64,000 nucleotides of DNA from Megaustenia siamemsis (lineage: Eukaryota; Mollusca; Gastropoda; Stylommatophora; Ariophantidae). The position numbers were made by a program, and so were the translations under genes. The stretch's first letter is position 1. Every line of letters starts with the position of its first letter. The notes below the pieces were generated by a model. The model had not been told where the DNA came from, did no database searches, and was given only the letters and a program-made list of their open reading frames with translations. Positions 1 to 64,000 of the stretch are shown in pieces. Location: the NCBI GenBank assembly GCA_032433765.1, contig JAVIAB010000124.1, forward strand, positions 76,564,119-76,628,118, read 5' to 3'.

Positions 1-23
1 GATCAGAATTGCAGATCATCGTG

Positions 24-62
24 ATGGAGGGAAGCGTTGATTTATCAGATATTGATATTAAA
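24..62 (+). CDS. CCS: CCS exon 1 (N-terminal 13 codons)
   Basis: This is an ATG-initiated run of 13 codons ending at a consensus GTAAGT donor in phase 0. Joined to the next exon it reads IDIK-MEFAVEM, matching the usual start of the HMA domain. The upstream frame is open to the window edge, so the true start could lie further left. Confidence 0.7.
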
Positions 63-3000
63 GTAAGTTCAAATAATCTTTCACAACTTGCAAAACTGTC
101 TTTAATTATTTCGAATTAGTCAGTGATTAGATACAGTGATGAGAGAGTTCATCGGTGCTATATAGAACCAATTCTCAGTTTCTGACCTATGGAAGCGAAT
201 CATGGACAGTAGATCATAGATCTTAGGAGGCAAACTTGAAACAAATGAAAAGACGATTAGAGTTAGAGGCCACTGTACGGAGATGGTATTATTTCTCAGA
301 AGAATGTTGAAAGTTCCCTGGACAGCTAAAAAGACCAATGAGGGAATTCTCATAGAGGCCAACACAAAAGGGAACTACTAAAAAACATCAGAATCAACAT
401 TTTTCGGGCACATCATCATCATGAAAAAACTGACAGAAAAGGAAAGTTGGAATACTAAAATACTTGGTTCTATCTACTGTTGTCCTTTCGAACCGAAGTC
501 ATACAGAAACTTGAGAAACCTTGCGTGCCAAAATGGCACATATTGCAGAAATCACTGCTTCTAAAATCTATGGCACTAATTGGTTACAACTGGCAAAATA
601 AAAGGAAAGAGAGATCTCGGACGACAAAGAGAGAAAATACTGGATAGCTTGGTGTCATGGCATGGAAAACAGTCAACAGCAGAGAACTGATATGATACAC
701 TGTATATAGAAGATTGTGGAGGGACATGATCGCCTACGCCAACCGGTGTATGGCACATGATGATGATGAGTCCTTGATAGTAGGATAAGTGATGATCACA
801 GACGAAATTAAAAAAACAACGTAATAAGTGTTTAATTAACAAAATCACATGTGTATTATGTAGTGTTATTGTTATGTTTTGCTGCTTGCATTTTTATGTT
901 GACGATTTTATTGACTACACTTTTTATTAAATCACTAATGAACTGCATACTGAATGTATGATTATATGTCTAATTATATGCCCTTAATTATTACTTAGTA
1001 CTCTGTCTTAGTTTTATGCTAGGATTGATTATATTATAATATTAATTGATAACATATCTGATATCAGTACCACTTCTGACTTCAAAATACTTAAACAGTC
1101 AACCAGTGAGTGATCAACTAACTACAATACACGATCTCTATGATATGACGGTATGATCTCTATGATATGACGGTACCAATGGTGAGTGAGTCATATAGGA
1201 AGATATACCCCTGATTGTATTATTTTTATTTGTGTGTATGCAAATGAAAAAAAAAACAATGCAGATATCAAATAGTAAATAGAATTAATAAACTTTCCAA
1301 ACTCCACTTCTATAGTCACTAGACCTCCAGCAATCGTTGCTATTCTCACTTATACTGGCTGTGGTGCTCACAGTACTGGATTATGGTTTGTGTGTGTTTA
1401 CTCTCTCGTTAACTCTGATTGCAAGATTGGAAAGGGTTCCGAATGAGGGCCTACAGGCAATTCTCGGATGCACCAGATTTACAGTTATTTGAATGTGGTA
1501 AGGCACATAAATCATCCTTTGCATTCAGAATTGGGTGCGACCAAGGGCAGACACCTCAGGGATGTAAAAATCCTCAGTGGTTGAGGTAGAAGAGTCCATA
1601 AGGAGAGTATGTGATCTAAATGACATTAGGGCTGGCAAGGATTGCATAAAAGTAACAATGGAAAAAAGAGACTACCCAAAGTAATCATTCAGCTTGGCAG
1701 GGTGTGTTGCAGCTGGGCCTATGGAGTTAACAAAATATTGTGATACAGGAATCCATAGGAAATGTGTTGCCACCTCATGCTTCATAATCTACATGAATGG
1801 TTCTGAATAATTGAGATAGAAACATCAACGGTGGTAATAACATGGCTGGTTGCACAGAATGTGGTTCACACAGTCTTAGTGACAGACTCACAAAGTATGC
1901 CACAAAAGACTGAGAGACATTGCCTGGGCAGGAGTGGATGCAGCTTTAGAATGACTCTACAGTTATCACATTAACTTTTGGTGTACTGTCCAGGGCATGC
2001 TTGTGTACACGGCAATGAAATAGCTGATAAGCTCGCTGGCAGCTCTGGCACAGAGTGTGGGTTGACTTTTGACAAATAGGATGTACCAAGTTTGTTCTTC
2101 ATTCCTTAAGAGAAGAGGAGGAGAATGGGTAGGACACTGATGAGTCTAAAGGTGCAAAAGGGGTCTGGTCAATCTGCAGTGCTTAATGGGAAAAGCAGAT
2201 GTATCTAGAATCAACAGCAATAATAAAATATAACAATGAGAACTCTACACATGTTGATATAAAGAGGGGACAAGGATGCATCATATCACCAAGCTTGTTC
2301 ATCCTGAGCACTGAGCATATCTTTAAAAACATCACAGAGATGCCAGGCCTAAACATTTTATGGTGAATCAGAGGCCTATCCTTATCACATTAATAAGAGC
2401 ACAATTTCTCTATTTCACATCTGATTTTATCTCATCAAAGATAGGTAAGCAAGGGAGAAACACTGGGGAATAATAATCTTTCTGTTTATAGTGGGGCAAG
2501 GGCTAGGAGTGCCACAAACAAATATGTGCCCATGTACCTTACTCTGATGACTCTGAAAGGTTAACAATTGTTATCAATTGGACAAACTGCAATCCATCTT
2601 GCAGCCAGAACTCTGTTCTTCCTGGAGCTTGAGCTCTTCATATTTCTTCCAGTACTCAATGTCTATCTTTGAGAGTGCATCACATGTTGAGTCCTTAACA
2701 TGATTTTAAACGCGGTGTTCTGTGCTGCTACTTGCCCTTTGACTGTAGCCCACACAAGCTTGATTGGGTTAAGGTGCGAACAGTAAGGTGGAGGTGACTG
2801 AAAGTGTGGCCATGTTCTGCAATGATTTTGTCAGTCTGATACACCTTTGTCTTCTTTTTCTGTCTCACCATCTGCAACAATTGTGGTTTCAACTGAGTGT
2901 CATGAAAGGAGACATTTTTTGGCTCGGTAAACAGTCAACAACAGAATTAATATGAGGCACGGTGGATAGAAGATTGTGGAAGGACATGATCGCCTACGCC

Positions 3001-6000
3001 AACCGGTATTTCACATGATGATGATTGTTTGTTCTATTTCAGATGGAGTTTGCTGTAGAAATGAGGAGTCCTTGTTGTGTTGACCGAGTTAAAAATGCTT
3101 TGAAGGATGTAAAAGGTGAGACTTCATTAATAATTAGTAATTATTAATTAAAATAGAATTAAATTAAAAAAAATATGTTGGGAAACTTGATAATTAAATG
3201 GGAATGTCTACAGACAAGTTCACAGTGGTCAGCTTGATCTTTAGTCATCTGCAAAAAGAGATTGTGCACAAAGGGCTGCTTTGAGTACAGTGTGTGATAC
3301 ATTCTTCAAACCATTTCCATAAACATAAATATGTGAGCCTGGGCTGCAGCAGTCAATAACTTATAGCTGACTCCTTGCATCAGGATCAGTAACCAATAAC
3401 TGATCAAGAACATGCTCTTCTATCTGTGATGGCAGTGGTAACAAAATAAGTCTGTCAAGTGAGAAGTAAACAGGAGGGTAGGTACTCAAGACAAGAGAAT
3501 AAATCTGGTCAAGGAGAAGTAAACAGGAGGGTAGGTACTCAAGACAAGAGAATAAATCTGGTCAAGGAGAAGTAAACAGGAGGGTAGGTACTCAAGACAA
3601 GAGAATAAATCTGGTCAAGTGAGAAGTAAACAGGAGGGTAGGTACTCAAGACAAGAGAATAAATCTTGTCAGTAAACAGGAGGGTAGGTACTCAAGACAA
3701 GAGAATAAATCTGGTCAGTAAACAGGAGGGTAGGTACTCAAGACAAGAGAATAAATCTGGTCAGTAAACAGGAGGGTAGGTACTCAAGACAAGATAATAA
3801 ATCTGGTCAAGTGAGAAGTAAACAGGAGGGTAGGTACTCAAGACAAGAGAATAAATCTTGTCAGTAAACAGGAGGGTAGGTACTCAAGACAAGAGAATAA
3901 ATCTGGTCAGTAAACAGGAGGGTAGGTACTCAAGACAAGAGAATAAATCTGGTCAGTAAACAGGAGGGTAGGTACTCAAGACAAGAGAATAAATCTGGTC
4001 AAGTGAGAAGTAAACAGGAGGGTAGGTACTCAAGACAAGAGAATAAATCTGGTCAAGTGAGAAGTAAACAGGAGGGTAGGTACTCAAGACAAGAGAATAA
4101 ATCTGGTCAGTAAACAGGAGGGTAGATACTCAAGACAAGAGAATAAATCTGGTCAGTAAACAGGAGGGTAGATACTCAAGACAAGAGAAAACATCTGGTC
4201 AAGTGAGAATTAAACAGGAGGGTAGGTACCCAAAAATGGCCTCATGAAGAAAGATGCATGGGTAAAAAAGTGCAGATACTGCAGCTTGCTGTATATAAAC
4301 CACATCTTTGCTCTTTTAATGTCCTTTTAAGTGCAGAAGACAAAGAGGACTACTCATTGGCTGAATGCAACTGAAGAAAATATACATAACATAAAAATCT
4401 TAAGTATAGTTGGCAGTTCAAAAAATACATTTGGAATAACTCAAATTATACAAAATTATACATAATTGTAATATCATTATAAATTATAAACATAGGAACC
4501 ATGAAATTAGCTTAGCTGAACATTGGCAATTAACAGAGTGATTAATTAATTCATCAAATAAAATCCTACCAGAGATTAAATATTCTGTGCAGAAGAAGTG
4601 AATGACAACACATCTATCTTTCATTTCATCTTTACATATCTTAATCCCTCTTGTTACTTCTCCTTGACTTACCTGTCCTGATCATCCTAGATGTTGTAGA
4701 GTTTACTTTATTTCGTTGTTCGTTTAGTTCTCGCTTTCTGAGGAAAGCTGCATGTAGGCCGAAATGTCTGTCTTTTGTTGTGTTTCTTTTTTGTAAAACT
4801 GTCATCATACCTTGTAGGAGTGTACACTACACTCCCTACTTGCTCCTGGTTATTTATAGGCTGTATCATCATCTTCAAGTATTGCCCGCTGGCATTGGTG
4901 ATCATATCTCTTCATAACTGCCTGACTACAATTGTTATTTTATTTCTACCATTAATTTCCTACAAAACCATTCTCTTAAACTGTCTGATATTTTTACTGT
5001 CTCTTTTCATCTATCTCTTCTTCCCTCAATTTTTCCAATTTCCACATGTTCCTTTTGTTCCCTTCTCATTACTTGGCCAAAAATGTATTCTTTCTCATTT
5101 TTTGGTCATTTGTTTTATTTTTCTGCTTTGGTCTCTTTAAGAATATCATCATTGTCATATTTTTTTTTAAATGGAAAAAAATGACTCACTATAAAATTAT
5201 TAATACAGCATGGAGCAGCATGTTTACATTTGTATTGTTATTTAATCTCAAATCTTGAAAAAAATGCAGAAAAGGTGCAGGTATATATCATGGCTTACCA
5301 TTAGAAAAAAAGCAATGCTCATTGTCACTGCTCTTTGACATGCTATTTCCAGCATTCTTTTGTCAAATTACATTCCTGTGGCCTCCGAGGTTTCTCTTGT
5401 CTTTTGTCCATTATTCAGATCCATCTGTCAGGATTGGCCCTAAATAACTTAGAGGAACTCGTTTGCTTCTATTGACAGAGATGAGTTGCATAAGCTTGAA
5501 AATAACAATAATAATGAAACATAATATAATTAGAGAGCGTTATCAACCAATTCAGCAGCTGCTAAGGTATGCCCAGACTGTCATTTTTCACCTCTGACCA
5601 GGTCACTGCAGACTCCTCCACCTAGGAGTGACCCACGATATTAATGAATGTAATTATGCATATGATGCCCAGACACATGACAACTTCTTCACCTCAGAAG
5701 TGTAACACCCATGCTGAACTTCAATGTCAAACATGGCCCAACAACTGAGACATATAGTCCTCTATGCAGACTGGCGACGGGGAAAAGACATAGCATGACT
5801 TAGAATTTTTCAACATAGATAGAGAAAGAGAGAGAGAAAGCATTGTTCTATAGTTCATTGGGAAATTCGTGCCCACAGAGTTTATTAATTATCTCGGAAA
5901 CTGTTTGGTGAATTTCTGTAATTCTTTTTCGTGAAATCTTATTTTTCCACCGACCTTCAGTCTGATTTTTTTGTCCTACTTTTGTGCATTTAGAAGATAT

Positions 6001-9000
6001 TTTTGCTTATTTGAGGTATATAAAAATATGATTTTCTTGCTTGCCCCAAATTTTAGGATTTTAAAATACCCACATTTGTTGTAATCAACTCACCATTTAG
6101 AAAGGCAAAAGCACATGCTCTCCGCACAATCTTAGCACCGTTTCACACTCGTAACTTGAAAGACATGCGTCACTCTGAGATTTTTTTTTATCATTTCATT
6201 TCCGGTTTTTTGTTAAATTAGTCCAGAGGCGTATTTTGACAAAATATTTACTATTAATGTATATTCCTTTATATGTGATAATTTGTAAGCTGTTGTGAAG
6301 TGACTACTTGGTTTTTAAAACCATGAAGAGTTTAAAGTTAAAATTCATCACTATGCAAAAGGTAACTGTGTTATTGTACAGGCACTTTGCAAGGAATCTA
6401 AAAGGGATTATGCTATAAAAAAACCAGAAAACATAACACTGGCAACTCTAAATATAGATAGAAAGTCTTTCAATTGATGGATAGGACAGAACTTTGACTC
6501 TGCAGAGGCAACGGTTAAGCAAGGAAGAAAAATGAAAGTTGATGATTTTGACAAAGATGTTAATAGACGTGAAATTTTGAAAATGTTTGAATCGAATCAA
6601 CTTGTTACACTGCGTAAACTTAAAGTTAGACTGCAATTAGAATGTGATATTGAAATCTCAAAAGCGACTCTTTGGAAGATCGTAAGAGGCGTTGGTTTCA
6701 TTTTTAGAAAATCTTCTAGTGGTAGAAATATTGTTTGTGAAAAACACCTGATAGCTGCCCGAAGCAAATACCTGTGGCAGATCTGTAAGCGACAAATGGA
6801 AGGCTACGATATAGTATATTTAGATGAAAGCTCATCATACATTTGAAAAAGAGTGGCAATCAGTTGACAGAAAAAATAAAAGAATCATTCCCAGCAGCAA
6901 AGGACAACACATTATATTGATACATGCTGGCAGTAGAGAGAATGGTCTTGTTAATGTTATACAACTTATTTTTCAATCAAAGTCTACAGACAATAGGGAC
7001 TACCACACTGAAATGAATGGGCACATTTTCAGAGACTGGATAGAGAACACTCTACTCCCCATTCTGGATAGACCTTCATGTCTTGTAATGGACAATGCAT
7101 CCTATCATAATACGGTTGTACTGGAGGACAAAGTTCCTAATTCGCCATGCACAAAAGATCAAATCATCACATGGCTTAGAAAAGAAAATGTTTCCTTTCA
7201 AAACACGCAGTTAAAACCAGAGTTGTTGCAACTTGTTAGACAAACTAAGAAGACAAAGTTATATCAAATTGAAAAAAATAATTCTGAAGTATGACCACAC
7301 ATCTCTTCACCTCCCACCTTATCATTCGCTCCTCAACCCAATAGAACTTGTGTGGGCTAAAGTCAAAGTGCAAGTTGCTGCGTAGAACATGACGTTTTAA
7401 ATTTGTGACGTTAAAGAATTGATGCGTGAAGCCCTCTCAATGATAGACATTGAATACTGGAGAAAATATGACGACCATGTGCTCAGAGAAGATGAACAAT
7501 ACTGGCAAACGAGATGGATTGCAGTCTATCCAACCGATAACAGCTGTTAACCTCTTAGAGACTTCTGATTCAGAGTGACATATGTATGACATGTGCACAA
7601 TTATGTTGATGACACTCTTACTATTTGCTGACTATGTGTGTTTGATGTTCTGGTTGCTACATATATTTTCTTGATGACGCGCCTGCTATTTGACGAATAT
7701 GTGTGTTTGATGCATTGGTCAAAGTTTACCTATCTCTATGACGAAGATATAAAATCAAATGACAAATTTTGCCCTATTCAATGTAATACGGATACGCCTT
7801 TGGCTTGCATTGTTAGAAAATTACATAACAGCTGTTAACCTCTTAGAGACTTCTGATTCAGAATGACATATGTATGACATGTGCACAATTATGTTGATGA
7901 CACTCTTACTATTTGCTGACTATGTGTGTTTGATGTTCTGGTTGCTACATATATTTTGTTGATGACACGCCTGCTATTTGACGAATATGTGTGTTTGATA
8001 CATTGGTCAAAGTTTACCTATCTCTATGACGAAGTTATAAAATCAAATGACAAATTTTGCCCTATTCAATGTAATACGGATACGCCTTTGCATTGTTAGA
8101 AAATTAACATAATTTACAGTAAAATCTAATGTTTTAAGCACGCAGTTTGATATTTTCCTAAAATTATATAACAAAAAACGATTTGTGCAAAATTCAGACT
8201 ACCTTTGTACTTAAATGTTATAAAATCTGAAGGTCGGTGAAAAAATAAGATTTCATGAAAAAGAATTACAGAAATTCATCAAACAGTTTCTGAGATCTAC
8301 TGATTTAAATAAATACTAATTGATCAACTCTATTGGCACGAATTTGTGAACGGACTATAGTAATGTAGTATGTACTTGTTCTTTTTTCATTAGTTCTTGC
8401 ATAAAACCTGTCTTGAAAAATAATGAACTAAAACACGATGGTAATAATGGAAGAAAGAATTGAAAGACATAAATTTGATCATATTTGTTTGCTGCAGGTG
8501 TTAAATCCCTGGATGTTGATTTAGCAAAGCAAAGACTTGTCATTGAAGGTGATGTTCTAGCAGATACAGTCAGGGAGACAGTGGAACAGAGAACTGGTAT
8601 GGCAGCAATACTTCTTGGACATGGTTCATCGTGTAAGTTTTTCCTTTCCATAAAAAAATTTACATTTTAAATCTTTCATCTCATACACATTTGTATCTAA
8701 TCTCAAACCATTACGGCATACAGATAAACTGGGTACAGACTGTGGCTAGAAAAGCAATCATGAACAGACATTTTTGTTGATTCTTTATGAGTTAATTGAA
8801 AGATATAGATATCACATCCCCAATTGTATATTTTGGGCTCAACTCATTTCATATCTGTCTGCCTGCCTGCTGATTGTCCTTTCAAGCTGAAGACGGCACA
8901 TAGGGCAGAAATTCTAGACTCTTATGTCTGATGATCTTTCAACTGTCATACCTTGCACAGGACCTGCATTATGACTTGCCACATGACTCTGTTCTGGGTG

Positions 9001-12000
9001 AGTTGTTCAATCATGGCGAGGGAGCTGATGCCTGATGTTGCTGCATCTCATTTTAATGTTCTTTTTAGTGTTTCTCTAGGTCAGCCTCGTTTTCTTTTAC
9101 CATCTGATTTCCATTTGGGGGCCTGCTTATTTTACACTTAAAAAAAAAAGAAGCTTTCAGTAGTGATATAAATACAAATTCTGTAACTTTTGTCTAGTTA
9201 TTGTTCAAGCAGCCTGTGGACTTTTTGCTGCAGTGTGGATTTATGGTAAATTGTAATTGGGAATGTATGTTGGAGTTTTATTATTTGTTGTCATTTCTTT
9301 GATTTTGCAGGGTAGCTCATTGTGGTCTACTCTTTTGACAAGATTGAGTACTTTGAGATCCATCCTTGACCTGTAGGCTTCTTCATTTGCATAGAAAGTT
9401 GTGCTTCCCTTGGACTTCTACCTCACTGTTCAGTGAATTCATTTCCAGAACACAATTGAGTGGGACTATGTGACTTCCATAGCTTTGATTTTCTTTCATT
9501 TCCTGCAACAGTTGTTTGCAGCCAGGATTGTCTTTTTTAAAATTTGTCTTATCCTGGTTTGTATACAATTTTCCTATTCTGTCTGCCTGGACTGTCAAAA
9601 CCCTCCTGTTTGGTTCTGGTCTACTGGTCAACTCTCAAACTTTTGTTTTGCCAGAAAGTTTTTCTTGGTAATTTTGAAACTTGATGTGATGTGCCTGATA
9701 GCACTACACTCAGAATTTGTATATTAGTACCACAGTTGAGTATAGTAGGGTTAAAATATAGAAGTTTAGGACTACACAACAAGAGGGGAATAATCTGGTA
9801 GATTGTGAGATGTAGGAATAATTATCAGTGGCCAGTGGAATGTCATCTCATGAAAGTCATGGTCCGATTTTGGTCACATGATTAACACATATCAGACAAT
9901 TAACCACCACATCGGTTCGCTGATGAAGCTATATCAAACCTTTAGCTCTCACATCTGTTGTGATGGGTACAGATGAATATTTTATTCATAAAAAGCTGAT
10001 TTTGCATTTATATCCACCAGTACATGTGTTAGATACCTAGAGGAAGTTTCATAAGCACTACCTGTTGATCCCAAGCATAGTATTAATGTAGATGTTTTAC
10101 GTTTGTTTACCTAGATGCCCAGAACATTTAGTTTGTTTACCTGGATGCCCAGAACATTTAGTTTGTTTACCTGGAAGCCCACAACATTTAGTTTGTTTAC
10201 CTGGAAGCCCACAACATTTAGTTTGTTTACCTAGATGCCCAGAACATTTAGTTTGTTTACCTGGAAGCCCACAACATTTAGTTTGTTTACCTGGAAGCCC
10301 ACAACATTTAGTTTGTTTACCTGGAAGCCCACAACATTTAGTTTGTTTACCTGGAAGCCCACAACATTTAGTTTGTTTACCTGGAAGCCCAGAACATTTA
10401 GTTTGTTTACCTGGAAGCCCACAACATTTAGTTTGTTTACCTGGATGCCCACAACATTTAGTTTGTTTACCTGGAAGCCCACAACATTTAGTTTGTTTAC
10501 CTGGATGCCCACAACATTTAGTTTGTTTACCTGGATGCCCACAACATTTAGTTTGTTTACCTGGAAGCCCACAACATTTAGTTTGTTTACCTGGATGCCC
10601 ACAACATTTAGTTTGTTTACCTGGATGCCCACAACATTTAGTTTGTTTACCTGGAAGCCCACAACATTTAGTTTGTTTACCTGGAAGCCCACAACATTTA
10701 GTTTGTTTACCTGGAAGCCCACAACATTTAGTTTGTTTACATGGAAGCCCACAACATTTAGTTTGTTTACCTGGAAGCCCACAACATTTAGTTTGTTTAC
10801 CTGGAACCCCAAACATTTAGTTTGTTTACCTGGAAGCCCACAACATTTAGTTTGTTTACCTGGAAGCCCACAACATTTAGTTTGTTTACCTGGAAGCCCA
10901 CAACATTTAGTTTGTTTACCTGGAAGCCCACAACATTTAGTTTGTTTACCTGGAAGCCCAGAACATTTAGTTTGTTTACCTGGAAGCCCACAACATTTAG
11001 TTTGTTTACCTGGATGCCCAGAACATTTAGTTTGTTTACCTGGAAGCCCACAACATTTAGTTTGTTTACCTGGAAGCCCACAACATTTAGTTTGTTTACC
11101 TGGAAGCCCACAACATTTAGTTTGTTTACCTGGAAGCCCACAACATTTAGTTTGTTTACCTGGAAGCCCACAACATTTAGTTTGTTTACCTGGATGCCCA
11201 CAACATTTAGTTTGTTTACCTGGAAGCCCACAACATTTAGTTTGTTTACCTGGAAGCCCACAACATTTAGTTTGTTTACCTGGAAGCCCACAACATTTAG
11301 TTTGTTTACCTGGATGCCCACAACATTTAGTTTGTTTACCTGGAAGCCCAGAACAATTAGTTTGTTTACCTGGAAGCCCAGAACAATTAGTTTGTTTACC
11401 TGGAAGCCCAGAACAATTAGTTTGTTTACCTGGAAGCCCAGAACAATTAGTTTGTTTACCTGGAAGCTCACAACATTTAGTTTGTTTACCTGGAAGCCCA
11501 CAACATTTAGTTTGTTTACCTGGATGCCCACAGCATTGTTTGTTTACCTGGAAGCCCACAACATTTAGTTTGTTTACCTGGATGCCCACAGCATTGTTTG
11601 TTTACCTGGAAGCCCACAACATTTAGTTTGTTTACCTGGATGCCCACAGCATTGTTTGTTTACCTGGAAGCCCACAACATTTAGTTTGTTTACCTGGATG
11701 CCCACAGCATTGTTTGTTTACCTGGAAGCCCACAACATTTAGTTTGTTTACCTGGAAGCCCACAACAATTAGTTTGTTTACCTGGATGGCCACAACATTT
11801 AGTTTGTTTACCTGGATGCCCACAGCATTGTTTGTTTACCTGGAAGCCCACAACATTTAGTTTGTTTACCTGGATGCCCACAGCATTGTTTGTTTACCTG
11901 GAAGCCCACAACATTTAGTTTGTTTACCTGGAAGCCCACAACAATTAGTTTGTTTACCTGGATGGCCACAACATTTAGTTTGTTTACCTGGAAGCCCACA

Positions 12001-15000
12001 ACATTTAGTTTGTTTATTAATTTTTGAGTTTCTTTGACCAGTCACTATAAATTTCAGCCATTTGTGTGTGTGTATGTCACTTTCCCATTTATTAAAATTT
12101 TATTACAATACCACATCTATCCATTTCTTCATATGTGCTTGAATGTTCAAACTTGTCACAACTTCCTCCTGTCAGCTCATAACTGGAATTCAGTTCCTGA
12201 GAGGGACTGAAGTGAAAACATGAAGTTTATTGCCCAATCAATGACATACCTTTTATTTATGTGCAGTTAGATATGTTGTTAATTTTTTCTTTGTCTTTTT
12301 TTTTGTTTCCGGAAAACAAATTTAATTGACAAGCATTTTGTTTTGCCTCATATTTATAAATATACAAGATCTGTGGCTTCCCTCTTATCTTTCTTTTTTT
12401 TATCTGAATATGCTTCTATGGATGATTGACAGTTTGTTTCAGAGATCACAAATACATGAGAATTAATACAATAAATATAGGCTAGTAATATACAGGATAT
12501 ACAACATAGCTGAAAGCATTTTTATGTATTTGAAATATTTGAGAGGGACTATTCTATCAACCTTTTGAGCCATAGTTGGCCCATAGGGCATAGACTCAGA
12601 TACTCTTTACCTGTTTTTAAATTTTCTTTCTACTAGAGGGACTACTAAAGAAATAATTTCATGCTGTCAAGATAATTAGATGAGAAATGAGACTTGAAAG
12701 TGAATTTCCTTTTGCTCTGAGTTAAGGCAAGTCAGTTACAAACAATTCATAAAATAAAGACACTTGGAGAGTATTGATAACAGCAGACAGCCTTCACTTC
12801 AAAGGATAATAATTATATAGTTTTGGTACTCAAAGAGTTAACATCACCGTTTGACTTTGCCCGTTTCAGTACAGAACCTGGGTGCAGGAGTGGCAGCCAT
12901 TAGTGTCGGAGACTCTGATGTTAGGGGATTGTTGAGGTTTGTTCAGGTAAACTCAAGTACCTGTCTTGTGGAGGGAGCTGTGGACAAACTGCCCACATCA
13001 GAGCCTGTATTTCTGACAGTTCATGAAACTGGTGATGTGTCTGATGGCTGCAACAGTTGTGGGTCTCTCTTCAAGAAAGAAGATAATACCAACAATGTAA
13101 GTGGTGCACAAATCATGTGTTAGAGGTAATGTTTATCTAGATATTAAACTTGCAACTACACAACTAAATAGTTGACATTGTAGCACATTGTAGAGTTTTC
13201 CTGTTTGAAACAATTCCAATGCATTGTTCAAGTAAAAACTTGGGCCCAAACACCTTATGGCTACTGGACTGGGAATGCTGCCTTTATTCTCCAGTCCCAC
13301 AGAAAACTGCAGAAATGGGGACAAGTAGTGGGGTAGTTTATTGAAAGATTGTACAGCCTAACTAAAATTGATGAATCCCTTTGTGGTGGAGGCTGAAGTT
13401 GCTTGGGCGTTGGAAGTCATTCCCAACCCAGGTTTCCCTGCTACTCAGTGGATTAAACAAAGTAGGTCACATACTAGAATGTGATGCCTAGATCAGCATC
13501 ACAAGCCTTAGTTCAAAAAAACCTTCTTCCAGAATTCTGCATTAGGAAAATGTTTCCACAAATGTTATTCCATTGTAAAGGGGTTAAATTGGCCCTCAGA
13601 AAAATGTATAATTTTCTAAAATAATCAATTATATTATTACATATCCTAACATGTTCCTTTGAAATAAAATATCATTAAAATACAAAATACATTTATAACA
13701 TGAAAATTTGTTATAGATTTAGAATAAACATTTTGCCACTAGTATTTTTGTGTATATGGCAGACCACCGTGAGATTGGAGCCTCATCACGTAACACTCCA
13801 AAGAAAGCCATGGAGAGAAATTCTAACTATTGTTTTAAGAACGAATTAAAAATAGCTACATGGAATATTAGGACCTTATACCAACAAGGAAAATTAGAAA
13901 ATCTAATGGTAGAAGCAGAGCGATTAAACATTAGATATCTTAGGCATATCAGAAACAAGATGGAACATATCAGAACAAAGTGGATACATACAAGACGATA
14001 AATGTACATTTATATATTCAGGTAACACAACAGAACATCAAAGAGGAGTAGGCATTCTAATAAAACGAGAGCTACAAAAATATATAAATACCCACTGGAC
14101 ATACAATGATAGGATTATACTAGTAAAAATGAAGGCAAAACCATTTGACATAGCAATAATACAGACATACGCACCTACTCAAGACTATACAGATGAACAA
14201 ATAGAGGCATACTATGATGATCTAAACACAGTTATGAAGCAAGTGAAATCATCAGACATCTTGATTATAATGGGTGACATGAACGCTAAAGTAGGAAAAG
14301 GTAAATATAAGACCACTATAGGAAATAATGTTTTAGGAAAAAGGAATAACAGAGGAGAAAGATTAATACAATTTTGTGAAGAAAACAAACTGATAATATG
14401 CAACACCTTTGAGCAAGAGAAAAGGAAATTAAACACATGGAAAAGCCCTGGAGACAGGAAGAGGAATCAAATAGATTACATGATGATAAAAGACAGATTC
14501 CGGAACAGCGTCAAGAAAGCCAAAACCTACCATGGAGCAGATGTTAATTCAGATCACATTCCTGTAATGATAAAAATGAAAATCAAATTAAAGAGTAACA
14601 AACAAAAAACTAATTCAGCAACACCAATAGATATAACAGCGTTAAACCAGAAAGATGTACAAGAAACTTATACTGTACAAGTAAAGAACACATATCAGAA
14701 GCTGCTAGAAGAGGGGATTGAGCAGTACAGAAGAGAAAATCCTGAGGAAAAAGTCACAACAAAATGGCAATGCATAAAAAACAGCATGCAAGAATCCTGC
14801 AACACCTTGCCCAAAAAGGAAAGTAACAAAAAACAAAAATGGACAACTGACAAAATCTTAGAAAAAATGGAAGAAAGAAGACAAGCGAAAAACACTGCCA
14901 GATACAAGGATATAGACAATGAAATATGGAGAATGTGCAAAAAGGCAAAAGAAGACTGACTCAACCAAAGATGTCTAGAAGTCGAAACTATGGAAAGTAG

Positions 15001-18000
15001 ACAAAACTATTAAGAGAGATGCACACAGAAATAAAGAGAATGACTAATAAAGACAAAAAGCTGCAGGAAACGGATGTATTGCAAACAAAAAGGGAAGAAT
15101 GCTAACAGACAACAAAGATATAATAGATAGATGGCAAGAATATATAACAGAATTATTTCATGACGAAAGGGACAAAGAGCCAGACATAAAATGTACATAC
15201 AACTATAAAATCTTGAAATCTGAAGTAGAAAAAAGCTATAAAAACAATGAAAAAGGGAAATGCAATAGGACCTGACAATCAAACATCAACTTTCATTGCG
15301 TTGCCTAAAAAGAATGGTGCAGTTGAATGCAGTGATTTCAGAACAATAAGCCTAATGAGCCAGGTAACACACATTTTACTAAAAGTTATACAGGGAAGGA
15401 TTCAGAATAAAATCAATACTGAATTAGATGAGCAACAATTTGGATTCACGAAAAACAGTGGCACAAAAGAAGCCATATTTAGCATGAGAACATTGATTGA
15501 AAAGTACATAGAAGTAAACAAACCATATGCCTGCTTCATAGACTACACCAAAGCTTTCGATAGAATACACCATAACCAACTTATAGACTGCATAAAGGAT
15601 ATAAATCTTGACGACACAGACATACGACTAATATGTAATTTGTACTGGAAGCAAACAGCAATAATAAGATATAACAAGGAGAACTCTACACCCATGGACA
15701 TAAAAAGAGGAGTAAGACAAGGACGCATCCTATCACCAAGCTTGTTCAATCTATACACTGAGCAAATCTTTAAAAAACATCTTAGAGATGCCAGGCCTAA
15801 ACATTAATGGAAAGATAGTCAATAACCTAAGATATGCTGATGATACTGTTCTACTAGCAGAAAATCCTAAAGACCTACAACAATTGCTTAATGTGATAAA
15901 CATAACAAGCAAAAAATATGGACTAGATATGAATATCAAAAAGACTAAAACTATGATCATAAACAAAGAAAATTCTCAAGACTTACAATTAAATATCACA
16001 GTTGAGGGAATACATCTGGAGACAGCCCATAGCTACAACTACCTGGGACATACTATAACCAATGATGGAAAATGTAAAATTGAAATAAACAAAAGAATAG
16101 GTATGGCAAAAAGTAATTTTAATGCCATGAAAAATATACTAACAACAAAACAAATATCAGCAGGGCTGAAACAAAGAATGACAAAATGTTACATCTCCTC
16201 AATATTCCTGTATAGTGCAGGAAAACACGCACCAAAATGGACGCACAGAGATGGGTGCTTGTTTGCGTTTGAACAAAGCCCAACAGCCAAGATCTGAATT
16301 TGCAGAATTTCGTTCATCTGAATTTGCAGAATTCCGTTCATTCTCAACGGTGGCCGTTATAGTTTAGCTTTTGCTAGCACAATGCCTGGTGTATAAGCTC
16401 GGACCACCATCTTATCGTGCTTTCTCCCTGCATCGCAGACTAAACGGACGCTGTCTAAATTAACCAAATTAGTAAATAACCTTGATAATAGCGAATAACA
16501 GCCACTGCTATTGCTGCTGAGGTAACGCCAAATGAGATAGGTCTTGAGAAATGTTTGCCAAGTCCAAGGCTGATGTTCTTGCACATTATAACCTACTTTG
16601 ACTTGGTAGTAACGTTGCTACTACCGCTGATCGCCAATACTGTCATGCTCTTCACGATCGTTCTGTCCATCATACACAAGTCCCTGTGGAAGAAGCTCAG
16701 TGGCCTGCCGATGCTGGAAGTTTCCGAGCTGAAACCGATCAACGATCCTAGGTGGAGCTCCGTGCGAGCTAGCGCCCAGGTTCATGTGGATAGGATGCTC
16801 TTTGCCTTGTCTCTGTCTTACATCATCATGAACGCACCCAGCCATGTGGCCAGACTGTACTATCAGAAGCGGACTCAAGATTCAGGGGACATGAAATTGA
16901 CATTCTCTGAAGGTCTTATCCGGCTGATCTTTCTGCACGTCGGCCACGCCCAACAAGCCTGCAAGTTTTGGATCTTCGTGGTCGTCAGTAGAAACTTTAC
17001 CAAGAACCTCAGACAAACTTTAGTGGAAGTTACCAAGTGTATATGTTAGTCGTAGCTCATATCTTGGTGGGTGTATGTGCTGGCCATGGCTGATATCTTG
17101 GTGGGTGTATGTGCTGGCCATGGCTTATATCTTGGTGTGTGTCTGTGCTGGCCATGGTTCATATCTTGGTGGGTAACTGTGCTGGCCAGGGTTCATATTT
17201 TGGTGTGTGTCTGTGCTGGCCATGGTTCATATCATGGTGTTTTTCCATGCTAGCCATGGCTTATATTTTGATGTGTTTCTGTGCTAGTCATGGTTCATAT
17301 CTTGGTGTGTTTCCATGAAACCATGGCTCATATCTTAATGTGTTTCTGTGCTAGCCATGGCTCATATCTTGGTGTGTTTCTGTGCTGGCCATGGCTCATA
17401 TCTTGGTGTGTGTCATGTGAGTCATATCTCATATCTTGGTGTGTGTCCGTGTTAATCATGTCTCATATCTTTGTGTATGTCTGTGTTTAGTCATATCTCA
17501 TATCTTAGTGTGTATCTGTCTTAGTCATGTATCATATCTTTGTGCGTGCATGTCTGTGTTAGTCATATCTCATATCTTTGTGTGTGCTTGTCTGTGTTAG
17601 TCATATCTCATATATTTGTGTGTATGTCCATGCTAGTCACATCTCATCTTTGTGTGTGTCTGTCTATATTAGTCATGTCTCATATCTTTGTGTGTTTGTG
17701 TTTAGTCATATCACATATAGTTGTGTGTGCATGTCTATGTTAGTCACATCTCCTATCTTTAACTTTGTGTGTGCATGACTGTGTTTAGTCATATCTCATA
17801 TCTTAGTGTGTGTATCTGTGTTAGTCATATCTCATATTTTAGAGTGTGTCTGTGCTAGTCACATATCATATCTTAGTGTGTGTTTGTGTCTGTGTTAGTC
17901 ATATCTCATATTTTGGTGTGTGTCAGTGTTAGTCATGCCTCATATTGTTGTGTGCATGTCAGTGTTAGTCACATCTCATATCTTTGTGTGTGCATGTCTG

Positions 18001-21000
18001 TATTAGTCACCTCTAGTGACTCAGGCAGATGATGCTCGTAAACCTGGGAGGGAAGACCATCTAAGGGCAGAATCCCCCTACAGAAAAGAAAATCTACTGC
18101 CTTGCAGGAAGATTGGGGACAAAGGCTAAGGAAAGCAAACTGAACAAAATGCTGGCTGAAATCGGATGCACTGGGCCACTGGCGCAGAACACAGTGCAAC
18201 GTTTTAACAGGTACTCAATCAGGGTGGATCTAACAGACTCTAATTATGATGTCAATTCACTTAAACAGACAGCTGTCTTCATGTGAGAGTCTGGAATCCT
18301 ACTCTGATTGAGCCCTGATCGCAGAGAGAGAGAGAGAGAGAGTATAGTGCAGAAACATGGACATTAGACAAGAAAACAGAACAGAAAATTGAAGCCTTTG
18401 AAATGTGGATTTATAGAAGAATGGGTAGAATTGGATGGAAAGAAAAGAAAACAAATGATGAAGTTTTAAAACAACTGAAAATAAAAAAGAGAACTACTAA
18501 ATACAATTAAGACAAGACAAATGAAATTTTTGGGGCATGTTAAAAGACACAACAGCAAGTAATAACTAAAGTAATATTGGAAGGGAAAATACAAGATAAA
18601 AGAGGCAGAGGCAGATCAAGACTAACATGGACGAGTAACATCAAAAGATGGACAAGTCAATCTATGACAGCCTGCACCATCAAAGCAATAAACAGAGTAG
18701 AATGGCGATCCATGGTAGCCAACTTTCATTGCGGAGAAGGCACTCGATGATTTTTGTGTAAACTCTGATGGTTCTCTTATGTTCCTGTAGGCCTGTTTTT
18801 GCCAAAACTATCCTCAAGTTTTGTCCTTTTAGTTACAGCTGTAAGCAAATGAAAAATATCTTATGCAACAAATCTATGTCAATAGAAGAGAGAAAGAGAG
18901 TTCATCGGTATTATATAGAACCATTTCTGACCTATGGAAGCGAATCATGGACAATAGACAAACAAATGAAAAGACAATAAGAGGCCACAGAGATGGGATT
19001 TCTCAGAAGAATGTTGAAAGTTCCCTGGACAGCTAAAAAGACCAATGAAGAAATTCTCAAAGAGGCCAACACAAAAAGGGAGCTCCTAAAAAACATCAGA
19101 AAGAAACAATGAACATTTTTTGGGCACATCATGAGAAGAGGAAAGTTGGAATACTTGGTTACAACTGGCAAAATAAAAGGAAAGAGAGATTGTGGACGAC
19201 AAATAGAGAAAATACTGTATAGCTTGGTGTCATGGCATGGAAAACTGTCAACAACAGAACTGATACGATGCACTGTTTATAGAAGATTGTGAAGGTCATG
19301 ATCGCTTACGCCAACCGGTATGGCACATGATGATGAAGATGTAAGCGTATGCATATTTGATTGATTCTAGTTCTTACATGTTGTTGACTACACTAAAGAG
19401 AAGAAAATAAAAGAAATAACCACATGTGCTCCATGAGATGCTGAAGAGATAATGTTGTTCATCCTTGTCATCAAGATGGAGTGATCATCTTTAGACTGAG
19501 AATTCACCACTGTCAACTCATATACCACTTTTATGGTATTTTTTTGTTGTTGTACATTTGATAGACATCAGTGATTAACATTGGGTTTCTCATTGCTTCC
19601 AACATTCTTATAAAAATGTAATTTTAAGGTGAACAAAGAAGTATCATTAGATTTATACTGTTGCTGTTACTAGCAAATCTGTTTTATCATTTATTGTGAT
19701 TCAAGTAATAGTCTTTATCATTTATTGTAATTCAAGTAACAGTCTTTATTATTTATTGTAATTCAAGTAACAGTCTTTATTATTTATTGTGATTCAAGTA
19801 ACAGTCTTTATCATTTATTGTGATCCAAGTAATAGCCTTTATCATTTATTGTGATTCAAGTAACAGCCTTTATCATTTATTGTGATCCAAGTAACAGTCT
19901 TTATCATTTATTGTGATTCAAGTAACAGCCTTTATCATTTATTGTGATTCAAGTAATAGCCTTTATCATTTATTGTGATTCAAGTAACAGTCTTTATCAT
20001 TTATTGTGATCCAAGTAACAGTCTTTATTATTTATTGTAATTCAAGTAACAGTCTTTATTATTTATTGTAATTCAAGTAACAACCTTTATCATTTATTGT
20101 AATTCAAGTAACAGTCTTTATTATTTATTGTAATTCAAGTAACAGCCTTTATCATTTATTGTAATTCAAGTAACAGCCTTTATCATTTATTGTAATTCAA
20201 GTAACAGCCTTTATCATTTATTGTAATTCAAGTAACAGCCTTTATCATTTATTGTAATTCAAGTAACAGTCTTTATTATTTATTGTAATTCAAGTAACAT
20301 TCTTTATTATTTATTGTGATGCAAGTAACAGTCTTATCATTTTCTTGTTCTGTAGTCCTTGTGCATGAATGTCAGTGTGAAGCTTGTACTATGAATATCT
20401 AAAGAGACATACTTTAAATGACACAATTTGTTAAAACTTGATATTATGAATTAACTTCCTGCATGTGTTGAACTCAGCAGACTTTCAGTGGGGTTCTGAA
20501 ACAGCTCACCCCAGATCAGGATAGGAGAGCAGAGTTCAGGATAGCCATGCCAGACTTCAAGCTGTCGGATATCATTGGGCACTGTGTGGTTGTTCATCAA
20601 GGGAGCCACAGAGACGTTGAGCTTGACAAGAGTAAAAGGTACGGGCCTATGTTTAGTTCTGTTTTGGAGTGGGAGATGCTGATTTAGTTAAGTGCAAAGT
20701 TTTGTACTGAGGTCTAAGTTAAGTACAGAGTTTTGTACATTTTACTGAGGTCTAAGTTCAGTATAAAGTTTTGTACATTGTACTGAGGTCTAAGTTAAGT
20801 ATAAAGTTTTGTACATTGCACTGAGGTCTAAGTTAAGTACAAAGTTTTGTACATTTTACTGAGGTCTAAGTTAAGTACAGAGTTTTGTCCATTGTACTGA
20901 GGTCTAAGTTAAGTACAAAGTTTTGTACATTGTACTGAGGTCTAAGTTAAGTACAAAGTTTTGTACATTGTACTGAGGTCTAAGTTAAGTACAAAGTTTT

Positions 21001-22367
21001 GTACATTGTACTGAGGTCTAAGTTAAGTACAAAGTTTTGTACATTGTACTGAGGTCTAAGTTAAGTACAGAGTTTTGTCCATTGTACTGAGGTCTAAGTT
21101 AAGTACAAAGTTTTGTACATTGTACTGAGGTCTAAGTTATGTACAAAGTTTTGTACATTGTACTGAGGTCTAAGTTAAGTACAGAGTTTTGTCCATTGTA
21201 CTGAGGTCTAAGTTAAGTACAGAGTTTTGTCCATTGTACTGAGGTCTAAGTTAAGTACAAAGTTTTGTACATTGTACTGAGGTCTAAGTTAAGTACAAAG
21301 TTTTGTACATTGTACTGAGGTCTAAGTTATGTACAAAGTTTTGTACATTGTACTGAGGTCTAAGTTAAGTACAGAGTTTTGTCCATTGTACTGAGGTCTA
21401 AGTTAAGTACAGAGTTTTGTCCATTGTACTGAGGTCTAAGTTAAGTACAAAGTTTTGTACATTGTACTGAGGTCTAAGTTAAGTACAAAGTTTTGTACAT
21501 TGTACTGAGGTCTAAGTTAAGTACAAAGTTTTGTACATTGTACTGAGGTCTAAGTTATGTACAAAGTTTTGTACATTGTACTGAGGTCTAAGCGAATGGG
21601 CATTGTCCTAGTAAATTGATCAGAACAAAATGCAGAGACCATTATAAACATAGCAAAGGGACGTCATAATCATCTTTTATATGCCAGATTGTTTTAAAGC
21701 TTTTCTTGTGAATAAAACAGACAAGTAAGCTCATCACTTATATAGAATACTAGTAGCACATGTTTCATATGCTTAATAAAGTACATTTTTTTTACAAATG
21801 TTATGTATTTTGTTAGCTTTTAGAGTTTGTCTCATTAGATTTTGCTAATCTTATGTTTGGTCATTAATTATTGCTTTCCATATGAGGTCTACATGTTTAT
21901 CGAAATATGAAAGCAAATGAATTGAAGTAAACATGCACCATTGTTTTTAATAGTGTGAACATTTATACAAGCAACAGTTGTGAAGTTTATTTTGTCTTGT
22001 GTGATTGATACAGGGAAATCATCAATTCATTAGAAAAAGTTCACCCTCTGATGAACAATAAGAATGTTTGTTAAAACAGACATTTAGAAAAGCAATGAAG
22101 CTGTTTTTACAAAATAGATTCTGTAAATAGATTCTGTAAATAGATTCTGTAAATAGAATTGTAAATTAGCTTTGTAATATATAGATCAACATTGTTGTGT
22201 ATGATCAGTCTAGTTTGATTAACTGGGTGTTCTTGTCTTTCAGGCTAGCATGTGGAATAGTGGCAAGAGCATCAGGAGTATTCCAGAATTCCAAACGTTT
22301 CTGTGCTTGTGATGGGGTCACTATCTGGGAGCAAAGGCATAGAGACATTGAAAATGGGAAACTCTGA
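24..22367 (+). CDS. CCS: Copper chaperone for superoxide dismutase, six exons
   Basis: CCS delivers copper to Cu/Zn superoxide dismutase and helps form its disulfide, mainly in the cytosol. Exons 24-62, 3043-3115, 8498-8632, 12870-13096, 20481-20638 and 22244-22367 all have GT/AG borders and compatible phases (0,1,1,0,2) and join to 252 codons including TGA. Residues ~14-83 are the HMA-like domain I, ~84-210 the SOD-like domain II (QNLGAGVAAI, CNSCG) and ~211-251 domain III (RLACGIVARASGVFQN, then CAC). Domain III keeps the CXC copper motif (C231, C233). Domain I reads MRSPCC where the family has MxCxxC, so the first motif cysteine is serine. The segment holding HGG...RHxGD in other CCS proteins is not found between exons 4 and 5. 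The protein is about 23 residues shorter than human CCS. Introns are loaded with transposons and minisatellites. Identification is by recognition of conserved residues; the small first exon is the least certain. Confidence 0.93.
140..769 (+). mobile_element. RTE-type LINE fragment, 3' end
   Basis: Broken reading frames spell the RTE C-terminus (HRCYIEPIL, LTYGSESWT-like, VPWTAK). The copy ends with the family tail CCTACGCCAACCGG...CACATGATGATGATG. It is 5'-truncated and carries an extra ~120 bp near 455-580. The 18845-19340 copy belongs to the same subfamily. Confidence 0.85.
1350..2160 (+). mobile_element. Decayed non-LTR retrotransposon fragment with RNase H
   Basis: Around 1420-1480 the frames give LERVPNEGLQAILGCTR, typical of the region after the reverse transcriptase in I/R1/jockey-type LINEs. 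Around 1985-2045 another frame gives PGHACVHGNEIADKLAG, the C-terminal RNase H signature. Stops and frameshifts are frequent. This is a different family from the RTE copies, which lack RNase H. Confidence 0.75.
2190..2370 (+). mobile_element. RTE reverse-transcriptase fragment
   Basis: The segment is closely similar to 15650-15805 of the RTE at 13755, covering the stretch around RRGVRQG...SPSLF and ending at MPGLN. It is short and broken. Confidence 0.8.
2500..2925 (-). pseudogene. DDE transposase remnant, Tc1/mariner-superfamily type
   Basis: The minus frames give NVSFHDTQLKPQLLQMVRQ, then PPPYCSHLNPIKLVWATVKG and IEYWKKYEE. These match the C-terminal third of the transposase at 6532-7540, including the catalytic-Glu region NPIxLVWAxVK, where Glu appears as Lys here. 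It is a decayed second copy in opposite orientation. Confidence 0.8.
2930..3027 (+). mobile_element. RTE 3' tail
   Basis: Only the last ~100 bases of the RTE subfamily seen at 140-769 are present, ending CACATGATGATGATTG. It lies directly upstream of the CCS exon 2 polypyrimidine tract. Confidence 0.8.
3043..3115 (+). CDS. CCS: CCS exon 2 (HMA domain, copper-motif exon)
   Basis: The acceptor is TTCTATTTCAG and the donor GTGAG (phase 1). It encodes MEFAVEMRSPCCVDRV and on to KDVKG. The LINE 3' tail ending ATGATGATG lies only about 15 bases upstream of the acceptor. Confidence 0.93.
3451..4231. repeat. Minisatellite, 46- and ~54-bp units
   Basis: The unit contains AACAGGAGGGTAGGTACTCA and AAGACAAGAGAATAAATC. 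It exists in a 46-bp form and a longer form with an extra AAGTGAGA-like block, interspersed. About 16 copies lie in CCS intron 2. Confidence 0.95.
4232..4862. other. Intronic sequence with a LINE-3'-like motif
   Basis: There is no coding evidence. At 4738-4770 lies CTGAGGAAAGC...GGCCGAAA, a hairpin-type motif also seen at the 3' ends of other repeats in the window. The open frames here look like chance. Confidence 0.4.
4863..5160 (-). mobile_element. RTE fragment, 3' end, antisense
   Basis: On the minus strand the segment reads GATCACCAATGCCAGCGGGC near the end, followed by ATGATGATAC, and resembles the 63 kb RTE tail. It is 5'-truncated. Plus-strand open frames across it are shadows. Confidence 0.75.
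5161..5850. other. Intronic sequence, nothing recognised
   Basis: AT-rich at first, with a slightly GC-richer stretch at 5535-5800 and a short GA-rich run at 5817-5840. I see no conserved frame. Confidence 0.4.
6532..7545 (+). pseudogene. Transposase pseudogene of the TIR element
   Basis: The N-terminal part (MKVDDFDKDVNRREI...) looks like the winged-helix region of a widespread invertebrate IS630/Tc1-like family. IVYLDES holds the first catalytic Asp, CLVMDNASYHN the second and NPIELVWAKVK the Glu. The gene is dead: a frameshift near 6830 after LDES, another in the A-run near 7275, and a stop at 7384. The last readable part is IEYWRKYDDH. Confidence 0.9.
7537..8109. repeat. 288-bp direct duplication inside the TIR element
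   Basis: Copy 1 (7537-7824) and copy 2 (7825-8109) both begin ATAACAGCTGTTAACCTC and are nearly identical. Copy 2 has a few substitutions and one small deletion near its end. The first copy contains the 3' end of the transposase region. Confidence 0.95.
8498..8632 (+). CDS. CCS: CCS exon 3 (rest of domain I)
   Basis: The acceptor is GCTGCAG and the donor GTAAGT, phase 1 to 1. It encodes GVKSLDVDLAKQRLVIEG and on to AAILLGHGSS, equivalent to the second half of the HMA fold and linker of CCS. Confidence 0.93.
8860..9150 (-). mobile_element. LINE fragment, 3' end (family D)
   Basis: The segment shares the end motif CTGAAGA-GGC...GGCAGAAA and the downstream pattern (GTCAGCCTCxTTTTCTxTTACC) with 41285-42020, where the reverse-transcriptase C-terminus is readable. 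It is heavily decayed. Confidence 0.6.
9151..10100. other. CCS intron 3, no recognised element
   Basis: AT-rich intronic sequence. Short open frames exist on both strands but none has a recognisable domain. Confidence 0.4.
10101..12016. repeat. 30-bp minisatellite, ~64 units
   Basis: The unit is TTTACCTGGAAGCCCACAAC plus ATTTAGTTTG, with variant positions A/T (GGAAG/GGATG) and C/G (CACAA/CAGAA). Some 26-bp units (CAGCATTG) cluster at 11520-11890. Because 30 is divisible by three, frames stay open on both strands, which gives illusory proteins. Confidence 0.98.
12017..12869. other. CCS intron 3, 3' part
   Basis: AT-rich intronic sequence. At 12548-12640 there is a short antisense LINE 3' end (TTGAGCCATAGTTGGCCCAT...GGGCATAGACTC) of the same family as 41285-42020. 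Otherwise nothing was recognised. Confidence 0.5.
12870..13096 (+). CDS. CCS: CCS exon 4 (SOD-like domain II, first part)
   Basis: The acceptor is GTTTCAG and the donor GTAAGT (phase 0). It encodes QNLGAGVAAISVGDSDVRG, LTVHETGDVSDGCNSCG and a short acidic-basic end. The HVHQ seen in many CCS and SOD proteins is TVHE here. Confidence 0.95.
13097..13743. other. CCS intron 4, 5' part
   Basis: No repeat or coding match was recognised. I looked here for the missing CCS segment (HGG...RHxGD) and did not find it. Confidence 0.4.
13756..14959 (+). pseudogene. RTE endonuclease (EEP) domain, frameshifted
   Basis: The first part reads LKIATWNIRTLYQQGKLENL, the N-terminal APE-type endonuclease motif. 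After a frameshift near 13980-14120 the long frame 14129-14959 holds IIQTYAPT, IIMGDMNAKVGK, RNQIDYMMI and NSDHIPV, the catalytic Asp/Asn and Asp-His motifs of the fold. The enzyme nicks target DNA for target-primed reverse transcription. Motifs are intact within each piece. Confidence 0.93.
15247..16220 (+). pseudogene. RTE reverse transcriptase, frameshifted
   Basis: Frame 15247-15807 has [37 protein letters not shown] and GVRQGRILSPSLFNLY. A frameshift near 15790 moves to the frame starting [19 protein letters not shown], with the YADD catalytic motif, and reads into the thumb. The coding sequence is cut at 16220 by the composite retroposon. Confidence 0.95.
16489..17049 (+). pseudogene. 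Class A GPCR fragment, TM4-loop to C-terminus
   Basis: The open frame gives ECL2 with a Cys (EKCLPSPRLM), then TM5 (TYFDLVVTLLLPLIANTVML), an ICL3 of ~40 residues, TM6 (MLFALSLSYIIMNAPSHV) and TM7 with FLHVGHAQQACKFWIFVVV. It resembles invertebrate peptide (FMRFamide-receptor-like) receptors. NPxxY is not evident. TM1 to TM4 are missing or unreadable between the leader ATG and 16489, and the first frame after the ATG stops after 11 codons. No intron interrupts TM5-TM7. It sits inside the composite retroposon and ends at TAG immediately before the VNTR. Confidence 0.85.
17050..18005 (+). repeat. VNTR of composite retroposon copy 1
   Basis: Degenerate ~34-bp units occur, first of the type GCTCATATCTTGGTGTGTGT with GCTGGCCATG, later GTTAGTCATATCTCATATCT with GTGTGTGCATGTCTG. 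The same order of unit types occurs in copy 2, so the array belongs to the element. Short open frames through it are artefacts. Confidence 0.93.
18006..18342 (+). mobile_element. SINE-like tail of composite retroposon copy 1
   Basis: It starts AGTCACCTCTAGTGACTCAG and ends GATCGC(AG)n. It is collinear with 24736-25081, with small indels. It contains GCTGAAATCGGATGCACTGG, a block also found in SINEs at ~53580 and, diverged, ~48575, plus a decayed form of the pseudoknot motif (18095-18137), where the CAATC half of stem B is deleted. Confidence 0.88.
18353..18749 (+). pseudogene. RTE 3' end after the insertion
   Basis: This is the continuation of the element: ETWTLDKKTEQK, IEAFEMWIYRRMGRIGW and [13 protein letters not shown], then broken frames. 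It ends with GAGAAGGCACTCGATG. The family tail (GCAGAGATGGCAC...ATGATGA) is also seen at 51700-51735 and antisense at 52395. Confidence 0.9.
18845..19340 (+). mobile_element. RTE fragment, 3' end (subfamily of 140-769)
   Basis: Frames give ERVHRYYIEPFLTYGSESWT, RRMLKVPWTAKKTNEEILKE and FFGHIMRRGKLEYLVTTGKI. It ends CGCCAACCGGTATGGCACATGATGATG. It is 5'-truncated, with frameshifts. Confidence 0.88.
19341..19681. other. CCS intron 4, unique stretch
   Basis: AT-rich sequence; nothing recognised. Confidence 0.4.
19682..20335. repeat. 31-bp minisatellite, ~21 units
   Basis: The unit is AGTCTTTATCATTTATTGTA plus ATTCAAGTAAC, with variants ATTATT/ATCATT and GATTC/GATCC/AATTC. It lies ~145 bp upstream of CCS exon 5. 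Confidence 0.97.
20481..20638 (+). CDS. CCS: CCS exon 5 (SOD-like domain II, second part)
   Basis: The acceptor is CTCAGCAG and the donor GT at 20639. It encodes a short leader, then RRAEFRIAMPDFKLSDIIGH and VVVHQGSH. A second AG at 20488 is out of phase with exon 4, so 20481 is preferred. It joins exon 4 directly in frame, leaving no place for the usual HGG...RHxGD segment. Confidence 0.88.
20681..21594. repeat. 38-bp minisatellite, ~24 units
   Basis: The unit is TAAGTTAAGTACAAAGTTTT plus GTACATTGTACTGAGGTC. It contains the 16-bp near-palindrome GTACAAAGTTTTGTAC. It starts ~40 bp downstream of CCS exon 5. Confidence 0.97.
21595..22243. other. CCS intron 5, unique part
   Basis: AT-rich, with a small triplication of TAGATTCTGTAAA at 22110-22150. 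Nothing else was recognised. Confidence 0.5.
22244..22367 (+). CDS. CCS: CCS exon 6 (domain III and stop)
   Basis: The acceptor TCTTTCAG continues the split Arg codon. It encodes LACGIVARASGVFQN, FCACDGVTIWEQR and ends at TGA (22365-22367). The C-terminal tail is shorter than in vertebrates. Confidence 0.96.
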
Positions 22368-22615
22368 ATGTTGATATGTGATGGTGGATAATGAGATGGT
22401 TGAAAGCTTCTTCTTCTTCTTAACCCTATGGATTTTAAGAAAAGGGAAATAACTCCACCAAAATATGTGACATGTCGACTTTAAGGTCATCCATTGTGTA
22501 TGGGGCACTCTCTTGTTGTAAAAGATAATTTTAAATTCATGTATTTCAAAGCCTACAGGAGATCAAGAATGTGTAGCAGGATATCTTTGTTATCATTGTA
22601 CCTATACATTAATCT
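22368..22615 (+). other. CCS 3' flank / probable 3' UTR
   Basis: Non-coding after the CCS stop. It ends in the left target-site copy ATACATTAATCT (22604-22615) of the next retroposon. No clear AATAAA was noted in this stretch, so the polyadenylation site may lie further on or be non-canonical. Confidence 0.4.
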
Positions 22616-22631
22616 GATGGGACGCACCAAG

Positions 22632-23984
22632 ATGGAAGTTCGTCAAGTTCTAGCCGTAGTGTATACAATGGCTGATCTTGAACATCGCGCTGTCTGTTGT
22701 CACAGCGAGTTGGGGATTGTTAGAATTGTAACCGGGTTTGAATAATTGTTTGTGCACATTTCGTAACCACCTAGATCAAGTCTTTATTCTGCTGGCTTTG
22801 TTTGCGACATTGGAAGCTAATGACCTAACTGCCTAACTTGTGTAGACGGTTGGTTCGGGGCAAATTGTGCGTTGCAGTGTCACTGCTAAAATCGCTCAGC
22901 TTGTGACAGGGCTACAGGGACATGCACAAACGGTGACAGTTGTCGGCGAGAGCGTTTCGGACCCCAGTGTCAGTACTTGATCTAGTTTGCAAATACGCCT
23001 AGGGATCTGGACCTACAGATCCGGACAGTTCATGGTCTAATCACATGTTACGGATGAAGGGGCGATAGTTGCAAATATCTGCTCCATCTACATTGGCGGG
23101 GGTCGGAATGTGGCTCTCAAACAGAACGCAAACCAGACCGACACACTTAATGCTTGTTAATACAGTGGACGGGTGTGGACCAGGCCGCAGTTAATGGCAA
23201 AACAAAGACCAATCTTTATGACAATGACTGCACACACACACACAATTGAGAAGTGGAACCAATTCTGTTTACTGGTATCTGAACTTTGACACGTCCCAGA
23301 AGACTCACACCATTCGAATTTATCATCGAGCTAGCACTATGATCGGGTAAAGAATGACATTCCAAATGCTTTCTCTGACAGTGGCGGTGTAGTGTTCCAG
23401 TATAATGATATATCATACCCAAATATTTCTGTGAACACAATTGTAGTCACCATACAAGCGACAATGGCACACAGTAAGTTTGAGTTCTCACCGACCTTTT
23501 CGCAGGACGAGAGTGCACTGACGGTGTGTGAGGTGCAAACATTACAGACACCTATTGTCTGGACGGGCATTCTTGGTCGTTTTGTACAGTGTGGTGGGAG
23601 TAGCAAAGCTGCACCGTCATCATCGGTACGTGTCCATTCAACTGTTCACATGGGATTTATGGACACGACTGCTCCGGGTCTTGTCTTAGTGTTAGGTCCT
23701 TATGTGAGGAAAATCCGGAAAATGCCAACATTGCAAACATCCTGACTATACCTGTGATGACACTTGTTCTGATGGTAATTTTGGGTTACAGTGCGAACAG
23801 ACGTGTTCTGATGGCTGTGACATCATATGTGACACAGAACGAGCAGACTGTACGCGCAAGGAAGCATACTACGGGCCAGACTGCACTCTCAAATGTCCTG
23901 ACCACTGTTTCAACGACACCTGTGAACAGTCAACCGGGATCTGTTCCTGCAAGGGAACGTTCTACGGGTCAGACTGACCTCTAA
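22632..23984 (+). pseudogene. Multi-EGF / fucolectin-like secreted protein retro-copy, broken
   Basis: The leader ATG opens a 37-codon frame with a weakly hydrophobic start (MEVRQVLAVVYTMA). Downstream pieces in shifting frames give an EGF-like unit (CVDGWFGANCALQCHC), then GGGRNVALKQNANQTDTLNA, CTHTHT and YLNFDTSQKTHTIRIYHR, typical of fucolectin/F5-8-type domains in molluscan scavenger-receptor-like proteins. LTVCEVQTL follows, then 23720-23977 encodes CDDTCSDGNFGLQCEQTC and CPDHCFNDTCEQSTGICSC. Stops and frameshifts are scattered. No introns interrupt ~1.2 kb, although such genes normally have many, consistent with capture as processed RNA. Parent gene unknown. Confidence 0.75.
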
Positions 23985-24134
23985 ATCTCCGTACAACTGT
24001 TTGGAGATATCTGTTAACAGTTCATGGGGGCCGGCGTCTCGTATGTCGATGATTCCCACGTTAAGAAGAGTCTGCCGACTACAACAAACCCAAACATATG
24101 GATACCTTAATGTGTACTGGATATTTTCTTTCTG

Positions 24135-24735
24135 TGCTGGACATGGTTCATTTCTTGGTGTGTTCATTGCTAGCTAAGGCTCATATCTTGGCTTGTGGTG
24201 TGTGTGTGCTGGCCATGGCTCATATCTTGGTGTGTGTCATGTTAGTCATATCTCATATCTTGGAGTGTCCGTGTTAATCATGTCTCATATCTTTAAGTGT
24301 GTATGTGTTTAGTCATATCTTAGTGTGTATCTGTGTAGTCATGTGTCATATCTTTGTGTTTGGGGCTAGTGATGTCTCATATCTCTGTGTGTATGTTTAT
24401 GTTAGTCATATCTCATATCTTTGTGTGTGCATGTCTGGTATGTCACATCTCATATCCGTGTGTTTGCACGGCTATGCTAGTCACATCTCATATCATTGTG
24501 TGTGCCTAGCTATGTGGTCATATCTCATATCCTTGTGTGCATGTCCATGTTAGACATGTGTAATTTCTTTGTGGGTGCATGTCTATGTCAGTCATATCTC
24601 ATATCTTTATGTGCATGTTATGTTAGTCTTGTGTTATATATCTTGATGTATGCCAGTGTTAGTCATACCTGTATCGCTATGTGCATGTATGTGTTTATCA
24701 ATCTCATATCTTTTGTGTGCATGTCTGTGTTAGTC
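24135..24735 (+). repeat. VNTR of composite retroposon copy 2
   Basis: Degenerate ~34-bp units contain GTTAGTCATATCTCATATCT and TTGTGTGTGCATGTCTG. It begins with GCTGGACATGG/GCTGGCCATGG-type units as in copy 1. It is about 350 bp shorter than the copy 1 VNTR. Confidence 0.92.
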
Positions 24736-25081
24736 ACCTCTAGTGACTCGGGCAGATGGTGCTCGTAAACCTGGGAGGGCCGACCATCTAAGGGCAGAAT
24801 CCCCCTACAGAAAAGATCACCTGCTGCCTTGCAGGAAGATTGGGGACAATCAAAGGCTAGGGAAAGCAAACCTGAATAAAATGCTGGCTGAAATCGGATG
24901 CACTGGGCCACTGGCGCAGAACACAGTGCAACGTTTTTAACGGGTGTTCAATCAGAGTGGATCTGGCAGACTCTAATTGTGATGTTCTGTTTGTAACACA
25001 CCTAACCTGACAGCTGAGTTCATGTGAGTAGCTGGAATCCTACTCTGATTGGGTCCTGATCGCAGAGAGAGAGAGAGAGAG
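24736..25081 (+). mobile_element. SINE-like tail of composite retroposon copy 2
   Basis: It begins CACCTCTAGTGACTCGGGCA. A 7-bp stem AGATGGT (24754-24760) / ACCATCT (24783-24789) is intact here. The pseudoknot motif follows (24820-24867), then GCTGAAATCGGATGCACTGG and TGATCGC(AG)n. It is collinear with the tail of copy 1 and better preserved. Confidence 0.9.
24820..24867 (+). ncRNA. Pseudoknot RNA motif in retroposon tail
   Basis: Hairpin A is CCTGC, loop TGCCTT, GCAGG. Hairpin B is GATTG, loop GGGA, CAATC. Then A, AAGGC and TAGGG. AAGGC (24853-24857) is fully complementary to GCCTT in loop A (24826-24830), giving a pseudoknot. The same architecture occurs at 60535 and 60602 with compensatory stem changes. 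Function is unknown; catalytic or reverse-transcriptase-binding roles are possible. Confidence 0.7.
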
Positions 25082-25359
25082 ATACATTAATCTAGTACTG
25101 TCTTCACCCTAGAATACATCGCCTATCACGAATCATATTTTGATGACACCTTTGTAAAATTTACTAACCCTAATTGTTACATTTGGAATTCAAAAAATAG
25201 TATTTTCTTTGAACTTTTGCTACACAGCTGCGTTTACACTTGGAGAGAAACAGGATCGGATGCTGTAATCATTTCCTGGCTTATGTTTGATTTATGGCCT
25301 GAAATTCAAACGCCTGGCGCTGTGGCTACCAGAGGTGTTACGTTGTCTATTCACGCATT

Positions 25360-25715
25360 GGTCATCAGTCCATCATTTGAGCTGTACATTCAGCTTCCTC
25401 TTAGCATTGTTCGCTGGCTCATCATTTGAGCTGTATGTTCAGCTTTGTCTTAGCATTGTTCGTTGGCTCATCATTTGAGCTGTACGTTCAGTTTTCTCTT
25501 AGCATTGTTCGCTGGCTCATCATTTGAGCTGTATGTTCAGCTTTGTCTTAGCATTGTTCACTGGCTCATCATTTGAGCTGTACGTTCAGTTTCCTCTTAG
25601 CATTGTTCACTGGCTCATCATTTGAGCTGTATGTTCAGTTCCTCTTAGCATTGTTCGCTGGCTCATCATTTGAGCTGTACTTTCAGTTTCCTCTTAGCAT
25701 TGTTCACTGGCTCAT
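25360..25715. repeat. ~48-bp minisatellite, ~7 units
   Basis: The unit contains GGCTCATCATTTGAGCTGTA and TTCAGTTTCCTCTTAGCATT. The spacer 25094-25359 before it is unique, with nothing recognised. Confidence 0.95.
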
Positions 25716-25738
25716 CTCATACAGAGCAAGGCTTTGGT

Positions 25739-27330
25739 TAAGTCTCTGTGCATATACGTTAGTAAGATATGTTCTGGAGTCTCTGATGTGTTTGTAAAAA
25801 CATGTGCTGGAGTCTCTGTGATGTGTTTGTAAAACATGTGCTGGAGTCTCTGTGATGTGTTTGTAAAACATGTGCTGGAGTCTCTGTGATGTGTTTGTAA
25901 GACATGTTCTGAAGTCTCTGTGATGTGTTTGTAAAACATGTTCTGAAGTCTCTGTGGATGTGTTTGTAAGACATGTTCTGGAGTCTCTGTGATGTGTTTG
26001 TAAAACTTGTTCTGGAGTCTCTGTGCTGTGTTTGTAAAACATGTGCTGGAGTCTCTGTGCTGTGTTTGTAAAATATGTTTTGAAGTCTCTGTGATGTGTT
26101 TGTAAAACATGTTCTGGAGTCTCTGTGATGTGTTTGTAAAATTGTTCTGGAGTCTCTGTGCTGTGTTTGTAAAACATGTGCTGGAGTCTGTGATGTGTTT
26201 ACACATGTTCTGAAGTCTCTGTGATGTGTTTGTAAGACATGTTCTGGAGTCTCTGTGATGTGTTTGTAAAACTTGTTCTGGAGTCTCTGTGCTGTGTTTG
26301 TAAAACATGTGCTGGAGTCTCTGTGCTGTGTTTGTAAAACATGTTCTGAAGTCTCTGTGATGTGTTTGTAAAACATGTTCTGGAGTCTCTGTGATGTGTT
26401 TACACATGTTCTGAAGTCTCTGTGATGTGTTTGTAAAACATGTTCTGAAGTCTCTGTGATGTGTTTACACATGTTCTGAAGTCTCTGTGATGTGTTTACA
26501 CATGTTCTGAAGTCTCTGTGATGTGTTTGTAAGACATGTTCTGAAGTCTCTGTGATGTGTTTACACATGTTCTGAAGTCTCTGTGATGTGTTTGTAAGAC
26601 ATGTTCTGAAGTCTCTGTGATGTGTTTACACATGTTCAGAAGTCTCTGTGATGTGTTTGTAAGACATGTTCTGAAGTCTCTGTGATGGGTTTTACACATG
26701 TTCTGAAGTCTCTGTGATGTGTTTGTAAGACATGTGCTGGAGTCTCTGTGATGTGTTTGTAAGACATGTTCTGAAGTCTCTGTGATGTGTTTGTAAAACA
26801 TGTGCTGGAGTCTCTGTGATGTGTTTGTAAGACATGTGCTGGAGTCTCTGTGATGTGTTTGTAAGACATGTTCTGAAGTCTCTGTGATGTGTTTGTAAAA
26901 CATGTGCTGGAGTCTCTGTGATGTGTTTGCAAAACATGTGCTGGAGTCTCTGTGATGTGTTTGTAAAACATGTGCTGGAGTCTCTGTGCTGTGTTTGTAA
27001 AACATGTGCTGGAGTCTCTGTGATGTGTTTGTAAAACATGTTCTGAAGTCACTGTGATGTGTTTGTAAAACATGTTCTGAAGTCTCTGTGATGTGTTTGT
27101 AAAACATGTGCTGGAGTCTCTGTGATGTGTTTGTAAGACATGTTCTAGAGTCTCTGTGATGTGTTTGTAAAACATGTGCTGGAGTCTCTGTGATGTGTTT
27201 GTAAGACATGTTCTGAAGTCTCTGTGATGTGTTTGTAAGACATGTTCTGGAGTCTCTGTGATGTGTTTACACATGTTCTGAAGTCTCTGTGATGTGTTTG
27301 TAAGACATGTTCTTAAGTCTCTGTGATGTG
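25739..27330. repeat. 34-bp minisatellite, left part
   Basis: The unit is AAGTCTCTGTGATGTGTTTG plus TAAAACATGTTCTG, with variants (GAAG/GGAG, shortened TTTACACATG units). Since 34 mod 3 is 1, the minus strand reads three alternating peptides in one long open frame, an artefact. The array continues at 29509 after the hAT insertion. Confidence 0.97.
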
Positions 27331-29508
27331 TAGGGCTCTGATTTTTATGACCTAAAAATCCTGAAATATGACATGCAAATATGACCTAAAAAAGGCAAAA
27401 TATGACTTAAAATATGCCGAAATATGACCATAAGGTTTTTCTCATTTATGAACCAAAAAAAAAAAAAACGCAAATTATTATTGTTTGCATGTTTTACGCA
27501 TTACATAGTAGTCATAGTACCTACATAGTAGTAATACTTAACAAAGCATGTATAAAAACACTTACAACATTTATTCCTCAGTTTTCATTGTTTGTACAAT
27601 TGCAACCGACAACAACATACATTTTTAGATTTTCAAATTTAAACGATCGTCGATTGTCACTGAGAATTGTTTTATATTTTGAAAACTTCGTTCTACATCA
27701 CATGATGTCAAAGGGGCAAATCTAAATAATGTCAGATCATTTGCTTTTGAAAAACTTTGTTCTACATCACATGATGTCACAGGGGCAAATCTAAATAATG
27801 TCAGATAATTTGCTGAAAGTTCAAGTTCATTCTTTTGAAATGTTGCATGTTTACCACTAAGTATGTCTGCAATTTTGCACAATGAGAAATAACCAGAATT
27901 TCTATGAAGAACACTTTCTAATTTACTTTAATCCTGTTGCTTACTTCACCACGTGATCCATTTATTTCTGTTTGAATTTGTTTCACAATATCTAATGCAT
28001 CATAAAGTGCAGTCCCTTCGCTTTCCAGACGTTTTATTGCTTTTGAAATTGCAGAAAAGTTTGACTTTATATAACTCAGATTTTGTGATAGTCTGGTAGA
28101 AAATAAGCTTTGCACTGCTTGTATTGATGTTGCGTCGTCTTTGTCTAGGGCATTAAATATTTTATCCAGTGTTGAATAGTTTTCACAGTAATACTCTACA
28201 CTCTACAGCGTCCAGCCATGTACCCCAACGTAGTGGGTAGGTTGTGGAGGAAGTGGTAGTTGAGGATCTTCTTCTTTGAATTTTTGTACTCGAAGAGGAG
28301 CCTTGATGAATATTTTTTTCCCATTTGAAATAACTTGTCCACATCAGGAAAATTACCTCGAACTTCCTCAGCTACTCAAATTTTTCCTTAAAGTGGATTC
28401 ATCTGGGATAGGATGGCTAGTGTATTTCTCCAGAAATTGTCGGAAATATTGATTTTGCAATTTATTTAAAGGGATATTTGATGAAACCATCATATGACAC
28501 AAATCTTTATAAAAAACCGGTCTCTGTGTTTCCCGAAGAAGAAGAGGAAGTAGCAGAACATTTTTCAAGTAATAAACTTTGTCTTCCTTCCATTTCAGAA
28601 AGTCTACTTAAACATTTCATATGTTTAGAAGTATTGCAATGTTGTTGCACATTAAACCGTTTTCCAGCTGTAACCTTGACCTCACACAGTGTACAGTACA
28701 ATATTTCTCCATCGGTACTAAATACTTTTGAACCAAATTCCTGCACAAATTTACGCAACTTTGCACCAATAGAATTAGACACTTTAGGCATTGTAAAGCA
28801 AAGTTATTCCAGTGAATCAACCATAAACAATATAACTATTATATAACTATGAGCTAGAGCACAAGATCATGTAGTCTATTTGTAGTCAGTCACTGTTGCA
28901 AATGGCAAATTAATAATTGTAACATACAAATGGGCGCCAAACGGTTTAAAATGAAACTGGAAGATTTAACAAATCCAGGAATATTCGCTCCTGACGTTGA
29001 AACATTTGAAATTGTTTCCTACAATTTACTTTCGAAACAAAACCCAGAAAATTCTTTTGAAGTATTGAGCGGATGTCACTCCCTTTTTTATTCTCAGATG
29101 CCGACTGACACAAAGAGTTGACTGATGTCTTCCCTCCCTACAGTCGCATGAAAGACACACATGCATATTCACTAATACACACATTCAGAAATATAGCCAA
29201 TCCTCACAATTTGTCTCTAAACATAGTTTAAGATGTGCTAACATTGATAAGCAAACGGAGTACACCAGAAAGTTGAGTACACCAGAAAATATGCAAAATA
29301 TGACCGAAATATGACCGAAATATGACCTAAATCTCCAATTCAGGCAAAATATGACCTCATCAAAATTATGGTCAAAATATGCATTTATATGACAAATAAA
29401 AAACAGCTTACAATTGTTCAGAAATGCTTGAAACATGTAGAAATTAACTTAAAACTGAAAATATACTTCAGTAAAAAAATATGACATTTCATGAAAATCT
29501 GAGCCCTA
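27331..29508 (-). mobile_element. hAT DNA transposon inserted in the minisatellite
   Basis: The ends TAGGGCTCTGATTTT and AAAATCTGAGCCCTA are inverted repeats (14 of 15). The 8-bp duplication GTGATGTG (27323-27330, 29509-29516) fits hAT. Subterminal regions carry many AAATATGACC-type motifs, probable transposase-binding sites. The coding remnant runs on the minus strand. Confidence 0.93.
27625..28791 (-). pseudogene. hAT transposase remnant (BED finger and dimerisation end)
   Basis: The frame from 28791 has a BED-type zinc finger (YCTLCEVKVTAGKRFNVQQH, then C, H). It continues via a frameshift to [21 protein letters not shown] piece at 28115-27918 follows, then the C-terminal hAT dimerisation motif LFRFAPVTSCDVEQSFS, present twice because of a small tandem duplication (27665-27800). 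The catalytic core is not readable, so the copy is non-autonomous. Confidence 0.85.
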
Positions 29509-29716
29509 GTGATGTGTTTGTAAGACATGTTCTGAAGTCTCTGTGATGCGTTTGTAAGACATGTTCTGAAGTCTCTGTGATGTGTTTACACATGTTCTGA
29601 AGTCTCTGTGATGTGTTTGTAAGACATGTTCTGGAGTCTCTGTGATGTGTTTGTAAGACATGTTCTGAAGTCTCTGTGATGTGTTTGTAAGACATGTTCT
29701 GGAGTCTCTGTGCTGC
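29509..29716. repeat. 34-bp minisatellite, right part
   Basis: Six more units of the 25739 array follow the hAT element, starting with its target duplication GTGATGTG. Confidence 0.95.
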
Positions 29717-30122
29717 CTCGACATGTAAACATGTATTTCATGCGTTCAGTTCAGTCTCCAGTTGAGTTATCAAGGTCAAGAGCCAATATAAGCCCAAATA
29801 ACTTTTGACCTTTCAGAAGTGGACCTAACTATGACTGATCACCTCAGCCTTGCAGTTATTGTGTTCCTGAAGTGAAAATATTTCACTGTTTGGTTACAAA
29901 AAGTACCAGCTTTGTCAAAGGACATGATGGGGCAATAAGTGATAAATTGATGAGATAGAACTCAAAGACAACAGGAGTGAAAGGAGCTCATGCGTTATTT
30001 CAGACATCATTGTGCACATATTTTAACTGCCAATTTTTTCATAATCAGAAACGATTTCTTCTAACTTTTAAAATGTCAGTAAAGTATTTGTTATGAATGT
30101 TCTCAAGATGCCAATAAAGGGA
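29717..30122. other. Intergenic unique sequence
   Basis: AT-rich, no frames or repeats recognised. Confidence 0.4.
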
Positions 30123-30632
30123 TCCAGTTGGTTTTGTGTGAGTACATCATTTCTTTCATTTGTTAATTTAAATTCCTTTAAGCTGGTTTTGTGTGAGTAC
30201 ATCATTTCTTTCATTTGTTAATTTAAATTCCTTTAAGCTGGTTTTTTGTGTGAGTACATCATTTCTTTCATTTGTTAATTTAAATTCTTTTAAGCTGGTT
30301 TTGTGTGAGTACATCATTTCTTTCATTTGTTAATTTAAATTCCTTTAAGCTGGTTTTGTGTGAGTACATCATTCTTTCATTTGTTAATTTAAATTCCTTT
30401 AAGCTGGTTGTGTGAGTACATCATTTCTTTCATTTGTTAATTTAAATTCCTTTAAGCTGGTTTTGTGTGAGTACATCATTTCTTTCATTTGTTAATTTAA
30501 ATTCCTTTAAGCTGGTTTTGTGTGAGTACATCATTTCTTTCATTTGTTAATTTAAATTCCTTTAAGCTGGTTTTGTGTGAGTACATCATTTCTTTCATTT
30601 TGTAATTTAAATTCCTTTAAGCTGGTTTTGTG
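30123..30632. repeat. 55-bp minisatellite, ~9 units
   Basis: The unit is GGTTTTGTGTGAGTACATCA plus TTTCTTTCATTTGTTAATTT plus AAATTCCTTTAAGCT. Small length changes occur in the GTTTT and TTTC runs. The following 30633-31070 is AT-rich unique sequence with a short repeat GGTCAAGGTTAAATGTGTGG at 30880-30950. Confidence 0.95.
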
Positions 30633-31070
30633 TTGATGTTCCTGTTCTGTCCTTAATTTGTTAATTGTCAAAAATGCGCCATAATTCTTTTAACTTCAAT
30701 AGTTTTAACATTCAAATTGTTAATATTAATAAATGTCTTATTTTGCTACTTTTCCAAGTTTCACTTTTTTACAATATTTTGTTCAACAAACTTAGGAATA
30801 TGTGGACAGTGTTGATGACTGAAAATTGTTGACACCCATTTATTTTATGTAGATTTGTGGGAGCAGATTGCACACATGGAGGTCAAGGTTAAATGTGTGG
30901 AAGTATAGACATGTAGGTCAAGGTTAAATGTGTGGATGTATAGACATGTAGGTGATGTGATAAAATATGGGGGCGAGACCAAAAAGGGCAGACCACTTGA
31001 TTGCTTGGGAGCAGAAAAAAAAGTTAACGATATTTCAACTGCAGGTGAGGAGGCAAGGAGTGGTCGATAT

Positions 31071-32890
31071 ATAAAAACCTATGTCACCAGATAGATGAGA
31101 GGAGCAGAGATGTCACCAGCTAGTATAGATAGATGAGAGGATCAGAGAGATGTCACCAGCTAGTATAGATAGATGAGGGGATCAGAAAGAGATGTCACCA
31201 GATAGTATAGATAGATGAGGGGATCAGAGAGATGTCTCCAGATAGTATAGATAGATGAGAGGAGCAGAGATGTCACCAAATAGTATAGATAGATGAGGGG
31301 ATCAGAGAGATGTCACCAGATAGTATAGATAGATGAGGGGATCAGAGAGATGTCTCCAGATAGTATAGATAGATGAGAGGAGCAGAGATGTCACCAAATA
31401 GTATAGATAGATGAGGGATCAGAGAGATGTCACCAGCTAGTATAGATAGATGAGAGGAGCATAGAGATGACACCACTAGTATATAGATAGATCAGAGAGA
31501 TGTCACCAGATAGTATAGATAGACAAGAGGAGCAGGGATGTCACCAGCTAGTATAGATAGATGACGGGATCAGAGAGATGTCACCAGCTAGTATAGATAG
31601 ATGAGAGGACAGAGAGATGACACCAGTTAGTATAGATAGGTGAGAGGACCAGAGAGATGACACCAGCTAGTATAGATAGATCAGAGAGATGTCACCAGAT
31701 AGTATAGATAGACAAGAGGAGCAGAGATGTCACCAAATAGTATAGATAGAGAGGGATCAGAGAGATGTCACCAGATAGTATAGATAGATGAGGGGATCAG
31801 AGAGATGTCTCCAGATAGTATAGATAGATGAGAGGAGCAGAGATGTCACCAAATAGTATAGATAGATGAGGGGATCAGAGAGATGTCACCAGCTAGTATA
31901 GATAGATGAGAGGAGCATAGAGATGACACCAACTAGTATAGATAGATCAGAGAGATGTCACCAGATAGTATAGATAGACAAGAGGAGCAGGGATGTCACC
32001 AGCTAGTATAGATAGATGACGGGATCAGAGAGATGTCACCAGCTAGTATAGATAGATGAGAGGACCAGAGAGATGACACCAGTTAGTATAGATAGGTGAG
32101 AGGACCAGAGAGATGACACCAGCTAGTATAGAGATCAGAGAGATGTCACCAGATAGTATAGATAGACAAGAGGAGCAGGGATGTCACCAGATAGTATAGA
32201 TAGATGAGAGGAGCAGAGATGTCACCAGATATTTTAGAGGATCAGAGAGATGTCACCAGATATTTTAGAGGACCAGGAGAGATGTCACCAGATAGTATAG
32301 AGGTGACGGGATCAGAGATGTCACAGGTAGATATGAGGACCATGAATCACAGTATATATAGATATGAGGACCGAGATGACATAGAGTCACCAGATAGATA
32401 GATAGAAGTACATGGACAGCAGGTAGATAGATATAGATAGAAGAGAGAGGAGATGTCACCAGATATTTTAGAGGACCAGAGAGTCACAGATATTAGAGAT
32501 ATGACCAGTAGTAGAGGAGAGAGATGTCACCAGAATATATTAGAGGGACCAGAGAGATGTCACCAGATATATTAGAGGACCAGAGAGATGTCACCAGATA
32601 TATTAGAGGACCAGAGAGAGATGTCACCAGATAGTATAGATAAATGAGAGGACCAGAGAGATGTCACCAGATAGTATAGATAAATGAGAGGACCAGAGAG
32701 ATGTCAGAGAGATAGATAAATGAGAGAGAGAGTGTCACCAGATAGTATAGATAAATGAGAGGACCAGCAGAGAGAGATATTACCAGATATATTAGAGGAC
32801 CAGAGAGATGTCACCAGATATATTAGAGGACCAGAGAGATGTCACCAGATATATTAGAGGACCAGAGAGATGTCACCAGATAGTGTAGAT
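31071..32890. repeat. Minisatellite block I (~36-42 bp units, irregular)
   Basis: Units are of the form GATGTCACCAGATAGTATAG plus ATAGATGAGGGGATCAGAGA, with many subtypes and higher-order repeats (31190-31450 resembles 31690-31930). From 32220 degenerate units with TATTTTAGAGGACC/TATATTAGAGGACC appear. Confidence 0.92.
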
Positions 32891-34270
32891 GAAGCAGCGA
32901 GGTAGCAGGGAGCATAGAGGAGGATGTGTAGTATAACAGTGGTACAAATAGTTGCAGAGGTCAGAATGAAATATAGTTGCGCAGCGAGCAAAAGAGATTG
33001 AGAGAAAAGCTGAAGAAACGGCAAAAGAGATTGAGAGAAAAGCTGAAGAAACGGTGCACCAAATGGAACGGGGTGAAGGGGAGGGGGGAGTAGACAGGGG
33101 AGTGACGTAGTTAGAAAAGACAGTTAGAAATGAGAATGAAGAGGGAACAGTGAGACGTGGGCAGGAGGAGTTTCGTGAAGGAACAGCTGGGCCAAGAATG
33201 GACAGAGAGTAGTTGATCAGTGATCAATGTGACAAGTTCTTTATGAATGGCTCGTGCTGCCAGAAATGTTTCCCTATCAATGTAATTACTAATATGAAGT
33301 GTATTCAAATTAATAAACAGTTGACAGTTAGTTAGTTGATTGATCTTTTGTTGATTGTTGAAAACCATTAGATGTCAAAGGACATGTGAGATGTAGCTGT
33401 CATGATGAGAGCTATCGCTGATGATATTCGCATACACTCTCTGACGAAACCGAGAGTGTGTAATCTGCGGGTTACTGAACGGGTTCTTTATTTATCGGTA
33501 GAGCAGGAGGAGAGATTTTGACCGCGGAACAGTTGGCGCTTCGAGTTCCCAAAAGGTTGGGACACTGTATTGGTCAGGGTCCCAAGAAAGCACGCAAGGC
33601 ATACAAGCATTTTAATTGACCCCTGGTATTCCACACAGTCACACCAGGCCAAGTGTAGTTACAAGGGTCGCAGGCTGGAGCATGCCAGTAGTCGTGAAAG
33701 GAGCAGAGGCCATAAGGGTCAATGCTCAAGGTACATTGGTTGTTCAGGTATCGGTGATGTATAGATAATCATGCAAAGAAATCTGTGTAAACAGATGATC
33801 GTATAGCGCTTCATGTAAACAGATGATCATATAGCGCTTCATGTAAACAGATGATCGTATAGCGCTTCATCAAAATAAGACTTCTTCTGATCTTCTGCTA
33901 CAGGGGTCGGCTGATACAGAAAATACCGCGTCAAATTGTCGGTTTTTAAATGTCGTTTGCTGAATAAAGAATACGGCATAACGAAGACGGCTTCAATTGG
34001 TGCTTCTAAAAGAGAAGGTCCAGGGGCAACGGGTTCAAATTGGAGCCGTAACTGCATCGAAGAATGATTCAAATAGCGAAGTACTAAACCGGCTTCAAAT
34101 TGATACGGCGACAAATAAGGTGCTGTGACGATTGATTGTTACACACGGCATCAAGTTGAGGTTCACCCGGATTCAATACTGCATCGAGACGGTATCAATA
34201 CTGTTTCAAAAGAATCTGGGTTTCAATAAAGTTTCAAAAGAATCCGGGTTTCAAACCGGCATCAAAAGTT
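32891..34270. other. Non-array island, GC-richer, unclassified
   Basis: It interrupts the minisatellite. It includes a 38-bp direct duplication at 32990-33055, three copies of GTAAACAGATGATCGTATAG (33787-33870), and in 33920-34270 about ten dispersed motifs like CGGCTTCAAATTG, ACGGCATCAAGTTG and CGGGTTTCAA. No convincing protein was seen. The motif density resembles the subterminal region of a DNA transposon or a binding-site cluster. Confidence 0.45.
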
Positions 34271-34865
34271 TTCATAGATAGATGAGAGGACCAGAGAGAG
34301 ATGTCACCAGATAGTATAGATAGATGAGAGGACCAGAGAGAGATGTCACCAGATAGTATAGATAATGAGAGGACCAGAGAGAGATGTCACCAGATAGTAT
34401 AGATAGATGAGAGGACCAGAGAGAGATGTCACAGATAGTATAGATAAATGAGAGGACCAGAGAGAGATGTCACCAGATAGTATAGATAAATGAGAGGACA
34501 GAGAGAGATGTCACCAGATAGTATAGATAAATGAGAGGACCAGAGAGAGATGTCACCAGATAGTATATAATAGAGAGAATGAGAAGAGAGAGATAGACAT
34601 GACATAGAGATAGTATAGATAAATGAGAGGACCAGAGAGAGATGTCACCAGATAGTATAGATAAATGAGAGGACCAGAGAGAGATATTACCAGATATATT
34701 AGAGGACCAGAGAAATGTCACCAGATATATTAGAGGACCAGAGAGAGATGTCACCAGATATATTAGAGGACCAGAGAGATGTTACCAGATATATTAGAGG
34801 ACCAGAGAGATGTTACCAGATATATTAGAGGACCAGAGAGATGTCACCAGATAGTGTAGATAGAT
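34271..34865. repeat. Minisatellite block I continued
   Basis: Units GATGTCACCAGATAGTATAG plus ATAAATGAGAGGACCAGAGA resemble those before 32890, which shows that the island at 32891-34270 splits one array. It ends in TATATTAGAGGACC units. Confidence 0.92.
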
Positions 34866-37800
34866 GAAAAGTGCAGAGATTGAGTTATTGAGTACTCGCG
34901 GGTCATCATCATTGCACTCCGAACATTGAGGTGCAGAGATGTCACCAGATAGTGTAGATAGATGAGAGGTGCAGAGATATCAGATAGTGTAGGTAGATGA
35001 AAGGTGCAGAGATTGAGTTATTCGCGGGTCATCCATTGCACTCCAAACATTGAGGTGCAGAGATGTCACCAGATAGTGTAGATAGATGAGAGGTGCAGAG
35101 ATGTCACCAGATAGTGTAGATAGATGAGAGGTGCAGAGATGTCACCAGATAGTGTAGATAGATGAGAGGTGCAGAGATGTCACCAGATAGTGTAGATAGA
35201 TGAGAGGTGCAGAGATGTCACCAGATAGTGTAGATAGATGAGAGGTGCAGAGATGTCACCAGATAGTGTAGATAGATGAGAGGTGCAGAGATGTCACCAG
35301 ATAGTGTAGATAGATGAGAGGTGCAGAGATGTCACCAGATAGTGTAGATAGATGAGAGGTGCAGAGATGTCACCAGATAGTGTAGATAGATGAGAGGTGC
35401 AGCAGATGGCGAGATGTCACAGATAGTGTAGATAGATGAGAGGTGCAGAGATGTCACCAGATAGTGTAGATAGATGAGAGGTGCAGAGATGTCACCAGAT
35501 AGTGTGTAGATAGAGAGAGGTGCAGAGATGTCACCAGATAGTGTAGATAGATGAGAGGTGCAGAGATGTCACCAGATAGTGTAGATAGATGAGAGGTGCA
35601 GAGATGTCACCAGATAGTGTAGATAGATGAGAGGTGCAGAGATGTCACCAGATAGTGTAGATAGATGAGAGGTAGCAGAGATGTCACCAGATAGTGTAGA
35701 TAGATGAGAGGTGCAGAGATGTCACCAGATAGTGTAGATAGATGAGAGGTGCAGAGATGTCACCAGATAGTGTAGATAGATGAGAGGTGCAGAGATGTCA
35801 CCAGATAGTGTAGATAGATGAGAGGTGCAGAGATGTCACCAGATAGTGTAGATAGGTGAGAGGTGCAGAGATATCAGATAGTGTAGATAGATGAGAGGTG
35901 CAGAGATGTCACCAGATAGTGTAGATAGGTGAGAGGTGCAGAGATATCACCAGATAGTGTAGATAGATGAGAGGTGCAGAGATGTCACCAGATAGTGTAG
36001 ATAGATGAGAGGTGCAGAGATGTCACCAGATAGTGTAGATAGGTGAGAGGTGCAGATAGATGTCACCAGATAGTGTAGATAGATGAGAGGTGCAGAGATG
36101 TCACCAGATAGTGTAGATAGATGAGAGGTGCAGAGATGTCACCAGATAGTGTAGATAGATGAGAGGTGCAGAGATGTCACCAGATAGTGTAGATAGATGA
36201 GAGGTGCAGAGATGTCACCAGATAGTGTAGATAGATGAGAGGTGCAGAGATGTCACCAGATAGTGTAGATAGATGAGAGGTGCAGAGATGTCACCAGATA
36301 GTGTAGATAGATGAGAGGTGCAGAGATGTCACCAGATAGTGTAGATAGATGAGAGGTGCAGAGATGTCACCAGATAGTGTAGATAGATGAGAGGTGCAGA
36401 GATGTCACCAGATAGTGTAGATAGATGAGAGGTGCAGAGATGTCACCAGATAGTGTAGATAGATGAGAGGTGCAGAGATGTCACCAGATAGTGTAGATAG
36501 ATGAGAGGTGCAGAGATGTCACCAGATAGTGTAGATAGATGAGAGGTGCAGAGATGTCACCAGATAGTGTAGATAGATGAGAGGTGCAGAGATGTCACCA
36601 GATAGTGTAGATAGATGAGAGGTGCAGAGATGTCACCAGATAGTGTAGATAGATGAGAGGTGCAGAGATGTCACCAGATAGTGTAGATAGATGAGAGGTG
36701 CAGAGATGTCACCAGATAGTGTAGATAGATGAGAGGTGCAGAGAGTCACCAGATAGTGTAGATAGATGAGAGGTGCAGAGATGTCACCAGATAGTGTAGA
36801 TAGATGAGAGGTGCAGAGATGTCACCAGATAGTGTAGATAGATGAGAGGTGCAGAGATGTCACCAGATAGTGTAGATAGATGAGAGGTGCAGAGATGTCA
36901 CCAGATAGTGTAGATAGATGAGAGGTGCAGAGATGTCACCAGATAGTGTAGATAGATGAGAGGTGCAGAGATGTCACCAGATAGTGTAGATAGATGAGAG
37001 GTGCAGAGATGTCACCAGATAGTGTAGATAGATGAGAGGTGCAGAGATGTCACCAGATAGTGTAGATAGATGAGAGGTGCAGAGATGTCACCAGATAGTG
37101 TAGATAGATGAGAGGTGCAGAGATGTCACCAGATAGTGTAGATAGATGAGAGGTGCAGAGATGTCACCAGATAGTGTAGATAGATGAGAGGTGCAGAGAT
37201 GTCACCAGATAGTGTAGATAGATGAGAGGTGCAGAGATGTCACCAGATAGTGTAGATAGATGAGAGGTGCAGAGATGTCACCAGATAGTGTAGATAGATG
37301 AGAGGTGCAGAGATGTCACCAGATAGTGTAGATAGATGAGAGGTGCAGATGTCACCAGATAGTGTAGATAGATGAGAGGTGCAGAGATGTCACCAGATAG
37401 TGTAGATAGATGAGAGGTGCAGAGATGTCACCAGATAGTGTAGATAGATGAGAGGTGCAGAGATGTCACCAGATAGTGTAGATAGATGAGAGGTGCAGAG
37501 ATGTCACCAGATAGTGTAGATAGATGAGAGGTGCAGAGATGTCACCAGATAGTGTAGATAGATGAGAGGTGCAGAGATGTCACCAGATAGTGTAGATATA
37601 GATGAGAGGTGCAGAGATGTCACCAGATAGTGTAGATAGATGAGAGGTGCAGAGATGTCACCAGATAGTGTAGATAGATGAGAGGTGCAGAGATGTCACC
37701 AGATAGTGTAGATAGATGAGAGGTGCAGAGATGTCACAGATAGTGTAGATAGATGAGAGGTGCAGAGATGTCACCAGATAGTGTAGATAGATGAGAGGTG

Positions 37801-40478
37801 CAGAGATGTCACCAGATAGTGTAGATAGATGAGAGGTGCAGAGATGTCACCAGATAGTGTAGATAGATGAGAGGTGCAGAGATGTCACCAGATAGTGTAG
37901 ATAGATGAGAGGTGCAGAGATGTCACCAGATAGGTAGATAGATAGAGGTGCAGAGATGTCACCAGATAGTGTAGATAGATGAGAGGTGCAGAGATGTCAC
38001 CAGATAGTGTAGATAGATGAGAGGTGCAGAGATGTCACCAGATAGTGTAGATAGATGAGAGGTGCAGAGATGTCACCAGATAGTGTAGATATAGATGAGA
38101 GGTGCAGAGATGTCACCAAGATAGTGTAGATAGATGAGAGGTGCAGAGATGTCACCAGATAGTGTAGATAGATGAGAGGTGCAGAGATGTCACCAGATAG
38201 TGTAATAGAGAGATGAGGTGCAGAGATGTCACCAGATGTGTAGATAGAGAGAGGGCAGAGATGTCACCAGATAGGTAGATAGATGAGAGGTGCAGAGATG
38301 TCACCAGATAGTGTAGATAGATGAGAGGTGCAGAGATGTCACCAGATAGTGTAGATAGATAGAGGTGCAGAGATGTCACCAGATAGTGTAGATAGATGAG
38401 AGGTGCAGAGATGTCACCAGATAGTGTAGATAGATGAGAGGTGCAGAGATGTCACCAGATAGTGTAATAGATGAGAGGTGCAGAGATGTCACCAGATAGT
38501 GTAGATAGATGAGAGGTGCAGAGATGTCACCAGATAGTGTAGATAGATGAGAGGGCAGAGATGTCACCAGATAGTGTAGATAGATGAGAGGTGCAGAGAT
38601 GTCACCAGATAGTGTAGATAGATGAGAGGTGCAGAGATGTCACCAGAAGTGTAGATAGATGAGGGTGCAGAGATGTCACCAGATAGTGTAGATAGATGAG
38701 AGGTGCAGAGATGTCACCAGATAGTGTAGATAGATGAGAGGTGCAGAGATGTCACCAGATAGTGTAGATAGATGAGAGGTGCAGAGATGTCACCAGATAG
38801 TGTAGATGATGAGAGGTGCAGAGATGTCACCAGATAGTGTAGATAGATGAGAGGTGCAGAGATGTCACCAGATAGTGTAGATAGATGAGAGGTGCAGAGA
38901 TGTCACCAGATAGTGTAGTAGATGAGAGAGGTGCAGAGATGTCACCAGATAGTGTAGATAGATGAGAGGTGCAGAGATGTCACCAGATAGTGTAGATAGA
39001 TGAGAGGTGCAGAGATGTCACCAGATAGTGTAGATAGATGAGAGGTGCAGAGATGTCACCAGAAGTGTAGTAGATGAGAGGTGCAGAGATGTCACCAGAT
39101 AGTGTAGATAGATGAGAGGTGCAGAGATGTCACCAGATAGTGTAGATAGATGAGAGGTGCAGAGATGTCACCAGATAGTGTAGATAGATGAGGTGCAGAG
39201 ATGTCACCAGATAGTGTAGATAGATGAGAGGTGCAGAGATGTCACCAGATAGTGTAGATAGATGAGAGTTGCAGAGATGTCACAGATAGTGTAGATAGAT
39301 GAGAGGTGCAGAGATGTCACCAGATAGTGTAGATAGATGAGAGGTGCAGAGATGTCACAATAGTGTAGATAGATGAGAGGTGCAGAGATGTCACCAGATA
39401 GTGTAGATAGATGAGAGGTGCAGAGATGTCACCAGATAGTGTAGATAGATGAGAGGTGCAGAGATGTCACCAGATAGTGTAGATAGATGAGAGGTGCAGA
39501 GATGTCACCCGATAGTGTAGATAGATGAGAGGTGCAGAGATGTCACCAGATAGTGTAGATAGATGAGAGGTGCAGAGATGTCACCAGATAGTGTAGATAG
39601 ATGAGAGGTGCAGAGATGTCACCAGATAGTGTAGATAGATGAGAGGTGCAGAGATGTCACCAGATAGTGTTAGATAGATGAGAGGTGCAGAGATGTCACC
39701 AGATAGTGTAGATAGATGAGAGGTGCAGAGATGTCACCAGATAGTGTAGATAGATGAGAGGTGCAGAGATGTCACCAGATAGTGTAGATAGATGAGAGGT
39801 GCAGAGATGTCACCAGCTAGTGTAGATAGATGAGAGGTGCAGAGATGTCACCAGATAGTGTAGATAGATGAGAGGTGCAGAGATGTCACCAGATAGTGTA
39901 GATAGATGAGAGGTGCAGAGATGTCACAGATAGTGTAGATAGATGAGAGGTGCAGAGATGTCACCAGATAGTGTAGATAGATGAGAGGTGCAGAGATGTC
40001 ACCAGATAGTGTAGATAGATGAGAGGTGCAGAGATGTCACCAGATAGGTAGATAGATGAGAGGTGCAGAGATGTCACCAGATAGTGTAGATAGATGAGAG
40101 GTGCAGAGATGTCCACCAGATATAGTGTAGATAGATGAGAGGTGCAGAGATGTCACCAGAAGTGTAGATAGATGAGAGGTCAGAGATGTCACCAGATAGT
40201 GTAGATAGATGAGAGGTGCAGAGATGTCACCAGATAGTGTAGATAGATGAGAGGTGCAGAGATGTCACCAGATAGTGTAGATAGATGAGAGGTGCAGAGA
40301 TGTCACCAGATAGTGTAGATGATGAGAGGTGCAGAGATGTCACCGATAGTGTAGATAGATGAGAGGTGCAGAGATGTCACCCAGATAGTGTAGATAGATG
40401 AGAGGTGCAGAGATGTCACCAGATAGTGTAGATAGATGAGAGGTGCAGAGATGTCACCAGATAGTGTAGATAGATGAG
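34840..40478. repeat. 39-bp minisatellite block II, ~140 units
   Basis: The unit is GATGTCACCAGATAGTGTAG plus ATAGATGAGAGGTGCAGAG. It is highly homogeneous in 35050-37900, then shows scattered one- to three-base deletions and insertions to 40478. Two early interruptions (34876-34930, 35005-35055) share ATTGAGTTATT...GCGGGTCAT. It derives from block I. Confidence 0.97.
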
Positions 40479-41284
40479 ATCTTTGGGAAAGGATCAGTTT
40501 TAGATCAAAGTTAGATTAGTTTGGAGTCTACAAAGGACTTTATAATTGAGCAGTAGTTGTGAACAGTACAATGAGATAAAGTATTAGCCATTAGAAAAGT
40601 TAGCTAGTGAAGTGTGATGATTAAATATGAGTATTTGAGGGAGTGGAAGAATTCATAATCATGTGGACCACCAGGTAGTATCAACCTTTAGTGGTATGAG
40701 AATACTTTACCCATGTATTTCCTTGAGGTGTTGTTCAGATGTTCTAATCAAGAAACAGCAAGAAACGTGATATAGTGTTATATACACCCCAGGCTTTCTG
40801 TCATCTATTGACAAGTATGAAAAAACACTGAGAAGTGAAGGACACTGGAAGACTTGATGCAAGATAATTCATAGTGACAGTAATATAAAGAACCGTTTTT
40901 GAGAAAACATGGAATAACACAAATCATAAAGAACAAGCATTATTATTAAAAAAAAAACAAAATCCTTACAAAACTAAGTAGTTTGGGCTATAGCCCTTTG
41001 TGATTAGACTTACAATTAGAGTTGTGCCCATCTGTGAATAGACTTACCAGTTAGTGTTGTGCCCATTTGTGAATAGACTTACCAGTTAGTGTTGTGCCCA
41101 TCTGTGAATAGACTTACCAGTTTTAGCACTGTCTCAGTGTCTATGTTCCAATTTGCAGAAGACTTTGACATAATTAAATTTGATAATATCTTTACTGAAT
41201 GACTCATGTTTTACACAGTCATCAATCTCTATTAATCTGAGTTGCAAATGTATGCTTTTGAACTGTCAGTCTATCTATCTATCT
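40479..41284. other. Unique sequence with a small triplication
   Basis: No gene was recognised. A 45-bp unit with GTGAATAGACTTACCAGTTA is repeated three times at 41010-41120. Confidence 0.5.
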
Positions 41285-42020
41285 ATCCATTGACCTTTCA
41301 AGCCATGGCCGGCCATAAGGGCATAGACCCAGATACTTTCCTCTTTCTAAATTTTTATTCTAGCAGTTTTCAATCCTTCTAAAGATCTTTTATAAATCTC
41401 ACCATTTATCTCTGTTCTGTGCAAGCAACTCTATCTCATTGAGGAGCTGATTCCTGCTGCTCTTGCCTCTCTGATCAATGTTCTTCTCAGTGTCTCTCTG
41501 GGTCAGCCTCTTTTTCTCTTACCTGTTGTATCCCTATGAGGGCTTGCTTTGTTACTCGGTTATTATCTCTCCTCCGCACATGTCCAACATATGACCATCG
41601 TCTTTTCTCGATTACTGAAGATATTAGTAGTGATGGTGATTTCTCTAATTTTCTCGTTTGTTTTGAATACGTTCCACGCTATATCAAGTATTTTCCTAAA
41701 CATTTATTTTAGAATGTGTTCAACTTTGTTTCTATGTCTCTTGTTTTCCAGCTCTCACATGCATATGCAAAGTTTGATAGTACATTTGATTTGAATAGTC
41801 TAAGTTTTGTGTTTGTGCTCATGAGTTTTGATTCCCACAACATTTCAAGGCTTCTGAAAGACATTGCTGCTTTAGCTGTTCTGATTCTAATTTCTTTACT
41901 TGTATCCCCTTTCTGATCAATGACTTCCAAGATAGATAAAGTGATCAATCTCTTCCACTGGTTTGTTTTCCATATATATTCTGTCATGTTGGAATTAAAC
42001 TTTTCATGACTTTAGTTTTT
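41285..42020 (-). mobile_element. LINE fragment, reverse-transcriptase C-terminus (family D)
   Basis: The minus frame 41987-41709 reads EVIDQKGDTSKEIRIRTAKA, then LWESKLMSTNTKLRLFKSNV and AYACESW, the post-palm region of non-LTR reverse transcriptases. The 3' end at 41285 has the hairpin-like CCATGGCCGGCC and GGGCATAGACCCAGATAC. Related ends lie at 8860 and 12548. Confidence 0.8.
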
Positions 42021-43704
42021 TAATGATTGATCTCAAGCCAATTTTGCTGGCTATTGATGATAGTTCGTGTTTCCTGCATTGTTTTTATCTGACTGCTGAT
42101 GAGAAATGCCAGTACCATATTTTAAAATATGTGACATTTCATTTTGGAATAAAACAACTATGACACAACATTAAGTAAAGTTTTAAAGCAAGGCATTTCT
42201 GGAGTGAATGTAAATTCAACCATTAACTGATGAAGTACTACTTATTGCTCAAAAGACTATGATTGTGTCCAAATATCTCTATAAACTAATAAACAAAAGA
42301 TGACAATATTTCAGTGTCCCTTTAAACAAATAATGCATGCACACACTGGCTGCCACTTCAGCTAGTAACCTATAACCTACCAATTAAAATGATTTATATC
42401 CACACATAAAGATGATGCATGCAGCGTCAACCATGACAAAATAAAGGTTGTACAGAGCGGTACTTTACAAATGTCTATAGCACATTCCTGTCAGCAGCTT
42501 GAAATAGTAGATGTGGGTAGGGCACAGGACTTTGGCAACATGAGTCCATGTCACTCCTTCAGATGAAATGAGTAGGATTGGCACAGCCAGAAATGAGAAA
42601 CTTAGTAGGCATATAAGAAGACCTATCAACCAACATTGAATTGAGTTGTCAGTTGCTGGACACTGCAGGAATTGCTGAGGAGAACATCTGAGGACCTATG
42701 GACATGTTCGGTGTACAATGATGGACACGCAAATAACTCAATCTTGGAATAAATGCTTTGTGTCAGTTTGGCTACTAGACCCCCCCTTATATCAAAGTGA
42801 TGGTAGCTGATTGTGACTCTTGACCCCCTTCAAGCCAATGCACTTTTAAAATGAAATGAAAGCTGTTATGTTTGGACAGAAAAACAAGTAGCCAAATAAA
42901 GGAGAATTTGTTTATTTCAAACTCTCACAAACAAATTATTGTATCTTTATTCCATGCCAGTTTTGCTCCTCTTCTATAAGAGCAATCTATTAACATTTTT
43001 CTTGGATCATTGATTTCACTTTCAGAATGATATTTTCATTTAATGCTTAATTAAGCCAGACGGTGTCTAGTTATTGAATAACTATAGAGAAAACACTCTC
43101 ACAGGCCATGTTTGATGTGACATGAAATATAGACCTAGCATCAAGCAATAAAATGCAACAATTTGATCACTGGCTTCCTCAGAACAAAATATTTAAAAAA
43201 ATAAAAGCAACAATACATACCACCAGTGCATTAATAACTTTGTTTGCCAACTTCTGGTCAATGAAATAAGCACTGGCTGTATAAAGACATGAACAAATGT
43301 AAACAGATCATGAATTATGATTGCATATGTCCCCAGCACAAAATGCCACTAAGACACAGTTGATGTTTATCATTATTAGTCTGGAACAAATATGAAACCT
43401 GTATTTACTTCTGACCTGGTCAGGAGGCAGACAGACTTTGATAGTTATGTATATCCTATCAGTAGAAGAAGGTTGTTCCTAGTGTAAACTGTAACATGTG
43501 TACATCTGTCTGCAATGCTTTCATTTGTTGCAAGTACACACAACCCAAGTGACCATTTGCCAAAACACAGCTGTAGTGTCACAATAAAACAGCATTTGTA
43601 ATCAGCCAGCAAGCACAAGGTAGGTAGTATCACAAAGTTGGTTGTTGTCAAAGGGAGACAACATGTACTAGAGAACTGTGTATTCATTTTTGTCATGTTG
43701 GGTG
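42021..43704. other. Unique sequence up to the assembly gap
   Basis: I searched it for further TRNT1 exons on the minus strand and found none that I would assign. AT-rich, otherwise unremarkable. Confidence 0.4.
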
Positions 43705-43804
43705 NNNNNNNNNNNNNNNNNNNNNNNNNNNNNNNNNNNNNNNNNNNNNNNNNNNNNNNNNNNNNNNNNNNNNNNNNNNNNNNNNNNNNNNNNNNNNNNN
43801 NNNN
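43705..43804. other. Assembly gap (100 N)
   Basis: Exactly 100 N, a conventional placeholder, adjoining a tandem array. The true size is unknown, and a TRNT1 exon or more array could be hidden here. Confidence 0.99.
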
Positions 43805-44370
43805 TTCTATAATTACAACAAATGTTTCTGACTTCTATAATTACAACTAGTGTTTTTGACTTCTATAATTACAACAAATGTTTTTGACTTCTATAATTAC
43901 AACAAATGTTTTTGGCTTCTATAATTACAACTAATGTTTTTGACTTCTATAATTACAACAAATGTTTCTGACTTCTATAATTACAACTAGTGTTTCTGAC
44001 TTCTATAATTACAACTAGTGTTTCTGACTTCTATAATTACAACTAGTGTTTCTGACTTCTATAATTACAACAATGTTTTTGACTTCTATAATTACAACTA
44101 GTGTTTCTGACTTCTATAATTACAACAAATGTTTTTGACTTCTATAATTACAACTAGTGTTTCTGACTTCTATAATTACAACTAATGTTTCTGACTTTTC
44201 TTCTATAATTACAACAAATGTTTTTGACTTCTATAATTACAACTAGTGTTTCTGACTTCTATAATTACAACTAATGTTTTCTGACTTTTCTTCTATAATT
44301 ACAACAAATGTTTTTGACTTCTATAATTACAACTAGTGTTTCTGACTTTTCTTCTATGATTACAATGTTT
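43805..44370. repeat. 28-bp minisatellite, ~20 units
   Basis: The unit is TTCTATAATTACAACAAATG plus TTTTTGAC, with variants AACTAGTG and TTTCTGAC. It abuts the assembly gap. Confidence 0.96.
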
Positions 44371-44769
44371 TTCAGAAATATCAGACTTATTGCCTTATTG
44401 TTTGTTAACAATTTCAAACTCCCTTAATGCTTTACTTAGTGAAATTGCCTGAAATATCTTGAAAATCACAAACAAATCTACTTTTATTTCTATCCTTCTC
44501 AGTATTAATAATAATACAATTTTCTACTCAGTATCTTCACTCTCACTAAAACTATCATCAATACCTTATTTCATTATATTTTTTAACATCCTTTCATGGC
44601 AATTTGAAGCATTTTCTTGTCATACGTAAAACTGAGTATTTCAACAAATCATTTGGAATATTCCCATGATGTGTGCCATAGTAATCAGCCATACTTCACA
44701 TCAGCCATAGCAATATTATCAGTAGTTTCTTTATTTGTTGTAGAAAGTTCACTATTTCTAGAGCAAACA

Positions 44770-45312
44770 TCATTGACATTTAAACATGTCTTTAATATTT
44801 ATATCTGATCTGTCATCCTCACAGAGCTCACATTTAAACATGTCTTTAACATTTATATCTGATCTGTCATCCTCATAGAGCTCACATTTAAACATGTCTT
44901 TAACATTTATATCTGATCTGTCATCCTCATAGAGCTCACATTTAAACATGTCTTTAACATTTATATCTGATCTGTCATCCTCATAGAGCTCACATTTAAA
45001 CATGTCTTTAATATTTATATCTGATCTGTCATCCTCACAGAGCTCACATTTAAACATGTCTTTAATATTTATATCTGATCTGTCATCCTCATAGAGCTCA
45101 CATTTAAACATGTCTTTAACATTTATATCTGATCTGTCATCCTCATAGAGCTCACATTTAAACATGTCTTTAACATTTATATCTGATCTGTCATCCTCAT
45201 AGAGCTCACATTTAAACAAAAATTCTCGTGCCATTATCTTACACTTTACTTTAAAGTCTTCCTTGTTGTCATTGATGATAGAAAACTCATGGTGTATGAG
45301 CATGTAAGGCAC
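44770..45312 (-). repeat. 54-bp minisatellite with a 180-codon open frame
   Basis: Eight 54-bp units (44785-45215) encode on the minus strand an 18-residue repeat MFKCELYEDDRSDINVKD. They are preceded by a 38-residue non-repeat start (MPYMLIHHEFSIINDNKEDF). Unit differences include N/I and Y/C changes. The frame survives because 54 is divisible by three. No family was recognised, it does not match the TRNT1 C-terminus, and most likely it is not a gene. Confidence 0.85.
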
Positions 45313-45404
45313 ATAAACGTGAATAGTTATGAGTTATATTATGTTCAGCAAAAACACCAACATCATTCCAAGAATATAAATATTTCCCACCTATAACCAA
45401 TTTC

Positions 45405-45678
45405 TACCCATAAAAATTCTCAATCTATAAACATTTCCCACTTATAAACATTCTTAATATATAAACATTTCCCACTTATAAACATTCTTAATATATAAAT
45501 ATTTCCCATCTATAAGCATTCTCAATCTATGAACATTTCCCACTTATAAACATTCTCAGTATATGACATTTTCCAATTATAAATATTCTCAGTATATGAA
45601 CATTTCCCACTTATAAACATTCTCATATATATGAACATTTCCCACTTATAGACATTCTCAATCTATGAACAGTTCCCA
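45405..45678. repeat. Degenerate ~34-bp repeat
   Basis: Imperfect units with CATTTCCCACTTATAAACAT and TCTCAATCTATGAA lie directly downstream of TRNT1 exon 6. Confidence 0.8.
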
Positions 45679-45679
45679 C

Positions 45680-45787
45680 CTATAAAGTTTCCTAGTCCAA
45701 GATCAATCATCAGCTTCATAATTGGAGCAACCATCCTGCCAGTCAATATTTTTTTTATCTCCAACCAGATCCTTTCACCAGAAACAC
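45680..45787 (-). CDS. TRNT1: TRNT1 exon 6 (neck), last one found
   Basis: It encodes [20 protein letters not shown], then [16 protein letters not shown]. The acceptor is TCACAG and the likely donor GTGGGA at 45679-45678. Family members continue for ~200 more residues. Confidence 0.88.
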
Positions 45788-48700
45788 CTGTGATACAAAC
45801 AATAATTTTGGTAGGAAGACAAGAGGTCAGAGCAGAGAAAGTAAGGATACAAGTAATGACAAGAAATCACTGCAGCAGTAAAGAAGACAAGTCAACATTA
45901 AAATATACAGGTAATTTACTGCAACTAAATTAGCAAAATGGTAAACAGCAGCAGACAACAGAGAATTGTGGAGCTACATGGTTACAACTCAAATCAAGCT
46001 CAGCCATTGTGGATAATGAATCTTTGCTGCCATTAACAGAGCCTACCTATACGAGTATAGTTATAAATAAATATATATCTCTCTCACACACTCGAATGTG
46101 CATGCACAAACGCACAAAGAGAGATATTATTTTCAATGGCTGTTTACAAGATATTGTTGCAGCTACAATTATATTTTCTGTTCTGTTCATGAATGCAAAC
46201 CAATGTAAACTGTTGATTGTCCATAAATTAAACATTTAGGAACACCCAATAAGTGGCAGGCCAAAACAATACAAAAATTTAGTGCTACATAAGCATGATC
46301 TCTCTCTTTGTGTGAATGTGTTTTTTTTTTAAAGAAGAAACATTAAACAAGCAAATCTAGTAATCAATTTATGTTGTGTTTTAAAATCACAATCAGACTA
46401 AGAGCTTGTACCTGAGTCATTATCTTTGTAAAGTAAAGGTTTCCTCCATACCTTGCTAAGTGTATAGGGAATATGGTATTTTTATGTTACCATATTTTTC
46501 TATGACCTTTGGATGATGTGGTCAATACCACAATGCCACCTTTATTTCCCTGAAAAATCTCTGATACCCATTTTTAGTGGCTGGGTGAACCCTGGTGCCA
46601 TGTTGGTCTGAAAAAGAATCTGCCACTTCTGGAGATTGAACCAGGACCTTTCTGATCAGGAAGCAAGCACGCTATCACTCAGCCACCATTTTATCTTTGT
46701 GCTGACATGTTATTTGAGCTGCCATCTAACTACACTAGCTATTCCATCTAAAAGACTTACATGATAATCCTTTGGCATTCTCCTTAATGGCTACAAGAGT
46801 TGCTTCATCATGATTGTCTGCACCAGCAGCCAACCTTCCATAAAATCTGTCAACAAAATAGGAAACATGAGTTTCTTGTAACAAGGAATTCACACATTTG
46901 TACTAGAAGAAAAAGGTTGAAAAGTGCTACTTGACACTTTGTTTCTTTTAATTACTTTTATTTACACAATGATGCACTTACAAATTAATTAATTCCTGTA
47001 TTATTTGGTGTACTGAAATTATTATGGCATCACTAAAAAACTGCTATATTCAAGGGTTTGGCACTAAAAAAAAAGTAGTGAGTGAAGCATAGTTTCATGT
47101 GTGTAGCACAGTTTGGCATACATGCTTGAATTACAAAAGGTGAACAGGTATGTTATACCAACAGATCAGACATATCAGGGACTTTAAAGAAATCAACTTC
47201 TTATTTTATGCTGATAACTTATAACTGTAGACTTAAAAGTTAAATATAAAATACATTCACAATGGACCAACCAGACTGTGCTCAACTTTTAGAAATCTGT
47301 AAAGCAGAATATTGGCACTGTGACAGAAGCATAGTAGCAGGGTCTACCCTGACCTATCTAAATGGCAAACTGTTGGACAACAAAAAAAACTGTATCAAAT
47401 CACCAACACTTTTAGTCTTCTTCTAAAGCATTCACCATTAAGTTGGATTGGGTACATTGTGTACTTGAGGGGGTTTCATTTTTTTCACTGTTATCTCACT
47501 ACCAAGAGACCTGGAGAGGGTAAAGCCATGAAAAAACCAGGACCAAGGGTTACATGAGGAGAGTTCCCCCTGCCTGCAATGGATTCAAACATGAGACCAG
47601 GGAGGTCTTGAGGTAAGGTTATTAGTTATGGAAGGCCTCAGTATCACTGCAAATGAATTAAAATCCATAATCGCTCAACCGCCCGTGCCAGTGGAATCAT
47701 CCAAATTACTAACTCATCTCCCAAACAAAGAAGGTAACTGTAGTCCCCATCGTAGTAGTCTCAGCACACGCCAAAAGACATAAGTCGAAACCACGCAGAA
47801 AGTGAACACAGCCAACTGTTCCCTGTCATATGATATCATAAACAATTGGAATACCGAAACATGATCAAAACGGATGAGACACACAGCTCACGGTGTACAC
47901 AGAGCACTTAACTCAGTAGCTCCTGCAACAAGCCGGACTTGGAATATGAGGAAACTGCAACAAGGAACACTTTTCAGATATAGCCTTCAATGGTTCCTGC
48001 CGCCTATCCACCATATACCGGAAGTTCATGTCCTCTTGAAAATTATGATCGTCATATTGAGAACAAAAAATGTATAGCGCTTGATGATGTTAGGACATCG
48101 TTCTTGACTCCAACCGAACCATATAAACACACAGTTAGTCGAAGAATTATCCCCGTCACACATCAAACAACAGACCCTATGGTTAGCGTACAACAAACGA
48201 AACACGGTGCAAATTCCCCAAAGAGGAAAATCTTCTGTCGACTTGACGGAACAGTACTCATTAATGCGTTTCAGCATGTAAATAACTTGCGTCAAACAAT
48301 TCCAATGTCGGCCATTGAATAGCCGGTAAGGTAACAGCCTCTGGCCTGGTAGGTCATGGGTTTGCATCAAGCCACAACTGGTTGTGGGAATGTTCCACTG
48401 TGAATCCATGGTTTCTTCATGGCATTGCCCTCCTCTGATCTCCAGGTAGTAAAATCCAATGTCTAGCCCTCTTGTGAAAAACAGGAGGTCCCACGTGCAC
48501 TTGTGCACACTAGAGAACACTTGGCAGTTAAAAGTGCAAAAAAGTAGGCCAAAACTGGCCACTACCTGACAAAATTTGCCCAAAGATGGAGGTGTCAGGT
48601 CTAAAGGCACAAATATTGTGACCACTTAATGAGTAAACAATAAGATGAGGACAAACCTAAGAACTTTATGTTTAGCGATGTCTTACCTCCAGGCCACCCA

Positions 48701-51700
48701 ACAAATTATTCTGATAGTAACAGGGTTTGTTTATCTACATGATTTCATGCTATAACCACTGCTAGTCAGTATTAACATATAAAACACAACATTTCATGCT
48801 ATAACCACTGCTAGGCAGAGTCAGTGTTAACATATAAAACACAACATTTCATACTATAACCACTGCTAGGCAGAGTCAGTATTAACATATAAAACACAAC
48901 ATTTCATACTATAACCACTGCTAGGCAGAGTCAGTGTTAACATATAAAACACAACATTTCATACTATAACCACTGCTAGGCAGAGTCAGTATTAACATAT
49001 AAAACACAACATTCAAAACTCAGCTTGCAACCAGCACCTGAAATATCTGAGAATCCTCAAATAATCCTCTTGAATTCTTTGTTCTGGACTTCCAACAAAA
49101 CGAATCCGTCTTTCTCTCAAATCCTCTAGGCCATTGAAATAGTCATAGACAGTTCCATCAAAACCTGATAAAAGAAAGTAAAAAAATTTGAAAAGAAGAC
49201 TCAGTAATATTCTCTAAATCTTCAGGACTAATGTGTTCAGCATATTTTTCCTGTCTTAATACTGTAAACCATCTAATGACCTCCAGTATAAATCACATCA
49301 ATTTTGTTTCTAAATATAACTTGCCAAAATAGAAATCAAATTGATGAGAAAATGTTTCATAACACACACAAATTATGTTCTCTCTCTCTCTTCACTTCCT
49401 CTTGTATCCATTCAGGTGTCAAGGGAGACCATTCAGGTGTCAAGGGAGATGCAAAGTTCTGGTTCTCACCCTTTTGGCAGCTTCAATCATTGCCAATTGA
49501 TGTTGCTGTAGCTTTCCTTTGACGTTGTCTGTCCATCTTACTCTGGGTCTGCCGCTTACAACTTACTCTTCTATGGGAGGGAATCACATGGCAAACTAGA
49601 TGGGAAAACCATTTTATTTTTTGTGTCTGTATGGAGCTTAGTATTGGTTCAATGCCTACGCTTTCTCTTTAAATATCATTTCTGATTCTGATTTTTCAGA
49701 TAGATATTTAAAGTTTGTTACTTGTTTAATAATTTGGTGTTCTATAGCTGTGTTTAATGTCTTCTTTTGACTTCCAATTGATATGACTTGTTTTTTCAGT
49801 GCTTATTTTCATTTTTATTTTTTAAATTCAAGGACAATTGATGCTGTAGAAGTTCTTAAAAATTATGTCACTGGGGCACGACAGTTACTGACTTTTTAAA
49901 ATAGTAAGCTTGTCACTGCTGTACAGCTAGTGCTGCTGAGATCTCTTTGTGTCCAAGTCTTACTATTGGATTACATTTTGGTGTTATGACCATCAAGCAA
50001 ATGATAAATGTGGCTGTTGTCTGGGGGTTCTCTAAGGCTCTATACAGCTTTGATTATAGTGTTGAGTTTTTTTGAGTGAATTCATCGTTTTTGGCTGGTA
50101 CAAACATGGGTCAGTACCAGGGTACATGTATCATAGCTTCATCATATAGTCTATATGTGTACAATAACACCACAACTCATGTTCAAAGCTTGTGCATGTG
50201 TTAAATCAGTTTGTTATGACCAGTTCTAATCAGAACACTCAAGGATGCTGTTCAAGTACAATGAAGATATTTCTATAGACAAGACTTCTAACATTACCTA
50301 AACTTAGCTGTGACTGTGGCAATTTACTGATTAATTTTGAGTGCATTCCAGATACCTGAAATATATACACCAGATGATGTAGACATAAAACATATGTAAA
50401 TTATACTAGGAAAAGACAGAAGTGATATGATATAACAGAGAAAACTTAGCACCTATTGATATAAAGTGGATCCAGACCAGGCTGAGTTCTGTCTCCATGT
50501 TTTTTTTTAAATCTGTACACTCAGCAAATCTTTAAAAGTATGGAAATGCCAGTTCTAAACATCAATAGTTGCATAATTAATAACCTAAGATAAGCTGATG
50601 ACACCGTATTACTGGCAGAAAGCCTAGAAGATAAGCTGATGACACCATATTACTGGCAAAAAGCCTAGAAGATAAGCTGATGACACCATATTACTGGCAG
50701 AAAGCCTAGAAGATAAGCTGATGACACCATATTACTGGCAGAAAGCCTAGAAGATAAGCTGATGACACCATATTACTGGCAGAAAGCCTAGAAGATAAGC
50801 TGATGACACCATATTACTGGCAGAAAGCCTAGAAGATAAGCTGATGACACCATATTACTGGCAGAAAGCCCAGAAGATAAGCTGATGACATCGGTGTACT
50901 GACAGAAAGTTCAGAAGATAAGCTGATGACATGGGATTACTGGCAGAAAGTTCAGAAGATAAGCTGATGACATGGGATTACAGGCAGAAAGTTCAGAAGA
51001 TAAGCTGATGACATGGGATTACTGGCAGAAAGTTCAGAAGATAAGCTGATGACATGGGATTACTGGCAGAAAAACAACTAATTTTAAAAAACACAAGACA
51101 AGTATAGAATATAGATTGGATATATGTATTCAGAGTCTAAAATGATGATAATGAAGAGAGATAAGACACAAAACCTACATGTCAGTACCAAGATAGAAAG
51201 AACTTAGTGTAATATCAAGAACATAGCTACCTCGGACATGTTAATAGTATTATAAAAGATTTGTTTTTAAATATAGCATAAAGAAGAAACAATTCTGGGA
51301 TTTTAAAATTGAGAATATATCAGGATTCTCATTATAATCAGTCCTATCTAGTGCATGAATATGATCACTTTATAAGAAAACTGAGAAGAAAATTGAGGCC
51401 CTTGGAATGTACATTTGTAGAAGAATTGGTTGGGCGGAGAGGAAAACAAATCATAAAGTTTTGAAGCAGATAAAAATAAAGAAAGAACTATTTAACACAA
51501 CTCAGACAAATGAAATTTTTAGGACATGTAAAGAGACATTTTAATTTATTGAAAGTCATCATGGAAGGGAAAATACAAGGTAAACAGAGGCAACAAAGAG
51601 TAAAGTGGATCGAAATATTAATAGATGGACAGAAGGACTAGTGACAGTGTGCACTATCAAGGCAAGAGCCAGAGTGAAATGGCACTTCATGGTAATCAAC

Positions 51701-54700
51701 GTTTGATGCAGAGATGGCACAGGATGATGATTATGGGTGCATTGACAAAGAACACAACATGAAGTAAAACAGCAAATAAAAAACATGGACACTAGAGACA
51801 ACTCACCAAGAAACATAGAGTTTACTGTAAGATCGCGTCTGTTAGCATCCAGCATCCAGTCTTTAGTGAATTCAACTTCAGCACGTCTGCCATCTGTGAC
51901 AACATCTATTCTCAAAGTAGTCACTTCAAATTCTCCTGGACAATCACAGAATATTACAAAACTAATGTGTCAATAAATGGAAATTGCAAAATTTTAAACT
52001 TAAATTATTCACATTGTCTTTTGAGAAGGCACAATTTAATGGTGGCCACTGATTCAATGAAACACAGTATATCATGAAAATATCAGGTAAACCAAAAAAA
52101 CACATTGCAAATCTGTTTGACATTTTCTTCCATTACTTTCCATCAATTAAAAAAAAACCACATTTATTTCCATTTTTATTCTCTGATGTTATATATATAT
52201 ATGATTGTACAACAATAACTCCTATTTTCACTCATTATTTCCTGAATTTTTTTCCTCTGAATCACACATCTCTCTGGAAATTGTACACTAGACATTGTAA
52301 TCAAATTGTATAACTTTGCTTTCTAATTAAAACTTGACCAAATAGAATTCAAATCTTTACACACCATAAATATACTGTTGATGTGGTATTGATGAGTGTT
52401 TCATTTACTCATTGAGTGCCATCTCTGCAACGAAGGTTGGCTACCATGGAGCATTGGCTGCCCCAAAATACCATTTGTCTTGTTTGAATTGTGTTTAGTA
52501 AATCTCTTTTCATTTTTAGTTGTTTTAAGACTTCATCATTTGTTTTCTTTTCTTTCCATCCAATTCTTCCTATTCTTTTATAATTCCACATTTCAAAGGC
52601 TTCACTTTTCTGTCCTGTTTTCTTGTCTAATGTTCATGTTTATGCACCACACAGGAATGTTGAGAAGATATAACATTTTGCTATTTCTAGTTTTAGCCCT
52701 GGTGTTATTTGTTTTGATGTTAGTATATTTTTCATGGCATTAACATTACTTTATGTCATTCCTATTGGAGTGTAACGCTTTAAAATCCATTCCCATTTGT
52801 CCGGATTTAAAGAGTTAAAGATCTGAGTCTCTGAATTCGGCCTGCTTTTCTTTCTAGGACAGCCTTTCATTAACCAACAAAAGGATTTGAAATTTCTGCA
52901 ACTAGATGATTATTTTCCTTAGATAATCAGAACTTCCCCTGTTCTGGTCTAAAGTTAGTTTCTTTGGTCACTTTTCTTTGTAAAGACATCAGGACAATGA
53001 GGCATTGTTTGGGAGTATTCATATCATTGCTACAGAATTGTCCATGAGCACAAACCAACTGATTCCATTTAATGTTTATTCATGATTAACTTTCAAATCT
53101 CAGGGCTAATCTTTGTCACCTGGTGATGTGCTAGATTGCAGATCTTGTCTTACAAAACTGGTGGTCATAAACCACACACACAAATTAAAATGTCATAGCA
53201 AACTATACATTTATTTTTTAAAATGTCATTTTTGACATTTGCATTTAATCCCTTTAGACATAAGAATTCATGTTATACATGATAAGCTGTAGGCCCATTA
53301 TAAACTGTGAGTGTGCTAAAACTTATGAAAAAATATATTTATACTAGCAGAAACACCTGGCATAGCATAAATATATTATTTCAACATTGCTAAAGTTATT
53401 ATTCAAGTGTTTTGTACTACACAGTGTGTTTTGCCTTTCCTGTCTGAGACGATAATGGATTCACTTTTTTACGCTTGTTGAAGACATCAACATCAAACTG
53501 ACTAAAGTTACAGATAGGTATCATAATCCAAGCGAGCAGGGATCGAAGAGGGACGACAACCCGGTACTCAAAATGTCGTGCTGAAGTCGGATGTGTTGGG
53601 CCGAAAGGCGCAAATATAACAGTTATGCTGCAAACCACAACACAACGCAGACACGCCCACTTAACGTCCTTTTAAGGGCGGATGACGAAGAGGAATTCTA
53701 CAGTCTACGAATACTCTAGAATACTTTAATCATCGGCGAACGCAAGCAAGCAAGCATAATCTAGGGTTAAAAGACAATAGGGCAGGCAGGAATCTAAGTG
53801 GGCCTAAAGGAACCAGAATGTGACAAATTAGAAAGGCAGTCTCATGAGGATGGAAGAAAGAAAGTGTCCAATAGGTCTAATCATCTAATCAAACTATATA
53901 CCACTAGTTGAAATTCAGTATATGTGACTAAGACTACCGCTGGTGTTGTGGCACTCTCCCAAGTTCTGTAATTAAATCAACATTAACATCTTGTACTTGG
54001 CATAAAATCACACACATGATAATACAACTTCTGTGCATAACTTTTATCAATAACTTCTCCTATAAAATCTGTGTACTTCTAGCCCTGATCTCCCTAATAA
54101 GCACTGATCTTTTAAAATACCCAAAACAACTACTTATAGGTAAATCTAAAACGATTTTGTTTGAATGATCCTCTCACTCAGACATTTCTCTGAATCTTCT
54201 CTGCCTCAAATGTCCCAATCTTAACCCCTGAATCTAAACAGCTTCCATAAATAAGTCCAACCTAGACTCAATGTTTGCTACCCGCCATGTTTTCCCTGTC
54301 TGCTGCTTTTTATCTCACAGCTGAGTGATGATCTCTTTGACCATGTCATTTGCCACTGTTTTCCAATATTGTATCTTGTCTTATCAGCACTTACCTACAT
54401 CATATTTTTCCAAAAGCTCTAATCCATACTTCTAATCAAAGAGCAAGCGTTTGACCTATTGTTTATTTTTAATCAATGCCAGGGGATGTAGCATCAATTG
54501 CATGCAGGTGTAACACCCAATGTTTTATACAATATATTGTAATATAGAATGTTAGAAGTACATATCAGTCATGTGCTTGCTTAGAATGGATAAAATAAAA
54601 CTCCCACACTAGGCCTTCATATGGACACCTAGAATGGATAAAATAAAACTTCCACACTAGGCCTTCATATGGACACCTAGAATGGATAAAATAAAACTCC

Positions 54701-57700
54701 CACACTAGGCCTTCATGTGGACACCAGGAGGCAAAAGAATACAAGGAAGACCAATACAAGAACAATTAATAGAGGGGGGTCATCGATGGGCTTAAGAGCA
54801 AACCAAGACTTAGCATTGAATCATCAGACACAGAGAATTATGATTTCTACCCTAATGCCATCTTCAGCCCTGAAACTAACTACCAGTATCAACAATTTGT
54901 TTTTTTAAAGAAAACAGCTACAATTTTTAAGCTTCAGTTATGCAGATAAGAAAAGATTAAACAAACAAGCATTTTGGCTCACTCAAAGGGGTCTTTGATA
55001 GAATAAATACAAAGAAAATATCCAAATGTTAAATTTCATAGAATCACAAGTAGAAAAAAATATTGTTAGCAGGATGAAACTTGAATATCTTGAGGGTAAA
55101 TATGGTCAGGAAGGTTTAAGTGAATACAGCAGGAAAAGTGTCATGTAGATGCTTCTGGAAGGAATCACATTGGTGAAAGGGTAGATATTTGGGTAATCAT
55201 TGTTGAGAACAATGTTGTGAAAAATAAAAGACTCAGCCTTAATAGCAAAAAGACAGAGGTAATGGTAACAACAAAGAAAAAGACATCACCTCAGTGCAAA
55301 ATAAAGACAAGTGGAACAATATTAAAACAGGTAAATGAATTTAAATATTTGGGAACTTTGTTAACCTCAGACGGAAGATGTACAAAAGAGGTGAGATGCA
55401 GAATGGCTCAGGCAAAAGCAGCTTTCCAAAATATGACGAAAATACTATGCAATCCGTTTTTGACAATAGAAACAAGAAAAGAGTTCTTAAATGTTATGTA
55501 GAGCCAGTCTTAACATATGGATGCGAATCATGGACAATAGGACAACAGAAACGAAAATCACTGGAGTCTGTAGAAATGTGGTTTTACAGAAGAATGTTGA
55601 GAGTACCATGGACAGCTAAGACGAGTAATGAAAAGGTTCTGAGAGAGGTCAAAGCAAAAAGAGAGCAAATTTCCAATATTAGAAGAAACAATCATCATTT
55701 TTTTGGCCATGTAATGAGAAGAGAACAACTTGAATATATTGTGACAACTGGAAAAATTGAGGGACGAAGAGATAGAGGGAAGCAAAGAGAAAAAATAACA
55801 GACAGCTTGAGAGAATGGCTTGGCAGAAGTCAACAACAGAAATGATAAATAGCTGCCGAGATCGAAGGTTGTGGAGAGACATGATCACCTACGCCAGTAG
55901 GCCCGGTACTTGATGATGAGGAAAAATTAAAAAATAAAAAAAGGTATGTAAGAAGCTTTACGTGACAAGTGACGACACAGACTAAACAACGTTTCGGCTC
56001 AATAGGCCTTCATCAGGAACAAACAATAAAAACACACACACACAAATTAATAACGAAACAACCAAAACAAAAACAATCGAAATGTGTTAAAGAAACAACA
56101 ACAAAAGTAAAACTATCCTGTCAAATCCAAAATAAAATCGTAACCAAGTGCGGCTGTCGTGAACGTCGAAAATCGTGCGAAAAGTGCGTAAATGTAAACA
56201 GAACCAGAGGAGTAAACACAAGGGTCAGTGTGCAAACACAAAGAGAAAGAATCGAATAGTAGTCTGACAGGTGTAAAAAGACGCTAAGAGTGAGATGTCT
56301 GAGAGTGGGGTACAGTAAAAATAAATGAGGGTAAGAAGCACAGAAAAAAAATTTTTTATAGAGGAGAAAACCGAAGTGTCTCATAAGGGACTAGAGGTAT
56401 AGTAGTCTGACAGGTGTAAAAAGACGCTAAGAGTGAGATGTCTGAGAGTGGGGTACAGTAAAAATAAATGAGGGTAAGAAGCACAGAAAAAAATTTTTTA
56501 TAGAGGAGAAAACCGAAGTGTCTCATAAGGGACTACTATTCGATTCTTTCTCCTTTGTGTTTGCACACTGACCCTTGTGTTTACTCCTCTGGTTCTGTTT
56601 ACATTTACGCACTTTTTCGCACGATTTTCGACGTTCACGACAGCCGCACTTGGTTACGATTTTATTTTGGATTTGACAGATAGTTTTACTTTTTGTTGTT
56701 GTTTTCTTTAACACATTTCGATTGTTTTTGTTTTGGTTGTTTCGTTATTAATTTGTGTGTGTGTGTTTTTATTGTTTGTTCCTGATGAAGGCCTATTGAG
56801 CCGAAACGTTGTTTAGTCTGTGTCGTCCACTTGTCACGTAAAGCTTCTTACATACCTTTTTTTATTTTTTAATTTTTCCTCATATTCAGCTTTACTGCAG
56901 CTTCGCATTTTTATGCCTTAACCCTTTACTTGATGATGATGATGATCAACCCGATGGATGGAAATTTATAGAGAGCAGAAATACATGTGAATTGCTTCTG
57001 TACTATTGAAACAAGTAATCTGTCCTCAAGGCACACAAACCACAAACTTCATATTAAACCATTTCATAGAAAATAAATGTCCAACAAGGAAATAACTCTA
57101 TTATCAAAACGGGCACTCTACAATACAATCTTCATCCCAACATTCCGCTGCCAATGCCAGTCCTGGACCCTAGATGCAAGAACAATAAGAAAAATAACCT
57201 CTACTGAGATGAAATATGTTAGACAAATGACAGGGAACCGCCTGAGAGATAAGATCAGAAATGAAAAACTAGGAAAAAAGCTAGGAATAACCCAGCCATA
57301 GAATATATAAAGAAACAACAGATAATATGGTTTGGTCACATGACAAGGCAGAAAAATTAAAACACAACACAATGAGCCTTCAAAAACATTGCGAGAACAC
57401 CAGACTCAAGGGCCAACCATGAAAAAGATGGATTGACACAATATTAGAAACACTAGGAAACATAACAGCAGCAGAGGCAAACTGAAGAGCAAAAGACCAC
57501 AAATTATATCTCACCTCGACGCTGAAAGGCAAATGAGGAAGGAAAGAAAAAGACAGAAAATAAATTTACCTTGTCATTTATACGAGCTGTGATAGTTCCA
57601 TGTGTCTCCCCATTTGTGTTGATCATTCTAATCTCCTCTTTAGTGAACATATCTTTCATCTGTGTTGGTGTTGCAGTTGTGGCAAAATCAATGTCTGTGG

Positions 57701-58097
57701 GTACTTTCCCAGCAAGCAAGTCTCTGACAGCACCACCAGCAATGCGCAACTCATGGCCATACTTTGAGAACAAATCAACAAGAAAATGAAGCTCCGGTGT
57801 GAAGATTGAATGAAACTCTGGTGTTTTCCAGCTTCATTTTGATCAATTTGGTTTTGAGATTATCTGAGAAGAGGACCTTGTAATGCTCAACTGTGATGTT
57901 TGTGAGAATGTTCTGAAGCAATGTCCAGCTGAAGCACTTTTTCCTTCACAATTCTGGCATTTGTACTTACAGACCTGCCTGTTGTAGGTTGGTGGTCTCT
58001 GACCACAAAGTGTTCGATGAATACTCCTACTCCAATGAAAGTTTCTCACAAAAGAGAAACTGTTGGTGATGTGTGGAATGCTAATGATATGAGCCAA
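45680..58097 (-). CDS. TRNT1: CCA-adding tRNA nucleotidyltransferase 1, partial, six exons
   Basis: TRNT1 adds the 3' CCA to nuclear and mitochondrial tRNAs. In minus order the exons are 58097-57971, 57863-57570, 51935-51807, 49164-49038, 46846-46761 and 45787-45680, with GT/AG borders. Residues 1-42 form an Arg-rich, acid-free leader typical of mitochondrial import. Motif A is [10 protein letters not shown] with [10 protein letters not shown], holding the catalytic DxD. Motif B is [24 protein letters not shown] and [16 protein letters not shown] follow, then [15 protein letters not shown] in the neck. The C-terminal exons were not found; they may lie in the gap, the arrays or be unrecognised. 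Two single-base anomalies disrupt the frame: an extra A near 57824-57827 and a missing T near 51928-51930. With those taken as errors the product aligns smoothly to the animal family. Confidence 0.93.
45788..46479. other. TRNT1 intron 5, most of it
   Basis: AT-rich. Small open frames at 46009-46239 on both strands overlap each other and show no domain. Confidence 0.4.
46480..46697 (-). mobile_element. tRNA-derived SINE
   Basis: On the minus strand the head reads GTGGCTGAGTGATAGCGTGC (A-box-like), then a B-box-like GGTTCAATCTCC about 55 nt from the start. The body runs to roughly 46480. It lies ~60 bp from TRNT1 exon 5, in the intron downstream of it in the gene. Confidence 0.7.
46761..46846 (-). 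CDS. TRNT1: TRNT1 exon 5
   Basis: It encodes [20 protein letters not shown], then KENAKGLS. The acceptor is TTGACAG and the donor GTAAGT. Confidence 0.93.
46847..47640. other. TRNT1 intron 4, unclassified part
   Basis: Mostly AT-rich intron. At 47500-47640 a patch (CCAGGACCAAGGGTTACATG) is reminiscent of another decayed SINE, but was not firmly assigned. Confidence 0.35.
47874..48322 (+). other. Unassigned open frames abutting a SINE
   Basis: Two overlapping frames (47874-48077, and 47990-48322 of 110 codons starting [20 protein letters not shown]) lie in a stretch more GC-rich than its surroundings. The second stops at TAG exactly where the SINE at 48320 starts. No family was recognised. 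It could be a captured exon, a retro-copy or chance. Confidence 0.35.
48320..48625 (+). mobile_element. tRNA-type SINE
   Basis: The head GCCGGTAAGGTAACAGCCTC has an A-box-like and GGTCATGGGTTTGCATC a B-box-like pattern. The 3' region AGGTGTCAGGTCTAAAGGCA matches in diverged form the block at 53581 (GGATGTGTTGGGCCGAAAGG), and by extension the composite-retroposon tail. Confidence 0.7.
48745..49012. repeat. ~60-bp minisatellite, ~4.5 units
   Basis: The unit contains CTATAACCACTGCTAGGCAG, AGTCAGTATTAACATATAAA and ACACAACATTTCATA. It ends ~25 bp from TRNT1 exon 4. Confidence 0.93.
49038..49164 (-). CDS. TRNT1: TRNT1 exon 4
   Basis: It encodes [20 protein letters not shown], then [20 protein letters not shown] and YFR. 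The acceptor is TTTTTATCAG and the donor GTGCTG; phases join exons 3 and 5 exactly. Confidence 0.95.
49400..49620 (-). mobile_element. LINE 3' ORF fragment (another family)
   Basis: The minus frame gives [20 protein letters not shown], then LAMIEAAKR, a motif common near the end of several non-LTR reverse-transcriptase proteins. The adjoining 49620-50110 may be its continuation but could not be read. Confidence 0.6.
50440..51735 (+). mobile_element. RTE fragment (family of 13755), with internal amplification
   Basis: It begins in the RT region (TNxEQIFKS, MPVLNI, then the YADD region) and passes through a tandem amplification of that coding segment. It resumes at ~51075 and ends at GCAGAGATGGCACAGGATGA, the family 3' end. 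It lies in TRNT1 intron 3. Confidence 0.88.
50590..51070. repeat. 42-bp minisatellite made from the RT YADD motif
   Basis: About eleven units contain GATAAGCTGATGACACCATA plus TTACTGGCAGAAAGCCTAGA. The source is the RTE segment for [15 protein letters not shown], with TAT changed to TAA in the YADD codon. Units after 50880 are a diverged subtype (GACATGGGATTACTGGCAG). Confidence 0.95.
51807..51935 (-). CDS. TRNT1: TRNT1 exon 3 (motif B)
   Basis: It encodes [20 protein letters not shown], then [20 protein letters not shown] and LG. The start is one base short: GAGAATTTGAAG would read ENFEV with one more T in the run at 51928-51930, as expected from the family. Confidence 0.93.
52395..52750 (-). 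mobile_element. RTE 3' fragment, antisense
   Basis: The minus strand has the same family end (CAGAGATGGCACTCAATGAG) and the frame [40 protein letters not shown]. It is 5'-truncated and lies in TRNT1 intron 2. Confidence 0.85.
52751..53399. other. TRNT1 intron 2, unique part
   Basis: AT-rich, nothing recognised. Downstream, 53701-54574 and 54726-55218 are likewise without assignable features. Confidence 0.4.
53400..53700 (+). mobile_element. SINE remnant with conserved block
   Basis: It contains GTGCTGAAGTCGGATGTGTT then GGGCCGAAAGGCGCAAATAT, clearly related to GCTGAAATCGGATGCACTGG...GGCGCAGA in the two composite-retroposon tails. It then has TCCTTTTAAGGGCGGATGAC, also seen diverged at 4318. 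No clear tRNA head was seen. Confidence 0.55.
54575..54725. repeat. 48-bp tandem triplication
   Basis: Three copies of AATGGATAAAATAAAACTCC plus CACACTAGGCCTTCATATGG plus ACACCTAG. Confidence 0.95.
55219..55918 (+). mobile_element. RTE fragment, 3' third (family of 60518)
   Basis: The frames give [51 protein letters not shown] and [20 protein letters not shown]. It is nearly identical to 62955-63630, with longer open frames, and ends CCCGGTACTTGATGATGAG. A foldback element starts at its last bases. Confidence 0.93.
55916..56883. mobile_element. Foldback element with ~340-bp inverted arms
   Basis: The arms 55916-56258 and 56537-56883 are inverted repeats (termini ATGAGGAAAAATTAAAAAAT and its complement) differing only by a few single-base changes. 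They enclose two tandem copies of a ~140-bp core (56259-56400, 56401-56537; TCTGACAGGTGTAAAAAGAC ... TCTCATAAGGGACTA). Each arm holds CCTGATGAAGGCC...GAGCCGAAACG. No coding capacity was recognised; the open frames through it are arm artefacts. Class unknown; Penelope-like or a palindromic DNA transposon are options. Confidence 0.88.
57060..57500 (+). mobile_element. LINE fragment, reverse-transcriptase C-terminus (family C)
   Basis: The frame reads [20 protein letters not shown], then [20 protein letters not shown] and [20 protein letters not shown], continuing with a stop to [12 protein letters not shown]. It lies between the foldback element and TRNT1 exon 2, parallel to neither RTE family. 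Confidence 0.8.
57570..57863 (-). CDS. TRNT1: TRNT1 exon 2 (catalytic motif A), with frameshift
   Basis: It encodes [10 protein letters not shown], then out of frame by one base [56 protein letters not shown] and [12 protein letters not shown]. The frame break sits in an AAAA run (plus strand TTTT at 57824-57827). KMKL followed by a PEF element is also the arrangement in vertebrate TRNT1, so one A appears surplus. Confidence 0.93.
57971..58097 (-). CDS. TRNT1: TRNT1 exon 1 (mitochondrial leader)
   Basis: ATG opens [20 protein letters not shown], then [20 protein letters not shown], and the exon ends at a GTAAGT donor in phase 1. The 107-bp intron ends in TCCTCTTCTCAG, and phases match exon 2 ([13 protein letters not shown]). 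Basic, Ser-rich and lacking acids, it suits a mitochondrial presequence. Confidence 0.8.
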
Positions 58098-58689
58098 GAA
58101 AAATGCTTTCTGTTCATGAGGGATTTTTGTAAACTTGAGGTGTAGAATTGAGTGTAGGCCTGTAACGAAATCTCAGCATTCAGTATTTATTGTGAAACAA
58201 AAGATGCATAAAATATTGTGCTATTTTAACTTTTTCAACAACTGTTGGGAAACATTTGCAACTGTTCACTTCAAATTCTTATAACAAGAATCCTGAAATA
58301 AAGTCAATTTTTAAAATCTCCAAATTTGTTCTTCTTATCCTATATTTTAACAAATCTTTGATAATGCTATTACCAGCTTGCAAATTAGTTATAAGGCATT
58401 TTGTGAAATTTGTTTAAATGGTTAATAGTGTGTACTTTTCTTGTCCGTGTGTAATTTGTGTGGCCATGTGGGGTTTACGTGACTAGTAAGGCCTACTCGC
58501 ACACAGTAGTGGATGAGAGAGAGATATCGTTTGAGGAAACAAAGCATACAGTACAAGTGTAGCTGCAGTTGGAAAAATTACTGTTTTCTTGTACTGGATA
58601 GGGTCAATAGGCTTTTATCATAAAGGCTGAGTACTTGGTGCACATATAGCTCTCTCCACACTTATTTAAATCTATTAGCAAGTCATTAA
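58098..58689. other. Upstream flank of TRNT1
   Basis: This should contain the TRNT1 5' UTR and promoter (gene on minus strand). It is AT-rich. I see no distinctive element. Confidence 0.4.
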
Positions 58690-59000
58690 ATTTGTTATTG
58701 CAATGGCTTCCAGTACTGGCAAGAAATACAAGTGCACATATCATTTGAAATTAAAATGATATTGATAGAGAAGATGGACAAAAAGTTAAAATCAAAAGCT
58801 AAAATATGCAGAGAACATAATATTTCCTCAAGCACACAACATACAATCTTGAAGAACAGAAGTGGCATTATGTCAGCGTATATATGCTCTGGTTTTGGGT
58901 AGAATAGAAAGAAAATTTGTCAAAATGTTGACTGAGTTTTGCATACATGGTTCCAGCAAGTCAGGAGCAAGAATACTCCAGTAAAATGTTAAAAACATCA

Positions 59001-60149
59001 TTGGTAATTTTGTATAATTAGTGATGCTTGACTTTTGATATAAAAAGTGTTATAATTTTTCTCTATGATTAATCCTGTTTTATTGTTAACATAGGCAGAG
59101 TTGCATCCCTTTTTGTTTGGCATGCTGCATTCAATCTTGCACCCAGTGGTCTTGTAGTTAAACTTCTCATTGAGCTGAATGTAGTTGCTAAATTTAGAAA
59201 GCTCTGTAAGACTTAGTGAGTGCAATAATGGGCTGCACAGCTCTTGAAGAATGGTGCACATACTATTGTTGGGCACATTGATTAGTTTATACATAGAATC
59301 TATATATGTATAGAATCTAGTGTTGTGGATTGGTTTTTTTTCATACAAGTTTAAGTATTTTTTTTATTTGATGAAATTATGGAATAACACAATTGTATAT
59401 TGAAAGATATGACAAATAAATTTTCACTCAGAACTTTCCAGGACATATTACAAAAAATAGTGACGGATGGACAACCCTGCCCTGAGTTACCAAATCTTGT
59501 GACAACAAATACAAGCAAGAAAGTGGAATATGTTCAACATTTGTCCAGCACACTATATCTGTTAATTCCTTGGATCACTGGCTGTGAAAAATTGAACAAA
59601 CTTTTCTGCTGACCTCATGTCCTAGTCTCAAATGATGACCTCTTTCATGGTGAACTCTTATGTAAACATATTTTGACTGTTCCTTGTACCTTAAGCTCAG
59701 TAAAGCACTCATTTTTTGCTTTGAAAATAGATATAGTTACTATAGGTGTGCTCTGAGTCAAGGTTGCTTGTGACTTCTATTTAAAAAATTAACAGAAATG
59801 TTACAAGACTCAAGATTGAAAGACTCATTTTTTTAAATTTAGTGATGAAATTTAAAAAGTTTCTAAGGAAAGAAAAGAGGCTAGAATTAATATACAAATG
59901 AAAAGATGCACACAGTGTTAAGATTTGAGAATATACCAACATTAGATGTCTTAGTTTTTTTAAGATTGATGTATTTTTCCTTAATATAAACGATTTTATT
60001 TAAAATAAATAAATTTTAACAGAATATTTATAATATTTTTCAGCATTTCACATTCATTGTAAAAATATTACTACATTAAAGTGAATATGTGTTGTGGAAA
60101 GTCACTCTAGAAAAACCTTTTTTAAACTCTCACACCATGGCACACCTAG
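59001..60149. other. Unexplained segment within the pogo remnant
   Basis: It holds two domainless open frames (minus 59348-58998, 116 codons; plus 59400-59612, 70 codons). Either an inserted unknown element or decayed linker. Confidence 0.35.
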
Positions 60150-60534
60150 ATTCAGGAGATGCCACTAATTCTTACTGAAAAAGGGAAAAGAGAGAGCAGG
60201 CTGAGAGTCTAGGTCATACCAACTTCAACCTAAGTAAGGGCTGGCTGAACCAATTCAAAGTTTGACATGGAGTTGTAATGAAAGTTGTCTGCAGTGAGGC
60301 TGGGTCATTTCAAAAGAAACAACTGATAAGTTAAAGCAAAGAGAACTACAGGAAATTCTCAAGCAATCTGAACCAAAAAATATAAACAATGTGGATGATA
60401 CAGGCCTCTTTCATAAGTGTGAAAACCACACATTTGTTGAAAAAGGAGAAGAATGCAGTTGTTACAAGATTCCAAAAGACAGAAGTTCTATTTTGATCGC
60501 TTACCAATATAAATGGTTAAATACCTGTGGCTGC

Positions 60535-60582
60535 CCTGCTGTCTTGCAGGTAAGCTCGGGAGAGTAAAAGGCTAAGGGAGGG
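60535..60582 (+). ncRNA. Pseudoknot RNA motif, RTE 5' UTR copy 1
   Basis: Hairpin A is CCTGC, loop TGTCTT, GCAGG. Hairpin B is CTC, loop GGGA, GAG. Then TAA, AAGGC and TAAGGG. Loop GTCTT (60541-60545) pairs with AAGGC (60568-60572) using one G-U. It lies 17 nt from the element 5' end. Confidence 0.7.
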
Positions 60583-60601
60583 TACCCTGAAGTAAAACAA
60601 C

Positions 60602-60647
60602 CCCACTGCCTTGTGGGTGAGACTTTTTAGTCGAAGGCTAGCGGAGC
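60602..60647 (+). ncRNA. Pseudoknot RNA motif, RTE 5' UTR copy 2
   Basis: Hairpin A is CCCAC, loop TGCCTT, GTGGG. Hairpin B is GACT, loop TTTT, AGTC. Then G, AAGGC and TAGCGGAGCC. Loop GCCTT pairs fully with AAGGC (60634-60638). Two stem-A pairs and the whole of stem B differ from copy 1 while pairing is kept. Confidence 0.7.
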
Positions 60648-63600
60648 CAACAGTAAACAAACCGACGGAAGGCAACAAAAAACCACCGTCGTAATTTCTT
60701 TGTACAATCATGAATCGCCACAACAATAGAAATAACGACAACAACGTTAGGGGATTCCAATGGAAAACCCTCGTTCAGTAGGGGACATCATGTGCTACAA
60801 GTGGTACCCGATCGTCATCAAACTACTGTAAGCAAATAAAGATAAAACAAACTCTAAAGATAGGCACTTGGAATGTGAGAACACTTATGCAGAAGGGTAA
60901 ACTAGAAAACATACAAGAAATGAAAAGAATGGGTTTACAATTACTGGGACTTTGCGAAATGAGATACACCGGATCAGGGGAGATGTATTCTGACAAACAT
61001 AAAATGAATCTATTCTGGCGGTACTGAACACCAAAGAGGAGTAGGTATCATCTTGGATGCAGAACGAGCAAGAACAGTGAAAGGCTTTTACCCAATATCT
61101 GACAGAGTCCTTTTAGTGAAATTGAATGGAAAGCCAATAGCCATAAATCTTATACAAGTCTATGCACCAACAGCAGATAGTCTAGAGGAAACGATAAATA
61201 TTACGAGTTAAATGAGGCACTTCATAAATGCAAACCACATAACACCATAGTTCTAGGGGATTTTAACGCAAAAGTAGGAAAGGAAAGAGTTGAGGAAGTG
61301 TTGGTCATTATGGCTTAGGCGAGAGGAATGAAAGAGGTGAGAAACTTATTGACTGGGCAAGAACACACAACATGATGATAGGAAACACCTGGTTAAGCAA
61401 CATCCAAGATGTCTGTGGACATGGAAAAGCCAGGGGACAACACACGTAATCAAATTGATTATATAATGATAAGCAATAGATTTAGATACAGTCTGGTGTT
61501 GTGAAAACTAGACCAGGGCACATTGCAATAGTGATCATGTACCAGTTGTGGGAAAGCTTAGAGTAAAATTAAAAACAACAAAATGAGCCTCAGTTAACAT
61601 CAAGTTAAATTTAGATTTACTAAAATCAGACAAGAAGCTGCAAGACAAATATAAAATCACAATTCAGAACCGGTACAATGCAATAGAGAAGATACAAAGC
61701 ATTGATGAACAGTGGGAAATGCTAAAAGAATCAATGCAACAAACATCAAAAAGTTCATACCACCAGTGAGGACAAATTCAAGAAAGAAATGGATGACAGA
61801 CGACATTTTGCAGCTAATGGATACAAGAAGAAGAAATAAAGAAATAAAGATGAGTATAAGAGATTAAATAAAGAAATTGTAGTAAAATGCAATGAAGCAA
61901 AAGAAGCATGGCTAAAAGAGAGATGCAAAGAGATTGAAATGCAACAAAAAGGATGCTAAAGCTATATACAAACAAATTGAGGAATTAACAGGAAGAAAAC
62001 GCAATAAAAAAATGGATGTCTAAGATCAAAGGAAGGAGAACTGTTGATTGATCAAGAAAACATAAGGGAACGATGGACAGAATACATTAAAGATCTTTAT
62101 AATGATGAACGAATGGAAGTAATATTAAGGATAATGGAGAAGGACCAGAAATACTCAGAGAAAAGTGGAAGATGCCTTGCGCAATATGAAAGCAGGCAAA
62201 GCTCCTGGACCAGATAATATAACTAAAGAAGAGATTGAAGCCATGGGTGATTTTGGAATAGAAATAATAACAAAAATATTGAAATGATATCTACAACAGC
62301 GGATATATACCAGACGACATGCTCAAATCAATATTCATAGCCCTACCAAAGAAATCGGGTGCGATTGAATGCGATGATCATCGCACAATAAGCCTTATGA
62401 GTCATATGACTAAGATATTACTAAGAATCATCATGCGAAGAGTGTGAAACAAAATCAGTCCAAAATTAGCGATGAACAGTGTGGTTTTGTTAGAGATAAA
62501 GGAACAAGCAATGCCATTTATATCATAAGATCTTTAATAAGTAGAAAGCCATAGAGGTGAAAACAGATCTATACCTATGTTTCATAGATTACACCAAGGC
62601 ATTTGACAAAGTAAAGCACCAAGAATAATCAAAATTTTAGAAAGCATAAACGTAGACAGCAAAGATCTAAGAATAATAAAGAACATGTACTGGCAACAAA
62701 CAGCGGCCATAAGAACTGGAAACCAATTGGGAATGTTTCAACAAATAAAACAGGGTGTTAGACAAGGTTGTGTGCTGTCACCAGATTTGTTTAATATTTA
62801 TAGTGAGATTATTTTAAGATCCATAAGGGACATGCCTGGAATAACAATTGGAGGTCATAATATAAATAATCTAAGGTATGCTGATGATACAGTATTAATC
62901 GCTAAGAGTGAAAATGAGTTACAAGAAATGTTGGACATTTAGTGAAAGAAAGCAAAAATAAAGGACTCAGCCTTAATAGCAAAAAGACAGAGGTAATGGT
63001 AACAACAAAGAAAAAGACATCACCTCAGTGCAAAATAAAGACAAGTGGAACAATATTAAAACAGGTAAATGAATTTAAATATTTGGGAACTTTGTTACCT
63101 CAGACGGAAGATGTACAAAAGAGGTGAGATGCAGAATGGCTCAGGCAAAAAGCTTTCCAAAAAATGAGAAGATACTATGCAATCCATTTTTGACAATAGA
63201 AACAAGAAAAAGAGTTCTTAAATGTTATGTAGAGCCAGTCTTAACATATGATGAATCATGGACAATGGGACAACAGACAAGATCACTGGAGTCTGTAGAA
63301 ATGTGGTTTTACAGAAGAATGTTGAGAATACCATGGACAGCTAAGAAGAGTGGTGAAGATGTTCTGAGAGAGGTCCAAAAGAGAGCTAATTTCCAATATT
63401 AGGAAAAAACAATCATCATTTTTTGCCATGTAATGAGAAGAGAACAACTGGAATATATTGTAACAACTGGAAAAATTGAGGGATGAAGAGATAGAGGGAA
63501 GCAAAGAGAAAAAATAACAGACAGCTTAAGAGAATGGCTTGGCAGAAAGTCAACAACAGAAATGATAAATAGCTCCGAGATCGAAAGTTGTGGAGAGACA

Positions 63601-63780
63601 TGATCACCTAAGCCAGTAGGCCCGGTACTTGATGATGATGAATATAAATGGTACAAGTTGATATTGCTGCTAGCAACAGAAAAACGTGAGAAGCCACGTT
63701 ATTTAAAAAAAAAAATATAAGAACATATATGCTGACAGAGTACAAGTTTTTTTTTTTTAAATCAAGGATGACAGTGTAAA

Positions 63781-64000
63781 TATTTGGACAGGAGATGATT
63801 GTTGCAGGGAAGAGGTATTCACTTATTGTGAACAGTTACACAGCTTCATCTACATAACTTGTTTGAGGGTGCTTTCTTTGTTTACAAAGTACATTCCCAT
63901 TGTACTTTTCTATTCTATCCATGGAACCAGTTTCATGACAGGAATTCCCCATATCCACTCCACCACTTGTCACAGCTTTTTCCAAATGCAAGGGTAAGTT
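63781..64000. other. Right edge, nothing recognised
   Basis: This may continue the pogo-type remnant, but no motif is readable. Confidence 0.35.

Follow-up and report, generated by a model that had tools for sequence, protein, structure and literature searches.

Insertions A (16221-18341) and B (22616-25081) probably represent two subfamilies within a single abundant family of composite retroposons with exchangeable 5' parts, spread in the manner proposed below. Capture of a 5' part was apparently rare and amplification frequent, and the cargo is fixed in each subfamily. Both insertions lie in the window, i.e., the whole stretch of 64,000 nucleotides that was analyzed. The original prediction is supported insofar as the element is an SVA-like, non-autonomous composite that shows insertion marks of LINE type and joins differing host-type cargos to one 3' module. 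Its further proposal, that mRNA is captured afresh between fixed ends at each insertion, is not supported, since the cargo recurs in many full-length copies and since C, a third 5' part, begins with another leader and is nearly devoid of VNTR sequence.

Two composite insertions and their surroundings

A and B show a common order of parts, a target site duplication (TSD) of their own, and differing cargos, and all of these predicted features were confirmed. The TSDs are perfect and measure 11 bp in A and 12 bp in B. Helitron or DNA transposon identity was rejected for both insertions on the basis of the TSD lengths and the AG end. The parts are located as follows.

16210..16220 (no strand): left TSD of insertion A, GTATAGTGCAG
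16221..16254 (+): A leader, an imperfect unit pair ACGCACCAAAATGG + ACGCACAGAGATGG, putatively YY1/TISU-like
16255..16491 (+): A 5' stretch, also present in A-family copies
16492..17036 (+): A cargo, a GPCR piece from the end of TM4 to TM7
17037..18004 (+): A VNTR, 28 units of ~34 bp
18005..18322 (+): A tail, SINE-like
18323..18341 (+): A (AG)n end; the G at 18342 is assigned to the TSD
18342..18352 (no strand): right TSD of insertion A, GTATAGTGCAG
22604..22615 (no strand): left TSD of insertion B, ATACATTAATCT
22616..22635 (+): B leader, containing ACGCACCAAGATGG; the element reaches further 5' in most copies of the family
22636..24130 (+): B cargo, coding sequence for EGF, a probable F-lectin-like part, and EGF again, with no frame intact
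24131..24731 (+): B VNTR, 18 units
24732..25063 (+): B tail, SINE-like
25064..25081 (+): B (AG)n end
25082..25093 (no strand): right TSD of insertion B, ATACATTAATCT

The host site of A is a LINE, the flanks of which, when joined across the insertion, give a single unbroken reading frame. The window also contains exons of a gene for the copper chaperone for superoxide dismutase, on the + strand at 3043-3114, ~20480-20638, and ~22244-22367; A is located inside an intron of this gene and B about 250 bp beyond its stop codon. The last two exons, joined, match PDB 6fp6_B (E 7e-17), and the first exon was identified by eye. Minisatellites are plentiful (60 TRF rows, many of them overlapping, e.g., 10096-12016, 25741-27331, and 35052-40479), and a unit like that of 25741-27331 returns at 29509-29712. 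At ~476-580, a LINE piece holds an insert of ~105 bp with TTGGTT on both sides and CCAAAATGG inside, as seen by eye, and pieces of a Tc/mariner-like transposase occupy 6532-7294 (DDE_3, E 8e-7; HTH_Tnp_Tc3_2, E 7e-4, below the cut-off).

The 3' module is shared by the two insertions. Their tails, of ~320 bp, are 87% identical and both end in a pure (AG)n run; among the 327 sites compared between them, 31 are different (K2P 0.10). The order of the VNTR units in A and B gives a chain score of 348.5, the best of 1000 shuffles reaching 335, and without the last three units the score is 288.5, against at most 285.5 in shuffles. The unit order is thus conserved, and the array was therefore inherited along with the tail. 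The two arrays start at nearly the same phase of the unit (4 in A and 7 in B, of 34), and the start adjoins the same unit type, a CCATGG type, in both.

The tail may itself be a LINE-derived piece, a suggestion based on its alignment with a LINE 5' region and on an endonuclease-like frame that neighbors it in two loci, L035 and L039. The alignment is with the LINE 5' region at 60.5 kb (window 60520-60690) and scores 62 for the B tail and 57 for the A tail, the best of 500 shuffles, made for the B tail only, being 56. In L035 and L039, the 5' part of the tail stands immediately upstream of the endonuclease-like frame, a LINE piece whose Pfam match (E 0.021) is under the cut-off. Tail fragments of ~110-237 bp were seen in L035, L039, and L040, in the first two beside the LINE endonuclease-like sequence, and L035 and L040 have another upstream part in common (378 bp at 94%). 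Searches for the driving LINE, or for a LINE 3' end resembling the last 80 bp of the tail, found neither. Rfam gave 0 matches in the window, including none of 7SL/Alu type, and no classical SINE head (tRNA, 5S, or 7SL, with a pol III promoter) was detected there by ARAGORN or Rfam, to which diverged heads could escape. As just 1 of 89 predicted pairs in the tail structure is changed on both sides, we do not claim covariation. Tail patterns were absent from the viral contigs and prokaryote genomes searched, and the tail was absent from the phages searched.

With regard to the cargos, blastn gives no mutual match between A and B. The predicted lack of introns in both is putative, and no parent gene was found for either. 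The A frame is open for 185 codons, to 17046, and closed by a stop at 17047-17049 within the start of the VNTR; 1 of 20,000 shuffles is equally open. The predicted GPCR cargo is borne out by a match to a class-A receptor fragment, P0001 (35% identity, E 1.4e-16), which itself contains Pfam 7tm_1; the piece in A reached no Pfam family and had no PDB match. The cargo of B had been described as EGF/fucolectin-like, and the EGF half of this description stands, the repeats resembling those of the scavenger receptor SCARF1 (E 2.2e-5), whereas the F-lectin part gives a weak match, to FBP32 (E 0.28). No Pfam family was found for the B cargo, with its frames joined or in pieces, and it had no match in the protein collection searched; the NCBIfam search likewise gave no match.

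The coding state of the two cargos differs from copy to copy. In the window, the B cargo has 17, 19, and 17 stops in the three frames over 413 codons, and it keeps an internal ATG frame of 93 codons, compared to 239-357 codons in the relatives L002-L008. Because it lacks bases at 17 sites where these seven fetched copies agree (over 22616-24130), it looks more broken than the family; it differs from L002 by 4 substitutions only in 1513 sites. The missing bases reflect either assembly indel errors or private decay. The receptor stretch of A contains 0-2 stops per copy, and sites deviating from the majority sequence number 56, 42, and 60 at codon positions 1, 2, and 3 (11 loci), a pattern close to neutral. 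Both cargos are likely passengers, although the 239-357-codon frames of the B relatives exceed the expectation for a long-dead passenger and count against this reading, and this long B frame may conceivably be subject to selection. For annotation, GPCR- and EGF-like matches in such genomes can be retroposon cargo.

Recurrence of the 5' parts in the genome

In the 2.59-Gb assembly (155 contigs), presumably that of an invertebrate and probably of a mollusc, an exact 29-mer of the tail has 5721+5521 = 11,242 matches, and the reversed control has 0. The B query gave 25 full-length rows, the window copy included, among the 40 scored of 7,230 candidates, with the 24 others 91-98% identical; the A query gave 23, again including the window copy, among the 40 scored of 9,708, with the 22 others at 83-100% (one 100% duplicate and 21 at 83-92%). 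Given these many full-length copies of each, A and B represent subfamilies with recurrent cargo. One locus, L010 (G000:C123:76667223-76669343), lies 87 kb away, repeats insertion A without any difference and shares its flanks, and is either a recent segmental duplication or an assembly duplicate. Twenty A and B loci were fetched, and 18 were testable for TSDs, L012 and L020 being without a leader. The best repeat was equalled by at most 5 of 200 shuffles in 15 of the 18, and in a few loci it lies some distance from the leader; the test failed in L002, L005, and L011. Since L010 duplicates L009, 14 of the 15 loci are independent.

The tails do not always carry the same GPCR or EGF sequence, a point on which the original prediction turned: A, B, and a third part, C, are all present. 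This result comes from tails in a list of 100, the first along contig C1, which were not selected by cargo because the tails are listed by position. For the first 20, the 4.5 kb upstream of each tail was read. B-type cargo is carried by five of them (L051, L052, L054, L055, and L059, with L054 and L055 looking duplicate) and A-type cargo by three (L062, L066, and L067), and in four (L053, L056, L060, and L064), C directly precedes the final half-unit of the VNTR, which the tail follows. Five more have a VNTR without recognized cargo (L057, L058, L061, L063, and L068), the TSD of L063 placing its start inside the VNTR, and three are fragments outside the composite design (L065, L069, and L070). 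The next ten tails (L041-L050), read with 1.5 kb upstream only, comprise five B (L042, L043 at 68%, L046, and the look-alikes L048 and L049), two C (L044, with a partial tail, and L050), and three with a VNTR and no recognized cargo in reach.

C has a different leader from A and B and, except for the last half-unit, no VNTR. Its 5' start reads GGGACTTCCGTTTCCAAGATGGCGG in L056 and GAACTTCCGTTTTCAAGATGGCGG in L060, directly after TSDs of 11 and 12 bp, and L064 is a copy with a shorter 5' end; TSDs of 11-13 bp are found in three of the four C loci among the first 20 tails. The ATG of C opens MADLVHVLSIAAENAPKV, followed by a stop, and the frame of the C part has Pfam matches below the cut-off only. 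The inferred source of C is a host first exon. When exact repeats of at least 10 bp were required, a TSD was recovered in 5 of the 17 (AG)n-bearing loci (L056, L059, L060, L063, and L064); this strict search missed that of L062, the same insertion as L018, in which a TSD had been found earlier. Its low yield and the three fragment loci weigh against our main explanation.

We propose that the spread of the element likely depends on a LINE, which would recognize the common tail and insert new copies, and that each 5' part would have been gained from a host transcript on one or a few occasions, to be amplified afterwards as a passenger. In the most likely mode of capture, host exons would have been spliced onto the VNTR-tail module at its 5' border; we prefer splicing in view of the single edge at which both A and B meet the module. 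Alternatively, the chimeras could have arisen when a LINE reverse transcriptase switched templates, from tail RNA to host mRNA and then to leader RNA. Such an origin does not require splice sites, and tripartite chimeras with direct repeats of 14-16 bp are known (PMC2104539), but identical junctions over hundreds of base pairs in many full-length copies need later amplification, and the common edge at which A and B meet the VNTR also speaks against it, so that we regard template switching as rather unlikely.

The leader and alternative origins

The leaders of A and B are identical at 15 of 20 positions, with ACGCACCAA exact. About 0.2-0.4% of window pairs drawn at random are as alike, and when the 5' regions were shuffled, 14 of 1000 trials did as well. 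Past the first 40 nt, no likeness between A and B was detected (798 of 1000 shuffles were equally good). Family copies corroborate the leader. In the A family, it consists of one or two ~14-nt units (GGACGCACCAAGAT) and then an GGGCGCTTG-like stretch, the window copy having a tandem pair of imperfect units (16227-16254). Besides the window, five of seven B loci carry GACGTCATGGGACGCACCAAGATGG, four of these five the full TGACGTCA, while L003 and L008 start later.

A leader of 16 nt followed by an ATG that opens the cargo had been predicted; the leader holds, with the tandem pair of A as a refinement, and the role of the ATG does not. In the window, the frame that starts at the leader ATG is closed after 11 codons in A and after 37 in B and therefore does not open the cargo. 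It ends after 30 codons in all four translated B relatives (L002, L003, L004, and L007), to which these early stops are common, so that the amplified B cargo is not readable from the leader, and it also stops early in the three A relatives translated. The leader ATG as the start codon of the cargo is thus ruled out by the window copies and seven relatives.

The position of the ATG suggests another role. It follows 16 nt in B (ACCAAGATGG) and in A (ACCAAAATGG, which is not AAS), and in the C leader, CAAGATGGCGG, it stands at 17-18 nt in both copies that keep the 5' end. TISU is an ATG-containing YY1 element within +30 of the transcription start, with AAS before the ATG and GCGGC after it (PMC2518114). 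For mouse L1, PMC10620060 reports GGTCGCCATCTTGGT as an extended form of the YY1 motif; its reverse complement opens with ACCAAGATGG, and the main start is 15 bp upstream. Judged by their sequence, the leaders of A, B, and C appear to fit the YY1/TISU geometry, and the leader is likely a promoter motif of this type; for comparison, CAARATGG occurs in 401 of 200,000 random 40-nt stretches of fetched C1 DNA. Transcription would then likely proceed from a short promoter-like leader at the element's own 5' end, and the ATG-bearing leader would act as a YY1/TISU-type element downstream of its own start site, so that each RNA copy would carry the promoter along.

According to a competing idea, which we find doubtful, the A/B leader has no promoter function and is a short VNTR fragment in inverted orientation, formed at the 5' end either while the element integrated or through pairing at a later time. 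The pairing of the A and B leaders with VNTR units does count against our main explanation as an alternative source of the leader: 13 of 23 leader matches with at most 3 mismatches fall on the VNTR minus strand, and the pairing energy of the B leader is reached in none of 3000 random windows and in 8 of 1474 windows from the cargo. However, the pairing energy of the A leader is ordinary (equalled by 70 of 3000 random and 52 of 775 cargo windows), the two leaders are closer to each other (13/15) than to their own VNTRs (12/15 and 11/15), and C, nearly VNTR-free, bears a motif of this kind too. A function for the pairing of leader and VNTR was set aside, since it is notable in B only.

The mechanism of the original prediction, in which a fixed leader and a VNTR-SINE module capture a processed mRNA at each insertion for translation from the leader ATG, would account for different cargos on one tail and for the TISU-like context of the B ATG. 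We consider it very improbable, as the copies of a subfamily repeat the same cargo, the leader ATG frames end early, and the C copies have another leader and next to no VNTR. Two ordinary processed pseudogenes, from genes whose 3' UTRs shared a VNTR-SINE repeat by chance, would explain gene-like cargo and TSDs, but the common leader, the lack of poly(A), and the many full-length copies of each make this scarcely credible.

Returning to a composite with exchangeable 5' parts, we tentatively suggest that the tail module persists by repeated takeover of host 5' ends, A, B, and C each having a different host-derived part with the same kind of TISU/YY1 tip, which could make the element a modular promoter pirate. 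The candidate tips are tandem ACGCACCAAGATGG in A, TGACGTCATGGGACGCACCAAGATGG in B, and ACTTCCGTTTCCAAGATGGCGG in C. Conceivably, such an element recruits the sole class of host promoter that an RNA copy can carry, that is, one downstream of its own start site. The hypothesis that retroposons gain promoters via host first exons with downstream promoter elements (YY1/TISU) becomes testable in this family.

Comparison with known composite retroposons

In the open-licence literature, which was the scope of our search, no such invertebrate family was found. The best-known relatives in design are SVA, LAVA, PVA, and FVA, the VNTR composite retroposons of hominoids (PMC6139936, PMC4859970, and PMC4432496). 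In some SVA subfamilies, the 5' part is the first exon of a host gene and brings a promoter with it (MAST2 in SVA_F1 and STK40 in pt_SVA_D6), and exons of 8 other genes occur in further transductions (PMC6139936 and PMC4859970). Like this group, the present element is non-autonomous and combines a short 5' repeat, a VNTR, a SINE-like 3' part, TSDs, and putatively host-derived 5' parts. The succession of 5' tandem repeat, VNTR, and SINE-like module is complete in A, the leader units of whose family recall the SVA 5' hexamer, while B has one leader unit and C is almost without VNTR; the TSDs are of LINE type. Unlike the SVA group, the present family resides in a different genome, its tail is related to a LINE 5' region, and up to 1.5 kb of coding-type sequence lies between leader and VNTR. 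The window and family copies end in (AG)n instead of poly(A), and an antisense Alu-like (7SL-derived) domain is absent from the window by Rfam. The element would work like SVA and, by these lineage-defining features (poly(A) and the Alu-like domain), is not an SVA.

The fusion of unrelated transcripts flanked by direct repeats of 10-20 bp is shared with the MINE and tripartite elements of Magnaporthe and with mammalian U6/B2-L1 chimeras (PMC2104539). There, 33 bipartite elements and one tripartite element were counted in a genome, whereas here fixed chimeras exist in many full-length copies; junctions private to each locus, as in template-switch retrogenes, are not what we find, the same chimeras recurring instead. 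Host genes have likewise been retrocopied in an invertebrate, the snail Oreohelix, where they come from a retrocopy scan of an LTR-dominated genome, and the portion of that report at hand (PMC9719178) does not mention a VNTR-SINE composite. The short, internally deleted CR1-derived elements of Lepidoptera, described in PMC6740152, offer a parallel for the tail, which may similarly consist of a LINE 5' piece and a LINE 3' end, with the difference that no LINE 3' end was matched here.

The known composites with trapped host exons belong to hominoid primates, and this family is a separate one in another animal. Its at least three exchangeable 5' parts and 11,242 exact tail matches would allow the steps of composite assembly to be compared across lineages.
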